A stretch of 64,000 nucleotides of DNA from Halarcobacter sp. (GTDB taxonomy: Bacteria > Campylobacterota > Campylobacteria > Campylobacterales > Arcobacteraceae): assembly GCA_030145305.1 (NCBI GenBank), contig JAQYVX010000011.1, forward strand, positions 62,001 through 126,000, read 5' to 3'. The notes beneath the pieces were generated by a model that worked only from the letters and a program-made list of their open reading frames with translations, did no database searches and was not told the DNA's origin. Position numbers and translations under genes: made by a program. Positions 1 through 64,000 of this stretch are shown here, in pieces; position 1 is the first letter of the stretch; each line of letters starts with the position of its first letter.

Positions 1-258
1 TAAAATAACAAAAGCATCGGCTTCTTCTATGTCATCTAATTCATCATTTAATTCATCTTTTATTACACACTTTGCAGGTATATCGCCTTTTTTCTGCGTA
101 CAGCATCTACATTGAGTACATCTAGCAATTTGCATTTCACTAATTTTTGTTCTATGATTTTCAATTCCTAAGGAAGTAAAATATGCACTTAAAAAATCTA
201 TTATTTCATTCATTTCATTATGATATTTTTCTACACAATCTATAAATCTTATGACCAT
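1..258 (-). CDS. Flavodoxin-like iron-sulfur flavoprotein / NAD(P)H oxidoreductase, 3' end outside window
   Basis: An open frame of 86 codons runs from an ATG at 258 to the window edge, so the gene is partial. A good ribosome site (TAAGGA) lies just upstream of this ATG. The protein has a cysteine cluster (RCTQCRCCTQ) followed by CVIKDELNDELDDIEEADAFVIL-like spacing, the pattern seen in FMN-binding iron-sulfur flavoproteins, where Cys-rich motifs bind a cluster and the following Asp/Glu helix leads into the flavodoxin fold. The usual first strand with GSPR is not obvious at the N terminus. Function is inferred from family resemblance; substrate unknown. It is divergent from the mqnD-like gene. 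Confidence 0.6.
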   Translation of the reverse strand, partial: MVIRFIDCVEKYHNEMNEIIDFLSAYFTSLGIENHRTKISEMQIARCTQCRCCTQKKGDIPAKCVIKDELNDELDDIEEADAFVIL

Positions 259-415
259 TGTTAGTCCTTAAATATATATGTATAAAATTTTAACATAAGT
301 ATGTAAATTTTATGCGAAGATATTGAGAAAAAAGCGCTAAGAGATAAACTAAACTAAAAGTAATTGATAACTTGTTACAATCCCATACAAATTTTAAAAA
401 TTATAAGGAAATCCC

Positions 416-1279
416 TTGAAAACTATAAGTGTTGCACACTCTCCTGATGCTGATGATATTTTTATGTATTATGCAATTAAATTTGGCTGGGTTACATCAA
501 ATGATGCCATTTTTACAAATATAGCAGACGATATTGAAACTTTAAATAAAGCCACATTAAAAGGCGAATACGACATTTGTGCTATCTCTTTTGCTTTGTA
601 TCCTTTTGTAAAAGATGATTATGCTTTGCTTAAAACTGCTGTTTCATTTGGTGAAGGTTATGGACCTAAGCTTATAAAAAGAAAAGGAACAAAACTAAAA
701 AGAAATTTTAAAGTTGCACTTAGTGGTGAGTTTACTACAAATGGATTGCTTTTTAAAATAGCTTATCCTGAAGCTAGAATTACTTATATGAACTTTTTAG
801 ATATTGAAAAAGCAGTTATTGACGGAGTTGTTGATGCTGGAGTTTTAATTCATGAATCAATTTTATCTTTTGATGATGAGCTTGAAGTAGAACGAGAAAT
901 ATGGGATATTTGGGTTGAACTTAGTGGTGGAGATTTACCTTTACCTTTAGGTGGAATGTGCATAAGACGTTCAATTCCTCTTCATAGTGCAATTGATTAT
1001 GAAAATACATTAATTAAAGCTGTTGATGTAGCAAATAAAAATAGAAAAGTCTTAGCTCCTATGCTTTTAGAAAAAGGACTTATTAGAGTCGATGCTGCAA
1101 CTTTAGATACCTATTTAGATCTTTATGCAAATGATAATTCTGTAAAGTTAAGTGAAATTCAATATAAAGCTTTAGATAAATTATTTGAACTTGGATATAA
1201 AAATGGTTTTTATGAAAACTTAGTTCGAGCAAAAGATTTTTTAATACCTGAAGAATACGAGGAATTACGAGCAAAGTGA
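416..1279 (+). CDS. mqnD: MqnD-like 1,4-dihydroxy-6-naphthoate synthase (futalosine menaquinone pathway)
   Basis: This 287-residue protein opens with AHSPDADDIFMYYAI, the N-terminal signature of the MqnA/MqnD family of periplasmic-binding-like folds. In the futalosine pathway MqnD cleaves cyclic dehypoxanthinylfutalosine to dihydroxynaphthoate in the cytoplasm; Campylobacterota use this route. The LPLPLGGMCIRR segment (about residues 180-191) fits MqnD better than the chorismate dehydratase MqnA. The start is TTG at 416, with AAGGA eight bases upstream; no in-frame ATG gives the conserved N terminus. Its stop overlaps the murB start by 4 nt, so the two are probably co-transcribed. MqnA/MqnD separation is by motif memory, so the exact enzyme step is less sure than the family. 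Confidence 0.75.
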   Translation: MKTISVAHSPDADDIFMYYAIKFGWVTSNDAIFTNIADDIETLNKATLKGEYDICAISFALYPFVKDDYALLKTAVSFGEGYGPKLIKRKGTKLKRNFKVALSGEFTTNGLLFKIAYPEARITYMNFLDIEKAVIDGVVDAGVLIHESILSFDDELEVEREIWDIWVELSGGDLPLPLGGMCIRRSIPLHSAIDYENTLIKAVDVANKNRKVLAPMLLEKGLIRVDAATLDTYLDLYANDNSVKLSEIQYKALDKLFELGYKNGFYENLVRAKDFLIPEEYEELRAK

Positions 1280-2073
1280 GTTTAGAAAACAAGCTTGAAA
1301 ATAGCTATAAAACAATAGACTTTTCAAAATATTCATCTATAAAAATAGGGCCAATAGCACAAATAAAAGTAATAAATGAAATTGGTGATTATAGAGATTT
1401 TCAAATAATTGGACGAGCTAATAATCTTCTTATTTCAGATAATCACCCAAATTTTGCAATTTTGGGTGAAGCTTTTAATTATATAAAAGAAAAAGATGGT
1501 AAGTTGTATGTTGGATGTGCTACAACTTCAGGAAAACTTTTAACATATGCACGAAAAAATAATATAGCAGATTTAGAATTTTTGGCAAAACTTCCCGGAA
1601 ATATTGGAGGTTTAGTTAAAATGAATGCAGGTTTAAAATCTTGGGAAATTTTTAACTATATAGATAAAATCAAAACAAAAGATGCATATATAAAAAAAGA
1701 AGATATAAACTACTCATATAGAGAAACAAAAATAGATACTATAGTTTATGAAGTGGTTTTTAATATAGAATATGGTTTTTCAAAAGAAAAATTAAAAGAA
1801 TTTAATAAAATGCGAGATAATCAACCTCAAACTCCTAGTGCTGGGTCTTGTTTTAAAAATCCAAAAGGTGATTTTGCAGGTAGATTAATAGAAGAGGTTG
1901 GTTTAAAAGGTTTTAAAAAAGGTGATATGTCTTTTAGTGAAGTACATTCAAATTTTTTAGTTAATCATGGACAGGGCAAGTTCCAAGATGCAATATACCT
2001 AATAAATTTAGCTAAAAATAAAATAAAAGAGAAGTTTAATATAGAGATACAAGAAGAAATAGTAATTTTCTAA
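1276..2073 (+). CDS. murB: UDP-N-acetylenolpyruvoylglucosamine reductase MurB
   Basis: MurB reduces UDP-GlcNAc-enolpyruvate to UDP-MurNAc with NADPH and FAD in the cytoplasm, an early peptidoglycan step. The 265-residue protein shows the FAD-binding GRANNLLISD segment (about 46-55), LPGNIGGLVKMNAG (about 107-120), the YRETK motif, and PSAGSCFKNP with the catalytic serine proton donor. A C-terminal SEVHSNFLVN segment and a final acidic patch (IQEEIVIF) complete the active site. The short length matches compact epsilon-type MurB. The start is GTG at 1276, overlapping the previous stop by 4 nt (translational coupling). Confidence 0.95.
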   Translation: MSLENKLENSYKTIDFSKYSSIKIGPIAQIKVINEIGDYRDFQIIGRANNLLISDNHPNFAILGEAFNYIKEKDGKLYVGCATTSGKLLTYARKNNIADLEFLAKLPGNIGGLVKMNAGLKSWEIFNYIDKIKTKDAYIKKEDINYSYRETKIDTIVYEVVFNIEYGFSKEKLKEFNKMRDNQPQTPSAGSCFKNPKGDFAGRLIEEVGLKGFKKGDMSFSEVHSNFLVNHGQGKFQDAIYLINLAKNKIKEKFNIEIQEEIVIF

Positions 2074-2097
2074 AATTAATTGCTTTTAATTTTTTTA

Positions 2098-2106
2098 TGT
2101 TAAAAT
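2098..2106 (+). promoter_or_regulatory. Extended -10 promoter for topA
   Basis: TGTTAAAAT is a TGn-extended -10 box. The expected transcript start is near 2113, giving a leader of about 38 nt before the topA GTG at 2151. The box covers the ATG at 2097, which would therefore not be transcribed; this supports the GTG start. Confidence 0.5.
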
Positions 2107-2150
2107 TCGCAATCGTAAAAAATCTGGTTAATAGTGGAGCAATAAATATA

Positions 2151-4532
2151 GTGAAAAATTTAGTAATAGTAGAGTCCCCTGCAAAAGCAAAAACAATATC
2201 AAAATTCTTAGGTAAAGATTATACAGTAATGGCCTCAATGGGACATGTAAGAGATTTACCAAAATCAAAACTTGGCTTTGACCCAGATAATAATTTTGAA
2301 CCCAAATATATTGTTTCAACAGATAAGAAAAAAGTTATAACAGATTTAAAAAAACAAATTAATAAAGATACTACTATTTACCTAGCTGCCGATGAGGATA
2401 GGGAGGGTGAGGCAATTGCATGGCACCTAATTCCCGCACTAAAAATCGAAAAAAATCCACTAAAAAGAATTGTCTTCCACGAAATTACAAAAGATGCTAT
2501 TTTAGAAGCTATTAATAATCCAAGAGAAGTAAATCAACACCTAGTAGATGCCCAACAAGCAAGAAGAATACTTGATAGGGCAGTTGGATATGAACTTTCT
2601 CCTTTATTATGGAAAAAAGTAAGATATGGACTTAGTGCCGGAAGAGTTCAAAGTGTTGCTGTTCGAATTGTTGTTGATAGAGAGCTTGAAATTAGAGCTT
2701 TTATTCCAGAAGAATTTTGGAAAATAAAAGCAGATTTTATAAATCCAGAATTAAAAGCTGAATTAGCAAAAATTGATGGAAAAGCAAAAAAAGTAAAAAA
2801 TGAAGACCAAGCAAAAGAGATTGAAGCTTCAATAAATCAAGGTGATTTTACTTTAGATGATATTGAAGAAAAAGATTCAAATAGAAATCCAGCAGCTCCA
2901 TTTACTACTTCTACTTTACAACAAGAAGCCAGTAGAAAACTTGGATATTCTGTTAAACAGACTATGATTATTGCTCAACAATTATATGAAGGAAATGTTG
3001 GAAATATTCCAAATCATACAGGTGGTTTAATCACATATATGAGAACTGACTCATTAAATCTTTCAAAAGTAGCTACAAGTGCTGCTAAAGAAGTAATAGA
3101 AACTGAGTATGGAAAAGAATATTCTTTAGCAAAACCAAGAGTTTATAAATCAAAAGCAAAAGGAGCTCAGGAGGCTCACGAAGCAATTAGACCTGTAAAC
3201 TTAGCATTAAAACCAGCTGATATAAGAGCTTATGTTGATAATTCACAATATAAACTTTATTCACTTATTTGGAAAAGAACATTAGCAACACAAATGCAAG
3301 CTGCAAAAATTGCAAATACTACTTATAAAATTGCTGCTGGAAAAAATAAAGAGTTTGAATTTCAAGTAAAAGGTCAAAGAATTATTTTTGCTGGATTTAT
3401 GAAAGCATATACAGAAGGAAGTGATAATCCTGAATCTGCACTTGATAGTACAGAAAAGATTTTACCAACTATTAAAGTAGGAACTATTTTAAATCTTGAA
3501 AATTTAGATTTAGAGCAAAACTTTACAAAACCACCAGCACGTTACACAGAAGCTTCACTTGTAAAAAAACTTGAATCAGAAGGAATAGGAAGACCATCAA
3601 CTTATGCTCCTACTATTTCAACAATTCAAGCAAGAGAATATGTGATAAAAACTGAAGATAAAAAACTCGCTCCCACTCCAACAGGTGAGATTGTAAATAG
3701 TTTTTTAGTTGACCATTTTCCAGGTATTGTAGATTTAGGTTTTACAGCACGTGTTGAAGAAGAGTTTGATGATATTGCAGATGGAAAAATTGCTTGGCAA
3801 CAAGTTATGCAAGATTTTTATGGAGATTTCAAAAAAACAATTACTGAAAAAGAAGAGAGTGTTAAAAAAGAGGATTATCTTCAAATTAGAGAGATGGGAA
3901 TTGACCCTAAAAGTGGGAAACCTATGAGTGCTAGAGTTGGAAGATTTGGACCATTTGTTCAAATTGGAACAAAAGATGATGAAGAAAAACCTAAATTTGT
4001 AGCAATTCCTGAGCATTTAAATATGGATACAATTACAATGGACGAGGCACAATTCTTGTTTACACTTCCTAGAGTTGTAGGACAAGATTCTAATGGTGAT
4101 GATATAAAAGCAAATATTGGAAGATTTGGTCCATATTTACAAATAAAAACAAACTACTTTTCACTTAAAACAGATGATCCTTATACCATTGAATTACCAC
4201 GAGCTTTAGAAGTAATCAAAGAAATAAGTGAAGCAAAAGCTAAAGCTACAATCAAAACATTTGAAAAAGAAAAAATCCAAGTTTTAATTGGACAATATGG
4301 GGCTTATATTAAGCAAGGAAGAAAAAACTATAAAATACCAAAAGGTATAGAAGCTGAAGATTTAACTTTAGAACAGACTTTAGAAATTATTGAAAAAGAT
4401 CCAAAATCTAAAGGAGGTGCTAAAAAAGCACCAAGTAAGAAAGCTACACCAAAAAGAAAACCAGCTGCTAAAAAAACTGTGGCAAAAAAGCCTGCAACTA
4501 AAAAGCCAGCTGCTAAAAAAACTACAAAATAA
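2151..4532 (+). CDS. topA: DNA topoisomerase I (type IA) with lysine-rich tail
   Basis: TopA relaxes negative supercoils by single-strand passage. The 793-residue protein starts MKNLVIVESPAKAKTI and carries the Toprim acidic motif AADEDREGEAIAWHL (about residue 80) and the catalytic tyrosine Y296 in GLITYMRTDS. C-terminal Toprim-linked repeats appear as GRFGPFVQIG, GRFGPYLQIK and GQYGAYIKQG. There are no four-cysteine zinc fingers; instead the last 35 or so residues are almost all Lys, Ala, Pro and Thr. The GTG start at 2151 has GGAG upstream and gives the canonical N terminus; an in-frame ATG at 2097 lies in the promoter. The phosphoesterase gene follows after 3 nt. Confidence 0.95.
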   Translation: MKNLVIVESPAKAKTISKFLGKDYTVMASMGHVRDLPKSKLGFDPDNNFEPKYIVSTDKKKVITDLKKQINKDTTIYLAADEDREGEAIAWHLIPALKIEKNPLKRIVFHEITKDAILEAINNPREVNQHLVDAQQARRILDRAVGYELSPLLWKKVRYGLSAGRVQSVAVRIVVDRELEIRAFIPEEFWKIKADFINPELKAELAKIDGKAKKVKNEDQAKEIEASINQGDFTLDDIEEKDSNRNPAAPFTTSTLQQEASRKLGYSVKQTMIIAQQLYEGNVGNIPNHTGGLITYMRTDSLNLSKVATSAAKEVIETEYGKEYSLAKPRVYKSKAKGAQEAHEAIRPVNLALKPADIRAYVDNSQYKLYSLIWKRTLATQMQAAKIANTTYKIAAGKNKEFEFQVKGQRIIFAGFMKAYTEGSDNPESALDSTEKILPTIKVGTILNLENLDLEQNFTKPPARYTEASLVKKLESEGIGRPSTYAPTISTIQAREYVIKTEDKKLAPTPTGEIVNSFLVDHFPGIVDLGFTARVEEEFDDIADGKIAWQQVMQDFYGDFKKTITEKEESVKKEDYLQIREMGIDPKSGKPMSARVGRFGPFVQIGTKDDEEKPKFVAIPEHLNMDTITMDEAQFLFTLPRVVGQDSNGDDIKANIGRFGPYLQIKTNYFSLKTDDPYTIELPRALEVIKEISEAKAKATIKTFEKEKIQVLIGQYGAYIKQGRKNYKIPKGIEAEDLTLEQTLEIIEKDPKSKGGAKKAPSKKATPKRKPAAKKTVAKKPATKKPAAKKTTK

Positions 4533-4535
4533 GAT

Positions 4536-5051
4536 ATGAAAATAGGAATTTTGTCAGATAGTCACTTTAAAAGTGACTATACTAAAGAGGTAATTGATTT
4601 ACTAAAAGCAAAGGGAAGTGAATATCTAATTCATGCAGGCGATTTATGTATGGAAGAAAATTTAAAACATTTAGAAAAATCAGGTTTGATTTATGTAAGT
4701 GTTTTTGGAAATAATGATATGTCACTAATTCCTTTATCAAATAAATATAAAATCAAGCAAGAGCCTTATTTTTTTAAGATAAAAGAGACTACTTTTAAAT
4801 TAATGCATTTACCTTACTATATGACAGGTGATTGCGATGTTGTAATTTCGGGACATACGCATATTTTTGAATCAGAATATAACAATGGAACATTGTTTAT
4901 AAATCCTGGAGAAGTATGTGCTAGAGAGAAGCCTAAGATTGAGTGTGTATTGTTAGAAATTAATGATAATGAGTATATAATTAATTATTATTCAAGAAAT
5001 ATAAATGAAAAAGAATTTGTAAAAAAAGAGATAAAATATGAACGAAAATAA
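4536..5051 (+). CDS. YfcE/MJ0936-type metallophosphoesterase
   Basis: A 171-residue single-domain calcineurin-like phosphoesterase. Metal ligands are visible as SDSH (residues 7-10), HAGD, FGNND and GHTH, in the right order and spacing for the YfcE family, which hydrolyses phosphodiesters with Mn or similar metals. LMHLPY stands where many relatives have a His-Gly pair. There is no signal peptide, so it should be cytoplasmic. The gene starts 3 nt after topA and overlaps bioB by 14 nt. The natural substrate cannot be told from sequence. Confidence 0.85.
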   Translation: MKIGILSDSHFKSDYTKEVIDLLKAKGSEYLIHAGDLCMEENLKHLEKSGLIYVSVFGNNDMSLIPLSNKYKIKQEPYFFKIKETTFKLMHLPYYMTGDCDVVISGHTHIFESEYNNGTLFINPGEVCAREKPKIECVLLEINDNEYIINYYSRNINEKEFVKKEIKYERK

Positions 5052-5889
5052 AAATATTTTTTTATGTGCTATTTCAAATATTGAAAGTGGTACATGTAAT
5101 GAAGATTGTAAATTTTGTACACAAAGTGTAAAGTATAAAGCAGATATTCAAAGATATAAAACAAAAGAAATAGAACAAATTGTAAAAGAAGCTAAGATTG
5201 CAAGAGAAAACGGTGCTAATGGCTTTTGTTTAGTAACAGCAGGGAAAGGTTTAACAGATAAGAGATTGGCTTTTGTTTGCGAAGCTGCGCGTGCTGTAAA
5301 GAAAGAAAATTTAGGACTAATATTAATAGCCTGTAATGGTACAGCTTCAGTTCCTCAAATTCAAACATTAAAAGAAGCTGGTATTGATGCTTATAATCAT
5401 AACTTAGAAACTGCACAAGATTATTATTCTCAAATTGTTACAACTCATACTTGGGAAGAAAGATACCAAACTTGTAAAAATGTAAAAGAGGTTGGTTTAA
5501 GACTTATCTGTGGTGGTATTTTTGGATTAGGAGAGACACAAGAACAAAGAGTTTCTATGCTTGAGTCTATTGCTTCTTTAGATCCTATGAATGTACCTTT
5601 AAACTTTTTTCATCCAAATGAAGCTTTGCCTTTGGTTAAAAATAGTATTTCAAGAGAAGAAGCTTTTGAACTAATTACACTAGCTAGAAAAATGGTTCCA
5701 AATGCAATGAAAATTATGGTTGCAGGTGGAAGAGAGTTAATGTTTGGCGAAGAGCAGTATAAAATATTTGAAAAAGGCGCTAATGCCTTTGTTATTGGAG
5801 ATTATTTAACAACTGCTGGAAAATCGCCAGCAGAAGATATAAAAGAACTAGAAAGATTAGGTTTTAAAGTACAAAGAGAAAGAAATTAA
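5038..5889 (+). CDS. bioB: Biotin synthase BioB (radical SAM)
   Basis: BioB inserts sulfur into dethiobiotin using radical SAM chemistry. The 283-residue protein has the SAM cluster motif CNEDCKFC (about residues 19-26), followed by VTAGKG, YNHNLET and the GIFGLGET loop. The NFFHPNEALPL segment and the AGGRE motif with the conserved arginine near the second [2Fe-2S] site are also present. It is somewhat shorter than E. coli BioB (346), as is usual in Campylobacterota. The ATG at 5038 lies 14 nt inside the phosphoesterase gene, so expression is probably coupled. No other biotin gene is near. Confidence 0.93.
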   Translation: MNENKNIFLCAISNIESGTCNEDCKFCTQSVKYKADIQRYKTKEIEQIVKEAKIARENGANGFCLVTAGKGLTDKRLAFVCEAARAVKKENLGLILIACNGTASVPQIQTLKEAGIDAYNHNLETAQDYYSQIVTTHTWEERYQTCKNVKEVGLRLICGGIFGLGETQEQRVSMLESIASLDPMNVPLNFFHPNEALPLVKNSISREEAFELITLARKMVPNAMKIMVAGGRELMFGEEQYKIFEKGANAFVIGDYLTTAGKSPAEDIKELERLGFKVQRERN

Positions 5890-5904
5890 GTATAGGAAAC
5901 TGCT

Positions 5905-7071
5905 GTGACTGAAGAAATATTAATAATTATCTCAATATCTTTAATAATATTTGCTTCACCACTAATCTCAAATCTTTTAAGATTGCCTACTATTGCAGTT
6001 GAAATTACACTTGGAGCTTTAGCCGCTTATTTTGCCTTTATAGTAGAGCACTCTATTTTAGAACTAGTTGCAGAACTTGGATTCTTATATTTGATGTTTC
6101 TAGCTGGACTTGAGGTAGATTTAAAAAAGTTAGTTAATATTTCAGGGAATCTTTTAAAAAAAGCAATCTTATATAATGTAATTTTATTTTCATTATCTGC
6201 TATTCTTACTTTTTATTTAGACTTAAGTCTTATCTTTATTGTGGTACTTCCTTTGATTTCAATAGGAATATTAGCTGCTTTAAAAAAAGAGTATGGAGAT
6301 GTTCCTTGGATTCAATTATCGATTACTATTGGATTAATAGGTGAAATTGTTTCGATATTTGCCTTAACTACTGTTGCAGCAGCCTTAGAGTTTGGTATAA
6401 ATTTTGAGTTTTATAAAACAATGATTTTATTTACAATTTTTCTTATTTCTATGCTTTTCCTTTATAAACTATTTCATAATCTTATTTGGTGGTATCCTGA
6501 AATAAAAGCTTACTTGATGCCTGAAGTTGATCATCAAGAACAAGATATTAGAATCTCGATGGCTATATTTTTCTTAATGATTACCGTGATGATTTATTTA
6601 CATCTAGAAGTTGCTTTTGGGGCATTTATAGCAGGGACTTTTATTACTACATTTTTTGAAGAGCATAATAAACAATTACCACATAAACTTGAACACTTTG
6701 GATTTGGTTGGCTAGTTCCTATTTTCTTTATATATGTAGGTTCTTCTTTTGAATTAGAATCAATTTTTCAAGATGGCTTAGTTTACAATGCACTTATGAT
6801 TGTATTTGCTATGATAGTAATTCGTGTTATAGCTTCAATGTTATTTGTAAAAGAAATGGGTTGGAATAGATTCTTTATTATAGGGCTTTCTCATTCTATG
6901 CCTCTAACGCTATTAATAGCCGTAGCAACGTTAGCATATCAGAATCACTCTATCACTCAGTTTTATTATTACTCATTTATCTTAGCATCTATTTTAGAAG
7001 TATTGATTGTTATGATTGCAATTAGAGTGATTTCGAATTTTATAAATTTAAACGAGAGAGCTAAAAATTAG
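5905..7071 (+). CDS. CPA2-family cation:proton antiporter, membrane domain only
   Basis: The 388-residue protein is almost entirely hydrophobic, with roughly eleven to thirteen predicted membrane spans. It carries the Na/H-exchanger LGFLYLMFLAGLEVDL segment (about residues 59-74) typical of CPA2 (KefB/GerN-like) carriers. It would exchange Na+ or K+ for H+ at the inner membrane. No C-terminal TrkA-N regulatory domain is present. The start is GTG at 5905 with AGGA upstream, 15 nt after bioB. Ion specificity is unknown. Confidence 0.85.
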   Translation: MTEEILIIISISLIIFASPLISNLLRLPTIAVEITLGALAAYFAFIVEHSILELVAELGFLYLMFLAGLEVDLKKLVNISGNLLKKAILYNVILFSLSAILTFYLDLSLIFIVVLPLISIGILAALKKEYGDVPWIQLSITIGLIGEIVSIFALTTVAAALEFGINFEFYKTMILFTIFLISMLFLYKLFHNLIWWYPEIKAYLMPEVDHQEQDIRISMAIFFLMITVMIYLHLEVAFGAFIAGTFITTFFEEHNKQLPHKLEHFGFGWLVPIFFIYVGSSFELESIFQDGLVYNALMIVFAMIVIRVIASMLFVKEMGWNRFFIIGLSHSMPLTLLIAVATLAYQNHSITQFYYYSFILASILEVLIVMIAIRVISNFINLNERAKN

Positions 7072-7087
7072 ATTAGTTTTAACTCTC
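7056..7087 (+). terminator. Rho-independent terminator at the 3' end of the antiporter gene
   Basis: GAGAGCTAAAA pairs with TTTTAACTCTC (one mismatch, 10 nt loop) and is followed by a T-rich run. The stem spans the antiporter stop codon. It lies between convergent genes. Confidence 0.5.
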
Positions 7088-7122
7088 ATTTTATTTTGTT
7101 AGTTTTTAGATATTTTTAAAGT

Positions 7123-7818
7123 TTATTCGTAGATTTTTATAATACTTACCATTTTATCATCATAAGTAACTTCATAGTTTTCTGGAATTTCAGCTAATTC
7201 TACTACAACTCTAAAGAACTTATCTTTTTTATGATTTCCAACAGCTATTTTTGGAAAATTTGTTGATTCTAAAGTTTCTCTTTTTGTGTAAAAATTTTCT
7301 TTAGCTATATAATCTAAAATAATTTTTTTCTTTCCTGGAAGTGTAATTTTTTTTGAAACTTTGTATTTTGAAAAAATATCAATTTTATCATTATCATATT
7401 CGATTTTAACAAAAGGTAAAATCTCTTTTTCATTAATTACATCAAGTCTTGGCTTTACATAAACTACTTGTTGTACTTCTACTGGTTTTTCAATAATTAC
7501 TTTTTTTACTATTGTTTTAGTTTTAGCCTCAGACTCTTTTTGAGCTTTTTCAATTATCTTTTCAACTTCTTTTTCAGTTAATGCTGGCTTCTCAGGAACA
7601 AGAGGTTTTAAAGGTTCTTCAGGATTATTCATTTTTTCATACATAGTGTCTACATATTGTTGTTCTTGTTGAAATTCTACATCATAGTTTTCATCAATTT
7701 CATTCATTTCAATAATTCTTGCAGCTTCCTCTTCATAAGCATTAGTAGGTGCAAAAGGGTTTTCTCTAGCAAATAAAATAGTAGAAAAAATAAGTAAAAA
7801 GGTAAATAAAGTTTTCAT
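7123..7818 (-). CDS. AMIN-domain secreted protein
   Basis: The 231-residue protein has a clear signal peptide (MKTLFTFLLIFSTILFA, cleavage near residue 17). An acidic, low-complexity stretch rich in Glu, Pro and Lys with coiled-coil character follows (about 25-125). The C-terminal domain (about 130-231) ends FFRVVVELAEIPENYEVTYDDKMVSIIKIYE, with the beta-strand pattern of AMIN domains. AMIN domains bind peptidoglycan and localise amidases or secretin parts to the envelope. Its start overlaps the end of the ftsB-like gene by 4 nt, downstream of eno. The exact role is unknown. Confidence 0.65.
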   Translation of the reverse strand: MKTLFTFLLIFSTILFARENPFAPTNAYEEEAARIIEMNEIDENYDVEFQQEQQYVDTMYEKMNNPEEPLKPLVPEKPALTEKEVEKIIEKAQKESEAKTKTIVKKVIIEKPVEVQQVVYVKPRLDVINEKEILPFVKIEYDNDKIDIFSKYKVSKKITLPGKKKIILDYIAKENFYTKRETLESTNFPKIAVGNHKKDKFFRVVVELAEIPENYEVTYDDKMVSIIKIYE

Positions 7819-8057
7819 TCTTCAGGCTCCAAATTTTTTAGTTCGAAATACTCTTTTTGTAAATGAGCATTGTCTTTTTGTAATCTTTTAATTTCACTTT
7901 GGAGATACTCTTTTTTATATTTTAAAGAGCTATAAACTTCTAAAGAGTTATCTCCAAAAAGAATATTTGCAACATGATAACTAAGAAATATCGTAATAGC
8001 AATAGAGAATATTGCTATTAACGAAAATTTCTTTAGTTCATGAAATTTTTCTTTCAT
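7815..8057 (-). CDS. FtsB/DivIC-like septum formation initiator
   Basis: An 80-residue bitopic protein. A short cytoplasmic N terminus is followed by one membrane helix (about residues 12-34) and then a heptad-patterned coiled coil (YKKEYLQSEIKRLQKDNAHL). This is the FtsB/DivIC architecture, a divisome linker between FtsL and FtsQ. It starts 3 nt after the eno stop; eno-ftsB linkage is also known in E. coli relatives, which supports the call. It overlaps the AMIN gene by 4 nt. Sequence identity to FtsB is low, so the name is by topology and context. Confidence 0.7.
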   Translation of the reverse strand: MKEKFHELKKFSLIAIFSIAITIFLSYHVANILFGDNSLEVYSSLKYKKEYLQSEIKRLQKDNAHLQKEYFELKNLEPEE

Positions 8058-8060
8058 AAA

Positions 8061-9335
<1,275 letters not shown>

Positions 9336-9367
9336 TTAAAGTCTCCTCTTTTGAGTAAAATTTCATT

Positions 9368-9373
9368 ATTATA
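9368..9373 (-). promoter_or_regulatory. -10 box upstream of eno
   Basis: TATAAT on the - strand, about 33 nt before the eno ATG. The expected transcript start is near 9361. No clear -35 is seen, as is common in Campylobacterota. Confidence 0.45.
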
Positions 9374-9468
9374 CTTAAAAAATTATTGTTAATTGCTTTT
9401 GTTTATAATTTTTAAATATCTTAGAAAGATATTTTATATCAAATTGGAAATTTTTTTAGTTAAAAATA

Positions 9469-9500
9469 AAAAAAGGGAGTAAATAATTACTCCCTTTTTT
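9469..9500 (-). terminator. recA rho-independent terminator
   Basis: A perfect 14 bp stem (AAAAAAGGGAGTAA / TTACTCCCTTTTTT) with a 4 nt loop lies 25 nt after the recA stop. On the - strand the stem ends in a T tract, giving a classic terminator before the eno promoter. The + strand also has a T tract. Confidence 0.85.
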
Positions 9501-9524
9501 CCTTTAATTTTAAAATTTAAATTT

Positions 9525-10559
9525 TTATTCGTCTTCAGATTCTTCTATTTCAGCTTTATTGCTATCATCATTTACACCCATTGCTTCTAAAATTCTATTT
9601 TCAATTTCAAGAGCAATTTCTGGATTTTCTTTTAAGAAGACTTTAGAGTTTTCTTTTCCTTGACCAACTTTTGCATCTTTATAAGAGAACCAAGCACCTG
9701 CTTTATCTACAATGTCAAGTTTAACACCATAATCAATAAGCTCACCTGTTTTAGAGATACCTTCTCCAAACATAATATCAAATTCAGCTATTTTAAAAGG
9801 AGCTGCAACTTTATTTTTTACAACTTTTACTTTTACTCTATTTCCTATTGAATTCTCACCTTGTTTAAGTGTTGCTATTCTTCTAATATCAAGTCTTACA
9901 GACGAGTAAAATTTAAGTGCATTTCCACCTGTTGTAGTTTCAGGGCTTCCGTATCCTGTCATTCCAATTTTCATTCTAATTTGGTTAATAAAGATAACAG
10001 TACAGTTCATTTTGTTTAAAAGACCTGTAATTTTTCTTAGAGCTTTTGACATAAGTCTAGCTTGCACCCCAACTTGCATATCATCCATATCTCCATCAAT
10101 TTCAACTTTTGGAGTAAGTGCGGCAACTGAATCGATTACTACTAAATCAACAGCACCACTTCTAATTACTGTTTCAAGAATTTCTAAAGCTTGCTCACCA
10201 TAATCAGGTTGAGAAACAAGTAAATTATCAATATCAACACCTAAGTTTCTTGCATACATTGTATCTAGAGCATGCTCTGCATCAATAAAAGCACAAACAC
10301 CACCTGCTTTTTGACATTCAGCAATTGCATGTAAAGTAAGAGTTGTCTTACCTGAAGATTCAGGTCCGTAGATTTCAATAACTCTACCTTGTGGAAGTCC
10401 TCCTACACCAAGTGCTAAATCAAGCCCTAAAGAACCTGTTGAAATTGTTTCTGTTGGAACAACTTCTTTATCTCCTAGTCTAATCAAAGTACCTTTACCA
10501 AAAGTTTTATCGATTTGTTTAATTGCTAAGTCAAGTGATTTTTTTTGATTTTCATTCAT
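9525..10559 (-). CDS. recA: Recombinase RecA
   Basis: RecA forms ATP-dependent filaments on single-stranded DNA for strand exchange. The 344-residue protein has the Walker A motif GPESSGKTT (about residues 65-73), Walker [13 protein letters not shown], the L1 region with [10 protein letters not shown], and [22 protein letters not shown] leading into L2. The C terminus is acidic (ESEDE), as usual. The ATG at 10559 has AGGA upstream. It is monocistronic, with its own promoter and terminator. I see no SOS box. Confidence 0.98.
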
Positions 10560-10611
10560 TTTGTTTGTTCCTATTTATGTATCTATTTTTTATTTCTTTT
10601 GTTATGTTGGA

Positions 10612-10620
10612 ATTTTATCA
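10612..10620 (-). promoter_or_regulatory. Extended -10 promoter for recA
   Basis: TGATAAAAT on the - strand is a TGn-extended -10 box about 53 nt before the recA ATG. No -35 is apparent. Confidence 0.45.
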
Positions 10621-10668
10621 GATTTTATTGAAAGTATATATTTTTATTGCATTTTGCAATGTTAAATT

Positions 10669-10881
10669 TTAACTTTCTTTATTTTGTGATTTTTCTTCAG
10701 AAATTTTTTCTACAGTTTCAATAGTTCTAATATGAGAAATAACTCTCTTTTTCATAGTAAATTTTTTTATGTGTTTTGAAAGTATTTTTGTATATTTTTT
10801 ATAATTCCTAGAACCTTTTTCAAAGCTTGCAAGTTTTTTTTGAATTTTGAGTATATCTTGAGGAATTGTGTTATTTGTCAT
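10669..10881 (-). CDS. Small basic protein of unknown function
   Basis: A 70-codon ORF, rich in lysine and isoleucine, with no membrane segment and no motif I recognise. The middle (YKKYTKILSKHIKKFTMKKRV) is strongly basic and predicted helical; the last residues are acidic (SEEKSQNKES). A weak AGG lies upstream of the ATG. It fills the gap between recA and the glycan locus, and no competing longer ORF overlaps it. It could be a small nucleic-acid-binding protein, but that is only a guess from charge. Confidence 0.5.
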   Translation of the reverse strand: MTNNTIPQDILKIQKKLASFEKGSRNYKKYTKILSKHIKKFTMKKRVISHIRTIETVEKISEEKSQNKES

Positions 10882-10964
10882 ATATGAACCTACAGTAATT
10901 TATTTATTTTAAATTATTACATATATACTCTTAAAATAAAAGATAAATAATTTATTGGATATCA

Positions 10965-10970
10965 TATAAT
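10965..10970 (+). promoter_or_regulatory. -10 box for the pse/glycan operon
   Basis: A perfect TATAAT 34 nt before the pseB ATG, with a T-rich leader and an AAGGG ribosome site. No other obvious promoter is seen until the end of the locus, so this may drive a very long transcript. Confidence 0.5.
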
Positions 10971-11000
10971 ATACAAATCTTTTATTTAGATTAAGGGTAA

Positions 11001-11996
<996 letters not shown>

Positions 11997-13127
11997 ATGA
12001 ATTTAATTTCTTATGGAAAACAAACAATAGAACAAGATGATATTGATGCAGTAGTAGATGTTCTAAAATCAGATTTTTTAACAACAGGACCGAAAGTAAA
12101 AGAGTTTGAAGAAACAATTTGCAAATATACAGGAGCAAGGTATTGTGTTTCAGTTTCAAATGGAACAGCCGCTCTTCATTTAGCTTCTTTAGTTTTATTA
12201 GAGGAAAATTATAAGGTTTTGACTACTCCAAATTCTTTTTTGGCTACTTCAAATTCAATACTTTATGCAAAAGCAGAACCTATATTTGTAGATATTTATG
12301 AAGATGGAAATATTAATTTAGATTTATGTGAACAGGTATTAAAAGAAGATAAATCGATAAAAGCTTTATATGTAGTGCATTTTTCAGGAAAATTGGTTAA
12401 TCAATCTAAATTAAAATACCTAAAAGAAAAATATAAGATAAAAATATTGGAAGATTGTTCTCATTCTTTAGGAGCATATAAAGAAGATGTAAAAGCAGGC
12501 TCTTGTAAAAATAGTGATATCTCAACTTTTTCTTTCCATCCTGTAAAAAATGTTACAACAGGAGAAGGTGGCGCTATTACTACAAACTCTAGAGAAATTT
12601 ATGAAAAACTATTACTTTTAAGAACGCATGGAATGAAAATAAATTTAGAAGTAGCTCCTTGGCATTATGATATGCAAGAATTAGGATTTAATTATAGACT
12701 TACGGATATTTCTTCTGCTTTAGGAATTTCACAATTGAAGAAAATTGATAAATTTTTAGATTCAAGACATACAATAGCAAAAAAATATGATAAATTTTTT
12801 GAAAATATAAATTTTATAAAACCTTTGTATCTTTTTACAAATAATAGTGCTTATCATTTGTATGTGATTGAAATAGATTTTGATAAATTAAACATAAATA
12901 AAATAGATTTTGTTTTAAAAATGAAAGAAAAGAAAATAGCTTTGCAGCTTCATTATATACCAATAAATAAGCAACCATACTATAAGAATCTTGGATATGG
13001 AAAAGAAAACACTCCTATTATGGATATGTATTATAAAAAAGCGATATCCTTGCCAATTTACCCAACCCTAAGCCATGAAGAGCAAGAATATGTTTGCAAA
13101 ACCATATTAGAACTTATTAATGACTAG
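11997..13127 (+). CDS. pseC: UDP-4-amino-4,6-dideoxy-AltNAc aminotransferase PseC
   Basis: PseC transaminates the PseB product at C4 using PLP. The 376-residue protein is a DegT/DnrJ-family enzyme. It has VSNGTAALHLA near residue 55, EDCSHSLGA with the PLP-contacting aspartate, and the lysine motif SFHPVKNVTTGEGGA (about residues 180-194) whose Lys forms the internal aldimine. The ATG follows the pseB stop directly. The next gene in this locus that belongs to the same pathway is pseF, after 46 nt. Confidence 0.93.
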   Translation: MNLISYGKQTIEQDDIDAVVDVLKSDFLTTGPKVKEFEETICKYTGARYCVSVSNGTAALHLASLVLLEENYKVLTTPNSFLATSNSILYAKAEPIFVDIYEDGNINLDLCEQVLKEDKSIKALYVVHFSGKLVNQSKLKYLKEKYKIKILEDCSHSLGAYKEDVKAGSCKNSDISTFSFHPVKNVTTGEGGAITTNSREIYEKLLLLRTHGMKINLEVAPWHYDMQELGFNYRLTDISSALGISQLKKIDKFLDSRHTIAKKYDKFFENINFIKPLYLFTNNSAYHLYVIEIDFDKLNINKIDFVLKMKEKKIALQLHYIPINKQPYYKNLGYGKENTPIMDMYYKKAISLPIYPTLSHEEQEYVCKTILELIND

Positions 13128-13173
13128 AAAAGATAATTTAATTATTAAAAGAAGAAAAAAATAGGAGAAAATA

Positions 13174-13884
13174 TTGCAAAATAAATGTGTTTGTATAATT
13201 CCAGCTCGAGGCGGAAGTAAAAGAATTCCTAGAAAAAATATAAAAGAATTCCACGGAAAACCACTTATTGCATATAGTATTGATGTTGCTTTAAAGTCAA
13301 AACTTTTTGAAAAAGTTATTGTTTCAACTGATGATGAAGAAATAGCAAAAATAGCAAAAAAATATGGAGCAGAAGTTCCTTTTTTACGACCAAAAGAACT
13401 TAGTGACGATTTTACAGGAACGGGTGCTGTTATAAATCATGCTTTAGAGTATTTAAGAAATGCAGGTGAGAATTATGATTTTTCTTGCACAATATATGCA
13501 ACTGCGCCACTTTTACAAAAAGAATATTTGATTGAAGGTTTTGAAAAGTTGAAAAATAGTGATGCTAAATATGCTTTCTCTTGTACTTCTATGCCTTTTC
13601 CTATTCAAAGAACATTTAAGTTAGATGAAAAAAAAAGATGTGAAATGTTTTGGCCAGAGAATTTTCCCAAAAGAAGTCAAAACTTAGAAGAAGCCTATCA
13701 AGATGCTGGACAATTTTATTTTGATAAAATAAATAAAATATCAAATGAGATTATTTTTGGGAAAGATTCAATCCCTATTATACTTCCTAGATTTTTAGTT
13801 CAAGATATAGACACTTTAGAAGATGGGGAAAGAGTTGAGATTATGTATGAAGTAATAGTAAAAAAGAAAAAATCATTTTCATGA
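13174..13884 (+). CDS. pseF: Pseudaminate cytidylyltransferase PseF
   Basis: PseF activates pseudaminic acid with CTP to CMP-Pse. The 236-residue protein has the CMP-sugar synthetase motif IIPARGGSKRIPRKNIKEF at the N terminus and the YATAPLL segment near residue 109. The AYQDAGQFYF motif near residue 180 is characteristic of PseF in contrast to NeuA/LegF. The start is TTG at 13174 with GGAGAAAA upstream; no ATG would preserve the N-terminal motif. It overlaps pseG by 4 nt. A second cytidylyltransferase lies at 31873-32553. Confidence 0.9.
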   Translation: MQNKCVCIIPARGGSKRIPRKNIKEFHGKPLIAYSIDVALKSKLFEKVIVSTDDEEIAKIAKKYGAEVPFLRPKELSDDFTGTGAVINHALEYLRNAGENYDFSCTIYATAPLLQKEYLIEGFEKLKNSDAKYAFSCTSMPFPIQRTFKLDEKKRCEMFWPENFPKRSQNLEEAYQDAGQFYFDKINKISNEIIFGKDSIPIILPRFLVQDIDTLEDGERVEIMYEVIVKKKKSFS

Positions 13885-14774
13885 AGAATATATTAATTAG
13901 GAGTGATTCTTCCTTTAAACTTGGTATTGGCCATATAATGCGAGACTTAGTTCTTGCTAATGAATATTTAGATGATAATGTAATATTTGTATGTCAAAAT
14001 TTAGAGGGAAATATAAATAATAAAATTCTTGAATTAAATTATAAGGTGGAAATTTTATTTTCAAATAAACTAGAGGAACTAGATTCTTTGATTAAAAGAT
14101 TAAAAGTAAATTTATTAATAATTGATCATTATTCAATAGATTATTTTTATGAAAAAGAGTTAAAACAAAATAATTTAAATTTAAAGATATTAAGTTTTGA
14201 TGATACTTATAAAAAACATTTTTGTGATATCTTGTTAAATCATAATGTTTATGCGGATGCTAAGAAATATAAAGGTTTAGTTCCCCATAATTGTGAAATT
14301 AGGTGTGGAGAAGAATTTACTTTAATTAGAAAAGAGTTTTTTTCACAACTAAAAAAAGAGTATAAAATAAACAAGACTACTATTCTAATATCTATGGGTG
14401 GAACAGATCATTCTAATATTAATATTAAAATATTAAAAGTTTTAGAAGCTTTTAATAATATAGAAATCAAAGTTGTTACAACAATGGCAAATAAAAACTT
14501 AAAAGAATTAAAAACATATATAAAAAAGTTTGATAATATGAACCTTTTTATAGATTCAAATGAAATTGCAAAACTGATTAAAAGTTCATCTTTTTCAATT
14601 GTAAGTTCAAGTGTAATAGTAAATGAGATTTTATATCTAAATAGTAAATTTATAGCAATAAAAACAGCTGAAAATCAGAAAATGATGTACGAGTACCTAA
14701 AAGAGAATTTATATGATGTGCTAGAGAAGTTTGAAGACGTAACATTGAAAAATATTTTAAAAAAGTTTGTGTAG
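13881..14774 (+). CDS. pseG: UDP-2,4-diacetamido-trideoxy-altropyranose hydrolase PseG
   Basis: PseG removes UDP from the diacetamido sugar, releasing the 6-deoxy-AltdiNAc used by PseI. The 297-residue GT-B-like fold protein starts NILIRSDSSFKLGIGHIMRD, where the glycine-histidine loop (GIGHIMRD) includes the catalytic histidine. It also carries SMGGTDHSN (about 173-181), a UDP-contacting loop. The ATG overlaps the pseF stop by 4 nt. Order and content fit a canonical pse operon. Confidence 0.88.
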   Translation: MKNILIRSDSSFKLGIGHIMRDLVLANEYLDDNVIFVCQNLEGNINNKILELNYKVEILFSNKLEELDSLIKRLKVNLLIIDHYSIDYFYEKELKQNNLNLKILSFDDTYKKHFCDILLNHNVYADAKKYKGLVPHNCEIRCGEEFTLIRKEFFSQLKKEYKINKTTILISMGGTDHSNINIKILKVLEAFNNIEIKVVTTMANKNLKELKTYIKKFDNMNLFIDSNEIAKLIKSSSFSIVSSSVIVNEILYLNSKFIAIKTAENQKMMYEYLKENLYDVLEKFEDVTLKNILKKFV

Positions 14775-14792
14775 AAAAACAAGGATTATTGG

Positions 14793-15344
14793 ATGAAGTT
14801 ATTATTTAAGGAATTCACAGAATTGGATTTTATTGAACATAAAGCGTTGCTAGAAATTAGAAACAGTAATTATGTAAAAAAAAATATGAAAACTGAGTCT
14901 ATTATTGAAATAAAAGATCATGTAGAATGGGTTATTAAATTAAAAAAATCTAAGACTAGTTTATACTTTGCGATTTTTGAAGATAACAGTATTGTAGGTT
15001 CTGTTTCAATTACTTTTATTAACAATAATGAATCTACATGTATATGGGGTATATATTTAAAAGAAAAAATAAATCCTTTGGTTTCATCTATAAGTTCATA
15101 TTTAATAATTGAAAGAATATTTAATGAATTGAATTTAAAAAAAATTTATTCAGAAGTGAAAAAAGAAAATATCGCTGCTTATAAATTTAATATTAGATTG
15201 GGGTTTAAGGAAGAAGAAAAACCTAAAGAGGATAGATATTTTAGCTTATTCCTAGATGTGGATACCTGGGGGAAAAATACGAATTCTAATATAATTAGAA
15301 TTATAAAAAAAAGATTAGATAAAATTGAATATCAATTTATGTAA
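14793..15344 (+). CDS. pseH: GNAT acetyltransferase PseH
   Basis: PseH acetylates the 4-amino group of the altrosamine intermediate with acetyl-CoA. The 183-residue protein shows a GNAT fold: IRNSNYVKKNM early, a central strand SLYFAIFEDNSIVGSVSITF-like segment with the conserved GSVS, and AAYKFNIRLGFKEEE, the typical final alpha-beta CoA-binding element. It lies between pseG and pseI, the expected place for this step. Motifs alone would allow another N-acetyltransferase; context makes PseH likely. Confidence 0.82.
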   Translation: MKLLFKEFTELDFIEHKALLEIRNSNYVKKNMKTESIIEIKDHVEWVIKLKKSKTSLYFAIFEDNSIVGSVSITFINNNESTCIWGIYLKEKINPLVSSISSYLIIERIFNELNLKKIYSEVKKENIAAYKFNIRLGFKEEEKPKEDRYFSLFLDVDTWGKNTNSNIIRIIKKRLDKIEYQFM

Positions 15345-15357
15345 AATTGGAGTTATA

Positions 15358-16380
15358 ATGAAAATAGGAAAACATGATTTAGAAAAAGATGGTACATACA
15401 TAATAGCTGAGCTAAGTGCTAATCATAACGGAAGTTTACAAAATGCATTAGATGCAATAAAAGCTGCAAGAGATATCGGTGCAAATGCAATAAAACTTCA
15501 AACTTATACAGCTGACACTATGACTCTTGATTCTAAAAAAAATGATTTTCTAATTACTCAAGGTACGTTATGGGATGGAAAATATTTGTATGAGTTATAT
15601 AAAGAAGCCTATACTCCATGGAAATGGCATGAAGAACTATTTTCTTATGCACGAAGTCTAGATATAGATATATTTTCAACACCTTTTGATAAAAGTGCAG
15701 TTGATTTTTTAGAGCAGTTTAATCCAAGTGCTTATAAAATAGCATCATTTGAAATTACAGATTATGAATTAGTAAGATACACAGCCTCAAAACAAAAACC
15801 TATAATAATCTCAACCGGAATTGCAAAAATTGATGAAATTTTGGATGTTATAAATATATGTAAAAGTGTTGGAAATGAAAATATTATACTTTTAAAGTGT
15901 ACAAGTAGTTATCCGTCACCTTTAGATGAGGCTAATTTGATTATGATTCCAAATTTAAAAGAAACTTTTGGAGTTGAAGTTGGATTCTCAGATCATACTT
16001 TGGGGAATACGGCACCTATAATTGCTGTAACCTTAGGTGCAAAAGTTATAGAAAAACATTTTATTTTAGATAAAAAGATTGGTGGCCCTGATTCTGAATT
16101 TTCTTTAGATAAAAAAGAGTTTAAACAGATGATAACATCAGTTCGAGATACGGAAAAACTTCTAGGGAAAACTGATTATATATTAACAAATAAAAAAATA
16201 AAAAGTAGAGAACATAGTCGAAGTTTATATATTTGTAAAGATATCGAAAAAGGTGAACTATTTAGTGAAGAAAATATAAAAAGTGTAAGGCCTGGATATG
16301 GAAAGCATCCTAAATATAAAAATGATATAATAGGAACAAAAGCTTCAAAAAAATATTTTTTTGGAGATAGAGTTATATAA
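15358..16380 (+). CDS. pseI: Pseudaminic acid synthase PseI
   Basis: PseI condenses 6-deoxy-AltdiNAc with phosphoenolpyruvate to pseudaminic acid. The 340-residue NeuB-family protein has YIIAELSANHNGS (about residues 15-27), a metal-binding SDHT near residue 211 and the EKHF motif. A C-terminal SAF/antifreeze-like domain (about 280-340) contains RSLYICKDIEKGE. The ATG at 15358 has GGAG upstream and gives the family N terminus; a start 33 nt earlier lies inside pseH without a ribosome site. With it, all six CMP-Pse steps are present in this locus. Confidence 0.93.
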   Translation: MKIGKHDLEKDGTYIIAELSANHNGSLQNALDAIKAARDIGANAIKLQTYTADTMTLDSKKNDFLITQGTLWDGKYLYELYKEAYTPWKWHEELFSYARSLDIDIFSTPFDKSAVDFLEQFNPSAYKIASFEITDYELVRYTASKQKPIIISTGIAKIDEILDVINICKSVGNENIILLKCTSSYPSPLDEANLIMIPNLKETFGVEVGFSDHTLGNTAPIIAVTLGAKVIEKHFILDKKIGGPDSEFSLDKKEFKQMITSVRDTEKLLGKTDYILTNKKIKSREHSRSLYICKDIEKGELFSEENIKSVRPGYGKHPKYKNDIIGTKASKKYFFGDRVI

Positions 16381-16391
16381 TAAGGATTAAA

Positions 16392-16682
16392 ATGCAAGTT
16401 AAAATAGAACAAATAATTATTAAAACATTAGTAGAATTAAATGAAGAATTAGAAGATGAATCTTTATTTAATCCAAATTCAAAAACAAAACTTTATGGTA
16501 CAAGTAATGGAATAGATTCTTTATCTTTAGTATCTTTTATCACAGACCTAGAAGAAAAAATTTCAGATGAATTTAATAAAGAAATAGTTTTAGCAGATGA
16601 AAAAGCAATGAGTGCAAAAACATCACCTTTTAGAAATGTAGAGACATTAACTTTATATATAAAAACTTTATTGGAAGAATAA
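16392..16682 (+). CDS. Acyl carrier protein-like
   Basis: A 96-residue acidic protein with the phosphopantetheine attachment motif GIDSLSL, serine 43, inside a four-helix ACP pattern. It would carry an acyl group as a thioester. It is not the housekeeping AcpP: that has DSLD-type spacing and sits near fab genes. Here it overlaps an SDR gene by 1 nt, followed by an AMP-forming acyl ligase. The triad probably prepares an acyl substituent for a sugar made in this locus; the acyl identity is unknown. Confidence 0.8.
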   Translation: MQVKIEQIIIKTLVELNEELEDESLFNPNSKTKLYGTSNGIDSLSLVSFITDLEEKISDEFNKEIVLADEKAMSAKTSPFRNVETLTLYIKTLLEE

Positions 16683-17383
16683 TGAAACAAATCATTGTTA
16701 TAACAGGAACATCAAAAGGAATAGGACAAGCTTTAGCAAACTACTATTTAAATAAAAATAATATAGTAATAGGTTGTTCCAGAAATAAAAGTACAATAAA
16801 TAATGAAAATTACAGGCATTTCTCTTTAGAAGTAAGTGATGAAAAAGCAGTTGTAATTATGGTAAGAGCTGTTAAAAAAGAATTTAAAACAATCGATGTA
16901 TTAATAAATAATGCAGGAATTGCCTCAATGAATCATTTTTTAACAACTTCAACTTCAAGTGTAGAAAAAATATTTTCAACAAATTTCTTAGGAACCTTTA
17001 TCTTTACTCGAGAAGTTAGTAAAGTAATGATGAAACAAAAATATGGAAGAGTAGTAAACTATACAACAGTTGCAAGGGCTCTAAGACTTGAAGGGGAAGC
17101 TATTTATTCAGCTAGTAAAGCAGCTATAGAGAATTTAACTCAAACAATTGCGAAAGAATTAGCTCCTTTTAATATAACAGTAAATGCAATAGGACCAACT
17201 CCTGTAAAAACAGATTTGATAAAAGCAGTACCAAAAAATAAAATTGATGAACTTTTAACTAAGCAAGCAATAAAAAGACTAGGAACTTTCGAAGATATAA
17301 TAAATGTAATCGAATTCTTTATTGATAAAAAAAGTGACTTTATTACAGGACAGATTGTATATCTTGGAGGAGTGAATAATTAA
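16682..17383 (+). CDS. Short-chain dehydrogenase/reductase, FabG-like
   Basis: This 233-residue SDR has the cofactor loop TGTSKGIGQ (residues 8-16), NNAG (about 77-80) and the YSASK active site (about 139-143), with FITGQIVYLGG at the C terminus. The pattern is close to 3-oxoacyl-ACP reductases. The usual catalytic serine position reads as part of VNYTTVARA, with Thr instead of the common Ser. Its neighbours are an ACP and an acyl-AMP ligase, each overlapping by 1 nt, so reduction of an ACP-bound beta-keto acyl group is a reasonable inference. Confidence 0.8.
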   Translation: MKQIIVITGTSKGIGQALANYYLNKNNIVIGCSRNKSTINNENYRHFSLEVSDEKAVVIMVRAVKKEFKTIDVLINNAGIASMNHFLTTSTSSVEKIFSTNFLGTFIFTREVSKVMMKQKYGRVVNYTTVARALRLEGEAIYSASKAAIENLTQTIAKELAPFNITVNAIGPTPVKTDLIKAVPKNKIDELLTKQAIKRLGTFEDIINVIEFFIDKKSDFITGQIVYLGGVNN

Positions 17384-18726
17384 TGAGCTATTTATTTGAA
17401 AAATTTGTTCAATTTAATATAAAAAATGCAATCATTAGTGAAGAACAAACTTACTCTTATTCTCAACTTTTAGAGCAAATAGATATATATAATGGAATTC
17501 TAGAAGAAAATGTAAAAACTTCAGAAGTATGTGCGATTTTAGGAGATTATTCTTTTTATGGTATAGCTTTATTTTTTGCCTTATATAAAAATAAAAATAT
17601 CATAATACCAATAACGACAAAAGTAAAAAATGTACAAAATGAATATATAGAAGAATCTTTTTGTCAATATGTAATAAAACCCAAAAAAAACGAACTTATA
17701 ATTGAATCTTTAAAAAATAATAAATCTCACAAAATGATAGAAAAATTAAAAGAAAATCAAAACTCAGGATTGATACTATTCTCAAGTGGAAGTACAGGAA
17801 AACCAAAGGCAATGATTCATAATCTTGAAAATCTAATAAACGCATACAAAGATAAAAAATCAAAAGTTATGAATATTCTAGTCTTTTTAATGTTTGATCA
17901 TATTGGAGGATTAAATACTCTATTTAATGCATTGTCAATGGGAGCTTGCTTAATTGTTCCTAAAACTAGAGATTCAAAAACTATATGTAAACTTATAGAA
18001 GATTATAAGATTAGGGTTCTCCCCTCTAGTCCTACATTTCTAAATCTAATTTTGATTTCAAGAGAATATGAAAGATATGATTTAAGTTCTTTACGAATGA
18101 TTAGTTATGGAACAGAAATGATGCCTGAATCTCTTTTGCTAAAATTAAAGAATACCTTTCCAAGAATAAAATTTTTGCAAACATTTGGTACAAGTGAAAC
18201 AGGAATTAGTAGTACTAGTTCGAAGGCATCTGATTCTTTATATATGAAGATAGAAGATTCAAACCAAGAATATAAAATAGTAGAAAATGAACTTTGGATT
18301 AGAAGTAAAACCCAAGTTCTAGGATATTTAAATGCTTCAATGAATTCTTTTACAAGTGACGGATGGTTTAAAACAGGTGATTTAGTTGAAGAATTTGAAA
18401 ACGGATATTTAAAAGTCATTGGAAGAAGTAAAGAAGTTATAAATGTAGGTGGAGAGAAAGTATTACCTGTTGAGGTTGAATCAGTGATTTTGTCTATGTT
18501 CGAGATCGATGATTGTATGGTTTATAGTGAAAAAAATACAATCACTGGACAAACTGTAGTTTGTGATGTTGTTTTAAATATAAAAACTGAGAATATAAAA
18601 AAAACAATTCGTTTATTTTGTAAAGAAAAACTTGAAAAATTTAAGATACCTACAAAAGTGAATATCGTTGAGAAAACTAATTTTACTGATAGATTTAAAA
18701 AGATAAGAAGAAAAGTAAAATGTTAG
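17383..18726 (+). CDS. AMP-forming acyl-CoA/ACP ligase family protein
   Basis: A 447-residue ANL-superfamily adenylating enzyme. It shows the P-loop LFSSGSTGKPKAM (about 130-142), the TFGTSETG motif (about 268-275), DGWFKTGDLVE and the hinge GRSKEVINVGGEKV. The length is short for the family; the N-terminal region is compact. It probably activates a carboxylic acid and loads the adjacent ACP. It overlaps the SDR and the following GT2 gene (7 nt). The substrate cannot be predicted here. Confidence 0.82.
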   Translation: MSYLFEKFVQFNIKNAIISEEQTYSYSQLLEQIDIYNGILEENVKTSEVCAILGDYSFYGIALFFALYKNKNIIIPITTKVKNVQNEYIEESFCQYVIKPKKNELIIESLKNNKSHKMIEKLKENQNSGLILFSSGSTGKPKAMIHNLENLINAYKDKKSKVMNILVFLMFDHIGGLNTLFNALSMGACLIVPKTRDSKTICKLIEDYKIRVLPSSPTFLNLILISREYERYDLSSLRMISYGTEMMPESLLLKLKNTFPRIKFLQTFGTSETGISSTSSKASDSLYMKIEDSNQEYKIVENELWIRSKTQVLGYLNASMNSFTSDGWFKTGDLVEEFENGYLKVIGRSKEVINVGGEKVLPVEVESVILSMFEIDDCMVYSEKNTITGQTVVCDVVLNIKTENIKKTIRLFCKEKLEKFKIPTKVNIVEKTNFTDRFKKIRRKVKC

Positions 18727-19691
18727 AAATTTGTACAGTAGTGGTTACTTTTAACAGATATGAACTATTAAAAGAATGTTTAGACTCATTATTAAATCAA
18801 AGTATTAAAAATACTATTTTACTTATTGACAATGCCTCAACAGACTATACCGACAAAAAAATAATTGAAGATGGATATTTAAAAAACAAAAATATTATTT
18901 ATGAAAGATTGAATGTAAATAGTGGAGGAGCAGGTGGATTTCATTACGGAGTTAAATATGCTTTAGAAAATAATTATGATTTTGTATGGTTAATGGATGA
19001 TGATGCTGAACCTGAATTAGATGCACTAGAAATATTGCTAAAAAATGTAGATAACACAAAATATAGTGCATATGCACCAAGAACGATGATTGGGAATAAA
19101 GAGAATCATATCTTGTCAACATTTGGTCATAGAGGAGTTTTTGATTATGAAAATTGTTTACCTAGTTTTCAAAAAGCAATTGATTTAAGAGATTATGAAA
19201 AAAATAGTTGTGAAATAGAAATGGCTTCTTTTGTTGGAATTTTAATTCCAATCACTTCAATAAAAAAAATAGGACTTCCTGAGAAAAGATTCTTTATTCA
19301 CCATGACGATACTGAATATAGTTTAAGATTAGTGACTTTAGGAAAAATTCTTATGCTTAATGAAAGTGTAATTTATCACAAAGAAGAACGTCAAGAAGAA
19401 AAAATTAAACGACAATTTTTATGGTTTAAGAAAAATCGAATAAAATATGAGAGACTTTGGCTAAAATATTTTGGATTACGAAATTCAATTTTTTTAGCAT
19501 TTAAATATGGAAAAGGAATAAAAGTTTATTTCCTAGCTTTTAAGTTATATTTTGATTTAATAAAAGATATTCTTTTATTTGATGATAGGAAATGGATAAG
19601 AATAGTCTTTGCATCAAACTCTTTTTTCGATGGACTTACAGGTCATTTTGATAATGAAAAACCAAGTAGAATTTTAAAAGGTAAGAAGTGA
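18720..19691 (+). CDS. GT2 glycosyltransferase, galactofuranosyl/rhamnosyl-type
   Basis: The 323-residue GT-A fold protein begins CTVVVTFNRYELLKECLDSL, has the nucleotide-binding IDNASTD, the loop NVNSGGAGGFHYG and the metal motif WLMDDDAEP. The NxGGxGG loop is shared with GlfT-type galactofuranosyltransferases and dTDP-rhamnosyltransferases. The UDP-galactopyranose mutase gene starts 4 nt before this gene ends, so transfer of galactofuranose is the best guess. The acceptor is unknown. Confidence 0.8.
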   Translation: MLEICTVVVTFNRYELLKECLDSLLNQSIKNTILLIDNASTDYTDKKIIEDGYLKNKNIIYERLNVNSGGAGGFHYGVKYALENNYDFVWLMDDDAEPELDALEILLKNVDNTKYSAYAPRTMIGNKENHILSTFGHRGVFDYENCLPSFQKAIDLRDYEKNSCEIEMASFVGILIPITSIKKIGLPEKRFFIHHDDTEYSLRLVTLGKILMLNESVIYHKEERQEEKIKRQFLWFKKNRIKYERLWLKYFGLRNSIFLAFKYGKGIKVYFLAFKLYFDLIKDILLFDDRKWIRIVFASNSFFDGLTGHFDNEKPSRILKGKK

Positions 19692-20833
19692 TAGATTATA
19701 TAATAATAGGGGCAGGACTTGCTGGAGTTGTAATGGCCGAGCGAATTGCAACACAACTTAATAAAAAAGTATTAATAATAGAAAAAAGAAATCATATAGG
19801 CGGAAATTGTTATGATTTTAAAGATGAGAATAATATTTTAATTCATAAGTATGGACCTCACTTATTCCACACTAATAATAAAAAGGTGATAAACTATTTA
19901 TCTAAATTCACTGAATGGGATATATATAGTCATGAGGTATTGGCTTCCATTGATGGTAAAAAAGTTCCAATCCCTTTTAATATCAATACTTTATATGAAG
20001 TTTTTCCTAAATCAAAAGCAAAAACTTTAGAAGATAAATTACTACAAACTTATTCTTATAACTCAAAAATACCAATTTTAGAGCTTAAAAAATCAACAGA
20101 TAAAGATTTACAATTTTTAGCAGATTTTGTATATGAAAATATATTCTTAAATTATACAGCAAAACAATGGGGTATGAAACCTGAAGATATAGATTGCACA
20201 GTTACCGCTAGAGTTCCTATTTTTGTCGGGCGTGATAATAGATATTTTTATGATAAATATCAGATGCTTCCCAAAAATGGATATACTAAAATGATTGAGA
20301 ATATGCTAAATCACAAAAATATAAAAATCATGACAAATACAGACTTTAAAGAAATTTGTACTTTAAAAGAAAAAGAATTTTACTTTTTTGATTCAAAGTT
20401 TGAAGGACAAATTATCTATACCGGACAAATAGATGAGTTATTTGATTATAAATTTGGTAATTTACAATATAGAAGCGCGGAGATGAAATTTGAAACAATA
20501 GAAAAAGAATATTATCAAGAGAAAGCAACAGTAAATTATCCAAATGATTATGAGTTTACTAGAATTACAGAATTTAAACATATTCATCCTAGCAATTCTA
20601 AAAAAACTACAATTCTAAAAGAGTATCCACAAGAGTATAAAAAGAATCAAAATACACCATATTACCCAGTTTTTACAAAAGAAAATCAAAACATATATAA
20701 TAAATATTTAGCAAATTCTCGTGATATAAATAATCTTTTATTAGTAGGAAGATTAGCTGAATATAAATATTATGATATGGATGATATTATTGAGAGAACT
20801 TTGGCTGTATATGAAAAGGAACTTTATGTATAA
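19688..20833 (+). CDS. glf: UDP-galactopyranose mutase
   Basis: Glf converts UDP-Galp to UDP-Galf with reduced FAD. The 381-residue protein shows the FAD-binding IIGAGLAGVVMAERIA (residues 5-20) and EKRNHIGGNCYD. HKYGPHLFHTN contains the conserved histidine, and Arg/Tyr residues that grip the diphosphate appear in TARVPIFVGRDNRYF. The C-terminal GRLAEYKYYDMDD motif is diagnostic. It overlaps both neighbouring GT2 genes (4 nt and 8 nt), which suggests these use UDP-Galf. Confidence 0.95.
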   Translation: MIDYIIIGAGLAGVVMAERIATQLNKKVLIIEKRNHIGGNCYDFKDENNILIHKYGPHLFHTNNKKVINYLSKFTEWDIYSHEVLASIDGKKVPIPFNINTLYEVFPKSKAKTLEDKLLQTYSYNSKIPILELKKSTDKDLQFLADFVYENIFLNYTAKQWGMKPEDIDCTVTARVPIFVGRDNRYFYDKYQMLPKNGYTKMIENMLNHKNIKIMTNTDFKEICTLKEKEFYFFDSKFEGQIIYTGQIDELFDYKFGNLQYRSAEMKFETIEKEYYQEKATVNYPNDYEFTRITEFKHIHPSNSKKTTILKEYPQEYKKNQNTPYYPVFTKENQNIYNKYLANSRDINNLLLVGRLAEYKYYDMDDIIERTLAVYEKELYV

Positions 20834-22196
20834 AAGTTTGGGAATCGTAATTTGTAATTTTAATAAAGTTGATTATCTAAAAGGATGTTTAGAAAGTTTG
20901 CATATGTCTAATTTTGAGGGTTTGTCTCATGATGTTATAGTAGTGGATAATGCATCAACGGATGGAAGTGTACAGTTTATAAAAGAAAATTATAAAGATG
21001 ATGTAATACTTTTAGAAAATAAAACTAATACTGGTGGTTCGGGTGGATTTGATAGAGGAATTAAGTTTTGTTTAAAAAAGAAATACAGTTATATTTGTTT
21101 ACTTGATAATGATATTTTATTAGAAGAAGATACAATAATTAATCTCTATAAATATATTAAAGAAAATCCATGTATAGGGGTAGTTGGTTCAAAAATTTGT
21201 AAGATGGAGGATCCAGAGATTTTACAAGAAATGGGATCATTTATAGATTTTGAGGAAAGTTTTAATGTAAGAACACCTTTAAAAGGACATAAAGACATTA
21301 TAGAATTACCAGAAATTGTAAAATGTGATTATGTTCCCGCTTGTTGTTTAATAACTACAAATGAAGTATTAGAAAAAGTAGGAAGTTTTAATACTGATCA
21401 CTTTATATATTGGGATGATATGGATTGGTGTACTAGAGTTAAGAATGCGGGATGGGAAGTTCATGCAATTAGTTCTTCGAGGGTTTTTCACAAAATGGGA
21501 GTAGTTAATCATAGTAATACTTTTGGAAGTTATTATTTTGAAAGAAATAGAATAATGTTTTTTTTAAAGTATTTAGATGAGAAAAAACTAGATGATTTCA
21601 TCCAAAATATTTGTGAGTGGATAGTATCTTTAACCTATTTTTCTAATTTAAAAAAAGTTTATTCTGTTGCAACATCTTTTTTATATGCACTTGATGATTT
21701 ATTATTAGAAAAATTAGGGAAACAAGACTCTAGCATATTAAAAAAAGAAATATTTAGAGATATATATGAAAAATATTCAATAGATAAGAAAAAAAAAGTT
21801 TTGGTTTATTGCGATGATTCTATTGAAGTGAATAGGAAAGTTTTATCATATATAAAAAATGATTTAAATTTAACTATTCTATTATGTTTAAAAAAAGAAA
21901 ATATACAAACTATAAAAAATAATTTTCATAATAATGTAATAACAGAATTAAAGCAAAATTATGAATATGAAAAAACAATAATCGCTGTTGAACATATTAT
22001 CTCAGTTAATAAAAGTTTGTTAAAAGATAATAAGGCAATTTTACTTGATAGTTATGGCAATTCATGTGAAGTAGAAGAATTAGAAAATATACAAAAATCA
22101 TATGAAATATATAAAGATATTTTTAACAATATTTTTAAACCTTTAATTACAAAAAAAATTAAATTAATTAGGGCTAAGATTAAGAATGAAAAGTAA
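20826..22196 (+). CDS. GT2 glycosyltransferase with unusual C-terminal extension
   Basis: The first 260 or so residues are a GT2 domain: LGIVICNFNKVDYLKGCL, VVDNASTDGS, the NTGGSGGFDRG loop and LLDNDILLEED, plus YWDDMDWCTR further on. The remaining 190 residues hold a Rossmann-like segment starting KKKVLVYCDDSIEVN (about residue 330) and end in a lysine-rich helix. I chose the ATG at 20826 (AAAAGGAAC upstream, 456 residues); a longer frame to 20772 lies inside glf. It is a likely galactofuranosyl- or rhamnosyl-type transferase. The tail may belong to the same module class as in the DUF115 genes. Confidence 0.8.
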   Translation: MYKSLGIVICNFNKVDYLKGCLESLHMSNFEGLSHDVIVVDNASTDGSVQFIKENYKDDVILLENKTNTGGSGGFDRGIKFCLKKKYSYICLLDNDILLEEDTIINLYKYIKENPCIGVVGSKICKMEDPEILQEMGSFIDFEESFNVRTPLKGHKDIIELPEIVKCDYVPACCLITTNEVLEKVGSFNTDHFIYWDDMDWCTRVKNAGWEVHAISSSRVFHKMGVVNHSNTFGSYYFERNRIMFFLKYLDEKKLDDFIQNICEWIVSLTYFSNLKKVYSVATSFLYALDDLLLEKLGKQDSSILKKEIFRDIYEKYSIDKKKKVLVYCDDSIEVNRKVLSYIKNDLNLTILLCLKKENIQTIKNNFHNNVITELKQNYEYEKTIIAVEHIISVNKSLLKDNKAILLDSYGNSCEVEELENIQKSYEIYKDIFNNIFKPLITKKIKLIRAKIKNEK

Positions 22197-23214
22197 AGTG
22201 TATTTATGTCCATATAATGATATTACTTTAAAACTTTCTAAAGATAAAAGTTTTTTGGAAGAATATGAAGTTATAGGATTTGTAGATAATTATAAAGAAA
22301 AAAAAATATTAATAAGAAATTTAAGTATTCTAAAATTTGATTACATAATAGTTTGTTCTCCTAATTATTATCTTGATATATATAGAGAATTACTTAATAG
22401 TAAAATAAATAAAAACAAAATACTTTTTTATATAAATAATACAAATGAAATAAAAGATAATATAGATAACGTTAACTTCACTTCTTATAATAATATACAA
22501 GATTATGATTTTATTAAAAAACTTAAAAATAAACATTTAGATAAAAAAATATTTTTAATAGGAAATGGGCCAAGTTTAAAAATTGAAGATTTAGATTTCT
22601 TAAAAAATGAAATAACTTTTGCAGCGAATAAAATATATCTTGCATATAAAAAAACTAAATGGAGACCAACTTATTATTTAGTTGAAGACGATTTAGTTTA
22701 TAAACAAAACTATAATAAAATAAAAAACTTGAAAGAATCAATAAAACTATTCCCTGAATATTCTTTGAATTGGAATAAAAAAATTAATGATGCTTATTAT
22801 TTTAAGTTAATATATCTGCCAAATATGGAAAATTTTCCGAGTTTTGAACCCAACCCAATAAAAGGAATATATTGGGGCTCAACAGTAATTTATACAATGA
22901 TTCAATGGGCAGTATATTTGGGTTGTAAAGAAATATATTTATTAGGAATAGACTTTGATTTTGTTGAACCAAATAATTATGTAATAAACCAAGATAATAG
23001 AAAAGATTTGATTTGTGAAGGAGAGGTTAATCATTTCCATAAAGAATATAGAAAAGTAGGTGAAAAATGGAATTTACCTAATTTAGATATTCAACTACAA
23101 TCATTTAATAAAGCAAAAGAATATTGTGATAAAAATGGTATTAAAATATTTAATGCATCTAGGACTACGAAGTTAAACATATTTAAAAAAATTAATTTAA
23201 AAAAAAAGATTTAA
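22186..23214 (+). CDS. DUF115/MptE-like protein with N-terminal YxCPYND module
   Basis: The 342-residue protein has two parts. Residues 3-85 form an alpha/beta module (VYLCPYNDITLKLS..., CSPNYYLDIY). From about residue 120 a DUF115 domain follows: FLIGNGPSLKIEDL, FAANKIYLAYK, WGSTVIYTM, YLLGIDFDF and NHFHKEYR. DUF115 is the core of Maf flagellin glycosyltransferases. No membrane span is seen. The start overlaps the GT2 gene by 11 nt. The C-terminal 200 residues closely resemble the end of the 825-residue fusion at 29399. Function probably glycan transfer or acceptor handling; not proven. Confidence 0.75.
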   Translation: MKSKVYLCPYNDITLKLSKDKSFLEEYEVIGFVDNYKEKKILIRNLSILKFDYIIVCSPNYYLDIYRELLNSKINKNKILFYINNTNEIKDNIDNVNFTSYNNIQDYDFIKKLKNKHLDKKIFLIGNGPSLKIEDLDFLKNEITFAANKIYLAYKKTKWRPTYYLVEDDLVYKQNYNKIKNLKESIKLFPEYSLNWNKKINDAYYFKLIYLPNMENFPSFEPNPIKGIYWGSTVIYTMIQWAVYLGCKEIYLLGIDFDFVEPNNYVINQDNRKDLICEGEVNHFHKEYRKVGEKWNLPNLDIQLQSFNKAKEYCDKNGIKIFNASRTTKLNIFKKINLKKKI

Positions 23215-23234
23215 AATGAAAGATTTAAAATGAA
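23207..23234 (+). repeat. Tandem 14 bp duplication making a 5-codon upstream ORF before rfbF
   Basis: AGATTTAAAATGAA occurs twice in exact tandem (23207-23220 and 23221-23234). The first copy holds ATG at 23216 and opens a five-codon frame (MKDLK) whose TGA at 23231-23233 overlaps the rfbF ATG in an ATGA arrangement. No strong ribosome site precedes either ATG. Confidence 0.7.
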
Positions 23235-24003
23235 AGTATTACTATTAGCAGGTGGACTAGGAACAAGACTAAGTGAAGAAACAGACCTAAAACCAAAACC
23301 AATGGTAGAGATTGGTGGGAAACCTATTTTATGGCATATAATGAAGATTTATTCAAAATATGGTTTTAATGATTTTGTTATATTACTTGGATATAAAGGT
23401 TACTATATAAAAGAATACTTTGCAAATTATTTTCTTCATCAAAGTGATGTAACTATTGATATGTCAAATGGAAAAATGGAAATTTTGAATAATTCTAGTG
23501 AACCTTGGAAAGTTACTCTTCTTGATACAGGAATAAATAGTATGACAGGTGGAAGAGTAAAAAGAGCTCAAGAGTTTGTAGGAAATGAACCTTTTATGTT
23601 AACTTATGGTGATGGTTTATCAGATATAAATATAGAAAAACTTGTATCTTTTCATAAATCTCACGGCAAATCTATGACAATGACATCAGCTCAACCAGAA
23701 GGAAGATTTGGTGCTTTAAATATCACTAGAGATAATAAAGTTAGTAACTTCTTAGAAAAACCCAAAGGTGATGGAGGATGGATTAACGCTGGTTTTTTTG
23801 TGTGTGAACCAAAAGTTTTTGACTATATAACAGAAGGTGATAGTACAGTATTTGAACAAGCACCACTAATGAATTTAGCTAAAGAGGGTGAAATATTTAC
23901 ATATAAACATGAAGGTTTTTGGAAACCAATGGATAGTTTAAAAGATAAGAATGATCTAAATAAATTATGGGAATTAAATAAAGCACCATGGAAAACTTGG
24001 TAA
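23230..24003 (+). CDS. rfbF: Glucose-1-phosphate cytidylyltransferase RfbF
   Basis: RfbF makes CDP-glucose, the entry to CDP-3,6-dideoxyhexoses. The 257-residue nucleotidyltransferase has LAGGLGTRLSEETDLKPKPM (residues 6-25) with the pyrophosphorylase signature, IGGKPILWHIMKIY, LTYGDGLSD with the metal aspartate, and GFWKPMDSLKDKNDL at the C terminus. All are close to the Salmonella/Yersinia enzymes. A tandem duplication directly upstream places a tiny ORF in coupling position. Its stop overlaps the start of rfbG by 1 nt. Confidence 0.93.
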   Translation: MKVLLLAGGLGTRLSEETDLKPKPMVEIGGKPILWHIMKIYSKYGFNDFVILLGYKGYYIKEYFANYFLHQSDVTIDMSNGKMEILNNSSEPWKVTLLDTGINSMTGGRVKRAQEFVGNEPFMLTYGDGLSDINIEKLVSFHKSHGKSMTMTSAQPEGRFGALNITRDNKVSNFLEKPKGDGGWINAGFFVCEPKVFDYITEGDSTVFEQAPLMNLAKEGEIFTYKHEGFWKPMDSLKDKNDLNKLWELNKAPWKTW

Positions 24004-25103
24004 TGAAAAACTTATTTAACAGTATTTATAAAAATAAAACTGTTTTAGTTACAGGTCATACAGGGTTTAAAGGTTCATGGCTTGTATATTGGTTAAATCA
24101 AATGGGAGCAAATGTAGTTGGTTATTCATTAGAAGCTCCTACTACTCCAAATCATATTGACCTGCTAAATCTTGGGATAATTTCAATTATTGCTGATATA
24201 AGAGATTTAAGTAAGTTAAATCAAACATTTGAAATATATAAACCTGATATTGTTTTCCATCTTGCTGCTCAACCACTTGTGCGATTATCATATGAAAATC
24301 CAATTGAAACATATGAAACAAATGTTATTGGAACTTTAAAAGTTTTTGAAGCTTGTAGAAAAAATAATGTAAAAGCTATAGTAAATATTACAAGTGATAA
24401 AGCTTATGATAACAAAGAATGGATATGGGGATATAGAGAAAATGATTCAATGGGTGGATATGATCCATATAGTTCATCAAAAGGATGTGCTGATTTATTA
24501 GCAAATTCATATAGAAATTCATATTTTAATATAAATGACTATAACAAAACTCATAATACTCTTCTTTCATCTTGTAGAGCAGGGAATGTTATTGGTGGTG
24601 GTGATTGGGCGAAAGATAGACTTATCACAGATATTATGCTTTCTGTTTCAAATAATAAAAAAGTTGAAATACGAAATCCATATGCAACAAGACCTTGGCA
24701 ACATGTACTTGAACCTTTAAGTGGTTACTTAAATATCGGCCAAAAACTTCTTGAAGAAAAAGTTGAATTTGCTGAAGCTTGGAATTTTGGGCCAGCAGAT
24801 GAAGGAAGTATTTCAGTAGAAAAAGTTGTTAAAAATGTAAAAAAACATTGGGATAAAATAGATTATGAAATTAATTCTAATCCAAATCAACCTCATGAAG
24901 CAAATCTTCTTAAACTAGATTGTAGTAAAGCTCACATACTTTTAAAATGGAAAGATGTATGGAATAGTAAAACTACATTTGAGAAAACTGTAAAGTGGTA
25001 TAAAGCTTATTATGAAGAAGATAAAAATATATTAACTAAAAATGATTTAGAATCATATATCCAAGATGCAAAAGCTAAAAATATAGAGTGGGCAATTAGT
25101 TAA
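24003..25103 (+). CDS. rfbG: CDP-glucose 4,6-dehydratase RfbG
   Basis: RfbG converts CDP-glucose to CDP-4-keto-6-deoxyglucose. This extended SDR shows TGHTGFKGSWL (about residue 14), HLAAQPLVR, the YDPYSSSKG active site with Tyr-x-x-x-Lys and SCRAGNVIGGGDWAKDR. RPWQHVLEPLSGYL is typical of CDP-glucose dehydratases. The ATG at 24003 forms TAATG with the rfbF stop, so I prefer it (366 residues); an in-frame ATG at 23988 would add five residues. Confidence 0.92.
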   Translation: MKNLFNSIYKNKTVLVTGHTGFKGSWLVYWLNQMGANVVGYSLEAPTTPNHIDLLNLGIISIIADIRDLSKLNQTFEIYKPDIVFHLAAQPLVRLSYENPIETYETNVIGTLKVFEACRKNNVKAIVNITSDKAYDNKEWIWGYRENDSMGGYDPYSSSKGCADLLANSYRNSYFNINDYNKTHNTLLSSCRAGNVIGGGDWAKDRLITDIMLSVSNNKKVEIRNPYATRPWQHVLEPLSGYLNIGQKLLEEKVEFAEAWNFGPADEGSISVEKVVKNVKKHWDKIDYEINSNPNQPHEANLLKLDCSKAHILLKWKDVWNSKTTFEKTVKWYKAYYEEDKNILTKNDLESYIQDAKAKNIEWAIS

Positions 25104-25979
25104 ATGACTATTTTAATTGCAGGTTCAACAGGATTTTTAGGAAGTTATCTTTTAAAGTCATTGATAGGTAATAGGTATGAAGTGATTGCATTAAAAAGAA
25201 GTACTTCAAATATATTTAGAATAGATGAGTTATTAGAAAAAGTGACTTTTTATAATATTGATGAAGTTGAAATATTAGAAATATTTCGAAGACATAAAAT
25301 TAATATAGTTATAAATACAGTTACAAACTATGGAAGAAAAGATAGTCAAATATCTTCAATAGTTGATACAAATTTAATGTTTGGATTAAAACTTTTAGAA
25401 GAATCAGTAAATAATAATGTAAAAGCATTTATAAATACAGATACATTACTGGAAAGAAATATAAATGCGTACGCTTTATCAAAAGCTCATTTAGTTGATT
25501 GGATGAAGTTTTTATCAAATAAAAGTAATAAAATGATAAATATAAAAATAGAACATATGTACGGTCCTCTTGATGACGAAAATAAATTTATCTATTGGCT
25601 AATAAATCAGCTGAAAAGTAATGTTAAAAAAATAGATTTAACATCAGGAATTCAGAAAAGGGACTTTATATATGTTGATGATATAGTATCAGCATATGAA
25701 ACTATTATCAAAAATATTGATAAACTATCTAATTTTGAAGAAATCGAGTTAGGAAGTGGTACTTCTATTGAAGTAAAAGATTTTATAAAAAAAATACATT
25801 CAGAACTTTCAAAAATACAAACTATAAATACAAAGTTAAACTTTGGGGCAATACCTTATCGTGATAACGAAAATATGAATATGCAAGCAAATATAAAAAA
25901 ACTAAAAAAACTAAACTGGAATTCAAAAGTTACACTGAAAGATGGAATAAAAAGAATATTAAATAAGGAGAAAAAGTGA
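25104..25979 (+). CDS. NAD(P)-dependent SDR, probable CDP-paratose/abequose synthase
   Basis: A 291-residue extended SDR: AGSTGFLGSYLL (residues 6-17), NTVTNYGR, a Tyr-x-x-x-Lys active site in NAYALSKAH (about residues 119-127), and FIYVDDIVSAYE. In the Salmonella and Yersinia rfb operons this position, between rfbG and rfbH, holds the CDP-3,6-dideoxyhexose 4-reductase (RfbS or RfbJ). With the RfbE-type epimerase at 27318, reduction to CDP-paratose (RfbS) is more consistent than abequose. Sequence similarity is moderate, so the product stereochemistry is inference. Zero gap to rfbG; 4 nt overlap with rfbH. Confidence 0.7.
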   Translation: MTILIAGSTGFLGSYLLKSLIGNRYEVIALKRSTSNIFRIDELLEKVTFYNIDEVEILEIFRRHKINIVINTVTNYGRKDSQISSIVDTNLMFGLKLLEESVNNNVKAFINTDTLLERNINAYALSKAHLVDWMKFLSNKSNKMINIKIEHMYGPLDDENKFIYWLINQLKSNVKKIDLTSGIQKRDFIYVDDIVSAYETIIKNIDKLSNFEEIELGSGTSIEVKDFIKKIHSELSKIQTINTKLNFGAIPYRDNENMNMQANIKKLKKLNWNSKVTLKDGIKRILNKEKK

Positions 25980-27307
25980 CAAAATCTGAACAACTAAAAC
26001 AAGAAATATTAAATAAAACAAAAGAATACTATGAATTAGTGCATAAGCCAGTTCAAGAGAAAGAGTTTGTAGATGGTGAAAGTAGAGTTAATTATGCTGG
26101 ACGTGTATTTGACGAAACTGAGATGCAATATCTAGTAGATAGTTCTTTAGATTTTTGGTTGACTTATGGTGATTACTCTAAAAAGTTTGAAAAACAACTA
26201 GCAAAATATTTAAATATAAGATGGGCATTTTTAGTAAACTCAGGTTCTTCTGCAAATCTTTTAGCTTTTTATGCATTAACTTCTCCACTATTAAAAGAAA
26301 AACAAGTCAAAAGAGGAGATGAAGTTATTACTGTTGCTGCTGGTTTCCCTACTACAGTATCTCCCATCGTTCAATATGGAGCAGTACCTGTATTTGTTGA
26401 TATGGATTTAACTCATGCAAATATTGATACAACACAATTAGAATTTGCACTTAGTCCTAAAACAAAAGCAATTATGATAGCTCATGGATTAGGGAATCCA
26501 TTTAATCTTAGAGTAGTAAAAGATTTCTGTGATAAACACAATCTTTGGCTTATCGAAGATAACTGTGATGCACTTGGTTCTACTTATGAAGGAAAACCCA
26601 CGGGAACCTGGGGAGATATTGGAACATCTAGTTTTTATCCTCCTCATCATATGACGATGGGTGAAGGTGGAGCTACATATACAGATAATCCACTGCTTAA
26701 GAAAATCATGCTTAGTATGAGAGATTGGGGAAGAGATTGCTGGTGTGAAAGTGGTGTTGATAATACATGTGGTAAAAGATTTGCTCAAAGCTTTGGATCT
26801 TTACCAAAAGGGTATGACCATAAATATGTTTATAGTCACTTTGGATTTAACTTAAAAGTATCTGATATGCAAGCTGCCGTTGGATGCGCTCAACTTGAGA
26901 AACTTCCATCATTTGTAGAAAAAAGAAAAGAAAATCATAAAAAATTATATGATGGATTAAAAGATATTAAAGAACTTCAACTTGTAGAAACTCAACCAAA
27001 TTCAGAGCCTAGTTGGTTTGGTTTTATGATGACACTAAAAGATAGTGTAAACTTTTCAAGAAATGAAATAGTAGAATATCTTGAAGGAAATAAAATCCAA
27101 ACAAGAAATCTTTTTGCAGGAAATATGCTAAGACATCCTATGTTTGATAGTATGGTTTTAGATACAGATTATAGAGTAATAGGTGATTTAAAAGTTACAG
27201 ATAAAATCATGACAGATAGTTTTTGGATAGGTTTATATCCAGGTATGGGTGATGATGCTATTAATTATATGATTAAAAATATTAGAGAGTTTGTAGATAG
27301 TAAATAA
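25976..27307 (+). CDS. rfbH: CDP-6-deoxy-4-hexulose-3-dehydrase (E1) RfbH
   Basis: E1 removes the C3 hydroxyl using PMP and a [2Fe-2S] cluster. The 443-residue protein is close to Yersinia AscC/RfbH. Where aminotransferases have the PLP lysine it has a histidine, in SFYPPHHMTMGEGGA, the hallmark of this dehydrase. Cluster cysteines appear in DWGRDCWCESGVDNTCGKR. NSGSSANLLA and EDNCDALGS are cofactor contacts. The start is GTG at 25976 with AAGGAG upstream. The reductase partner E3 (AscD/RfbI type) is not in this window. Confidence 0.94.
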   Translation: MTKSEQLKQEILNKTKEYYELVHKPVQEKEFVDGESRVNYAGRVFDETEMQYLVDSSLDFWLTYGDYSKKFEKQLAKYLNIRWAFLVNSGSSANLLAFYALTSPLLKEKQVKRGDEVITVAAGFPTTVSPIVQYGAVPVFVDMDLTHANIDTTQLEFALSPKTKAIMIAHGLGNPFNLRVVKDFCDKHNLWLIEDNCDALGSTYEGKPTGTWGDIGTSSFYPPHHMTMGEGGATYTDNPLLKKIMLSMRDWGRDCWCESGVDNTCGKRFAQSFGSLPKGYDHKYVYSHFGFNLKVSDMQAAVGCAQLEKLPSFVEKRKENHKKLYDGLKDIKELQLVETQPNSEPSWFGFMMTLKDSVNFSRNEIVEYLEGNKIQTRNLFAGNMLRHPMFDSMVLDTDYRVIGDLKVTDKIMTDSFWIGLYPGMGDDAINYMIKNIREFVDSK

Positions 27308-27317
27308 AGGTTTATCA

Positions 27318-28340
27318 ATGAAATATTTAATTACAGGTGGATGTGGATTTTTAGGCTCAAATATTGCAAGTGAAATACTTAAACAAGGTGATGAATTAAT
27401 AGTATTTGATAGTTTATATAGATTTGGAAGCTACCAAAATAAAGAGTGGTTAGAAACTCAAGGCGAATTTATTTTTATTCATGGAGATATAAGAAATACT
27501 AACGACGTAGAACGAACTATAAAAATACATAAACCAAATATTATTTATCATCTTGCAGGACAAGTAGCTATGACAACTTCTATATTAGATCCGAGAATAG
27601 ATATGGAAGTAAATATTGGTGGTAGTTTTAATCTTCTAAATGCAGTAAGACTTTATAGTCCAGAGAGTACAATTATATACTCATCTACAAATAAGGTATA
27701 TGGAGACTTAGAACAATTTACTTACCGTGAAACAGATAGTAGATATGAATGTATAGAAAAACTAAATGGATTCGATGAGAGTGTAAATCTTGACTTTCAC
27801 TCACCATATGGAACCTCAAAAGGAAGTGCAGATCAGTATATGCTAGATTTTGCAAGAATTTATGGACTGAAAACTGTTGTTTTTAGACACTCATCTATGT
27901 TTGGAGGAAGACAGTTTGCAACATATGATCAAGGTTGGATAGGTTGGTTTACACAACAAGCTATAAATATTAAGAAAGGAAGGCAGAAAGAACCTTTTAC
28001 TATTTCTGGAAATGGAAAACAAGTTAGAGACATAGCATATGCAAGTGATATGATAGACTTATATTTAATGGCATCTAAAAAAATAGATAATATAAAAGGT
28101 CAAGCATTTAATGTAGGTGGTGGCATGAATAACTCATCTTCCCTTCTCGAGTTATTTAGCTTTTTAGAAAAAGAACTTGATATAACTATGCCATATACGA
28201 AACTTCCTTTTAGAGAATCTGACCAAAGAGTATTTGTAGCAGATTTGACAAAAGCAAAAGAATTGATAGATTGGAAACCAAAGGTTTCGAAAGAAGAAGG
28301 TATTAGAAAAATGATTGATTGGGTAAAGAATAATGGATAA
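27318..28340 (+). CDS. rfbE: CDP-tyvelose/paratose 2-epimerase RfbE
   Basis: RfbE inverts C2 of CDP-paratose to CDP-tyvelose using NAD. The 340-residue SDR matches the Salmonella and Yersinia enzyme along its length: LITGGCGFLGSN, HLAGQVAMTTSI, YSSTNKVYGDLEQF, SPYGTSKGSADQYMLD, and FRHSSMFGGRQFATYDQGW. The last block is specific to this epimerase group. The AAGG ribosome site is weak. It ends 8 nt into the next GT2 gene. Together with rfbF, G and H it predicts a 3,6-dideoxyhexose in the surface glycan. Confidence 0.88.
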   Translation: MKYLITGGCGFLGSNIASEILKQGDELIVFDSLYRFGSYQNKEWLETQGEFIFIHGDIRNTNDVERTIKIHKPNIIYHLAGQVAMTTSILDPRIDMEVNIGGSFNLLNAVRLYSPESTIIYSSTNKVYGDLEQFTYRETDSRYECIEKLNGFDESVNLDFHSPYGTSKGSADQYMLDFARIYGLKTVVFRHSSMFGGRQFATYDQGWIGWFTQQAINIKKGRQKEPFTISGNGKQVRDIAYASDMIDLYLMASKKIDNIKGQAFNVGGGMNNSSSLLELFSFLEKELDITMPYTKLPFRESDQRVFVADLTKAKELIDWKPKVSKEEGIRKMIDWVKNNG

Positions 28341-29391
28341 GAAGATACCTTTATTAACTATTGCTATTCCCACATATAACAGATGTGAAAGTTTGAAGTA
28401 TTTAGTTGAAATAATAAAACCACAATTAAGCGAAGATTTAAAATTATTAATTATAGATAATAATTCTGAAGATTTTACAAGCAGTTATTGCAAAGAACTA
28501 ATGGCTATTAACTCTAATATTACTTTTATTAAGAATTTATATAATTTTGGTGGTGTCGTTAACATGTTAAAGTGTGTCGAATATTCAAACTCAAAATTTA
28601 CTTGGCTATTGGGAGATGATGATGATATAGATATATCTTATTTATCTAAGTTGTTAGCCTTACTAAGAGAAGAAAATGCTTATAGTTTTCATATTATACC
28701 TAAGGGTAGAATGAATTTTACGATTAATCAGTTTGAATTTTTAAATAAAAAAGATTTTGAAATGTATTTTTATGATATTACGGCAATTCATCTTATGTCT
28801 TCTAATATTTATAACACAAAAGAAGCAAAGAAATATTTAAAGGAAGCCTATAATTTAGTTCATTTACAACATGCCTTTACTTCTTTTCATGCAAAATTCT
28901 TAGAAAATAATTTACCTTTGAGAATAATTTGTTTGCCAATTATGAAACAAGAGAGATTAAAAATAAAAAGATGGTCTAAGTTTACTGCACATTTAGATGC
29001 TTTAGAAACTACATCTTTATTATTTGGCGATGAAGCAACAAATAAGGAGTATCAACTTAGGAAGAAAAAATTATTTAATATTTCTACAAAATCGTTATTT
29101 ATAGAAAAAGATGAAGGTTTTAATGAAAAAGAAATAAAAAGACTTTTTAGATTAATAAAAGTAAATAACTATATATTACCAATATTTTTAAATTTGATTT
29201 TATTCTTAAAAAAGGGTAGATATTCAAAATATTTGCTTATTTATTTTATATATATTAGCTTTTTTTTTAAAGATATAAAGAATTATAAGAGGAATATAGA
29301 GAGTTATTTTAATATTCCAAATACTGAGAATATCAATGATTTTTTAATTAATAATATTAATAAAAATAAAAAAAATTTTTTCAAAAATTAG
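28333..29391 (+). CDS. GT2 family glycosyltransferase
   Basis: The 352-residue protein has a GT-A domain in the first 200 residues: TIAIPTYNRCESLKYL, IIDNNSED, the NFGGVVNM loop and WLLGDDDDID as the metal motif. The C terminus (about 270-352) is rich in hydrophobic and basic residues and may associate with the membrane. It follows rfbE with 8 nt overlap, so it is a candidate for transferring the CDP-dideoxyhexose, but donor and acceptor are not readable from the sequence. Confidence 0.8.
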   Translation: MDKKIPLLTIAIPTYNRCESLKYLVEIIKPQLSEDLKLLIIDNNSEDFTSSYCKELMAINSNITFIKNLYNFGGVVNMLKCVEYSNSKFTWLLGDDDDIDISYLSKLLALLREENAYSFHIIPKGRMNFTINQFEFLNKKDFEMYFYDITAIHLMSSNIYNTKEAKKYLKEAYNLVHLQHAFTSFHAKFLENNLPLRIICLPIMKQERLKIKRWSKFTAHLDALETTSLLFGDEATNKEYQLRKKKLFNISTKSLFIEKDEGFNEKEIKRLFRLIKVNNYILPIFLNLILFLKKGRYSKYLLIYFIYISFFFKDIKNYKRNIESYFNIPNTENINDFLINNINKNKKNFFKN

Positions 29392-29398
29392 GCGATAA

Positions 29399-31876
29399 AT
29401 GAATACTACTGAAATAAAATTATCAATATTGATACCAACATATAATAGAGAAAAATTCATAATAGAAGCTATTGATTCTGTACTAAATCAAGATTTTCAA
29501 GATTTCGAAATAATATGTTCAGATAATGCTAGTACTGATAATACATACAAAATACTCCTTGATTATGCAAAAAAAGATAATAGAATTAAAGTATTCCAAA
29601 GTGTTGAAAATTTGGGACCTATTCCTAATTGGGAAATTTGTTTATCTCATGCAAATGGCGAATTTATTCATTGGCTATGGAGTGATGATTGGATAGAAAC
29701 TAACTTTTATATAGATGCTTTTGCATTAATGAAAAAAAATCATACAAGAATTGTTTCAACATGGAATTATCGTTCAGACAATTTAGATGATAGAAATGAT
29801 AAATATATTAGTTGGCAATTTTCGCACTCTTTAGTCCCTGGAAATGTTGCAGCAAAGAAAATATTGTTTATGACTTATGAGTTACCTGTTTCTCCTGCTG
29901 CTTATATTTTACCTATAAAGTCTGTTAGAAAACATTTTTATAAAAATATAGTTAAATTAAATGATTCTTTAGACCCTGTAAATAAAGCAGTAGGAGTTGA
30001 TTCCTTGATGATTATAGGTTCATGTATGGAAGAAGAAAAAATATCTATATTACAAAAGCCTTCAGTTGTATTTAGAAAACATGATAACATTTCCTTTCAA
30101 TTATCTAAAGATGGGAGTTTATTTAAAATGTATTTATTGTCTCATTTTTGGTTTGCATCGAGAGAAAATATTCAAATTAATATTTTTGAATTTTTTTCTA
30201 TATTAAAAAAAGTATTTTTTTATTTCCCAAAAGATATATATAAGAAAAAGATTATAAATATTTTGATAAAACTATTGCTTAAGAGTAAGATTACGAAGAA
30301 TAAAGAAGATTTGTCAAATAAATATAAATCTAAAAAAGCATTTATGAGAAAAAATGTTATTCTAGAATTAGATGAAACACTTAACAACCTAGATATCGAA
30401 AATAAAAAAATATATATAACTCCCTTTAATGATGTAACAAGTCAGCTACGGATTAAACTTGAATTATTGTCATCTAAAAAAGTTATTTTTATAGATAATT
30501 ATAAAAAAGGAGAAAATATTATTTCTCCAGAATTTGTCATTGATTATGATTATATTTTTATATATAGTCCAAATTATCAGATTGAAATTGCAAAAAGATT
30601 ACCAAAAAAAAACTTATATTGTTTTTATCAATTACCAAATACTCTTTATAGTGTAACCTTGTTTTCAAAAGTTTATATTTTCAAACAAAAGTTAAAAATG
30701 TTCTTTGATTATAAAAAACATAAAAAGAAGATAGTAAATAAAATTGAAAAATTAGACATGTTTTCAATAGGTAGTCAAATAATATATCTATCAAACCAAA
30801 TCAAAAACTACTCTTTCAAGGACAAAAAAATATATATAACGCCAGTTAATGACACAACTGTAGACATTTTAAATGAGTTAGAAAAATACCATAACAATAG
30901 TATCGAACTTATTGAAAATGAATTTGAAAAAATTGAAAAAGATAGTTATCTTTTAATTTATGATTCAGAAGATAAAAAACAGATAATAAGAAATCTATCA
31001 ACAAAAAACATATACTTAATTTACCATATTCCTAAAAAAGGGATTAAAATTATAAAATATACATTTTTAAATTTATTTTATAAAAGGTTTTCTAATATAT
31101 CTTTGTTAATATATCTAAATATAATTTATAAGATAAGATTATATTTTGCAAATACTATAAATATACCTATTCATAAGAATGAAAAAGAAATATTAAAATT
31201 AAAAAATATACATAAAAACCAGAGAGCTTTTATTATAGGAAATGGACCAAGTTTAAAAATAAGTGATTTAGATAGATTAGAAAATGAAATAACTTTTGCG
31301 GCCAATAAAATATATTTGTCCTTCAATGAAACAAAATGGCGACCAACATATTACTCTGTTGAAGACAATTTAGTAATGAAGGAGATTTATAAAAAAGTAA
31401 AAAGCTTAACTGAAACAAAAATAATATTGCCAATTAAAGATATAAAAGAATATAACTATATAAAAAGTGCCCTTTATTATCCTTTAATCAAAAATAGGAG
31501 TGCTCTTCCCGGATTTTCAGATAATATTTTAAAAGAAGTTTTTCCTGGTAATACTGTAACTTATTCAATGTTACAAATGGCTATTTATATGGGTATAAAA
31601 GAAGTTTATTTTATTGGAATAGATTTTAGTTATGAGTTACCTAAAATAAAAAATCAAGAAACAAATATAATTTGCAATGATCAAGAAATAAATCATTTTC
31701 ATAAAGATTATAGAAGACCTGGAGATAAGTGGATTAAACCAAATGAATCTGGACAAATAAAAGCATATGAAAGTGCATTAGTTTTTTGCAATAAAAATAA
31801 TATTAAAATATATAATGCATCAAGAAAAACTAAACTTCAAGTATTCGAAAGAATTGATTTTGATAAATTATTTTAG
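29399..31876 (+). CDS. GT2-DUF115 fusion with two internal YITPxND modules
   Basis: An 825-residue multidomain protein. Residues 8-230 or so form a GT2 domain (SILIPTYNREKFIIEAID, CSDNASTDN, LWSDDWIE). Two copies of an alpha/beta module follow, at about 335-415 (KIYITPFNDVTS, IYSPNYQIEIAKRL) and 474-555 (KIYITPVNDTTV). The C terminus (about 605-825) is DUF115: FIIGNGPSLKISDL, FAANKIYLSF, GNTVTYSML, YFIGIDFSYE, NHFHKDYRRPGDKW. The last domain is closely similar to the 342-residue protein at 22186. It probably joins sugar transfer with Maf-like acceptor or donor handling. It is the last + strand gene and overlaps the convergent gene by 4 nt. Confidence 0.78.
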   Translation: MNTTEIKLSILIPTYNREKFIIEAIDSVLNQDFQDFEIICSDNASTDNTYKILLDYAKKDNRIKVFQSVENLGPIPNWEICLSHANGEFIHWLWSDDWIETNFYIDAFALMKKNHTRIVSTWNYRSDNLDDRNDKYISWQFSHSLVPGNVAAKKILFMTYELPVSPAAYILPIKSVRKHFYKNIVKLNDSLDPVNKAVGVDSLMIIGSCMEEEKISILQKPSVVFRKHDNISFQLSKDGSLFKMYLLSHFWFASRENIQINIFEFFSILKKVFFYFPKDIYKKKIINILIKLLLKSKITKNKEDLSNKYKSKKAFMRKNVILELDETLNNLDIENKKIYITPFNDVTSQLRIKLELLSSKKVIFIDNYKKGENIISPEFVIDYDYIFIYSPNYQIEIAKRLPKKNLYCFYQLPNTLYSVTLFSKVYIFKQKLKMFFDYKKHKKKIVNKIEKLDMFSIGSQIIYLSNQIKNYSFKDKKIYITPVNDTTVDILNELEKYHNNSIELIENEFEKIEKDSYLLIYDSEDKKQIIRNLSTKNIYLIYHIPKKGIKIIKYTFLNLFYKRFSNISLLIYLNIIYKIRLYFANTINIPIHKNEKEILKLKNIHKNQRAFIIGNGPSLKISDLDRLENEITFAANKIYLSFNETKWRPTYYSVEDNLVMKEIYKKVKSLTETKIILPIKDIKEYNYIKSALYYPLIKNRSALPGFSDNILKEVFPGNTVTYSMLQMAIYMGIKEVYFIGIDFSYELPKIKNQETNIICNDQEINHFHKDYRRPGDKWIKPNESGQIKAYESALVFCNKNNIKIYNASRKTKLQVFERIDFDKLF

Positions 31877-32553
31877 GAAATAGACAAAAGTTTTTCTGCA
31901 AAAAGGAAATCTTTTTCTTCACTTATTTTTATTGCATGCATCGAATCAATATCAAAAAACAATCTATTGATTCCTAAAGATGCAAAGCCTTTTCCCTGCA
32001 TCCTGTCTTTAAAGGCTTTTGCATCCCATATTGTAATAGCCCAATTTAAGATACTAATTTTACTATTCTTTTGACTTGGGGCCAACTGCTCATTTATATT
32101 AATATTTACAGGTATGTTATTACAAAAAGTTTGCATTTGTGTCGATTCCGTTGTAATTAACGTATCGCAATTGCTATTTTTAAAAGCTTCAAATGCTTTT
32201 TTGATATCATCAGTTGTAATTAAAGGACAAACAGGATTTATCATAATTAAAGTATCGGCAGAAAGATTTAATATGATATCTAAATTAAATTCATCGCTAC
32301 TAGCAGTGTCATTTGCTAAATAATTAGCTCTTTTATAGGTATTAAACTCAGGATAATTTTTTCTTATAAATTCAATCATTTCTTCAGAGTCTGTATTTAT
32401 ATACATATCCGCAGGAATCTCTGCTTTTATAGTAGATTCAATTGTATAACTTATCATTGGTTTTCCATTCATTAATCTCATATTTTTTCTTGGGACTCGT
32501 TTACTTCCTTCTCTTGCAGGTATATGTAATACTATTTTTCCTAATTCTCTCAT
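31873..32553 (-). CDS. CMP-sugar (acylneuraminate-type) cytidylyltransferase family protein
   Basis: The 226-residue protein starts KIVLHIPAREGSKRVPRKNMRLMNGKPM, the CTP-binding signature of NeuA/KdsB/PseF-like enzymes, with a variant E in PAREGSK where PseF has PARGGSK. A metal-binding aspartate sits in FFDIDS near the C terminus. It is distinct from PseF at 13174. As the last gene of the - strand operon, it should activate the sugar acid made by the upstream genes. That product is not known. Confidence 0.8.
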   Translation of the reverse strand: MRELGKIVLHIPAREGSKRVPRKNMRLMNGKPMISYTIESTIKAEIPADMYINTDSEEMIEFIRKNYPEFNTYKRANYLANDTASSDEFNLDIILNLSADTLIMINPVCPLITTDDIKKAFEAFKNSNCDTLITTESTQMQTFCNNIPVNININEQLAPSQKNSKISILNWAITIWDAKAFKDRMQGKGFASLGINRLFFDIDSMHAIKISEEKDFLFAEKLLSIS

Positions 32554-32556
32554 TAT

Positions 32557-33621
32557 TTATGTCCTATCATTATAATATTCTTGGAAATAGTTCTGAAATA
32601 ATTTTTCTGATTTATCATCTATTGGTAAAGATGTTATCTCTACTTCTCCAAAAGAAATAGGTATAATCAAGTTATAATTTTGATTATCATTCTTTTTATC
32701 TCTTTTTAATGCAGTAATAAAATCATCAAATTCAAATGAAATATAATCTTTTTCTTTTAAATTTGAAATAATAAAATTATGAAGTAAATTAAATTCAGAA
32801 GAAGATAATTTATTAAGTTTTAATGCTAAATAATTAGCCATATCTATTCCTACAGTAACAGCTATTCCATGAGATATAGCAAAATTAGTAGAAGCCTCTA
32901 GTGCATGTCCAAAAGAATGACCATAATTCATTTTTAGTCTTAATCCTTGATCTAATGGATCTATCTCAAGAATCTTATTTTTTAACTTTAATGAATTAAA
33001 AATAATTTCAGACATAATATCTTTGTTGTGTTTATAATTTTCTAATTTACTAATAATATATTCTATAGATTTCTTACCTGATAATAAATGTACTTTTATT
33101 ATTTCTCCAATACCTGAACGAATGTCATCTTCTTTTAAAGTTTTTAGAAAATCAGATTGAATAATAATTTGAGAAGGTGGATAAAAGTTTCCAATAATAT
33201 TTTTCCATGATTTATAATTAAGGGAACTTTTCCCTCCTATACAGCTATCCGCTTGTGCCAAAAGTGTTGTAGGTAACCAAATCCATTTAATCCCTCTATA
33301 TAAAATACTTGTACTAAATGTTACTAAATCTTGAGTAATTCCTCCTCCTAGAGCAATGATTTTATCTTTTCTTTTTACTCCTTTTAGCATTAGTTGTTCA
33401 CAAAGTTTCAGAGCAAACTCTGGAGTCTTTTTATATTCTTTAGCATCAATAAAAATAAGCGTGCTAATATTAAAATTATAAGTCATCTTATATAGCTCAT
33501 AAACATTCTCATCAATTACTACCGCTTTTGTCTCTTTTAAAAGTTCATTGATATATATTTTATTGATATTAATGTGTAATTCATATGTTTCTTTATCAGA
33601 AAAAATATCTATTCTATTCAA
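32557..33621 (-). CDS. 3-dehydroquinate synthase family protein (AroB paralogue)
   Basis: A 354-residue sugar-phosphate cyclase-family protein. The NAD-binding ALGGGITQDLVTF, the PTTLLAQADSCIGGKSSLN segment with KNIIGNFYPP, GEIIKVH and GLRLKMNYGHSFGHALEA retain the Arg, Asn, Glu, Lys and two His positions of DHQ synthase. The context is not shikimate but surface sugars, so it likely acts on a related deoxy-ulosonate phosphate or makes a cyclitol. I chose the TTG at 33621 because GGAGGA lies seven bases upstream; ATGs at 33639 and 33636 have no ribosome site. It overlaps the SDR gene by 8 nt. Confidence 0.8.
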   Translation of the reverse strand: MNRIDIFSDKETYELHININKIYINELLKETKAVVIDENVYELYKMTYNFNISTLIFIDAKEYKKTPEFALKLCEQLMLKGVKRKDKIIALGGGITQDLVTFSTSILYRGIKWIWLPTTLLAQADSCIGGKSSLNYKSWKNIIGNFYPPSQIIIQSDFLKTLKEDDIRSGIGEIIKVHLLSGKKSIEYIISKLENYKHNKDIMSEIIFNSLKLKNKILEIDPLDQGLRLKMNYGHSFGHALEASTNFAISHGIAVTVGIDMANYLALKLNKLSSSEFNLLHNFIISNLKEKDYISFEFDDFITALKRDKKNDNQNYNLIIPISFGEVEITSLPIDDKSEKLFQNYFQEYYNDRT

Positions 33622-34345
33622 GAGTAAATCCTCCATCAATAATAATATTTTGACCAGTAATATAGTTATTGTAATTTGAAGTCAAAAATAAAATACTTGG
33701 TACTATATCAGAAACTTTTGCAAGTTTTTTAAGAGGAATTTTTGATTTCATCTTTTTCATACCTTTTTCTCCTAAAATATTTCTTGTTAGTTTTGTATTT
33801 ACAAAACCAGGGGATATGCAATTAACCATAATATTAAATTTGGCCAGATCAACAGCAATAGTCTTTGTAACACCAATTAATCCAGATTTACTCGCAGTGT
33901 AAGGATTCCTCCCTTCTTTTGTTACGACACCAAATATTGAACCAATATTTATAATATGGCCAAATCTTTGATCAATCATTTTCTTAGATACTTCCTTTGA
34001 TATATAAATTGGGGCATTTAAATTTGTAAGTAAAATATCATTTATATCAGAATATTTGGTTTTATTTATTTTATTTATTTTATTTATTCCTGCATTATTG
34101 ATACAAATATCAAAACCATCATATTTATCAATTATTTCAATAATTCTACTTTGCCAATTAGTAGTATCTTTAATTAATAATTGTTCATATTTTATATTAG
34201 AATTCATATTGATAGGTTTTTCTTTAGAGGTTCCTGTTACTATTACACTTGCTTTTAGTTTTGAGTACTCTTGTGCAATAGCTTTCCCAATACCTCTAGT
34301 CCCACCAGTAATAAGTATTTTCTTATTTTTAAAATTAATCTTCAT
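33614..34345 (-). CDS. Short-chain dehydrogenase/reductase
   Basis: A 243-residue classical SDR with TGGTRGIGKAIA (about 13-24), NNAGINKINKINKTK, the catalytic serine in INIGSIFG, and YTASK (about 151-155). NYITGQNIIIDGG closes the C terminus as in FabG-like enzymes. It lies in the - strand sugar operon between a YhcH-type gene (11 nt overlap) and the DHQ-synthase-like gene (8 nt overlap), so it likely oxidises or reduces a pathway intermediate. The substrate is unknown. Confidence 0.82.
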   Translation of the reverse strand: MKINFKNKKILITGGTRGIGKAIAQEYSKLKASVIVTGTSKEKPINMNSNIKYEQLLIKDTTNWQSRIIEIIDKYDGFDICINNAGINKINKINKTKYSDINDILLTNLNAPIYISKEVSKKMIDQRFGHIINIGSIFGVVTKEGRNPYTASKSGLIGVTKTIAVDLAKFNIMVNCISPGFVNTKLTRNILGEKGMKKMKSKIPLKKLAKVSDIVPSILFLTSNYNNYITGQNIIIDGGFTLE

Positions 34346-34844
34346 TTAAATAAAACTCCATTGGAAATTTTACTACAGTTTTGTAGACTACTTCAACTTC
34401 ATTATATTTAGGGCAACCAATATGTCCATCATCAGGAAAAAATATAGCTAGATCTTTTTCTTGTAGTAAAAACTTTGATGTGTTATCTACTAACTTATAA
34501 GTAATTAGATCTTTTTGTTTATTATAATATCTTTTGGTCTCCAGTTTATTTATATCAATATATTCCATTTGTTCATTTCCTGAAATAACTAATTGAAAGT
34601 CAATATACTTTTTATGAGATTCTATAAAACATTCTTCTCTATTTTTTGTATAAAAAACTTGTTCTAAAGCATATATATCCTTTGTAAGTATAACTTTTTC
34701 AAAGGAACCTATAGGAAGAGACTTTATTCTATTATGTATTTTGCTACTATTATTCAATGCTTCTTGAAAATATTCAATTATTATTTCAAGTTTTTTTCTT
34801 TTTAAAAAAGGTTTTAAATTATTAAAATTGCTAATTATTGCCAT
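34335..34844 (-). CDS. YhcH/YjgK/YiaL family protein (sugar anomerase-like)
   Basis: A 169-residue cupin-fold protein of the DUF386 type. Family features visible are ECFIESHKKYIDFQLVISG (metal-binding His and Glu positions), FFPDDGHIGCP with the second histidine set, and VVYKTVVKFP. E. coli YhcH (NanQ) is an N-acetylneuraminate anomerase, so a role in equilibrating anomers of a keto-sugar acid would suit a pathway that ends in a CMP-sugar transferase. This is inference from family and context. Confidence 0.8.
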   Translation of the reverse strand: MAIISNFNNLKPFLKRKKLEIIIEYFQEALNNSSKIHNRIKSLPIGSFEKVILTKDIYALEQVFYTKNREECFIESHKKYIDFQLVISGNEQMEYIDINKLETKRYYNKQKDLITYKLVDNTSKFLLQEKDLAIFFPDDGHIGCPKYNEVEVVYKTVVKFPMEFYLNED

Positions 34845-34850
34845 GACTTA

Positions 34851-35789
34851 TTACCTTTGTTTATAATAATTCAAAATATTATCAATAGACACGATTCCCA
34901 TAATTTCTACAGCTTCAGCTGAGTTTCCTCCAATATGAGGAGTGGTAATAAGATTTGGAATTTCAATTAATTCTTTATCATCAGGAGGTTCAATCTCATA
35001 AGCATCTATCGCTGCACCTGCAATAATATTATTTTTTAATGCCCATTTTAAATCAGACTGTTTTATAAGACCGCCTCTAGCCGTGTTAATGATAATTGCA
35101 TTTGGTTTCATTAAAGATAAAGTATTTTTATCTATAAAATATTTTAAATCACTTGTTAATGGCGTGTGAATAGATATTATATCTGCTTCTTTAAAGATTT
35201 CTTCTTTTGATTTCTTTAATAAATTGTTTTTCGAGTAATATAAATCTTGATTTATTATGTCATTAACTAATATATTGCAGTTAAATGGTTGTAATAATGT
35301 AATAAGATCTTTGCCTATATTTCCCACACCTATTATTCCTATTGTTTTAGAACTTAATTGTGTTCCACCATTCTTATTCCAAATACCATTTTTTAAGTTA
35401 TTTGATGTGGTATAAACATTTCTTAGAAGCATAAGAATAAAAGCTAAAGATAATTCTGATACAGATCTTTTATTGATGCCTTGAGTATGGAGTATTTTAA
35501 CATTACGTTTATTACATTCTTCAACGTCAATATTATCTAATCCTACTCCATATTTAGATATTACTTTCAAGTTTGGAACTTTTCTTAAAACTTCATTGGT
35601 AATCTTGTCAAGACCTATTATTGCTATATCACATTTATTTAAGAATATAATAAGTTCATCTTCAGTAAATCTTTTTTGAGCCTCATTAATATATACATTC
35701 TTAAAACCTAAATCTTTTAATTTGTTGATTAATGTAAGATTTTTAGAAAATGCAACAGTAGTTACTCCTATATTTAAATTATTTATCAC
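34851..35789 (-). CDS. D-2-hydroxyacid dehydrogenase (phosphoglycerate dehydrogenase-like)
   Basis: The 312-residue protein has the D-isomer-specific 2-hydroxyacid dehydrogenase layout. VISKYGVGLDNIDVE lies in the substrate domain, and the NAD loop GIIGVGNIGKDLITLL is at about 150-165. NTARGGLI holds the catalytic arginine, with a Glu in EIEPP and the HIGGNSAEA histidine. No ACT domain follows, so it is short of SerA. I chose GTG at 35789, where CAGGA sits eight bases upstream, over the ATG at 35810. It overlaps the Gfo gene by 11 nt. Confidence 0.8.
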   Translation of the reverse strand: MINNLNIGVTTVAFSKNLTLINKLKDLGFKNVYINEAQKRFTEDELIIFLNKCDIAIIGLDKITNEVLRKVPNLKVISKYGVGLDNIDVEECNKRNVKILHTQGINKRSVSELSLAFILMLLRNVYTTSNNLKNGIWNKNGGTQLSSKTIGIIGVGNIGKDLITLLQPFNCNILVNDIINQDLYYSKNNLLKKSKEEIFKEADIISIHTPLTSDLKYFIDKNTLSLMKPNAIIINTARGGLIKQSDLKWALKNNIIAGAAIDAYEIEPPDDKELIEIPNLITTPHIGGNSAEAVEIMGIVSIDNILNYYKQR

Positions 35790-36789
35790 TATAAAATCCT
35801 GAGTTTTCATAAATTTTTTCTACAAGCTTAAGTGTTTCAAAAGCATCTTTACTAGTTCCATTTTTAATTATATTTTTCCCTAAAATTGCATCAACAAACT
35901 CATCAACTTCAAGTTTCCATGAATCATCATTTTCAAACCAAGTAGTAGATTCTTTTGGTTTTCCCATAGCATGAGTAATATCTTCAAACTTTCTTCTTCC
36001 TACGATTAATTGTTCAGGAGCATAGCTCCTTGTTCCTGATAGTATTCCATCAAGATTTATATAACCCTCTTCAAAGCACATTTCTAATAGAAATTTATGA
36101 TGCCATTGGGTTGCACTTGAGTGTAGCATTGCTGTAATTTTTTCTTCAGATTGCATTATAATAAATGCATTATCCTCTGCTTCTATAGGCCAAAAAGAAG
36201 TAGTTATAAAACTATTAATTTTACTAAAATTTTGATTAGAAAAGTATCTCATTAAATCAAGCATATGAATCCCTTGATCTATTAATATTCCTCCTCCTGA
36301 ATATTCTTTATAATTTCTCCAATTTTTGTCATAATCAATACTTCCTGCTTTCCCATAGACACCTCTAATCCACAAAAGTTTGCCCATACTTCCTGAATCA
36401 ATTATTTTTTTTGCTTCTATAACGGAGTAATGATATCTATGATTAAAACCATATTTTAATATTAAGCTACTATTCTGTTCTATTTTTATAACTTGTTTTA
36501 ATTCTTCACTTGTTCGAGCAGGAGGTTTTTCACAAAAAACATGTATCCCTGATTCTAATGCTTTTACTGTATATTCAGCTAAAACATTATTAAAAGTGCA
36601 TATAAATATTGCATCAATATCTTGTTTTAAAAGTTCATCGTATGATTCACAAAATTTTATATTTTTAGATAACTTGTCAGGTTTAATTAAATCATAGATA
36701 GCGATTAGTTCTGTTTTTTCATTTCTTTTTATCTCTTCTGCTCGAACTTGTCCTATTTTTCCATATCCTGCGATTGCAATTTTAATCAT
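35779..36789 (-). CDS. Gfo/Idh/MocA family oxidoreductase
   Basis: The 336-residue protein begins MIKIAIAGYGKIGQVRAEEI, a Rossmann NAD(P) loop, followed by the family EKPPARTSEELK segment with the catalytic lysine (about residue 92). GGGILIDQGIHMLDLMRYF with the conserved histidine region follows. These enzymes oxidise sugar hydroxyls, often on nucleotide sugars. The ATG at 36789 has GGAAG six bases upstream and overlaps the SIS stop by 8 nt; a longer frame to 36837 lies inside the SIS gene. Confidence 0.85.
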   Translation of the reverse strand: MIKIAIAGYGKIGQVRAEEIKRNEKTELIAIYDLIKPDKLSKNIKFCESYDELLKQDIDAIFICTFNNVLAEYTVKALESGIHVFCEKPPARTSEELKQVIKIEQNSSLILKYGFNHRYHYSVIEAKKIIDSGSMGKLLWIRGVYGKAGSIDYDKNWRNYKEYSGGGILIDQGIHMLDLMRYFSNQNFSKINSFITTSFWPIEAEDNAFIIMQSEEKITAMLHSSATQWHHKFLLEMCFEEGYINLDGILSGTRSYAPEQLIVGRRKFEDITHAMGKPKESTTWFENDDSWKLEVDEFVDAILGKNIIKNGTSKDAFETLKLVEKIYENSGFYSDK

Positions 36790-37384
36790 GTTCTTCCACA
36801 GTGTAATTATATTTTGTTTTTGGTTTTTGTGATACATAATATGAGTATAAAATATGATCTAAAATCATATGTACATCTTCTACCAAACCATATTCTCCTT
36901 TTGGAGTTTCAACATGAAAATTTATATCAGATAATTCTTTTAGTTTGCCCCCACTAAAACCAGTAATGCCTACAATAGTAGTTCCTACTTCTTTTGCATA
37001 AGTAGTAGCTTTTACAATGTTTATAGAGTTTCCGCTACATGAAATCGCGATTAGTAAGTCTTCTTTTTTAATTTTATGTTTTAATTGTGCATAAAATATA
37101 TTTTCATATCCTATATCATTTGCAATAGCTGTACATACAGAAGAATTATCACTTAAACTCTCGACATCGAGATTTTTTATTTCTCTAATTTTTAATCCTA
37201 TGGAGAGGTCATTTGCCATATGTGAAGCAGTTGCTGCACTACCACCATTTCCTATAATGTAAATCTTTGAATTAAGTTCCTCTGTTTTATTAATTGCATT
37301 TTTAATATTTTCAATAACTGATATATCTAAACTTAAAAGTATTTTTCTTAAATTTTCAATGTATAGTTCTACAAATTCTTTCAT
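36782..37384 (-). CDS. SIS-domain sugar isomerase, GmhA/DiaA-like
   Basis: A 200-residue single SIS domain: IYIIGNGGSAATASHMANDLSIG (about 37-59), SCSGNSINIVKAT with the phosphosugar-binding loop, and a C-terminal VEDVHMILDHILYSYY helix typical of sedoheptulose-7-phosphate isomerases and DiaA. It is the first gene of the six-step - strand operon after a TATAAT box. If it is GmhA-like it would supply a D-glycero-heptose phosphate; the actual substrate is unproven. Confidence 0.82.
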   Translation of the reverse strand: MKEFVELYIENLRKILLSLDISVIENIKNAINKTEELNSKIYIIGNGGSAATASHMANDLSIGLKIREIKNLDVESLSDNSSVCTAIANDIGYENIFYAQLKHKIKKEDLLIAISCSGNSINIVKATTYAKEVGTTIVGITGFSGGKLKELSDINFHVETPKGEYGLVEDVHMILDHILYSYYVSQKPKTKYNYTVEEHD

Positions 37385-37432
37385 TTTTAACCTTTGTTTT
37401 ATTTATTAGTGTGTTAATATTTTTTTAATAAA

Positions 37433-37438
37433 ATTATA
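37433..37438 (-). promoter_or_regulatory. -10 box for the - strand sugar operon
   Basis: TATAAT on the - strand about 49 nt before the SIS gene ATG, in the short gap after the upstream unknown gene. No -35 is seen. Confidence 0.45.
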
Positions 37439-37451
37439 AGTAAATTAAATC

Positions 37452-38528
37452 TTATTCTTTATTAAATAACTTCCACTTATTGATAAATTCTTTAAATTTT
37501 TTTGATTTAATAAAGCAATTTATCATTTTAATTAATATGTACACCATGGATGTATTGAAGTTAAAATCATCAAAATTTATAAATCTAGATAATGTAAGTT
37601 GTGTTATGCTTTTTTTTGCTTTAATTATTTCCATTTCTGAGTATCCAAATTCTTTATAAGTAGTAAAAATTTTATGATTTTTATATAATAAATCATATTG
37701 GTTCAGAGGTAAAAAATATCTGTCTGTAAGATTAATACAATGTATCTCTACACAATTTATATTAATAAAATTAATAACTTTATTAAGAGGAAATGCTGAG
37801 GTAATCGTTGTTCTATTTTGTTGAATATATATTTCTGAATTTTGAATAATATCCATAATATTAGAGATTTTAATATAATTGATATCTATATTACTATTGA
37901 AAATTTCAATAGGAAAATCATTATTGAAAGAAAAACAATTAATTTTAATGTTAGGTAATTCCTTTGAAACTAAATAAATAAAATCTATAAATTTTTTATC
38001 TGTTAAATTTTCTTGAATTCCTAAAAATCCTACACTATTTGGACAATAAATATTTTTGACTATTTCTTTATTAATTGGTAAATGTAAACTATGCATAAAA
38101 CTTGCTTCATTAAATTTTGAATCATTTTTATTTAATAATATGCAAGGGGAATTATTCAGATTCTCTTGTGTCTTATGATTTTTAAAACTAATTTGGTTTT
38201 CTCCTCCTATAAATTCTGAAGGTAAATCATAAGTAAATGCAAAACCTTTTAGATCATAAATATCTTCAACTTTCTTATTCTCTTTGTTTGCTGTGATTGT
38301 ATCAATTAATTCTTCATCTAATAAAACATCTACTTCTTGAATTTCATCACTATCAATTTTTTTACAAAAACCTTCAAATGAAAAATAATTTTTTGTATGA
38401 ACTACTCCATATGTTTTTTGATTAGATTTTGGTACGATCATTAATAGCCTACTTTTTAATTTAACTCTATCATATAGATTATTAAATTCTTTTAAAAAAT
38501 TATAAAAGAATGCTTTAGCTATAATCAT
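37452..38528 (-). CDS. Unknown protein, possible glycosyltransferase, next to Maf
   Basis: About 358 residues with no motif I can name. The N-terminal half includes SFEGFCKKIDSDEIQEVDVLL and GGENQISFKNHKTQ and looks beta-rich. The second half alternates strands and helices (SVGFLGIQENLTDKKFIDFIY, SEIYIQQNRTTITSAFPL), reminiscent of the C-terminal half of GT-B transferases. The start is unsure: ATG at 38528 is used here, but ATG at 38441 has a better AGG ribosome site and a TATAAT on the - strand upstream. A TTG at 38579 would extend into the maf gene on the other strand. Context suggests flagellin or surface glycan modification. Confidence 0.6.
   Translation of the reverse strand: MIIAKAFFYNFLKEFNNLYDRVKLKSRLLMIVPKSNQKTYGVVHTKNYFSFEGFCKKIDSDEIQEVDVLLDEELIDTITANKENKKVEDIYDLKGFAFTYDLPSEFIGGENQISFKNHKTQENLNNSPCILLNKNDSKFNEASFMHSLHLPINKEIVKNIYCPNSVGFLGIQENLTDKKFIDFIYLVSKELPNIKINCFSFNNDFPIEIFNSNIDINYIKISNIMDIIQNSEIYIQQNRTTITSAFPLNKVINFININCVEIHCINLTDRYFLPLNQYDLLYKNHKIFTTYKEFGYSEMEIIKAKKSITQLTLSRFINFDDFNFNTSMVYILIKMINCFIKSKKFKEFINKWKLFNKE
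38520..38525 (+). promoter_or_regulatory. -10 box for maf
   Basis: TATAAT 48 nt before the maf ATG, with an expected transcript start near 38532. If the divergent unknown gene starts at 38528 this box overlaps its first codons. Confidence 0.45.
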
Positions 38529-38572
38529 TAACTTAAATATAAATATTAAAAAAATAGTTATTAGGATAATTA

Positions 38573-40603
38573 ATGGCAAAAAGTGAAAAACAATTACAAG
38601 AAGAGTTAGTAAATAGATATCTAAAAAACTTAGATTTTTTTAGAATTTATGACTTAGAATTATTTAATAAAATTGAAACTTTATCAACTGCCATAAATGA
38701 AGGTCTCTATCAAGAAAAACATGCTTTAGAATTTATAAAAGAAATTAAAGACTTTGATATATTAAATTTGGAAAATAATAGTTATTTATATAATAAAAAT
38801 ATGAAGAAAGTAAATCATAACTTGCAAAAGGAGATTACTTTTGACAAAAAAGCTATTTTTAGTACTTTAAATAAAGGAATTTATGATGAGTACATAAAAA
38901 ACTACGATTTACCAAATACAAAATTTGACTTATTAGATAATTATTTATTAGAAGATATGTCTGAATATAGAGCTATTTTTTCAGAAATCAAAGAGGGTAA
39001 TTATAAATTCATTGATAAAATTATTTTTCTTGGTACGGCTTTAGGAGGACACTTAAATAGCATTAAAAAAAACACTAATGCAAAACTTTGTTTTATATAT
39101 GAACCCAATCTAGAAATATTTAGATTGTCTCTTTTTACAACAGATTATTCTACTCTGTCAAGTAATACAAAATTTATTTTTTCAATAATGGATTACAATA
39201 ATATATTTATTAACAAATTAAATCAATTTATTTCTTCTTATGCACAATTTTCTAATTATAATATTAAATATTCAAAAATGAATTATATTACTGATGATGT
39301 GATTCATAATATAATTTCTCAATTGCATATTTCTAATTCAAACTTATATGATTATACAAAAGTTCTTTATCAGAATATTTATACAATATCTAAGCATTTA
39401 GGTAGATATAAAATTTTGTGTACAAAAAATAAAAAAAATGATTTCTCTTTAACAAAAGGTAAGCCCGTGATCTTTGTTGGAGCAGGTCCTTCTTTAATGA
39501 AAAATATTGAGTGGTTAAAAGAAAATCAAGATTCTTTTTGTATTGTGTCAATGGGGGCTACATATAAAAAACTTTTTGAAAATGATATAAGAGTTGATAT
39601 TGTAAGCACGGTAGATCCACAATATGAAGTATTAAATAATACACATTTTAATAAAGAAGATGTAATCTTGTTAAAAGATACTATTGTTTTAGCTTCAATT
39701 TGCACTCCCATAAAGATTTTGAATAAATTTAATCAAAAAAAATTATTTTTATTTGAAACTTATCAGTCTTTTAAAGATTCTTCTAATTGCTATAATGGAG
39801 CAAGTATCGGTGAAGTAACCTTATCTATTTTACTAGATTTAGGAATTGGAAATATCTATTTATTTGGAATAGATTTAGCATTAGATTCAAATACAGGCTC
39901 AACGCACTATGAGGGATATCAAAATCAAGAGAAAGGATTATCTGATAAAGCCAAGGTAAATAGTATTTTAAGTGGTCAGAAACAAGATTTAAGAGATGAG
40001 TATTTAGAAGTAAAGGGTAATAAGAATAAAAAAGTTATTACAACTAGAGTTTTTGCTTTATCAATTAATATGTATAACCAATTAATCTCACAATTTAAAC
40101 AAAATAAACAAAAAATATATAATCTATCTAGTGAAGGGGCATATATTGAAGGTACAGAGTTTATTGAAATTGATAATATAAATTTGGAAAAAGAAGAGAT
40201 TAAACTTATATCTGAAGATATAGTTAAAGAACTTACAACAATAAGTGAAAAAGATTTAACAATAAGTGAAAAAGAAAAACTTAATAAAAAAATACTATTC
40301 ACAGATAATTTGGAACTTCATCTTTTTGATTGTTCAAAAAAAATAACTTCTAAGAATCTTAGGGAGTTTAATGAAAATATAGATTTAGTTATTGTTAAAG
40401 TACTTGAATCAAAGGATTATACCTTTACAAATATAATTGCAAATTATCTTAATCTTTCTTTACCTTTTATTTACTCAAATTTAAATAATAATAAAATTAG
40501 TAAAAAAGATGAAAGAAATAAAATAAAAGAAGTAGAGAAAGTTTTATATAAACATCTTATGCGTATTATTGAAATATATAATTATTATTTAAAGCAGATA
40601 TAA
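38573..40603 (+). CDS. Motility accessory factor (Maf) flagellin glycosyltransferase
   Basis: The 676-residue protein has the three-part Maf layout. The N-terminal domain (to about 280) includes IIFLGTALGGHL and FIYEPNLEIFRLSLF. The central DUF115 domain (about 296-460) holds VIFVGAGPSLMKNIEWL, STVDPQYEV, NGASIGEVTLSILLDLG and LFGIDLAL. A helical C terminus follows. Maf proteins (PseD/PseE types) transfer nonulosonic acids such as pseudaminic acid from CMP-Pse to Ser/Thr of flagellin in the cytoplasm. The flagellin gene lies convergent, 48 nt away, and the CMP-Pse genes are 22 kb upstream. Which sugar it transfers is inference. Confidence 0.88.
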   Translation: MAKSEKQLQEELVNRYLKNLDFFRIYDLELFNKIETLSTAINEGLYQEKHALEFIKEIKDFDILNLENNSYLYNKNMKKVNHNLQKEITFDKKAIFSTLNKGIYDEYIKNYDLPNTKFDLLDNYLLEDMSEYRAIFSEIKEGNYKFIDKIIFLGTALGGHLNSIKKNTNAKLCFIYEPNLEIFRLSLFTTDYSTLSSNTKFIFSIMDYNNIFINKLNQFISSYAQFSNYNIKYSKMNYITDDVIHNIISQLHISNSNLYDYTKVLYQNIYTISKHLGRYKILCTKNKKNDFSLTKGKPVIFVGAGPSLMKNIEWLKENQDSFCIVSMGATYKKLFENDIRVDIVSTVDPQYEVLNNTHFNKEDVILLKDTIVLASICTPIKILNKFNQKKLFLFETYQSFKDSSNCYNGASIGEVTLSILLDLGIGNIYLFGIDLALDSNTGSTHYEGYQNQEKGLSDKAKVNSILSGQKQDLRDEYLEVKGNKNKKVITTRVFALSINMYNQLISQFKQNKQKIYNLSSEGAYIEGTEFIEIDNINLEKEEIKLISEDIVKELTTISEKDLTISEKEKLNKKILFTDNLELHLFDCSKKITSKNLREFNENIDLVIVKVLESKDYTFTNIIANYLNLSLPFIYSNLNNNKISKKDERNKIKEVEKVLYKHLMRIIEIYNYYLKQI

Positions 40604-40605
40604 AA

Positions 40606-40631
40606 AAACCCAAATCCGAAGACTTGGGTTT
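40606..40631. terminator. Bidirectional terminator between maf and flagellin
   Basis: AAACCCAA and TTGGGTTT form an 8 bp stem, extended past one mismatch by two pairs around a CGAA loop. It has A/T tracts on both sides and lies between convergent stops at 40603 and 40652. Confidence 0.8.
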
Positions 40632-40651
40632 AATAAAAATGTTGAAAGATA

Positions 40652-41494
40652 TTATTGTAATAATCTTAAAACATTTTGTTGAACAGAATTCGCTTGACTG
40701 ATTGCATAAGAACCAGCTTGAGAAATAATGTTCTGTTTATTGAAGTTTGCAGATTCTGCTGCATAATCAACATCTCTAATAATAGATTCAGCCGCTTTTA
40801 CATTTGTTGCCTGAGTCATTAAGTTTCTAACAGCAGATTCAACTTGGTTTTGAGTAGAACCGATGTCACCTCTATACCCATTAAGAGTATTAATTGCAGT
40901 ATCAACATTCCCCATTTGAGTTTCTGCATCACCTTTAGAAATAGTTGTGATGCCATTTAATGCTGTTAATCCTAACCCTGTTGAGTTTGCAGTAATCGCA
41001 CCTAATGAAATAGTCCCACCATTTGCAAAATCTTCACCAACTTGGAAGTCTAATGCAGATGAAGCAGCAACACCATCAGTACCAGAAATTAATTGAGTAC
41101 CATTATAGTTAGTAGATTTACCAATATTATCTAATTGAGTCATTAGTTTTGAAATATCTTTTGCAATTGAAGTTCTACCTTCACCTGAAGTAGTATCAGT
41201 ATTAGCTTGAATTAATTTAGCTTTAATAGTATCAAGAATATTTGATTGCTCAGCCATTGATTTATCAGCAATTTGAAGTAATGTTACAGCTGAATTACCA
41301 TTTGCAACACCTTGATCAATTGAAGTTGCTTGAGTTCTTAATTTATCTGCAATTGCAAGACCAGAAGCATCATCAGAAGCTTTATTAATTTTAAGACCAG
41401 TAGAAAGTTTTTCTAAGGCACTTGAAATGCTTTTACCTGTATTTGTAGCTGCTTCTTGAGCAGTAATTGAAGAGACGTTTGTGTTAATAATCAT
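40652..41494 (-). CDS. Flagellin, short type
   Basis: A 280-residue flagellin. The N-terminal D0/D1 region (INTNVSSITAQEAATNTGK, LEKLSTGLKINKASDDASG) and the C-terminal D1/D0 region (VRNLMTQATNVKAAESIIRD, QANSVQQNVLRLL) are intact. The middle variable region is very small (about 130-210), so the outer D2/D3 domains are missing, as in other Arcobacter-type flagellins. Ser/Thr residues in the central part (for example TTISKGD) are plausible glycosylation sites for the adjacent Maf. A strong AAAAGGA ribosome site lies upstream. Gene name (flaA or flaB) not assignable. Confidence 0.95.
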   Translation of the reverse strand: MIINTNVSSITAQEAATNTGKSISSALEKLSTGLKINKASDDASGLAIADKLRTQATSIDQGVANGNSAVTLLQIADKSMAEQSNILDTIKAKLIQANTDTTSGEGRTSIAKDISKLMTQLDNIGKSTNYNGTQLISGTDGVAASSALDFQVGEDFANGGTISLGAITANSTGLGLTALNGITTISKGDAETQMGNVDTAINTLNGYRGDIGSTQNQVESAVRNLMTQATNVKAAESIIRDVDYAAESANFNKQNIISQAGSYAISQANSVQQNVLRLLQ

Positions 41495-41660
41495 AATAAA
41501 TCCTTTTTATTTATGACGACATTGTGAAATAAATCACCTCAAAAAACCTTCTTGTTTTACCAAGCATAGAAGAAAAATAAATCTCTCTTCTTCGGAATCA
41601 ATTGATACCTACTTTGTATATGTAGAATTGTGACACACCAATTCTTAAAATTAGATTAAA

Positions 41661-42794
41661 TTATAAGCTTTTATTTCTTTCTTTTAAAATTATTCCACAT
41701 TCTATATGATTTGTATATGCAAACTGATCGAAGAGTGCAAATTTTTCTATGGTATGTGTTTTTATTAGAACTTCTAAATCTCTATGTAAAGTTTCAGGAT
41801 TACAAGAGATATAAATAATATTTTCAAAATCTTTTACAAGGCCTCTTGTTATATCATCGAGTCCTGCTCTTGGAGGATCAACAAAAATTGTATCAAAGTT
41901 ATATGATTTTAAATCGATATGCTCTAATCTTTTGTATTTTCTTTTTTCTTGTAAAGCTTCAATAAACTCTTCAGCACTCATTCTAATAAAATCAATATTT
42001 TTTGTATCATTTAATTCACAATTTGTTTTTGCTGAATTTATTGAAGTTTTTGAAATTTCTGTTGCAAGAGTTTTTCTAAATTTTTTGCTTAATGGAATTG
42101 TGAAGTTTCCTCCCCCACAATATAATTCACATAAGTCATTTGGACTTTCATTAATATTTTTTAAAACCCAGCTTATCATTTTGATATTTACTTTTGTATT
42201 TGGTTGAGTAAAGCCACCTTCTTTATATTGAAAATGGAAAGGTTTATTATCTATTTGTAAAGTTTCTTCTATAAAGTCATTACTTAAAATTACTTTTTGT
42301 TTTCTACTTCTTCCTATAATTTTGATATTTAATTTTTCTTGTAGCTCTTTTGCTTTTTCTTCCCAAGTGCTATCTAGCTTTTTATGATAAATCATGCTTA
42401 CTAGCATATCTCCTGTACTTGAGTTTAAGAACTCTACGGTATATATTTTAAAAGATAAAATGTCGTCATTTGAGATTTCTTTTAGAAGTGGGGGCATTAG
42501 TTTTGCAATATCATTTGAAACTATACTACAAGAATCAATCTCTAAGGCTTTTTTTTCAAAATCATTCATAGCATATGATAAAGTACAATTATCATTTTCA
42601 TCAAAGTTTTTCCAAATTCTAAATTCTGCTCTATTTCTAAAGTTTTGTTCTTCACTTCTTATTATGTCAAATTCCATATTTGTAAAGTTGAAAAACCTTT
42701 CTTTTTCTCTATTTATTTTATATTCAAGTTGTTCTTCATATGATTTATCCCATAAAACACAAGAGCCACATTTCCCAAAATATTCACAATTCAT
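41661..42794 (-). CDS. trmA: tRNA (uracil-5-)-methyltransferase TrmA
   Basis: TrmA forms m5U54 in tRNA with SAM. The 377-residue protein starts with a Cys-rich CEYFGKCGSCVLWDKSY, unlike E. coli TrmA. It has the FTQPNTKVN segment, the SAM site DLCELYCGGGNFTIPLS, DTIFVDPPRAGLDD, and ISCNPETLHRDL with the catalytic cysteine. The four N-terminal cysteines (C3, C9, C12 and others) recall the cluster of RumA-like enzymes, so a 23S rRNA target cannot be excluded. AAGG precedes the ATG. It is divergent from the helicase gene. Confidence 0.85.
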   Translation of the reverse strand: MNCEYFGKCGSCVLWDKSYEEQLEYKINREKERFFNFTNMEFDIIRSEEQNFRNRAEFRIWKNFDENDNCTLSYAMNDFEKKALEIDSCSIVSNDIAKLMPPLLKEISNDDILSFKIYTVEFLNSSTGDMLVSMIYHKKLDSTWEEKAKELQEKLNIKIIGRSRKQKVILSNDFIEETLQIDNKPFHFQYKEGGFTQPNTKVNIKMISWVLKNINESPNDLCELYCGGGNFTIPLSKKFRKTLATEISKTSINSAKTNCELNDTKNIDFIRMSAEEFIEALQEKRKYKRLEHIDLKSYNFDTIFVDPPRAGLDDITRGLVKDFENIIYISCNPETLHRDLEVLIKTHTIEKFALFDQFAYTNHIECGIILKERNKSL

Positions 42795-42846
42795 TAATAA
42801 CCTTCAATCTGTATTCTTATTTAATCTGATATTATATTCAATTGAT

Positions 42847-42852
42847 TATAAT
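42847..42852 (+). promoter_or_regulatory. -10 box placing transcription start at the helicase ATG
   Basis: TATAAT followed by six bases (ACGCCC) and then ATG at 42859. The usual start distance would put +1 on the A of the ATG, suggesting a leaderless mRNA. No ribosome site is present. The - strand copy (ATTATAAT is nearly palindromic) may serve trmA. Confidence 0.5.
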
Positions 42853-42858
42853 ACGCCC

Positions 42859-44385
42859 ATGAAAGAAAACTGGCAACAACAATTACAAACCTTATTAAAG
42901 TGTGATTTAAAATCACTTTATCCATTAGCACGAAGTTTAAATAGAAAATTAAAATTTTATGTAGGCCCTACAAACTCAGGTAAAACTTATAATGCCATGC
43001 AAGAATTAAAAGTTGCAAATAGTGGCTTATATCTAGCTCCTCTTAGATTATTAGCACTTGAAGGTTATGAAGATTTAAAGAGTGAACTTATTGATGTTTC
43101 TTTGATTACAGGAGAAGAGCAGATTATAAATGAAGATTCGGCTCATGTTTGTTCAACTATTGAAATGATTGATTTCAATCTTGATGTTGATGTTGCTGTT
43201 ATTGATGAGATTCAAATGTTAGATGATGTTGATAGAGGTTGGGCTTGGGTAAATGCCATTATTGGTGTGCCTGCAAAAACTGTGATTATGACAGGAAGTG
43301 TAAATGCCTTAGATGCTGTTAGAAAAATAGTTTCATATTTGGGTGAAGAGCTTGAAGTTGTTAAACATCAAAGAAAAACACCTTTAGAAATTATGCATAA
43401 ACATACAGCGCTTGATCATTTAGAAAGTGGAACAGCACTTATTGCTTTTTCAAGAAAAGATGTTTTACAACTAAAGCAAAAATTGCAAAAGAAATATAAG
43501 GTTTCAGTAATCTATGGAAACCTCTCTCCTGAAGTTAGAAGAGATGAAGCTAAGAGATTTAGAGAAAAGAAAAGTGATATTTTAATAGCAACCGATGCAA
43601 TAGCAATGGGCTTAAATCTTCCAATAAAAAATATACTTTTTACAACTGATACAAAATTTGATGGAATAAGCAGACGAAAAATTAATGTAAATGAAATAGT
43701 TCAAATAGCTGGGCGTGCAGGACGATATAAAATCTTTGATAAAGGCTTTTTAGGAGCAACTAAAAGAGATGTTTTAGATCATATAAGAGAAGAGTTCTCT
43801 AAGCCTGTAAAAACTATAAAACCTCCTTTTGCTGTAAAAATAAACAATGAACAACTTGAAGCATTAGCTTCACATATAAAAACAACTTCACTTACAAAAG
43901 TATTAAAGTTTTTCAAAGAAAATATGACTTTTGATGGTCCTTTTATTGCTTCTAATATTTCATCTATGATTGAAGCTTCAAAAATAGTTGATAAAAGAGA
44001 TAACATGACTTTAGAAGATAAATATTTATTAGCACAAGCTCCAATAACTTTAAAATCAAATATAATTGTTCAAGCATATGAAGCCTATATTGCAGCTGTT
44101 ATCAAAAAAAGAGTTTGTAGATACAAGCCTTCAATTACGCTTCCTAAAAAAGCAATTACTCAAAAAGATTTACTTTTAGTTGAAGATGAGGTTAAGAAAA
44201 TCTCACTTTACTTATGGCTCTCATATAAATTTCCTGAGCTTTTTTTAGATTATGAAAAAGCTGTGATTTTAAGAAACAATTTTAATTTATTTATTGAAAA
44301 ATCTTTAAAGATGAATTTAAAACTGCAAGAAGAATTTAAAAGCAGAAAGTTTTCTAAACCATATAGACGAAATAGAAGAGATTAA
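42859..44385 (+). CDS. SUV3-like DEAD/DExH RNA helicase
   Basis: The 508-residue protein resembles the mitochondrial degradosome helicase SUV3. Motif I is FYVGPTNSGKTYNAMQEL (about residues 33-50), APLRLLALEGYEDL is motif Ia, DEIQML is motif II (about 119-124) and MTGS motif III. ILIATDAIAMGLNLP and IAGRAGRY are motifs V and VI. A C-terminal helical region is rich in Lys/Arg. It probably unwinds RNA in decay or ribosome work. The ATG at 42859 lies just after a -10 box; the frame is open upstream to 42394 only because it shadows trmA. Confidence 0.85.
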   Translation: MKENWQQQLQTLLKCDLKSLYPLARSLNRKLKFYVGPTNSGKTYNAMQELKVANSGLYLAPLRLLALEGYEDLKSELIDVSLITGEEQIINEDSAHVCSTIEMIDFNLDVDVAVIDEIQMLDDVDRGWAWVNAIIGVPAKTVIMTGSVNALDAVRKIVSYLGEELEVVKHQRKTPLEIMHKHTALDHLESGTALIAFSRKDVLQLKQKLQKKYKVSVIYGNLSPEVRRDEAKRFREKKSDILIATDAIAMGLNLPIKNILFTTDTKFDGISRRKINVNEIVQIAGRAGRYKIFDKGFLGATKRDVLDHIREEFSKPVKTIKPPFAVKINNEQLEALASHIKTTSLTKVLKFFKENMTFDGPFIASNISSMIEASKIVDKRDNMTLEDKYLLAQAPITLKSNIIVQAYEAYIAAVIKKRVCRYKPSITLPKKAITQKDLLLVEDEVKKISLYLWLSYKFPELFLDYEKAVILRNNFNLFIEKSLKMNLKLQEEFKSRKFSKPYRRNRRD

Positions 44386-44401
44386 TTAACATTTTTTTAG
44401 C

Positions 44402-44407
44402 TATAAT
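44402..44407 (+). promoter_or_regulatory. -10 box for the ankyrin gene
   Basis: TATAAT 32 nt before the GTG start at 44440, with expected transcript start near 44414 and a GAGGAA ribosome site in the leader. Confidence 0.5.
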
Positions 44408-44439
44408 CTAACTAATTATGCAATTTGAGGAATTTTTCG

Positions 44440-46383
44440 GTGTTAAGAATATTTAAAACAGATGGTGTAGAGGCCTTACATAAAGAACTCTTAAAAAACT
44501 ATATTGATGAAGGTAAAATCCAGTCTTTAATTGATAGCGGTTTAAATATAAACAGGCGAGATGAAAAAGGCAGAACTTTACTTTTCGAACTAGCTGCAAA
44601 AAGAAGAATAGAATCTATTAAATTATTGATAACAAATGGTATAAATATTAATGCTGAAGATAATTATGGAAAAACTGTATTAAGCGAAGCAGTTAATAAA
44701 GTTGATGGAATGATGATTCGATTTTTAATCGAAAATGGAGCTTCAATAAATCATGTAAATTCTTCAGGAAGAACAGTTATTCAAGATGCTGCTTTAGAAG
44801 AAAATGAAAAAGTATTTAATATTTTAATGAGTCAAAATCCAGATTTATCGTTAAAAGACCATTATGGAAAAACAGTGCTTTTTGATGCAATAGAAGGTGG
44901 AAGTCTTAATATTGTAAGAGAAATTGTAAATAATATTGAAGATATAAATATAGTTGATAACAATGGACAAAGTGGACTTTTTTATTCTGTTTTGAAAGAA
45001 GAAGATTCAATTACAAAGTTTTTAATTGAAAATGGTATAAATGTAAATATTTTAGATAAAAAAAGACAAACTGCGCTTTTTAATGCTCTTATTTTAGGAG
45101 CTAGAAACTTACCTACAATTGAATTACTTCTAGAAAATGGAGTGAAATTAAATACAAAAGATTATGCTGATAAAACACTTTTAGATGAGATTTTAAAGAT
45201 TAATGCAATTTCAAAAAAACCAGATAGCTCTAAAATAGAGGGTAAATATAAATTAGTTAGAAAAGATAGAAACTATATTAAATTAACAGGAATTTTAATA
45301 GAAAATGGCTTGGCAATTGATAGAATAGACTCTCAAGGGCAAACCGTACTTTATAAAGAGGTTGAAAGAGAACATTATGATACGGTTGATTTTTTAATTG
45401 ATTCAGGGGCTGATATAAATACTCAGGACAATGATGGCCGAACAGTAATCTTTGATGCAGTGTTAAAAGGCCCTGCAAATATGAATATGATAGATCATTT
45501 GCTTAGTAGAGGGGCAGATATTGATCATAGAGATTTTGAGGAAAGAACGGTAATTGATGAAATAGTAGAAGCTATATTGATTACACAAAACGGCAAAAAA
45601 CCAAGATCAAGAAGATATTTTGAATTAAAAATTGAAGAAAATTATATTATTTTATTAAAAAAGATGTTTTTATTTAAACCTAGAATAAATCTTCCTAGAG
45701 AAGATGGAAAAACAATACTTTTTGATGTAATTACTGAAAATAATATTGAATTAATAAAAGTATTTATAAACGCAGGTGCAGACTTAAATGTCCTAGATAA
45801 TAAAAATAACTCCCCTTTATCTTATATGATTGATGAAGGATTACTTCTTACTAATCAAAGAGACAAAGAGCATTTCTTAGAAAGACTTGTTTTTGTTTTA
45901 AAGTTTAGAATTGATGTTAATACTATAGACAATGATGGGAAAACAGTTTTTCATAAAGCTGTACTTGCCAATGACTTGGATGTTGTAGAAAAACTTCTTA
46001 CAAAAAAAACAAACCTAGATATTAAAGATAGACAAGGAAGAACTGCTCTTCATCATACTCAATGGAAGGGTAATTATAAAATTGCAAGACTTTTAATAGC
46101 ATCAGGGGCTGATTTAAATGAACCTGATAATGCTGGGTTTACTATTTTAAATTATGCAGCAATTTTAGGACATACAAAATTACTAGTAGTATTAATTTTA
46201 TCTGGTGTTTTAATGTACAACCACAGTAGAAAAAGTAAATCAGTAGCTAGATTTTTCAAAGAAAAAGAAGAAAATCTAAATAATTTACTTAATGCAAATA
46301 TTACAGATGGAAAAATGAGAAGAGCAATCGAAGAGGTTACTGAAAATTTAAGAAAAGAAATTAACGAAGCTTTAAAAGGATAA
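44440..46383 (+). CDS. Large ankyrin-repeat protein
   Basis: The 647-residue protein is built almost wholly of ankyrin repeats, roughly fifteen, each with a variant of D-x-x-G-x-T-x-L-x-x-A and LLxxGADIN (for example GADINTQDNDGRTVIFDAV, GADLNVLDNKNNSPLSYM). Longer inserts occur at about residues 245-280 and 375-415. The last 60 residues are a charged helix (KSVARFFKEKEENLNNLL), not ankyrin. No signal peptide is seen. It should be a protein-binding scaffold; partner unknown. Start GTG at 44440 with GAGGAA seven bases upstream, preferred over TTG at 44425. glmU starts 7 nt later. Confidence 0.88.
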   Translation: MLRIFKTDGVEALHKELLKNYIDEGKIQSLIDSGLNINRRDEKGRTLLFELAAKRRIESIKLLITNGININAEDNYGKTVLSEAVNKVDGMMIRFLIENGASINHVNSSGRTVIQDAALEENEKVFNILMSQNPDLSLKDHYGKTVLFDAIEGGSLNIVREIVNNIEDINIVDNNGQSGLFYSVLKEEDSITKFLIENGINVNILDKKRQTALFNALILGARNLPTIELLLENGVKLNTKDYADKTLLDEILKINAISKKPDSSKIEGKYKLVRKDRNYIKLTGILIENGLAIDRIDSQGQTVLYKEVEREHYDTVDFLIDSGADINTQDNDGRTVIFDAVLKGPANMNMIDHLLSRGADIDHRDFEERTVIDEIVEAILITQNGKKPRSRRYFELKIEENYIILLKKMFLFKPRINLPREDGKTILFDVITENNIELIKVFINAGADLNVLDNKNNSPLSYMIDEGLLLTNQRDKEHFLERLVFVLKFRIDVNTIDNDGKTVFHKAVLANDLDVVEKLLTKKTNLDIKDRQGRTALHHTQWKGNYKIARLLIASGADLNEPDNAGFTILNYAAILGHTKLLVVLILSGVLMYNHSRKSKSVARFFKEKEENLNNLLNANITDGKMRRAIEEVTENLRKEINEALKG

Positions 46384-46390
46384 TCAATAT

Positions 46391-47713
46391 ATGACAAAAC
46401 CTATAATAAATCAATCAATAATAATTTTAGCAGCAGGTGCAGGAACTAGAATGAAATCAACGACACCAAAGGTTTTACATAAAATCTCTGGTAAATCAAT
46501 GTTGTATTATTCTATAAAAGAAGCTCTTACTTTAAGTGATGATATTACAGTTGTACTTTTTCACCAAGCTTCAATTGTTCAAAAAGAAATGGAAAAGTAT
46601 TTCCAAAATATTAATTATATAATTCAAGACCATGCAAATTATCCTGGAACTGGTGGTGCTGTTATGGGTATAAAACCAAAATATGAACAAGTTTTAGTTT
46701 TAAATGGGGATATGCCTTTGATTCAAGCCTCTGAGCTTAAAAAATTTGATACTTTTGGGGCTAATGCTTCTATTGTTATGTCTGTTTTAGAACTTGATTG
46801 TGCTGATGGATATGGACGGGTTATTATAGAAAATGGCGCGGTTAAAAAAATAGTTGAACAAAAAGATGCAAATGAAATAGAGTTATTAGTAAAAACAGCA
46901 AATGCAGGAATTTATCAATTTGAAACAAAGTTTTTGCTTGAAAATCTTCCCAAACTTTCAAATGATAATGCCCAAAAAGAGTACTATATTACAGATTTAA
47001 TAGAAATAGCTATAAATCAAGGAAAAGTATTAAAACCACTTGTTGTTAGTGAAGAAAACTTTAAAGGTGTAAACTCAAAAGTTGAACTTTGTGATGCTGA
47101 AGTTATTCATCAAAATAGAATAAAAAAAGAGTTTTTAAAGCAAGGTGTAATTATGAGATTACCTGACACTATTTATATAGAAGAGGGTGTTCAAATCCAA
47201 GGTGAATCTATTTTAGAAAATGGAGTTACACTTTTAGGAAATACAAAAATCATAAATTCACATATAAAAACAAATACTGTTATTGAAGATTCTATTTTAA
47301 TTGATAGTGATGCTGGACCAATGGCTAGAATTCGTCCTGGAAGTGAATTAAATAAAACTCATATTGGAAATTTTGTAGAAACAAAAAAAGCAAAATTAAA
47401 TGGAGTAAAAGCAGGACATTTATCATATCTAGGCGATTGTGAAATTGATGAAGGTACGAATATTGGCTGTGGAACAATTACTTGTAATTATGATGGAATC
47501 AATAAATACAAAACAATTATTGGTAAAAATGTTTTTGTTGGAAGTGATACTCAGTTTGTAGCTCCTGTTACTATTTCTGATAATAGTTTAATTGGGGCAG
47601 GTTCAACTGTAACCCAAGATGTAAAAGATGGACAACTTTATACTACAAGAGCTAAGAGAAGAACTGTTGAAGGTTATTTTTATAAGCACTTTGAGGAAAA
47701 AAGTAAAGATTAA
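46391..47713 (+). CDS. glmU: Bifunctional GlmU (GlcN-1-P acetyltransferase / GlcNAc-1-P uridylyltransferase)
   Basis: GlmU makes UDP-GlcNAc, the precursor of peptidoglycan, LPS and the PseB substrate. The N-terminal half has IILAAGAGTRMKSTTPKVLHKI (residues 10-31), LNGDMPLI and GYGRVI. The C-terminal left-handed beta-helix begins near residue 245 and contains the ARIRPGSELNKTHIGNFVETK and GAGSTVTQDV loops with the catalytic His in KAGHLSYLGD. The 440 residues are slightly short of E. coli (456). It probably shares a transcript with the ankyrin gene. Confidence 0.96.
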   Translation: MTKPIINQSIIILAAGAGTRMKSTTPKVLHKISGKSMLYYSIKEALTLSDDITVVLFHQASIVQKEMEKYFQNINYIIQDHANYPGTGGAVMGIKPKYEQVLVLNGDMPLIQASELKKFDTFGANASIVMSVLELDCADGYGRVIIENGAVKKIVEQKDANEIELLVKTANAGIYQFETKFLLENLPKLSNDNAQKEYYITDLIEIAINQGKVLKPLVVSEENFKGVNSKVELCDAEVIHQNRIKKEFLKQGVIMRLPDTIYIEEGVQIQGESILENGVTLLGNTKIINSHIKTNTVIEDSILIDSDAGPMARIRPGSELNKTHIGNFVETKKAKLNGVKAGHLSYLGDCEIDEGTNIGCGTITCNYDGINKYKTIIGKNVFVGSDTQFVAPVTISDNSLIGAGSTVTQDVKDGQLYTTRAKRRTVEGYFYKHFEEKSKD

Positions 47714-47743
47714 AATAGATTAAAAAATTTAGAAAGATATTAG

Positions 47744-48970
47744 ATGTTATTAAAAGATAAAAATATTATAGTAGCAGTTACAGGGTCAATTGCTATTTAC
47801 AAAAGTTTAGAATTAGTTAGATTATATATAAAAGCAGGAGCAAATGTTAGAGTAATAATGACTCAATCTGCAAGAAGATTTATAACTCCTTTGACTTTTG
47901 AAGCAATTTCTCAAAATAGAGTTTTATGCGAAGATAGCGAAGATTGGGATAAAAAATCAGTTTATAATCATATTGATATGGGAAAATGGGCTGATGCTTT
48001 TGTTATTGCTCCTTGTTCTGCAAATACTATAAATAAAGTGGCAAATGGAATTGCAGATAATCTTTTAACTCAAACAATACTTGCTTACACTAAAACAATA
48101 ATTATTTCACCAGCTGCAAATACAAATATGTTAAAAAATCCTATAACTCAAAAATGTTTACAAAAGTTAAAAGATGCAAATTTTGAAATAGTATCTTCTC
48201 AAGTTAAAGAATTAGCATGTAAAGATGTTGGTGATGGCGCTATGGCAGAACCTTTTGATATTTTTTATGCAAGTGCAAAACAATTACTAAAAAACAATTA
48301 TTGGAACAATAGAAAAGTAGTTTTAAGTGGTGGTGGTACTATTGAAAAACTTGATGATGTTAGATATATTTCAAATTTTTCTTCAGGAAAAATGGCTTCA
48401 TCTTTAGCTTTAGCTTTATATTTAAAAGGCGCTGATGTTACTTTAATTTCAACAAGAGGATATGAAAATTTACCAAAAGAGATAAAAATAATACCTGTCC
48501 AAAGTAGTTTTGATATGTACCAAGCTTTAGTTTCTTCTCTTAAAATTGCAAAAGAAGAGGCTACTAAGAAAGCATTTTTGTTTATGGTTGCTGCTGTTTC
48601 TGATTATCTTCCAAGTATAGAGAAAAAAGGTAAATTAAAAAAAGATGATTTAGGAGATATTTGGAATCTTGAATTAAAAGAAAATATTGATATCTTAAGT
48701 TCTTTAGATAAAAATGAAATAATATCTATTGGTTTTAAAGCTGAAATGGATAAAACAAAAGCTTTAGCAAATGCAGAAAAAATGTTAGAAAAGAAAAATC
48801 TTGATGGGGTTTGTCTAAATATTTTAGATAATAAAAACTCTTTTGGTTCAAATCAAAATGATATTGAATTAATTTTAAAAGAAAGTTCTCACAAATTTGC
48901 AGGAGATAAGTTAGATATATCTTTAGATATTTTGAAAACTTTAGAAAATGAGTTTGCCAATTATGAATGA
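47744..48970 (+). CDS. coaBC: CoaBC phosphopantothenoylcysteine synthetase/decarboxylase
   Basis: CoaBC performs two steps of coenzyme A formation. The CoaC half (1-180) has the FMN motif VTGSIAIYKSLELVRLY, the catalytic His in YNHIDMGKWAD, APCSANTINKVANGIADNL, and the PAANTNM clamp. The CoaB half (about 190-408) shows LSGGGTIEKLDDVRYISNFSSGKMA, a lysine-rich active loop (KKGKLKKDDLG), and a FKAEMD motif. The 408 residues fit the family. It overlaps uppS by 8 nt. Confidence 0.95.
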   Translation: MLLKDKNIIVAVTGSIAIYKSLELVRLYIKAGANVRVIMTQSARRFITPLTFEAISQNRVLCEDSEDWDKKSVYNHIDMGKWADAFVIAPCSANTINKVANGIADNLLTQTILAYTKTIIISPAANTNMLKNPITQKCLQKLKDANFEIVSSQVKELACKDVGDGAMAEPFDIFYASAKQLLKNNYWNNRKVVLSGGGTIEKLDDVRYISNFSSGKMASSLALALYLKGADVTLISTRGYENLPKEIKIIPVQSSFDMYQALVSSLKIAKEEATKKAFLFMVAAVSDYLPSIEKKGKLKKDDLGDIWNLELKENIDILSSLDKNEIISIGFKAEMDKTKALANAEKMLEKKNLDGVCLNILDNKNSFGSNQNDIELILKESSHKFAGDKLDISLDILKTLENEFANYE

Positions 48971-49649
48971 ATCACAAGTTCCTGCTCACATTGCTATTAT
49001 AATGGATGGAAATGGCCGATGGGCAAAAGAACGGGGGCTTAAAAGAACAGCAGGACATGAAGAAGGGGCTAAAAGAGTTCGTGATATCACTACTCATTGT
49101 TCTGATATTGGAGTTAAGTATTTAACTTTGTATGCTTTTTCCACTGAAAATTGGTCAAGACCAAAATTAGAGGTTGAGTTTTTGATGAAACTTCTTGATT
49201 CTTGGCTTAAGAAAGAATTGCCAATTTATTTGAAAAACTCTACAAAATTTAAAGCAATTGGAGATATTTCAAGATTTTCAAAGAGCTTACAAAAGACAAT
49301 AACGCAAACAGAAGAAAAAACTGCAAATGGAACAGAACTAACTCAAGTTTTAGCTTTAAATTATGGTTCTCAAGATGAGATGCTAAGAGCTATGAAAAAA
49401 CTAAGAGAAAAAGATTTGGAAATTACAAAAGAGAATTTTGAAGCTTGCTTAGACACAGCTGGAATGCCTCCTGTTGATATGCTTATTAGAACAAGTGGCG
49501 AAATAAGACTCTCTAATTATCTTTTATGGCAAAATGCTTATGCTGAAATGTTTTTTGTAAGTTCTTATTGGCCTGAATTTTCAACTCAAGATTTAGATGA
49601 TTTAATAAGTGATTTTAATTCAAGAGAAAGACGTTTTGGAGGTATTTAG
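48963..49649 (+). CDS. uppS: Undecaprenyl diphosphate synthase UppS
   Basis: UppS (cis-prenyltransferase) makes the C55 lipid carrier for peptidoglycan and surface glycans. The protein of about 228 residues shows AIIMDGNGRWAKERGLKRTAGHEEGAKRV, with the catalytic aspartate and FPP-binding segment. YAFSTENWSRP and MLIRTSGEIRLSNYLLWQNAYAEMFF carry the RxSGExRLSN motif. I chose ATG at 48963 (8 nt overlap with coaBC); the ATG at 48948 would add MSLPI and is possible. It ends inside the start of the prepilin peptidase gene. Confidence 0.94.
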   Translation: MNESQVPAHIAIIMDGNGRWAKERGLKRTAGHEEGAKRVRDITTHCSDIGVKYLTLYAFSTENWSRPKLEVEFLMKLLDSWLKKELPIYLKNSTKFKAIGDISRFSKSLQKTITQTEEKTANGTELTQVLALNYGSQDEMLRAMKKLREKDLEITKENFEACLDTAGMPPVDMLIRTSGEIRLSNYLLWQNAYAEMFFVSSYWPEFSTQDLDDLISDFNSRERRFGGI

Positions 49650-50397
49650 TTTTATCTTTGGTGCTGTTTTTGGCTCTTTTTTAAATGTATTAATATTAAG
49701 ACTACCTGAAAACAAGTCAGTAGTAAGTCCAAGAAGTTCTTGCCCTTATTGCAATCATATAATATCGTGGTATCATAATATTCCAATATTTTCGTATCTT
49801 TTTTTAAGAGGAAAATGTGCTTATTGTGGAGAAAAAATATCAATTCAATATTTTGTAGTTGAGTTATTATCTGCTTTTATAACATTAGCATTATTTGTAA
49901 AATTTGGTTTAGGATTAGAATTTTTATATGCTTTAATTCTTTTTTATACTTTAATCGTGCTCTCTTTTATAGATTTTAAATATAAAGCAGTTCCTGACTA
50001 TTTACTTTTAATAGCACTTGTTTTATCATTTTTTGTAACAAGCTATAATTTAATAGAGGCTTTTAAAAATGCCTTTATAGTTTCAGGAGCCTTTGTTTTA
50101 TTGAATTTTGTGCTGACATTTTATATACAAAATATTAAAGCAAAAATCTTAAAAGATGAGAGTTTAAAAACACAAGAAGCAATGGGAGAAGGTGATATTC
50201 CCATTTTAGCTATACTTGGAGTAATTTTGGGTTTAAAAGGTGCCCTTATAGCTATATTTTTATCATCAATTTTTGCTATAATACCTTCAATTTATTTTAA
50301 TATAAAAAAGAAAGATATTCAAACGCCATTTATACCATATTTAGTTTTAGGATTTTTAGTTGAATACTTCTTTATCTTTTCAAAGGTTTTTTCTTGA
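49636..50397 (+). CDS. Type 4 prepilin peptidase (A24), bifunctional
   Basis: The 253-residue inner-membrane protein has the PilD layout. An N-terminal methylase region begins FIFGAVFGSFLNVLILRLPE, and two CxxC pairs (SCPYC, KCAYC) bind zinc. About seven more spans follow with the two catalytic aspartates in SFIDFKYKAVPD and GEGDIPILAI. It would cleave and methylate type IV pilin-like precursors. I start it at TTG 49636, inside uppS (14 nt overlap); a GTG at 49609 would add nine polar residues. No pilin gene is in the window. Confidence 0.85.
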   Translation: MEVFSFIFGAVFGSFLNVLILRLPENKSVVSPRSSCPYCNHIISWYHNIPIFSYLFLRGKCAYCGEKISIQYFVVELLSAFITLALFVKFGLGLEFLYALILFYTLIVLSFIDFKYKAVPDYLLLIALVLSFFVTSYNLIEAFKNAFIVSGAFVLLNFVLTFYIQNIKAKILKDESLKTQEAMGEGDIPILAILGVILGLKGALIAIFLSSIFAIIPSIYFNIKKKDIQTPFIPYLVLGFLVEYFFIFSKVFS

Positions 50398-51410
50398 AAT
50401 TAAAACAATATTTATATAGTCAATTAGCTCATACATTTTTCCCTATTTTTTTAGGATTATATTTTATTACTTCAATTATATATTTAGTAAAAATTGCAGC
50501 TTTAACTTCAGTTATTACGATGAATGTCTTTGAGTTATTTAAACTTTATATGTACGTAATTCCTACAATCATATTTTATACAGCACCAATATCTTTTTTT
50601 GTTTCACTTGTTATTACCTTAACAAAACTTTCAAGCGAATATGAACTTATTGTAATAACCTCTTTTGGTTTAAATCCTTTAAAGATTTTAAAGATTTTTT
50701 TCCCTATAACATTATTCTTATCTATTTCCTTATTAGTAGTATCAGTTGGACTTATTCCCAAAGCAAAATATTTAAATGGAGTTTTTTTAGAACAAAAGAA
50801 AAAAGAAGCAAATTTTAATATAAAAGCCTCAGAATTTGGCCAAAAATTCGGGAATTGGTTAATTTATATAAATGAAAAAGATGGCAAAAAATATAATGAA
50901 GTAAAATTATTTCAAACAGAAGACTTAAAAGATCAATTTATTATTGCAAATCATGCAGTTTTGGATAATGAAAAAGGCGAATTAAGTTTTAAATTATATG
51001 ATGGAAAATCATTTCATATAGAAGATGAAGAGTTTAATCAAATTGATTATAAAAGTATGGATATAAATGAATCTTTAAGAGATGGTGAAAATGAACTTTT
51101 TATTAACTCTTACTTATATTGGAAAAAAAATATTGAAACAAATGATGAGATTGACAAGTTTACATTTTATATTTTAACTTCATTATTTCCTCTTTTTTCT
51201 CTTTTCTTAGTTATCTCTTTTGGATATTTTAATCCTAGATATGAAAAGAATAGGGCGGTTGCTCTTAGTATGGGTTCTGTTGTAATTTTCTATATTTTTA
51301 TGGACACAATGACAGATAATTTCTTTTTACACTCTTTATATGTGGTACCTATTACTTGGCTAATTGCCAGCTATTATTACTATACAAAGAGTGTAAAAAC
51401 TCAGTATTAG
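50394..51410 (+). CDS. LptF/LptG-family (YjgP/YjgQ) permease
   Basis: The 338-residue protein has three membrane spans at the N terminus (about 10-125). A periplasmic beta-rich region follows (about 130-260, KASEFGQKFGNWLIYINEKDG), and then three spans at the C terminus. This is the LptF/LptG architecture; these subunits pair with LptB to extract LPS from the inner membrane. Only one such gene is here, so F versus G is not assigned. The start is TTG at 50394 (TTGA overlap with the peptidase stop) with AAAGG upstream. Confidence 0.82.
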   Translation: MKLKQYLYSQLAHTFFPIFLGLYFITSIIYLVKIAALTSVITMNVFELFKLYMYVIPTIIFYTAPISFFVSLVITLTKLSSEYELIVITSFGLNPLKILKIFFPITLFLSISLLVVSVGLIPKAKYLNGVFLEQKKKEANFNIKASEFGQKFGNWLIYINEKDGKKYNEVKLFQTEDLKDQFIIANHAVLDNEKGELSFKLYDGKSFHIEDEEFNQIDYKSMDINESLRDGENELFINSYLYWKKNIETNDEIDKFTFYILTSLFPLFSLFLVISFGYFNPRYEKNRAVALSMGSVVIFYIFMDTMTDNFFLHSLYVVPITWLIASYYYYTKSVKTQY

Positions 51411-51437
51411 ACATAATACTAAAATGCAAATACTAAT

Positions 51438-52160
51438 ATGAATGCGAAATTTACTATTGTTTATGATGGCACTTTATATCAAGGAAGTCAAAGTCAAGCA
51501 AATGGCTTAAGTGTAGAAGATAGATTACAAAAAGTCTTTAAATCAATCAATATAAATACGAAAATATTTTTAAGTGGTAGAACGGATAGAGATGTTCATG
51601 CTACAGGACAAGTTTTTAATTGTGTTCTTCCTTTGTATTGGCATGATTTATCAAAGTTAAAAGATATTATGAATAAGCAGCTTCCTTCTTCTATAAGTAT
51701 AAAAAAGATAGTAAAAGTAGGGGATGATTTCCACTCTAGATTCCATGCTAGAAAAAGAGTTTATAGATACTTAGTCTCGAAAAAAGAAGTTTCTGTTTTT
51801 TCTTCAAAATACATTTCACATTATAAAGAATTTGATGAAGAGCTGATTTCAAAAGCAATAAAAAGTTTTATAGGTGTTCATGATTTTGAATATTTTCATA
51901 AAACAGGAAGTGATAAAGAGAATACAGTAAGAGAAGTATATGAAGCAAAGTTTTATAAATATAAAGATATTTATGTTTTTAAATTTACAGCAAATTCATA
52001 TTTAAGATCACAAATAAGATTAATGGTAGGCTCACTTTTAAAAGTTGGTGAAAAAAAACTTTCAATAGAAGATTTAAAAGCCCAATTAAAAAAAGAGAAA
52101 AGAGTTTTTAAATTACCTGCTTCCCCTTATGGGTTATATTTAGCAAAGGTTTTTTACTAA
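51438..52160 (+). CDS. truA: tRNA pseudouridine(38-40) synthase TruA
   Basis: TruA makes pseudouridines in the anticodon arm. The 240-residue protein has FTIVYDGTLYQGSQSQ near the start and SGRTDRDVHATGQV with the catalytic aspartate D50. FHSRFHARKRVYRYL and the C-terminal YLRSQIRLMVGSLLKVG core are also present. The GRTD-x-x-VHA motif has Arg-Asp where most have Ala-Gly. It is 27 nt after the permease and overlaps the histidine kinase start by 1 nt. Confidence 0.93.
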   Translation: MNAKFTIVYDGTLYQGSQSQANGLSVEDRLQKVFKSININTKIFLSGRTDRDVHATGQVFNCVLPLYWHDLSKLKDIMNKQLPSSISIKKIVKVGDDFHSRFHARKRVYRYLVSKKEVSVFSSKYISHYKEFDEELISKAIKSFIGVHDFEYFHKTGSDKENTVREVYEAKFYKYKDIYVFKFTANSYLRSQIRLMVGSLLKVGEKKLSIEDLKAQLKKEKRVFKLPASPYGLYLAKVFY

Positions 52161-54733
52161 TGTTTAAAAAAAGAAGATTCTATACGCTCTTTGATATTAG
52201 AAAACAACTTACTTTTCTTCCTTTGCTTTTTGTTGGAATTGGGGCAATTTTATCATTAATTCTTATTATCTTTGTTTTAGAATTCAGAAAAAATAATGAA
52301 ATTTCATTTCATTTGCAAAAAGATAAGTTTTATAAAAAAACAATTTTAAATGAATATATAAGTGATTTAAAATTTAATGCTAGTTCTTCTTTTGATAAAG
52401 AAGAAGTTGACTTAAAAGACTCTATTATTTCTTTACTTGGATATATTAAATATTCAGAAGAGAAAATAACTTTAGAAAAATTAAAAATATTAATTGCCCA
52501 AATCAAGAAAAAAAGTAATTTAGATTTTGTAATTTTTGATAAAGAAAGTTTTGAAATTTATTATGGAAAGCAGAGTATTGATTATTTAAAAACAATTACA
52601 AATTCAAATTTAGAGCTAAATAATTTTAGATATCACATGCTTAGAAATATACTTTATATTGGAGATGATAATCTTATTTATTGGATAGATAATGATAAAA
52701 GAAAAATCAGATTAAGTTATTTTAAAAATGTAGAGAATAGTAAATTTTACTTAGGAGCTTTTACCAAAGTTGATGATATGAAAGATTCTGTAAGAAATGC
52801 AGTTTTAACTTCTATTGTGCAAAAAAGCAAATATTATAATCACAGCTATTTCTGGTTTTATGATTATAATTTGGGTTATGTTTATAACTACTATAACAAA
52901 GGGCAAAAACTAGATGCCAAATATATTTTAGAAAAAGATAGATTAAATAGTTCAAATATAATTTTAAAAAAGTATTTAGAAAATAAAGCAGATAATGAAT
53001 CTTCTAGTATTTATAATTTTACAAAATATAATTTTTTAATTTCAATTAAAAGTTTTAATCTTCCTACAAAAGTTTCACAACTAAAGTTTGAATATAACTC
53101 AAAACTTATACTTTCTATATTAATAGTTTGTTTAGTCTCACTTATTTTAATAATTGCTTCTATACTTTTTACTAGGTTTATTACAAAGATTTTTCATATA
53201 TACAATAAAAGATTAGAAAATAGAAATACCTTATATAAAAAGTGGAAAGAGAGATATGAATTAGCAATTATTGCCTCAAATGATGGTTTATGGGATATTG
53301 ATTTAAAAACAGGACATATATATTTTTCTAAAAAATGGCTTGATATGTTTGGCTATGAAGATGGAGATATAAATACTTTAATGCAATGGCTTGATCTAAT
53401 TCATGAAGATGATAGGGAATTTGTTGAGAATAGGTTAAATAATCATATTGAGGGAAGTAGCGAGCATTTTATTTCAGAATATAGAATTAAAACTAAATCA
53501 AATAAATATAAATGGATTTTAGTTAGAGGAAAAGCTTTTGATGATAATTTAGATAAAAGAATGCTAATGATGTCAATGGATATTGAACAAAGAAAGAAAT
53601 TAACAAAAGAGCTTCAATATGTGGATTTATTAGTTGAATATGGAAGAATAGTTATCTTTAAATGGAAAAATGACAAGAATCTTACCGTTGATTATTTATC
53701 AAAAAGTATTAACTCTTATGGCTATGATACAGATGATTTTGAAAGAAATAGAATAAAGTATTTTGATTTTATTCATAAAGATGATGTAGAGGATTTCAAA
53801 AAAGATTTATTTATAGCAATAAAGAATTATGAAAAATCATTTACGAAAATTCATAGAGTTAGAGATAAAGATGGGGAAATTAGATGGGTATTTAATAGAA
53901 CTATTTTTCTAAAAGATGACTTTGGAAATATTACTCATTTATATGGATATATAAATGATATAACAATAATGAAACTACATGAAGAAGAATTAACTCAAAA
54001 GATTGCTGATGAAGTTGCAAAAAATACTGAAAAAGATAGGCTTTTAGTTCATCAAAGTAAACTAGCAGCAATGGGTGAAATGCTAGGAAGTATTGCTCAC
54101 CAATGGAGACAACCTCTAAATAATATCAACCTTCTTACTCATTTTATTAGAGATAGTTATGGGACTTTATCAAAAAAAGAATTAGATGATATTATAAAAG
54201 ACACAAAACTGCAAATTGACTATATGTCTGATACTATTGATGATTTTAGAAATTTTTATCAACCAACAAAAGATAAAATTAAATTTGATGTAAAAGAGGC
54301 AATTGAACAAAGTTCAAAAATAGTTCAAACACAATTTGAGAAAAGTGGAATAAAATTATCAATTATAGGTGATAATATTGAGATAACAAATTATAAAAAT
54401 GAATTACAACAAGTTGTTTTAAATATTTTAAATAATGCAAATGATGCTGCAACTATAAAAAAAGAAGCAAACAATTTTAAAGCAGAAGTTCTAATAGAAA
54501 TTAAAAAACTTGATAAAAGAGTAGAGATTAACTTGTCAAATAATTGTGGTGAAGTCAATAGTGAGGTTATGAACCGAATGTTTGAGCCATATTTCACAAC
54601 AAAATTTGAAGACCAAGGTACGGGTATTGGTTTATATATGGCAAGGACAATTATTGAAAAAAATATGAATGGAATAATTGGTGTTGTTAATATAAAAGAT
54701 GGGGTTTGTTTTACAATTAATTTACCACAATAA
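52160..54733 (+). CDS. Membrane sensor histidine kinase, Cache and two PAS domains
   Basis: The 857-residue protein has a membrane span at about 17-39 and an extracytoplasmic Cache-like domain (about 45-305, including YFWFYDYNLGYVYNYY). A second span lies at about 312-336. Two PAS_3 domains (WDIDLKTGHIYFSKKWL at about 380; the second near 500) and a coiled coil follow. The H box is LAAMGEMLGSIAHQWRQPLN (His near 650), the N box LQQVVLNILNNANDAA, and the G2 region FEPYFTTKFEDQGTGIGLYMA. The G1 box reads NNCGEV instead of DxGxG, an unusual change. The response regulator follows with its own promoter. The signal is unknown. Confidence 0.88.
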   Translation: MFKKRRFYTLFDIRKQLTFLPLLFVGIGAILSLILIIFVLEFRKNNEISFHLQKDKFYKKTILNEYISDLKFNASSSFDKEEVDLKDSIISLLGYIKYSEEKITLEKLKILIAQIKKKSNLDFVIFDKESFEIYYGKQSIDYLKTITNSNLELNNFRYHMLRNILYIGDDNLIYWIDNDKRKIRLSYFKNVENSKFYLGAFTKVDDMKDSVRNAVLTSIVQKSKYYNHSYFWFYDYNLGYVYNYYNKGQKLDAKYILEKDRLNSSNIILKKYLENKADNESSSIYNFTKYNFLISIKSFNLPTKVSQLKFEYNSKLILSILIVCLVSLILIIASILFTRFITKIFHIYNKRLENRNTLYKKWKERYELAIIASNDGLWDIDLKTGHIYFSKKWLDMFGYEDGDINTLMQWLDLIHEDDREFVENRLNNHIEGSSEHFISEYRIKTKSNKYKWILVRGKAFDDNLDKRMLMMSMDIEQRKKLTKELQYVDLLVEYGRIVIFKWKNDKNLTVDYLSKSINSYGYDTDDFERNRIKYFDFIHKDDVEDFKKDLFIAIKNYEKSFTKIHRVRDKDGEIRWVFNRTIFLKDDFGNITHLYGYINDITIMKLHEEELTQKIADEVAKNTEKDRLLVHQSKLAAMGEMLGSIAHQWRQPLNNINLLTHFIRDSYGTLSKKELDDIIKDTKLQIDYMSDTIDDFRNFYQPTKDKIKFDVKEAIEQSSKIVQTQFEKSGIKLSIIGDNIEITNYKNELQQVVLNILNNANDAATIKKEANNFKAEVLIEIKKLDKRVEINLSNNCGEVNSEVMNRMFEPYFTTKFEDQGTGIGLYMARTIIEKNMNGIIGVVNIKDGVCFTINLPQ

Positions 54734-54744
54734 AATAACTATTT

Positions 54745-54753
54745 TGTTATAAT
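54745..54753 (+). promoter_or_regulatory. Extended -10 promoter for the response regulator
   Basis: TGTTATAAT is a TGn-extended consensus -10 lying 12 nt after the kinase stop. The expected start near 54760 gives a 20 nt leader with GGAAAG. The regulator can thus be made independently of the kinase. Confidence 0.6.
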
Positions 54754-54780
54754 GCATAAAAATTTTTATTGGAAAGAAAT

Positions 54781-55503
54781 ATGAAAAGTTATTCTACAAG
54801 AGTATTACTAGTTGAAGATGAAGATGTTGCTAGAAAGACTCTCTCTTTTTATTTGAACACAATTTTTGATGAAGTTGTTGTAGCTTGTGATGGCAACGAA
54901 GGAAGTTCAATATTTAGAAAGAACTTTGAAGAAGACAATCAATTTGATTTAGTTTTAACTGATTTAAAAATGCCAAATAAAGATGGTTTATCAATGATTG
55001 ATGAGATTAGGAATTTAGTTCTTAATCAAAGATTTATTATTGTAAGTGCCCATAAAAATGAAGATGATTTATTAAAACTTATTAATTTACGAGTTTTAGG
55101 ATATTTTGTAAAACCATTAAATATTGACAATATGATGGAGATGTTAAAAAAAGTTAAAGATGAAGTTTTAGCAGATAATATTGTTTCTACAAAATTAAAT
55201 GATTTAATAAGCTTAAATAAAAGATATACCTATAATAAAATAAATGACAAACTTTATAATGGGGAAAATATAGTAAAACTATCAAAAAAAGAGCTGGATA
55301 TTTTGAAAGTGCTAATTGATAATCTAGGTATGGTAGTGCCTGTAGAAAGATTTAAAGAAGTTGTTTGGGATGATATAAATACAAATGATTCAGCATTTAG
55401 AACAGTAATGAAAAGATTAAAAGATAAAGTTAAAGATGATGATTTTATCGTTTCCCATAAAGGTTATGGCTACATAATCGAAAAGCTATTAATAAAAAAC
55501 TAA
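54781..55503 (+). CDS. OmpR-family response regulator
   Basis: The 240-residue protein has a receiver domain with LLVEDEDVARKT, the phospho-acceptor D61 in VLTDLKMPNKDG, VSAHKNED with the Ser switch residue, and the FVKPLN lysine. The C-terminal winged helix (about 140-240) shows KKELDILKVLIDNLGMVVPVE and SAFRTVMKRLKDKVKDDDFI, the trans_reg_C recognition region. I start at ATG 54781 (GGAAAG upstream) and not at the TTG 12 nt earlier. Its partner is the preceding kinase. The convergent TRAP transporter is a possible target, unproven. Confidence 0.92.
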   Translation: MKSYSTRVLLVEDEDVARKTLSFYLNTIFDEVVVACDGNEGSSIFRKNFEEDNQFDLVLTDLKMPNKDGLSMIDEIRNLVLNQRFIIVSAHKNEDDLLKLINLRVLGYFVKPLNIDNMMEMLKKVKDEVLADNIVSTKLNDLISLNKRYTYNKINDKLYNGENIVKLSKKELDILKVLIDNLGMVVPVERFKEVVWDDINTNDSAFRTVMKRLKDKVKDDDFIVSHKGYGYIIEKLLIKN

Positions 55504-55531
55504 TAAATCTAAACCTTTTTTAAAAAAGATA

Positions 55532-55555
55532 AAAAGCGCTTTTTAAAGCGCTTTT
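55532..55555. terminator. Convergent terminator overlapping the TRAP permease 3' end
   Basis: AAAAGCGCTTT and AAAGCGCTTTT form an 11 bp stem with a 2 nt loop. The right arm and loop contain the permease stop codon (55543-55545) and last codons on the - strand. It serves the response regulator and probably the permease. Confidence 0.7.
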
Positions 55556-57642
55556 CTCTCTCTACTTTTTTGCATAAGATATAATCCAGCAAATATTAAC
55601 ATACCTATTACATATGAAATATAATGTGATGGAAGGCTAAAATAACTTTCCATAATTTTTGGTAAAAACATAAATGGAACAATAGTTAAGAAGGTAAATC
55701 TTTCTATAATATTTGTTTTTATAATGAAATATCCTTGTGAGAAACAAGAAAATGCCATCATTCCAATAAATGCTGTTGTAAAGATAGTTAATATTTCAAG
55801 TGGATTCGTAATCCAAACCCAACCCTCAGGATTAGCAGGATTAAGAGCATCAACACCTGAGATTAAAAGTAACTCTGGATTAAAGAAGAACATAAACGGT
55901 AAAATTGCTGTTCTAATATCATACTTAAATCCTTGAATACCTGTTTTTATTGGATCTGCTTTTGCAATACCAGCAGCTGCATAGGCGGCGAGCCCAACAG
56001 GTGGCGTATCATCTGCTAAAATACCAAAGTAAAATACAAATAAATGTGCTGCAATTGCAGGAATTACAAAGCCATTATCAGCAGCTAAAATTAAAATAAC
56101 AGGAGCTGTTAATGATGCCATAACAATATAATTTGCAGTTGTAGGTAATCCCATTCCTAAAATAAGGGAAATCATAGCAGCTAAGATTAAGATAATAAAA
56201 ATATTCCCACCTGATAGGGTTTCAATAACATCTAATAAAACTTGTCCAAGTCCTGTAAGAGTAATAGAACCAACTACAATTCCTGCTAAGGCAGTAGCAA
56301 CAGCAATAGGAACCATGTTTCTAGCACCTGCTATCATACCTGCTAAAATATCTACAAAACCAGAAAGCATAATATCTCTTGTAATTTTCTCTTTTGCTAA
56401 AAATGCTCTAAAAGGATGTTGAACTACCATTAAAAGCATTAAAAGCATAATCGCATTAAATGCAGCACTAGCAGCACTTTCTCTTAAAATCATCAAGGTG
56501 TAAAGTAAGAAGAAAATAGGAATCAAATAATGAAGTCCTGTTACAAAAGTGTTCCATTTAGGAGGTATCTCATCATCATTCATTCCTTTAAGTCCAAGCT
56601 TTAAAGCCTCTAAGTGAACTATATAAAATAGTGCAAAATAAGAAACAAAAGCAGGAATAAAGGCTGCAAAAATAACATCAGTATATGACATTCCTAAAAA
56701 TTCAGCAATAATAAATGCCGCAGCTCCCATAACAGGTGGCATTAATTGGCCATTTGTTGAAGCCGCAACTTCAACCGCACCTGCTTGTTCAGGCCTAAAT
56801 CCAGTCCTTTTCATAAGAGGAATTGTAAAAGTTCCTGTTGTAACAGTGTTTGCAATAGAAGAACCACTCATGATTCCTGTAAATCCAGAAGCAACAACAG
56901 ATGCTTTTGCAGGTCCTCCTCTATATTTTCCTAACATTGCAAAAGCTAGATTAATAAAATACTCTCCTGCTCCTGCTTTATCTAAAAGCGAACCAAATAG
57001 TACGAATAAAAATACAAAGCCAGTTGATACTCCTAGAGGAACACCAAAGATACCTTCAGTTGTTAAGAACATATGCCCTGCAAGTTTATTAAGAGATGCA
57101 CCTTTATGAATAATAAGTTCAGGCATATAAGGCCCTAGCATATCATAAGTGATAAATACAATTGCAATAATAGATAAGGCAAGTCCTAAAACTCTTCTTC
57201 CAGCTTCTAGTAAAATTACAATACCAATAAGTGCAACTACAATATCAATTGCTAAATAATCACCAGGTCTTTGTGCTAAATCTTCGAAAAAGAAGGCAAT
57301 ATATCCTGCTGAACAAAGACCAATAAGTGCAAAGAGGTAACCAAACCATCTAATTTTGGTTAAGAAATATGGTTTTCTCATCATTGGATAAATCATAAAA
57401 GCTAAGGTTAAACCAAAAGACAAGTGTATAGAACGTGAAATAGTAGAGTTAGTAGGTTCTATTACAATATATAATTGAAATAAAGACCAAAGTAAGGCGA
57501 TAATAGAAATCATCCAAAATTCATAATGCTCTTTTCCAAAGACTCTTTGACCTTCTAGGTCATTAAGTACATTTTCTGCTTCATCAATTTGTTCTTGCTC
57601 TAGTTCGCCCAGTGTGTGGGGTTTTTCTTTATAAATAGACAT
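55543..57642 (-). CDS. TRAP transporter fused permease (TAXI type, DctQM fusion)
   Basis: The 699-residue membrane protein joins the 4-span DctQ-like part (about 40-180) to the 12-span DctM-like part. It shows GSSIANTVTTGTFTIPLMKR, the Na-binding region AASTNGQLMPPVMGAAAFI, GMGLPTTANYIVMA and DDTPPVGLAAYAAAGIAKADP, all typical of TAXI-type TRAP permeases. It imports an organic acid driven by Na+ or H+ with the binding protein encoded upstream (57756-58700). Substrate unknown. Confidence 0.93.
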   Translation of the reverse strand: MSIYKEKPHTLGELEQEQIDEAENVLNDLEGQRVFGKEHYEFWMISIIALLWSLFQLYIVIEPTNSTISRSIHLSFGLTLAFMIYPMMRKPYFLTKIRWFGYLFALIGLCSAGYIAFFFEDLAQRPGDYLAIDIVVALIGIVILLEAGRRVLGLALSIIAIVFITYDMLGPYMPELIIHKGASLNKLAGHMFLTTEGIFGVPLGVSTGFVFLFVLFGSLLDKAGAGEYFINLAFAMLGKYRGGPAKASVVASGFTGIMSGSSIANTVTTGTFTIPLMKRTGFRPEQAGAVEVAASTNGQLMPPVMGAAAFIIAEFLGMSYTDVIFAAFIPAFVSYFALFYIVHLEALKLGLKGMNDDEIPPKWNTFVTGLHYLIPIFFLLYTLMILRESAASAAFNAIMLLMLLMVVQHPFRAFLAKEKITRDIMLSGFVDILAGMIAGARNMVPIAVATALAGIVVGSITLTGLGQVLLDVIETLSGGNIFIILILAAMISLILGMGLPTTANYIVMASLTAPVILILAADNGFVIPAIAAHLFVFYFGILADDTPPVGLAAYAAAGIAKADPIKTGIQGFKYDIRTAILPFMFFFNPELLLISGVDALNPANPEGWVWITNPLEILTIFTTAFIGMMAFSCFSQGYFIIKTNIIERFTFLTIVPFMFLPKIMESYFSLPSHYISYVIGMLIFAGLYLMQKSRERKAL

Positions 57643-57717
57643 GTTTTTCCTTCAAATGATAGATTCATTTTTAGTATATTTCATTCAAGTTTGTGTACTT
57701 AAATGAAATATAATAAA

Positions 57718-57747
57718 AAAGCCCAAAGGCATAAGCCTTTGGGCTTT
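57718..57747 (-). terminator. Terminator/attenuator between TAXI binding protein and permease
   Basis: A perfect 13 bp stem (AAAGCCCAAAGGC) with an ATAA loop lies directly after the binding-protein stop. On the - strand it is followed by a T-rich run. It should reduce read-through to the permease, giving more binding protein than permease. Confidence 0.8.
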
Positions 57748-57755
57748 AGCTTAGA

Positions 57756-58700
57756 TTATAATAATCCAGCTTCTTTAAAGTATTTTTTTGCACCTTCATG
57801 TAAAGGAGCACTTAAACCATCAAGTAATGATTCTTTTGTAATATTTGCATACGCAGGATGTAATTTTTTGAAAGCATCAAAGTTTTCTAAAATTGCTTTT
57901 ACCAAAGTATATACAGCTTTTTCACTAACATCAGTACTTGTAACTAATACAGCTTTTACACCAAATGTAGGAACAGGAGTATCAACACCTTTATATAATC
58001 CAGCAGGTACATCAGCTTGAGCAAAATATGGGTTTGCTTTAACAAAAGCATCTACTTTTGGCCCATGAATTGGAGTAATTCTAATATCTACAGAGTTAGA
58101 TGCATCTTTAATATTTGCAGTAGGATGTCCTACCATATAAAAGTAACCATCAATTTTATTATCTCTTAATGCATCAGGAGCTTCACCAGCTTTTAGTACA
58201 CCAGCAAATGCTAAATCATCTTTACTCATTCCCATTGCTTCAAATAATCCTAAAGCAGTTGATTCATTACCACTCCCTGGGTTCCCTAGGTTGATTTTTT
58301 TACCTTTAATGTCCATTATTCCATTAATTCCAGCTTCTGCTCTTGTAACTAATGTAAATAATTCAGGGTAAATAGCCATAACAGATCTTAATTTCTTAAT
58401 TGGTTTACCTTCAAATTTATCTTTACCATTTGAAGCTTGGTATACCACGTCAGATTGAACAATACCAAAATCTAATTCACCATTTTTGATAGTGTTGATG
58501 TTGTAAACAGAACCTCCCGTTGATTCTACAGAACATCTAATTTTAGTCTCTTTTTTATACTTATTAACAAGTCTACAAACTGCTCCACCTGTTGGGTAAT
58601 AAGTTCCTGTTACACTTCCTGTACCAATTGTAATAAACTCAGCAGCAAATGCTGGGATTGTTAATGCTGCAATTAATGCCGCGCTAGCAATTTTCTTCAT
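57756..58700 (-). CDS. TAXI-family TRAP solute-binding protein
   Basis: The 314-residue protein has a signal peptide (MKKIASAALIAALTIPAFAA, cleavage near 20) and then ITIGTGSVTGTYYPTGGAVC, the TAXI-family N terminus. ESTGGSVYNINTIKNGELDF, GIVQSDVVYQ and VNLGNPGSGNESTAL-like spacing follow, covering the ligand cleft. It would bind an organic acid in the periplasm and hand it to the downstream permease. A strong AAGGAG ribosome site lies before the ATG. Confidence 0.94.
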   Translation of the reverse strand: MKKIASAALIAALTIPAFAAEFITIGTGSVTGTYYPTGGAVCRLVNKYKKETKIRCSVESTGGSVYNINTIKNGELDFGIVQSDVVYQASNGKDKFEGKPIKKLRSVMAIYPELFTLVTRAEAGINGIMDIKGKKINLGNPGSGNESTALGLFEAMGMSKDDLAFAGVLKAGEAPDALRDNKIDGYFYMVGHPTANIKDASNSVDIRITPIHGPKVDAFVKANPYFAQADVPAGLYKGVDTPVPTFGVKAVLVTSTDVSEKAVYTLVKAILENFDAFKKLHPAYANITKESLLDGLSAPLHEGAKKYFKEAGLL

Positions 58701-58859
58701 ATCTTCTCCTTGTTTTTTAATGATTTTATATACTAAATTTCATAAAAGTTATATGTAAATTACAACTTATGAAATAATTATACATATAATAAACTTATTC
58801 TAACTTGAATATTTAATTTATAAAATTGGCACTTTTATATATCTTTTGCTAAAAATAAC

Positions 58860-58888
58860 TTGACATTTAGACACTCATATAGTATAAT
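58860..58888 (+). promoter_or_regulatory. Consensus sigma-70 promoter of the hrcA-grpE-dnaK operon
   Basis: TTGACA at 58860-58865 and TATAAT at 58883-58888, separated by 17 nt, match both consensus hexamers exactly. This is the only such promoter I see in the window. The expected start lies inside the CIRCE element. Confidence 0.9.
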
Positions 58889-58892
58889 CATT

Positions 58893-58919
58893 TTAGCAGT
58901 TTAAGAAGACAAGTGCTAA
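58893..58919 (+). promoter_or_regulatory. CIRCE operator for HrcA
   Basis: TTAGCAGTT, a 9 nt spacer, and AAGTGCTAA: this is the CIRCE inverted repeat (consensus TTAGCACTC-N9-GAGTGCTAA) with three changes. It covers the transcription start, so HrcA binding would block initiation and heat would relieve it. Confidence 0.88.
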
Positions 58920-58940
58920 AAAAGAAAAAATGGTTTGAAA

Positions 58941-59732
58941 ATGATTGACAAAAAAGAATTTTTATTACATTCAATTATTAAAGCTTATATTGAGCATTTA
59001 GAACCAATTGGTTCTTCTCAATTAAAATCTTTATATGATATAACATATTCGCCTGCAACTATTAGAGGGTACTTTAAAAAGTTAGGTGATGAAGGATTTT
59101 TAGCTCAAGAACATGTAAGTTCTGGACGAACGCCCACAACTGAAGCTTTAAAACAATATTGGACTAGTAAATTAAATTTTAAACTTGATTTTATTGATGA
59201 AAAACAGATTGCATATTTAGCAAAAGAAGTAGGTGTTTCTGTATTTATTCAAGACCAAAAGTCTGATAATTTGAAAAACATTTTGAATGTTGAAAATAGA
59301 TATATGATTTTAGAGTTTACCTCATTTTCAATCACAGTAAAGTTTTCTGATGCTTTATACAGATTTTTAAGTGATATGATTGGTTTAGAGTTAGTACATA
59401 TACTAAATATCTCTAAACAAGTTGGTGCTATTGAGATATATGAGCAAGTAAATCAATATTTGGAAAACAAAGATTTTCATATTTATAATACAAAAGAGTT
59501 TTTTTCTTTAGCACTTCAATTTAACTTTGATGAAGAGAGTATTACCTCTTTTTTGAAAGGGAAAGTTTTAGACTCAATAGAAGAGGGTTTATATTTTGAT
59601 GGTATAGTTCCTGTTGGATATATTGGTGTTTGTCATAACTGCAAAGTAAGAAATATAGATACCAAGATGTTAGTTGTAGGCGAGTTATCAAAAGATTATG
59701 AATATTTTTATAATAAAATTAGTATGAGTTAG
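58941..59732 (+). CDS. hrcA: Heat-inducible transcription repressor HrcA
   Basis: HrcA binds CIRCE and needs GroEL to fold. The protein of about 263 residues has a winged helix (FLLHSIIKAYIEHLEPIGSSQLKS, YSPATIRGYFKKLGDEGFLAQEHVSSGRTPT) and a C-terminal GAF-like part ending VPVGYIGVCHNCKVRN. It is shorter than the Bacillus protein (343), as in other Campylobacterota. Start ATG 58941 is used; TTG 58935 is possible. CIRCE lies 22 nt upstream, so the operon is autoregulated. Confidence 0.92.
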   Translation: MIDKKEFLLHSIIKAYIEHLEPIGSSQLKSLYDITYSPATIRGYFKKLGDEGFLAQEHVSSGRTPTTEALKQYWTSKLNFKLDFIDEKQIAYLAKEVGVSVFIQDQKSDNLKNILNVENRYMILEFTSFSITVKFSDALYRFLSDMIGLELVHILNISKQVGAIEIYEQVNQYLENKDFHIYNTKEFFSLALQFNFDEESITSFLKGKVLDSIEEGLYFDGIVPVGYIGVCHNCKVRNIDTKMLVVGELSKDYEYFYNKISMS

Positions 59733-59742
59733 GAGAATTATT

Positions 59743-60321
59743 TTGAGTAAAAAAGAAGAAGAATTAAACGAAGAGATTATAGAAAATGAAGAGCTTGAAG
59801 AAGCTACTTTAGAAGAGGAAAATGTTGCATCTGAGCCTAAAGAGTTAAGTAGTGAAGATAAAATTGCTGAACTTGAAGCTAAATTAAAAGAAGCAGAAGA
59901 TAAGTATTTTAGAGTTCACGCGGATTTTGAAAATATCAAAAAAAGGTTAGAAAAAGAAAAATATCAAGCAATTGATTATGCTTCTGAGAAATTTGCAAAA
60001 GATTTACTTGCACCAATAGACACTTTAGAAATGGCACTTGCCGCGGAAGAAGCATCTGCTGATTTACCTGCTGAAGAGTTATTAGCTAAGTTAAAAGAAG
60101 GTGTTGAATTAACAATTAAAAATTTCTATACTTCTTTTGAGAAACATGATATTTCAGTTCTTGAAGCAGATGGAGAGTTTGATCCAAACTTCCATAATGC
60201 AGTTATGCAAGTAGATAGTCCAGACCATGAAGATGGAGAAATTGTACAAAGACTTCAAAAAGGCTACAAAATTAAAGATAGACTTTTAAGACCAGCGATG
60301 GTAAGTATTTGTAAAAAGTAA
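59743..60321 (+). CDS. grpE: Nucleotide exchange factor GrpE
   Basis: GrpE speeds ADP release from DnaK. The 192-residue protein has an acidic N terminus (about 1-40). A long coiled-coil helix (AELEAKLKEAEDKYFRVHADFENIKKRLEKE) follows, and then a beta domain with FDPNFHNAVMQVDSPDHEDGEI and YKIKDRLLRPAMVSI. The start is TTG at 59743 with AGGAG upstream, 10 nt after hrcA. Confidence 0.96.
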   Translation: MSKKEEELNEEIIENEELEEATLEEENVASEPKELSSEDKIAELEAKLKEAEDKYFRVHADFENIKKRLEKEKYQAIDYASEKFAKDLLAPIDTLEMALAAEEASADLPAEELLAKLKEGVELTIKNFYTSFEKHDISVLEADGEFDPNFHNAVMQVDSPDHEDGEIVQRLQKGYKIKDRLLRPAMVSICKK

Positions 60322-60409
60322 ATTTAGGTTTTGACCGTAATGTCATAAAACTAAGAAAAATATAAAATTAAATTAAAAATATAAAATTAAAAAAAGTAAG
60401 GATGATAAA

Positions 60410-62302
60410 ATGAGTAAAGTTATTGGAATAGATTTAGGAACAACAAACTCTTGTATGGCAGTTTATGAAGGTGGAGAAGCAAAAGTTATCGCTAATAAAG
60501 AAGGTAAAAATACTACTCCTTCAATTGTTGCATTTACAGATAAAGGTGAAGTTTTAGTAGGAGATCCTGCAAAAAGACAAGCTATTACAAACCCTGAAAA
60601 AACTATATATTCTATTAAAAGAATTATGGGTCTTATGATGGATGAAGAAAATGCAAAAGAAGCACAAGAAAAAGTTGGATATAAAATTGTTAATAGAAAT
60701 GGTGCAGCTGCTGTTGAAATTGGAGATAAAGTATATACTCCACAAGAAATTTCAGCAAAAATTTTAGGAAAGTTAAAAGCTGATGCTGAAGAGTATTTAG
60801 GTGCTCCTGTTACAGATGCTGTTATTACTGTACCTGCATATTTCAATGATGCACAAAGAAAAGCAACTCAAGAAGCTGGAACTATTGCTGGATTAAATGT
60901 ATTAAGAATTATCAATGAGCCAACAGCTGCTTCTTTAGCTTATGGTTTAGATAAAAAAGGTGAAGAAAAAGTTCTAGTATATGATTTAGGTGGTGGTACA
61001 TTTGACGTTACTGTTCTTGAAATCGGTGATGGAACATTTGAAGTACTTTCAACTGATGGTAATGCATTCTTAGGTGGAGATGATTTTGATAATGCAATTA
61101 TTGATTGGTTAGCAAAAGAGTTTAAAGATGAAAATGGTTTTGATATTAAAACTGACAAAATGGCACTTCAAAGATTAAAAGATGCAGCTGAAAATGCTAA
61201 AAAAGAACTTTCATCTGCTGAGTCAACTGAAATTAACTTACCATTTATTTCTATGGGTAACGCTGGTCCTGTTCACTTAGTTAAATCATTAACAAGAGCA
61301 AAATTTGAATCTATGACTGAACATTTAATTAATGAAACTTTAGATCATATTAAAGTTGCTTTAAAAGATTCTGGATTAGATAAAAGTGAAATTCAAGAAA
61401 TTATTATGGTTGGTGGGTCAACAAGACTTCCAAAAGCAAACTCTGTTGTAAAAGAATTTTTTGGAAAAGATTTAAATAAAGGTGTTAACCCTGATGAAGT
61501 TGTAGCTTCAGGTGCTGCTGTTCAAGCTGGTGTTTTAAGAGGAGATGTTAAAGATGTATTATTACTAGACGTTACTCCTTTATCACTTGGAATTGAAACT
61601 TTAGGTGGAGTTTTAACTAAACTTATTGAAAAAGGGACAACTATCCCTGTTAAAAAATCGCAAACTTTCTCAACTGCGGAAGATAACCAACCAGCTGTTT
61701 CTATTCATGTTGGTCAAGGTGAAAGAGAATTTGCAAAAGATAATAAATCTTTAGGTATGTTTGAACTTTCAGATATTCCAGCAGCTCCAAGAGGTGTGCC
61801 ACAAATTGAAGTAACATTTGATATTGATGCAAATGGTGTTTTAAATGTATCTGCAAAAGATAAAGGTACTGGTAAAGAAAATAAAATTACTATTTCTGGT
61901 TCATCTGGATTATCTGATGAAGAAATTGAAAAAATGGTAAATGAAGCAGAAGCAAATAAAGAAGTTGATGCTAAGAAAAAAGAAGTGATTGAAGTAAGAA
62001 ACCAAGCTGATGCACTTTTACATTCAACTAAAAAAACTTTAGAAGAAAATCCTGATGCAGTTTCTGAAGAAGAGAGTAAAGCAATTGTTGATTCAGCTGC
62101 TGAGTTAGAAGAATTATTAAAAGATGAAAATGCTACAAAAGAGCAAATTGAAGAAAAAGTAAAAGCTTTAACTGAAAAATCTCATAAATTAGCAGAAGCT
62201 ATGTATAAAAAAGAAGGTGGTGACCAAGCAGGTGCTGGTGCACAACCAAATCAAAAAGCAAAAAAAGACGATGACGATGTTATCGATGCTGAAGTAGAGT
62301 AA
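60410..62302 (+). CDS. dnaK: Chaperone DnaK (Hsp70)
   Basis: The 630-residue Hsp70 shows [17 protein letters not shown] (residues 6-22), [34 protein letters not shown] and [12 protein letters not shown] of the ATPase domain. The linker [19 protein letters not shown] follows, then the substrate-binding domain and a helical lid ending in the acidic [13 protein letters not shown]. The ATG has AAGGA upstream. An 88 nt gap from grpE contains a short imperfect AT-rich repeat (AAATATAAAATTAAA-like, twice) but no gene. Confidence 0.98.
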
Positions 62303-62313
62303 AACTCTGCTTC

Positions 62314-62595
62314 ATGCAAACTGTAATTTTTCTTCTCTTAGTTTTTTTAATAGTAATCTTTTCCGCATTGCTATACTATAAAAGTAAACACTCAAGAGTT
62401 GATAAGTTAAATAAAGGTGAATGTCCATCTTGTGGGCAAAAAACTAAAACTTTTTATGATGAAAATACCAAGACCACTTTTAAGCAAGAAGTTATAAGCG
62501 CAAGAGTTCTAAAAAATGGCGGATGCTCAGGCGTAAATGATATAGAATATAAATGTAAAGCTTGTGGTGCTAAAGAAGTTTATTCTCAAGTTTAA
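62314..62595 (+). CDS. Small membrane protein with zinc-ribbon
   Basis: A 93-residue protein: one N-terminal membrane helix (residues 3-22), then a cytoplasmic or periplasmic domain with CPSC (about 39-42) and CKAC (about 81-84), spaced like a zinc ribbon. An extra Cys lies in GGCSG. There is no strong ribosome site; translation may be coupled to dnaK, which ends 11 nt upstream. Function unknown; the family appears to be a conserved hypothetical of this group, which is my impression only. Confidence 0.65.
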   Translation: MQTVIFLLLVFLIVIFSALLYYKSKHSRVDKLNKGECPSCGQKTKTFYDENTKTTFKQEVISARVLKNGGCSGVNDIEYKCKACGAKEVYSQV

Positions 62596-62691
62596 TTTAT
62601 AGTAATTAATATATTTGGTAAAACTAAAAGGTAATTTACAATTTCTACTGCGTTCACTACTTCTTAGGTCTTTTGAGATTTTCTTTTATTC

Positions 62692-62809
62692 TTATAGTAT
62701 ATGTTTTCTTTCTTTGGCTCTTAAAGCTTGGTTCTGTGTAGTTGGACTTACATTTAGTTTTGTAGCAAGATATGTAAAAAATTGTTCGATCTAAAATTTT
62801 CCCCATATG
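62692..62809 (-). pseudogene. Decayed integron-integrase-like tyrosine recombinase fragment
   Basis: On the - strand, 62790 to 62692 encodes 32 residues starting IEQFFTYLATKLNVSPTTQN and ending RAKERKHIL. The first part matches the N-terminal SAM-like core-binding region of integron integrases (FLTxLA...VSxSTQNQAL). The end resembles the region about 20 residues further on (RAKxPKxxPVVL), so an internal deletion is likely. An HMGK piece in another frame at 62798-62809 fits the preceding MGxxEI motif. No catalytic part with the Arg/His/Tyr residues is seen. It is read opposite to the following genes, as in integrons. Confidence 0.65.
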
Positions 62810-63013
62810 TAACCCCTGATATACTTAGCATTTTGTTAACTATTAAATCATTTAAAAATTATATTAAATATATAGCTTAGGATAAAAAATATTACATATT
62901 GTAATATATTATTTAAATAAATACTAAAAGTAGCCTATTTAAAGGCTTTATAGTAATTTAATATCTTATCATAAAAATGTAGTCCTATTATGTGATTCTA
63001 TATATTATTTATA

Positions 63014-63019
63014 TATAAT
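63014..63019 (+). promoter_or_regulatory. -10 box, candidate cassette promoter
   Basis: TATAAT 40 nt before the first cassette ATG; expected start near 63026, just before the GTTAAAT core. No convincing -35. Its place between integrase remnant and first cassette is where integron Pc promoters can lie. Confidence 0.4.
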
Positions 63020-63035
63020 GTATTACTAATAAATA

Positions 63036-63042
63036 GTTAAAT
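63036..63042 (+). other. Cassette leading core site GTTAAAT (attI/cassette junction)
   Basis: GTTAAAT fits the GTTRRRY core. Its reverse complement ATTTAAC is found at 63372, at the start of the attC-like element, as expected for the two ends of one cassette. Confidence 0.6.
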
Positions 63043-63058
63043 GAAAAGGATGAAATAG

Positions 63059-63370
63059 ATGAATATTGAAGATATTGCTAATGCGCTTATTAAATTAAAA
63101 GAAGAATCAAAATTGATAGAAGTTGCTTATCAAGATAAGCGAAGAGAGATGTATAATAAACTTACAAATACACAACAAAGTTCTTTTGAATACAATGGTT
63201 TTAAGTTTTCAAAGACACAGGAATCAGAAACAAGAAATGTTACAAAAGATAAATTATTTGATGCTTTATCAAGAGCAAATATTAGTGAAGAATTAAGGTC
63301 ACAAATTTTTAATGATAGTCAAAATGAAGTACCACGCTTAAGTAACATCAGAATATCAAAGTTGAATTAA
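63059..63370 (+). CDS. Cassette gene 1, unknown function
   Basis: A 103-residue protein, highly charged and probably all helical (KLKEESKLIEVAYQDKRREMYNKL, RNVTKDKLFDALSRANI), with no membrane span and no known motif. AAAAGGA lies nine bases before the ATG. It is bounded by core GTTAAAT 17 nt upstream and by the attC-like element 1 nt after the stop, the compact packing seen in integron cassettes. Function unknown; soluble cytoplasmic protein by composition. Confidence 0.7.
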   Translation: MNIEDIANALIKLKEESKLIEVAYQDKRREMYNKLTNTQQSSFEYNGFKFSKTQESETRNVTKDKLFDALSRANISEELRSQIFNDSQNEVPRLSNIRISKLN

Positions 63371-63371
63371 C

Positions 63372-63439
63372 ATTTAACAAAACCTCGTAGCTAATAAATA
63401 CCCTAGCGGTCATTTATTGGCTAGAGTCAACCGTTATAT
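63372..63439 (+). repeat. attC-like recombination site
   Basis: It begins ATTTAAC (RYYYAAC) and ends GTTATAT. The inner arms TAGCTAATAAAT (63388-63399) and ATTTATTGGCTA (63412-63423) pair over 12 positions with one T-G wobble. An outer CTC/GAG pair and an unpaired G follow the attC pattern of imperfect stem with extrahelical bases. The total of 68 nt is within the known attC range. Confidence 0.7.
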
Positions 63440-63450
63440 GAAAGAAGAAA

Positions 63451-63768
63451 ATGAAGTATTTTGATGAAAAAGTAACTGATGAGTTAAGAGATATTAGAAA
63501 TAAATTTGTAAATGAACGTTGGGAACAACTTTACAACTTATCTAAAGAATCAAGTGAGTCTGCAATTAAATATTTATTCACTACCAATGCAGGTGGAGGA
63601 TTGGCTGTACTTACTTATTTGGGTACAATTGTTGATAAGGGAGTGCCACATGTAAAGATAAAGGGGACAGTCCCCTTTATCTTACATCACTTTGCTAAAA
63701 TGATGTATATTATAAATATTGGAGTTTACTATGACAGCACCAAAACAAGAAGCAAAAAAAATTATTGA
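63451..63768 (+). pseudogene. Cassette gene 2, truncated membrane-protein gene
   Basis: The frame is open for 105 codons. The first 65 or so residues (MKYFDEKVTDELRDIRNKF..., AIKYLFTTNAGGGLAVLTYL) look like a real protein whose first membrane helix begins near residue 42. From about residue 68 the frame runs through a 38 nt hairpin repeat and then through the antitoxin promoter region, giving unrelated-looking sequence. I infer the original 3' half and its attC were lost. No ATATAAC inverse core matching the GTTATAT leading core is found. Function unknown. Confidence 0.55.
63650..63687. repeat. Hairpin repeat copy 1 (AAAGGGGACAGTCCCCTTT core)
   Basis: ATGTAA-A-GATAAAGGGGAC, one central A, then GTCCCCTTTATC-TTACAT: 18 bp arms with one bulged base. 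The 19 nt core recurs at 63932 with one change. Resembles REP-type palindromes; its foot coincides with the point where cassette gene 2 stops looking coding. Confidence 0.75.
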
Positions 63769-63910
63769 TTCACTACCAGAAGACACATCTTATGATGAAA
63801 TATTGAAAGAATTAGCTTTTGACAGAATGATTCAAAGAGGTTTAAAAGACTCAGCAGAAAATAAAACTATTTCAAATCAAGAGATGAAAAATAGAATTAA
63901 ACAATGGTAA
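63731..63910 (+). CDS. Antitoxin-like small protein
   Basis: A 59-residue acidic, helical protein (TAPKQEAKKIIDSLPEDTSY, DEILKELAFDRMIQRGLKDS, ISNQEMKNRIKQW). The SLPEDTSYDEIL segment and the SNQEM-x-x-RIKQW ending are what I associate with ParD/RelB-like antitoxins encoded with ParE-type toxins. The ATG at 63731 has TTGGAG six bases upstream; the frame opens 12 nt earlier without a ribosome site. AT-rich sequence before it may hold its own promoter. The next ORF overlaps its stop by 7 nt, in toxin position, but is cut short. Confidence 0.65.
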   Translation: MTAPKQEAKKIIDSLPEDTSYDEILKELAFDRMIQRGLKDSAENKTISNQEMKNRIKQW

Positions 63911-63933
63911 ATATTAATTGGACAGATGAATAA
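63904..63933 (+). pseudogene. ParE/RelE-type toxin, truncated after nine codons
   Basis: ATG at 63904 overlaps the antitoxin 3' end and encodes MVNINWTDE, the usual opening of ParE-type toxins, then TAA. The TAA is formed at the left edge of hairpin copy 2 (63932). The rest of the toxin is missing. Confidence 0.5.
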
Positions 63934-63950
63934 AGGGGACAATCCCCTTT
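63932..63950. repeat. Hairpin repeat copy 2 (AAAGGGGACAATCCCCTTT)
   Basis: An 8 bp perfect stem AAAGGGGA/TCCCCTTT with a 3 nt loop. It differs from copy 1's 19 nt core at one base. It marks the truncation point of the toxin-like gene. Confidence 0.7.
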
Positions 63951-63973
63951 CTCTCGGCTCAAATATTTCTCAA

Positions 63974-63987
63974 CTCAAACGTTAAAG
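63974..63987 (+). other. Possible right end of a cassette attC
   Basis: TCAAACGTTAAAG contains GTTAAAG, a core with the last base off the GTTRRRY consensus. The left half of an attC is not visible; it would have been lost with the toxin. Weak on its own, placed here because of context. Confidence 0.3.
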
Positions 63988-64000
63988 TTTTGAAAAACGA

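Follow-up and report, generated by a model that had tools for sequence, protein, structure and literature searches.

The operon described here, from a Halarcobacter sp. genome, resembles the NeuB-dependent CMP-nonulosonate pathways (pseudaminic, legionaminic and sialic acid) in having a NeuA/PseF-type synthetase as its last gene and in lying beside flagellin and Maf-type genes. It differs from them in that no NeuB/PseI-type synthase, UDP-sugar dehydratase or aminotransferase was found in the operon with Pfam and NCBIfam models. With the C7-cyclitol (EEVS/valiolone) pathways it shares a sugar-phosphate cyclase of the AroB superfamily and oxidoreductases, whereas its cyclase has the AroB active-site residues listed below; to our knowledge, C7-cyclitol pathways include no CMP-type synthetase, D-2-hydroxyacid dehydrogenase (2-HADH) or YhcH. 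The SIS protein of the operon is related by sequence to GmhA of the ADP-heptose route. It reaches, however, only 106 bits with GmhA model TIGR00441 (cut-off 209) and has T, D and E where GmhA has D61, E68 and Q175, which, in this numbering, we take to be catalytic places, and on these two grounds the heptose route as such was rejected.

The best model of the operon cyclase is TIGR04425 (AroB-related putative sugar phosphate phospholyase, cyclizing), yet its cut-off is missed. Among 34 loci found via the AroB-like protein, 29 carry an SDR and 20 a ThDP enzyme, which is accompanied by an HpcH-like protein in 15 of the 20. These TIGR04425-type ThDP loci differ from the operon in that none of the 20 has a Gfo/Idh/MocA oxidoreductase (MocA) at 150 bits, an SIS protein or a 2-HADH. 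The ebo operon of bacteria and a eustigmatophyte plastid is likewise an orphan cluster with an AroB-like cyclase (EboD) lacking a known substrate; as far as the accessible portion of its description goes, its other genes differ (a UbiA-type prenyltransferase, a xylose-isomerase-like protein, a metallo-dependent hydrolase, a phosphate-substrate hydrolase and a novel family) and a CMP synthetase is not named among them (PMC5133447). Our literature searches found no account of a pathway using the gene set of the operon, as the original prediction had supposed. With no NeuB- or aldolase-type gene of its own, the operon points to a CMP-sugar outside any pathway found, and its probable product is an unusual sugar acid, activated by CMP, for the decoration of surfaces such as the flagellum.

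Operon layout and flagellin-side neighbours

The window, that is, the whole 64,000-nucleotide stretch of contig JAQYVX010000011.1 that was analysed, contains seven ORFs on the minus strand at 31873-37384, confirmed by an ORF check and family models, and three genes on the flagellin side:

40652-41494, minus strand: flagellin gene, likely glycosylation target (PF00669/PF00700)
38573-40603, plus strand: Maf/PseD-like flagellin glycosyltransferase candidate (PF01973 107 bits, PF20157 43.6 bits)
37452-38579, minus strand: conserved companion gene, no family match, 67 bases upstream of the SIS gene on the same strand
36782-37384, minus strand: first gene, SIS-domain sugar-phosphate isomerase, distant GmhA paralogue, 200 aa (PF13580 65.3 bits)
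35779-36837 (start probably 36789), minus strand: Gfo/Idh/MocA oxidoreductase, 352 aa (PF01408/PF22725)
34851-35810, minus strand: 2-HADH, PGDH-like (PF02826 171.9 bits)
34335-34844, minus strand: YhcH/YjgK/YiaL (DUF386), proposed anomerase, accessory (TIGR00022 64.6 bits, cut-off 45.5)
33614-34345, minus strand: SDR ketoreductase (PF13561 161 bits)
32557-33639, minus strand: AroB/3-dehydroquinate-synthase paralogue, TIGR04425 kin (378.7 bits, cut-off 400)
31873-32553, minus strand: CMP-sugar synthetase, PseF/NeuA-like cytidylyltransferase (PF02348 61.4 bits)

The seven ORFs, their coordinates and their overlaps or gaps of 3-6 bases agree with the original prediction, as do the families, except that the last gene, labelled a CMP-sugar transferase, encodes a CMP-sugar synthetase (cytidylyltransferase). 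Homologues of MocA start only at about residue 17 of the predicted protein, so its true start is probably 36789, not 36837; with this start the overlap with the SIS gene would be about 8 bases. The single -10 box that had been offered in support of the operon did not hold up: nine TATAAT motifs, that at 37438 included, occur on the minus strand within 5.7 kb, and the region has 42 promoter-like matches, no more than shuffled sequences do (mean 50.1, sd 7.1), so the box is no evidence and the promoter argument was rejected. The same seven-gene order is found in a second genome of the genus, on the contig shared by loci L015 and L010, at 63-79% identity, which argues that the order is not due to chance.

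The companion gene has no Pfam or NCBIfam match at E 0.001, and its homologues stand about 6 kb or less from the cluster in L010, L014 and L026 (cut by the contig end). The Maf-like candidate scores only 47 bits with the PseD model (cut-off 670). In three loci (the window, L014 and L043) flagellin genes are no more than 6 kb from the cluster, which makes flagellin a likely target. As to whether these genes lie in glycan loci, a check that the original prediction proposed, they lie in glycan/flagellin loci as one pathway.

Families and predicted structures of the enzymes

The CMP-sugar synthetase does not pass the PseF model TIGR03584 (77.9 bits, cut-off 205.7), with which the true PseF at 13174-13884 scores 331 bits. 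Its structure model (mean pLDDT 85.3, with two loops below 50) is nearest to CMP-sialate/CMP-Kdn synthetases (Z 23.7 to both 1eyr and 9t4z), and Z is lower for KdsB (1h7e, 19.2), a GlmU (18.8), and TarI and IspD (about 18). The predicted fold is that of a CMP-sialate synthetase (NeuA/KdsB superfamily), which together with YhcH sustains the ulosonic-acid flavour proposed earlier. PseB, PseC, PseF, PseG and PseI, the pseudaminic acid genes, are also in the window, and the genome, whose assembly is estimated to be 99.99% complete and is possibly incomplete, has a single NeuB match, PseI in this Pse locus (15325-16380). The acid made by the operon therefore needs another source, and a plain NeuB-type nonulosonate route was rejected.

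YhcH passes the wider TIGR00022 and falls short of the NanQ N-acetylneuraminate anomerase model NF040884 (62.7 bits, cut-off 160); its nearest solved relative is HP1029 (structure 4tsd). The 2-HADH falls nearest to phosphoglycerate dehydrogenases. The MocA protein is 57-79% identical to 6 of 13 cluster homologues and 38-45% identical to the other seven, and its best NCBIfam model is inositol 2-dehydrogenase (124 bits, cut-off 355).

The AroB-like protein scores 260.8 bits with the AroB equivalog model (cut-off 305), which a true AroB on another contig of the host genome passes with 373 bits; a shikimate AroB identity was therefore rejected. It keeps D104, K137, N141, E179, K182, K220, R234, N238, H241, H245 and H257, all identical to the two AroB rows compared, and has I, not E, after the H-G motif. 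The roles of these residues, carboxylate pair included, we assume from the A. nidulans enzyme. The residue table took in two of four AroB sequences, L057 and L058 being left out, and its L042 row is partial. In the accessible text of PMC5133447, confirmed EVS enzymes would pass for DHQS if judged from a tree, so the retained carboxylate-binding residues are no proof of activity; for the EEVS ValA, fourteen fingerprint residues are described (PMC4426668). The predicted likeness to C7-cyclitol routes stands as regards a sugar-phosphate-cyclase flavour and appears weakened otherwise, because the cyclase keeps AroB-type residues and the SIS protein is altered at the GmhA-type catalytic places.

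The structure model of the AroB-like protein (mean pLDDT 91.3) matches DHQS (5hvn, Z 39.4), DOIS (2gru, Z 38.3) and EEVS (4p53, Z 36.5) about equally, and its predicted fold is that of the sugar-phosphate cyclase superfamily. The AroB-like proteins of MocA-type loci do not form a single clade in our tree and straddle the TIGR04425 cut-off, which those of L041 (401.3 bits) and L043 (424.3) pass and those of genome G292 (387.4) and of the L039 genome (353.9) miss.

Gene core, variants and distribution

A six-gene core (SIS, MocA, 2-HADH, SDR, AroB paralogue and CMP-sugar synthetase, the last sometimes of KdsB type) recurs together in Campylobacterota, Hydrogenovibrio, Alteromonas, Denitrovibrio, Omnitrophota and viral contigs. 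The seven-gene unit originally proposed holds in the second genome of the genus, while elsewhere the core has six genes and YhcH is accessory: it is near the synthetase in the window, L010, L052 and L054, and a cupin is in its place in L014, L026, L041, L043, L070, L074 and L078.

In the 34 loci found via the AroB-like protein, all eight with a strong MocA match (at least 150 bits) also have SIS or 2-HADH, against none of the 26 others (Fisher p 5.5e-8), L033, whose contig starts inside MocA (82 bits), being placed among the 26. DHQS shares are biased, because loci were found partly via DHQS, and the count over 16 loci found via MocA only is fairer: within 10 kb, 15 of them have 2-HADH and 14 have SIS. 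These 16 include the best 7 of 20 viral loci; the other 13 (L079-L091), which match part of MocA at 23-34% identity, entered none of the counts. In a 25-locus set, which counts L015 and L010, on a shared contig, once and retains each of the near-copies L068/L071 and of the similar L072/L075, 2-HADH is near MocA in 22 loci and SDR, the constant partner of the AroB-like protein, is present in 15 of the 15 DHQS-bearing loci. Diverged accessory copies may have been missed because the BLAST references came from the same loci, and the peptide-pattern scan, with two patterns, was not exhaustive.

The seven genes are one pathway and not a chance run. Each of these gene families is common when taken singly, as a run of independent housekeeping-type genes containing the shikimate AroB would have it; set against this reading are the order repeated in the second genome, the co-occurrence across phyla and the separate AroB that passes its model, and we regard it as extremely improbable and rejected it.

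Some modules replace one another. SDR and the AroB-like gene are missing in L052-L054, where an inositol-monophosphatase (IMPase)-family gene lies inside the operon (three of the nine loci without an AroB-like gene) beside the same kind of synthetase. In L016, L046 and L069 the PseF-like synthetase gives way to one of KdsB type, accompanied by an HpcH aldolase. Of the 25 loci, 5 carry lactonase-type genes, drawn from two families that are not related (pgl in L016, L068 and L071; PF04199 in L046 and L052). In L068/L071, MocA, 2-HADH, pgl, HpcH aldolase and SIS are linked, and no CMP synthetase was found beside SIS-MocA-2HADH in the stretches examined. L072 and L075 combine SIS, MocA and 2-HADH with a cytidylyltransferase-family gene; the stretch examined showed neither an IMPase nor an AroB-like gene. 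Around MocA, no SIS gene was found in L069 or L076 and no 2-HADH gene in L039 or L070. Separation of the genes in other genomes, named beforehand as a refutation, thus occurs in part, for the SDR and AroB-like pair in L052-L054 and for the CMP synthetase in L068/L071.

Gene order bears on the quite unlikely case of two products, in which sedoheptulose-7-phosphate would be turned into a C7-cyclitol by SIS, the AroB-like protein, SDR and perhaps MocA, as a relative of IolG, and 2-HADH, YhcH and the synthetase would produce a CMP-sugar of their own, the same glycan receiving both. The inositol 2-dehydrogenase match of MocA would fit, as would the use of sedoheptulose-7-phosphate by several known sugar-phosphate cyclases, reported in the accessible part of PMC5133447. 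However, SDR and the AroB-like gene lie mid-run between MocA and 2-HADH/synthetase in L014, L017, L026 and L043, and MocA and 2-HADH occur together in L052-L054, L068, L071-L073 and L075, where the cyclase was not found.

The pathway is mobile, having spread across phyla and onto phage contigs. Of the 153 genomes in the family to which G100 belongs, MocA was detected in one, G100; of the 308 in the class that includes L039, it was again detected in one, the centre genome; and none of 311 genomes from the class that includes L031 gave a match, a blank that says little. Plasmids yielded no AroB-like match at E 1e-45 and phage records no MocA match at E 1e-40, and a DNA search of E. coli genomes with 34851-37384 was likewise negative. 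With the AroB-like protein as query, 14 phage records matched at 29-33% identity; four of them bear the annotation 3-dehydroquinate synthase or aroB, and ten bear none.

A proposed oxidative route

We tentatively favour, at slightly below even confidence, a reading in which the operon is one pathway that, by reactions that we infer, supplies flagellin with a 2-ulosonic-acid-type compound activated by CMP. SIS would convert a ketose phosphate to an aldose phosphate, which MocA would oxidise at C1 to a lactone phosphate; this would open to the aldonate phosphate through a lactonase-type enzyme in some loci and spontaneously in others. 2-HADH would then oxidise C2, giving a 2-ulosonate phosphate without PEP or pyruvate, much as PdxB acts on erythronate-4-phosphate. 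The AroB-like enzyme would eliminate phosphate and, most likely, close the ring as DHQ synthase does, SDR would reduce the resulting ketone, YhcH (elsewhere the cupin) would ready the right form of the product, and the NeuA-like synthetase would couple it to CMP for a Maf-type transferase.

Consistent with this route are the co-occurrence of MocA with SIS and 2-HADH, the lactonase genes, the IMPase swap, a sole NeuB that is PseI, the AroB-type residues, the CMP-sialate-like synthetase and the proximity of flagellin; the gene linkage in L068/L071 is expected if the hub is a 2-ulosonate phosphate. Against it, the substrates of all enzymes remain putative, the cyclase model fits three activities about equally with MocA-type cyclases outside one clade, and the loci with SIS or 2-HADH gaps, or with neither IMPase nor AroB-like gene (L072/L075), lack expected parts. 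The HpcH and KdsB-type genes of L016, L046 and L069 are also unexplained by the scheme. These genes, their HpcH counterpart in L068/L071 and the phosphoglycerate dehydrogenase kinship of 2-HADH would suit an aldolase-type CMP-ulosonate, the acid being built elsewhere by a pyruvate or hydroxypyruvate aldolase and 2-HADH supplying or recycling hydroxypyruvate rather than oxidising a long aldonate. We consider this distinctly unlikely for the operon, as no HpcH-type aldolase was found near it in the window, L010, L014, L026 or L043, and MocA and the lactonases would be left with no obvious job.

Within the oxidative route, the product might be a CMP-activated carbocyclic acid (a hydroxylated quinate-like C7 cyclitol carboxylate), formed via 2-ulosonate phosphate and ring closure by the AroB paralogue and put on flagellin, with phages using the same pathway for their own glycans. 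We hold this to be rather unlikely; if true, a carbocycle would serve as a CMP-linked glycosyl-type donor. A ring-closed product would have no anomeric centre and is a poor fit to YhcH or cupin and to CMP transfer. Alternatively, the AroB-like enzyme might eliminate phosphate from the 2-ulosonate phosphate without forming a carbocycle; SDR would then reduce a methyl ketone, and the product would be an ulosonic acid deoxygenated at its terminus (7-deoxy-heptulosonate type), which retains its anomeric centre and undergoes CMP activation. Such a course, which we judge unlikely, accords with YhcH or cupin near the synthetase with or without an AroB-like gene, with the NeuA-like character of the synthetase and with its recurrence in IMPase-family loci. 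The window protein, however, has all the listed AroB active-site residues, all characterised homologues that we know of cyclise, and the enolpyranose of DHQ synthase is reported to close spontaneously.

If the oxidative route is right, ulosonic acids would have a second biosynthetic logic, and the orphan AroB paralogue family TIGR04425 would gain a testable substrate class. Products may differ between loci, because L014 and L074 additionally carry a class-III aminotransferase.

Gene content and setting of the operon

The predicted seven-gene run on the minus strand at 31873-37384 was borne out, with all seven families (7/7) scoring above their own Pfam cut-offs: a SIS isomerase, a Gfo/Idh/MocA oxidoreductase (MocA), a D-2-hydroxyacid dehydrogenase (2-HADH), YhcH, an SDR, a 3-dehydroquinate-synthase paralogue (AroB-like) and a cytidylyltransferase. 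The genes are tightly spaced, with gaps of 3-6 bases or overlaps; the single -10 box that had been proposed for the run carries no evidential weight. Recent import is not indicated by composition, since the G+C content of the operon (26.4%) is close to that of the window (27.2%). The operon is real, conserved and mobile, and probably encodes a new variant of CMP-sugar biosynthesis. Its surroundings include the following features:

37452-38579, minus strand: conserved gene of unknown family; lies upstream of SIS, 67 bases away
38573-40603: Maf/PseD-like gene, upstream of the operon
40652-41494: flagellin gene, upstream of the operon
11004-16380: PseB, PseC, PseF, PseG and PseI (pseudaminic acid pathway)
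14793-15344: sixth gene of the Pse set, in the place expected for PseH; no NCBIfam match at 1e-30

The gene at 37452-38579, homologues of which lie near the cluster in L010 and L014 (from a second and third genome of the genus) and in L026, is possibly the operon's first gene. The window also carries RfbF, RfbG and RfbH (the CDP-dideoxyhexose set) and UDP-galactopyranose mutase. The glycan region opens with an SDR gene followed by an acyl-CoA-ligase-like gene (16682-18726), a pair for which neither the Pse nor the CDP-sugar set accounts.

The genome holds four cytidylyltransferase-family matches and one NeuB match, which is the PseI of the Pse set, while the true AroB is encoded on a separate contig, where it scores 373 bits (cut-off 305). 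Because AroB lies elsewhere and PseI leaves no spare NeuB, the operon as a shikimate step or as part of the pseudaminic acid pathway was ruled out. In its workings the operon resembles the last part of a nonulosonate pathway to which a sugar-phosphate cyclase has been added, but membership tests place it outside both kinds of pathway. The cyclase family TIGR04425 (NCBIfam) is already labelled a putative phospholyase, and no description of a pathway with this gene set was found in the literature searched; the orphan enzyme family is known and, as far as that literature extends, the pathway is not. Judging from part of the published account, the nearest orphan cluster seen with such a cyclase, the ebo operon (PMC5133447), has different partner genes.

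Distribution and kinds of locus

Arcobacter sp. BM102, the second genome of the genus, has the identical seven-gene order at 63-79% identity. The third (L014) combines SIS, MocA, SDR, AroB-like, 2-HADH and a cupin-fused CMP-sugar synthetase with a methyltransferase-type gene inside the run and a class-III aminotransferase after it; the distance to a flagellin gene is 5.5 kb. Counting the window's genome each time, AroB-like proteins (E <= 1e-60) occur in 3/16 genomes of the genus, and at E <= 1e-90 the AroB-like family and MocA occur in 5/397 and 3/397 genomes of the phylum sample.

A pattern scan over 84,980 species yielded 34 loci with an AroB-like relative, and these are of distinct kinds. 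SIS or 2-HADH accompanies all eight loci with a strong MocA (8/34) and none of the other 26 (26/34), whereas a ThDP enzyme is present in 0/8 and 20/26, respectively (Fisher p 5.5e-8 for the association of MocA with SIS/2-HADH). The MocA kind was seen in Campylobacterota, Hydrogenovibrio, Alteromonas (adjoining a flagellin gene), Denitrovibrio and Omnitrophota, and also in Pelagibacteraceae without 2-HADH. On the AroB-like tree it needs four label changes (shuffled mean 12.2), so the core may have acquired the SDR and AroB-like pair repeatedly, although a single origin is also compatible with the tree.

The less biased, MocA-only sample comprised 16 loci besides the window, including the best 7 of 20 viral loci. 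Within 10 kb of MocA, 15/16 had 2-HADH, 14/16 SIS and 7/16 AroB-like, the copy in L074 being cut by the stretch end just past 10 kb. Across all 25 loci the counts were 22/25, 21/25 (L017 and L033, both without SIS, start inside MocA) and 15/25 (16 with L074), and SDR was present in all 15 AroB-like loci. A cytidylyltransferase-family gene, KdsB-type included, was counted in 22/25 loci, taking in L016 (just past 10 kb), L039 (incomplete) and L072 (just below the Pfam cut-off); none was seen in L068, L071 or L073, the last of which ends inside SIS.

Seven loci come from uncultured viral contigs (L072-L078), with MocA and 2-HADH in 7/7, SIS in 6/7 and AroB-like in four (L074, L076, L077 and L078). 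Phage clamp-loader genes share the stretch in L072, L075 and L078, and clamp genes in L072 and L078 (PHROG 168 and 223); we take the phage genes of these three as T4-like. L076 has a phage helicase-family gene (238 bits), and L073 and L074 have weak phage-family matches only. The viral label of L073, L074, L076 and L077 comes mainly from the source collection.

A second TIGR04425 cassette, of ThDP enzyme, SDR and AroB-like, occupies 20/34 loci (L018-L020, L022-L025, L027-L032, L034-L038, L040 and L042; HpcH-like protein in 15/20) in Bacteroidota, Microcystis, Ruminococcus, Lachnospiraceae and a spirochaete, and also L011:6617-10953. It adjoins RfbF/G/H-like genes in L011 and, by eye, in L012 and L013; our guess is a branched or bicyclic sugar product.

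Enzyme residues and structure models

AroB-type residues are kept in each full-length aligned AroB-like row except L039 (K182 to H), and the phage proteins of L076-L078 keep the identical set. The set includes the residue pair with which AroB binds the carboxylate of its substrate. With these residues kept, a carboxylate-bearing substrate fits, and the cyclase would then act downstream of 2-HADH. The fold does not pick the substrate, since the model scores about equally against DHQS (Z 33.4-39.4), DOIS (37.0-38.3) and EEVS (36.5). The synthetase model ranks CMP-sialate/CMP-Kdn synthetases (Z 23.7) above KdsB (19.2), GlmU (18.8) and the CDP-forming enzymes TarI and IspD (about 18). This ranking speaks for a hydroxy acid of the 2-ulosonic type. 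SIS has T, D and E at three places aligned with GmhA catalytic sites that carry other residues in GmhA; with these changed, it may act on a sugar other than a heptose.

Interchangeable modules and a proposed oxidative route

In the leading proposal, SIS would convert a ketose phosphate to an aldose phosphate, MocA would oxidize this to a lactone phosphate, a lactonase would open it to an aldonate phosphate, and 2-HADH would yield a 2-ulosonate phosphate. This hub could then be dephosphorylated and CMP-activated (L052-L054 type), cleaved by retro-aldol reaction (L068/L071 type), or, in the window operon, processed by AroB-like and SDR chemistry before CMP activation.

L052, L053 and L054, three of the nine loci without AroB-like, have an inositol-monophosphatase-family gene in the run and lack the SDR and AroB-like pair; in L016, where AroB-like is present, the one IMPase-like match is weak (66 bits) and lies on the other strand. 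The gammaproteobacterial loci L068 (9240-13389) and L071 carry a run of MocA, 2-HADH, 6-phosphogluconolactonase, HpcH/HpaI aldolase and SIS, with no CMP synthetase found in their stretches, which looks like a catabolic route via a 2-ulosonate phosphate. The lactonase gene was recognized in L016 (TIGR01198 passed), L068 (PF01182) and L071 (similarity to the L068 gene); lactonase-type genes of the unrelated PF04199 hydrolase family occur in L046 and L052. The scheme does not account for L016, L046 and L069, where HpcH aldolase and a KdsB-type synthetase are present and a PseF-like synthetase is absent, nor for L072 and L075, where the core comes with a synthetase-family gene but neither an AroB-like nor an IMPase gene is seen within the stretch.

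YhcH (the window, L010, L052 and, weakly at 49 bits, L054) and a cupin, synthetase-fused or nearby (L014, L026, L041, L043, L070, L074 and L078), were never seen together in a single locus. Ring closure by the AroB-like enzyme would leave no anomeric centre, making YhcH/cupin and glycosyl-type CMP transfer hard to explain; an AroB-like enzyme acting without ring closure would, to our knowledge, break with all characterised relatives. A carbocycle is slightly likelier on chemistry, and a terminal deoxy sugar slightly likelier on gene content.

The class-III aminotransferase shared by L014 and L074 suggests that products differ between loci. By eye, L041 (5683-6780) and L070 (5597-6688) encode a similar-looking protein of 363-365 aa with a P-loop-like motif adjoining SIS; a Pfam search with the L041 protein gave no match, and it might be a pathway kinase.
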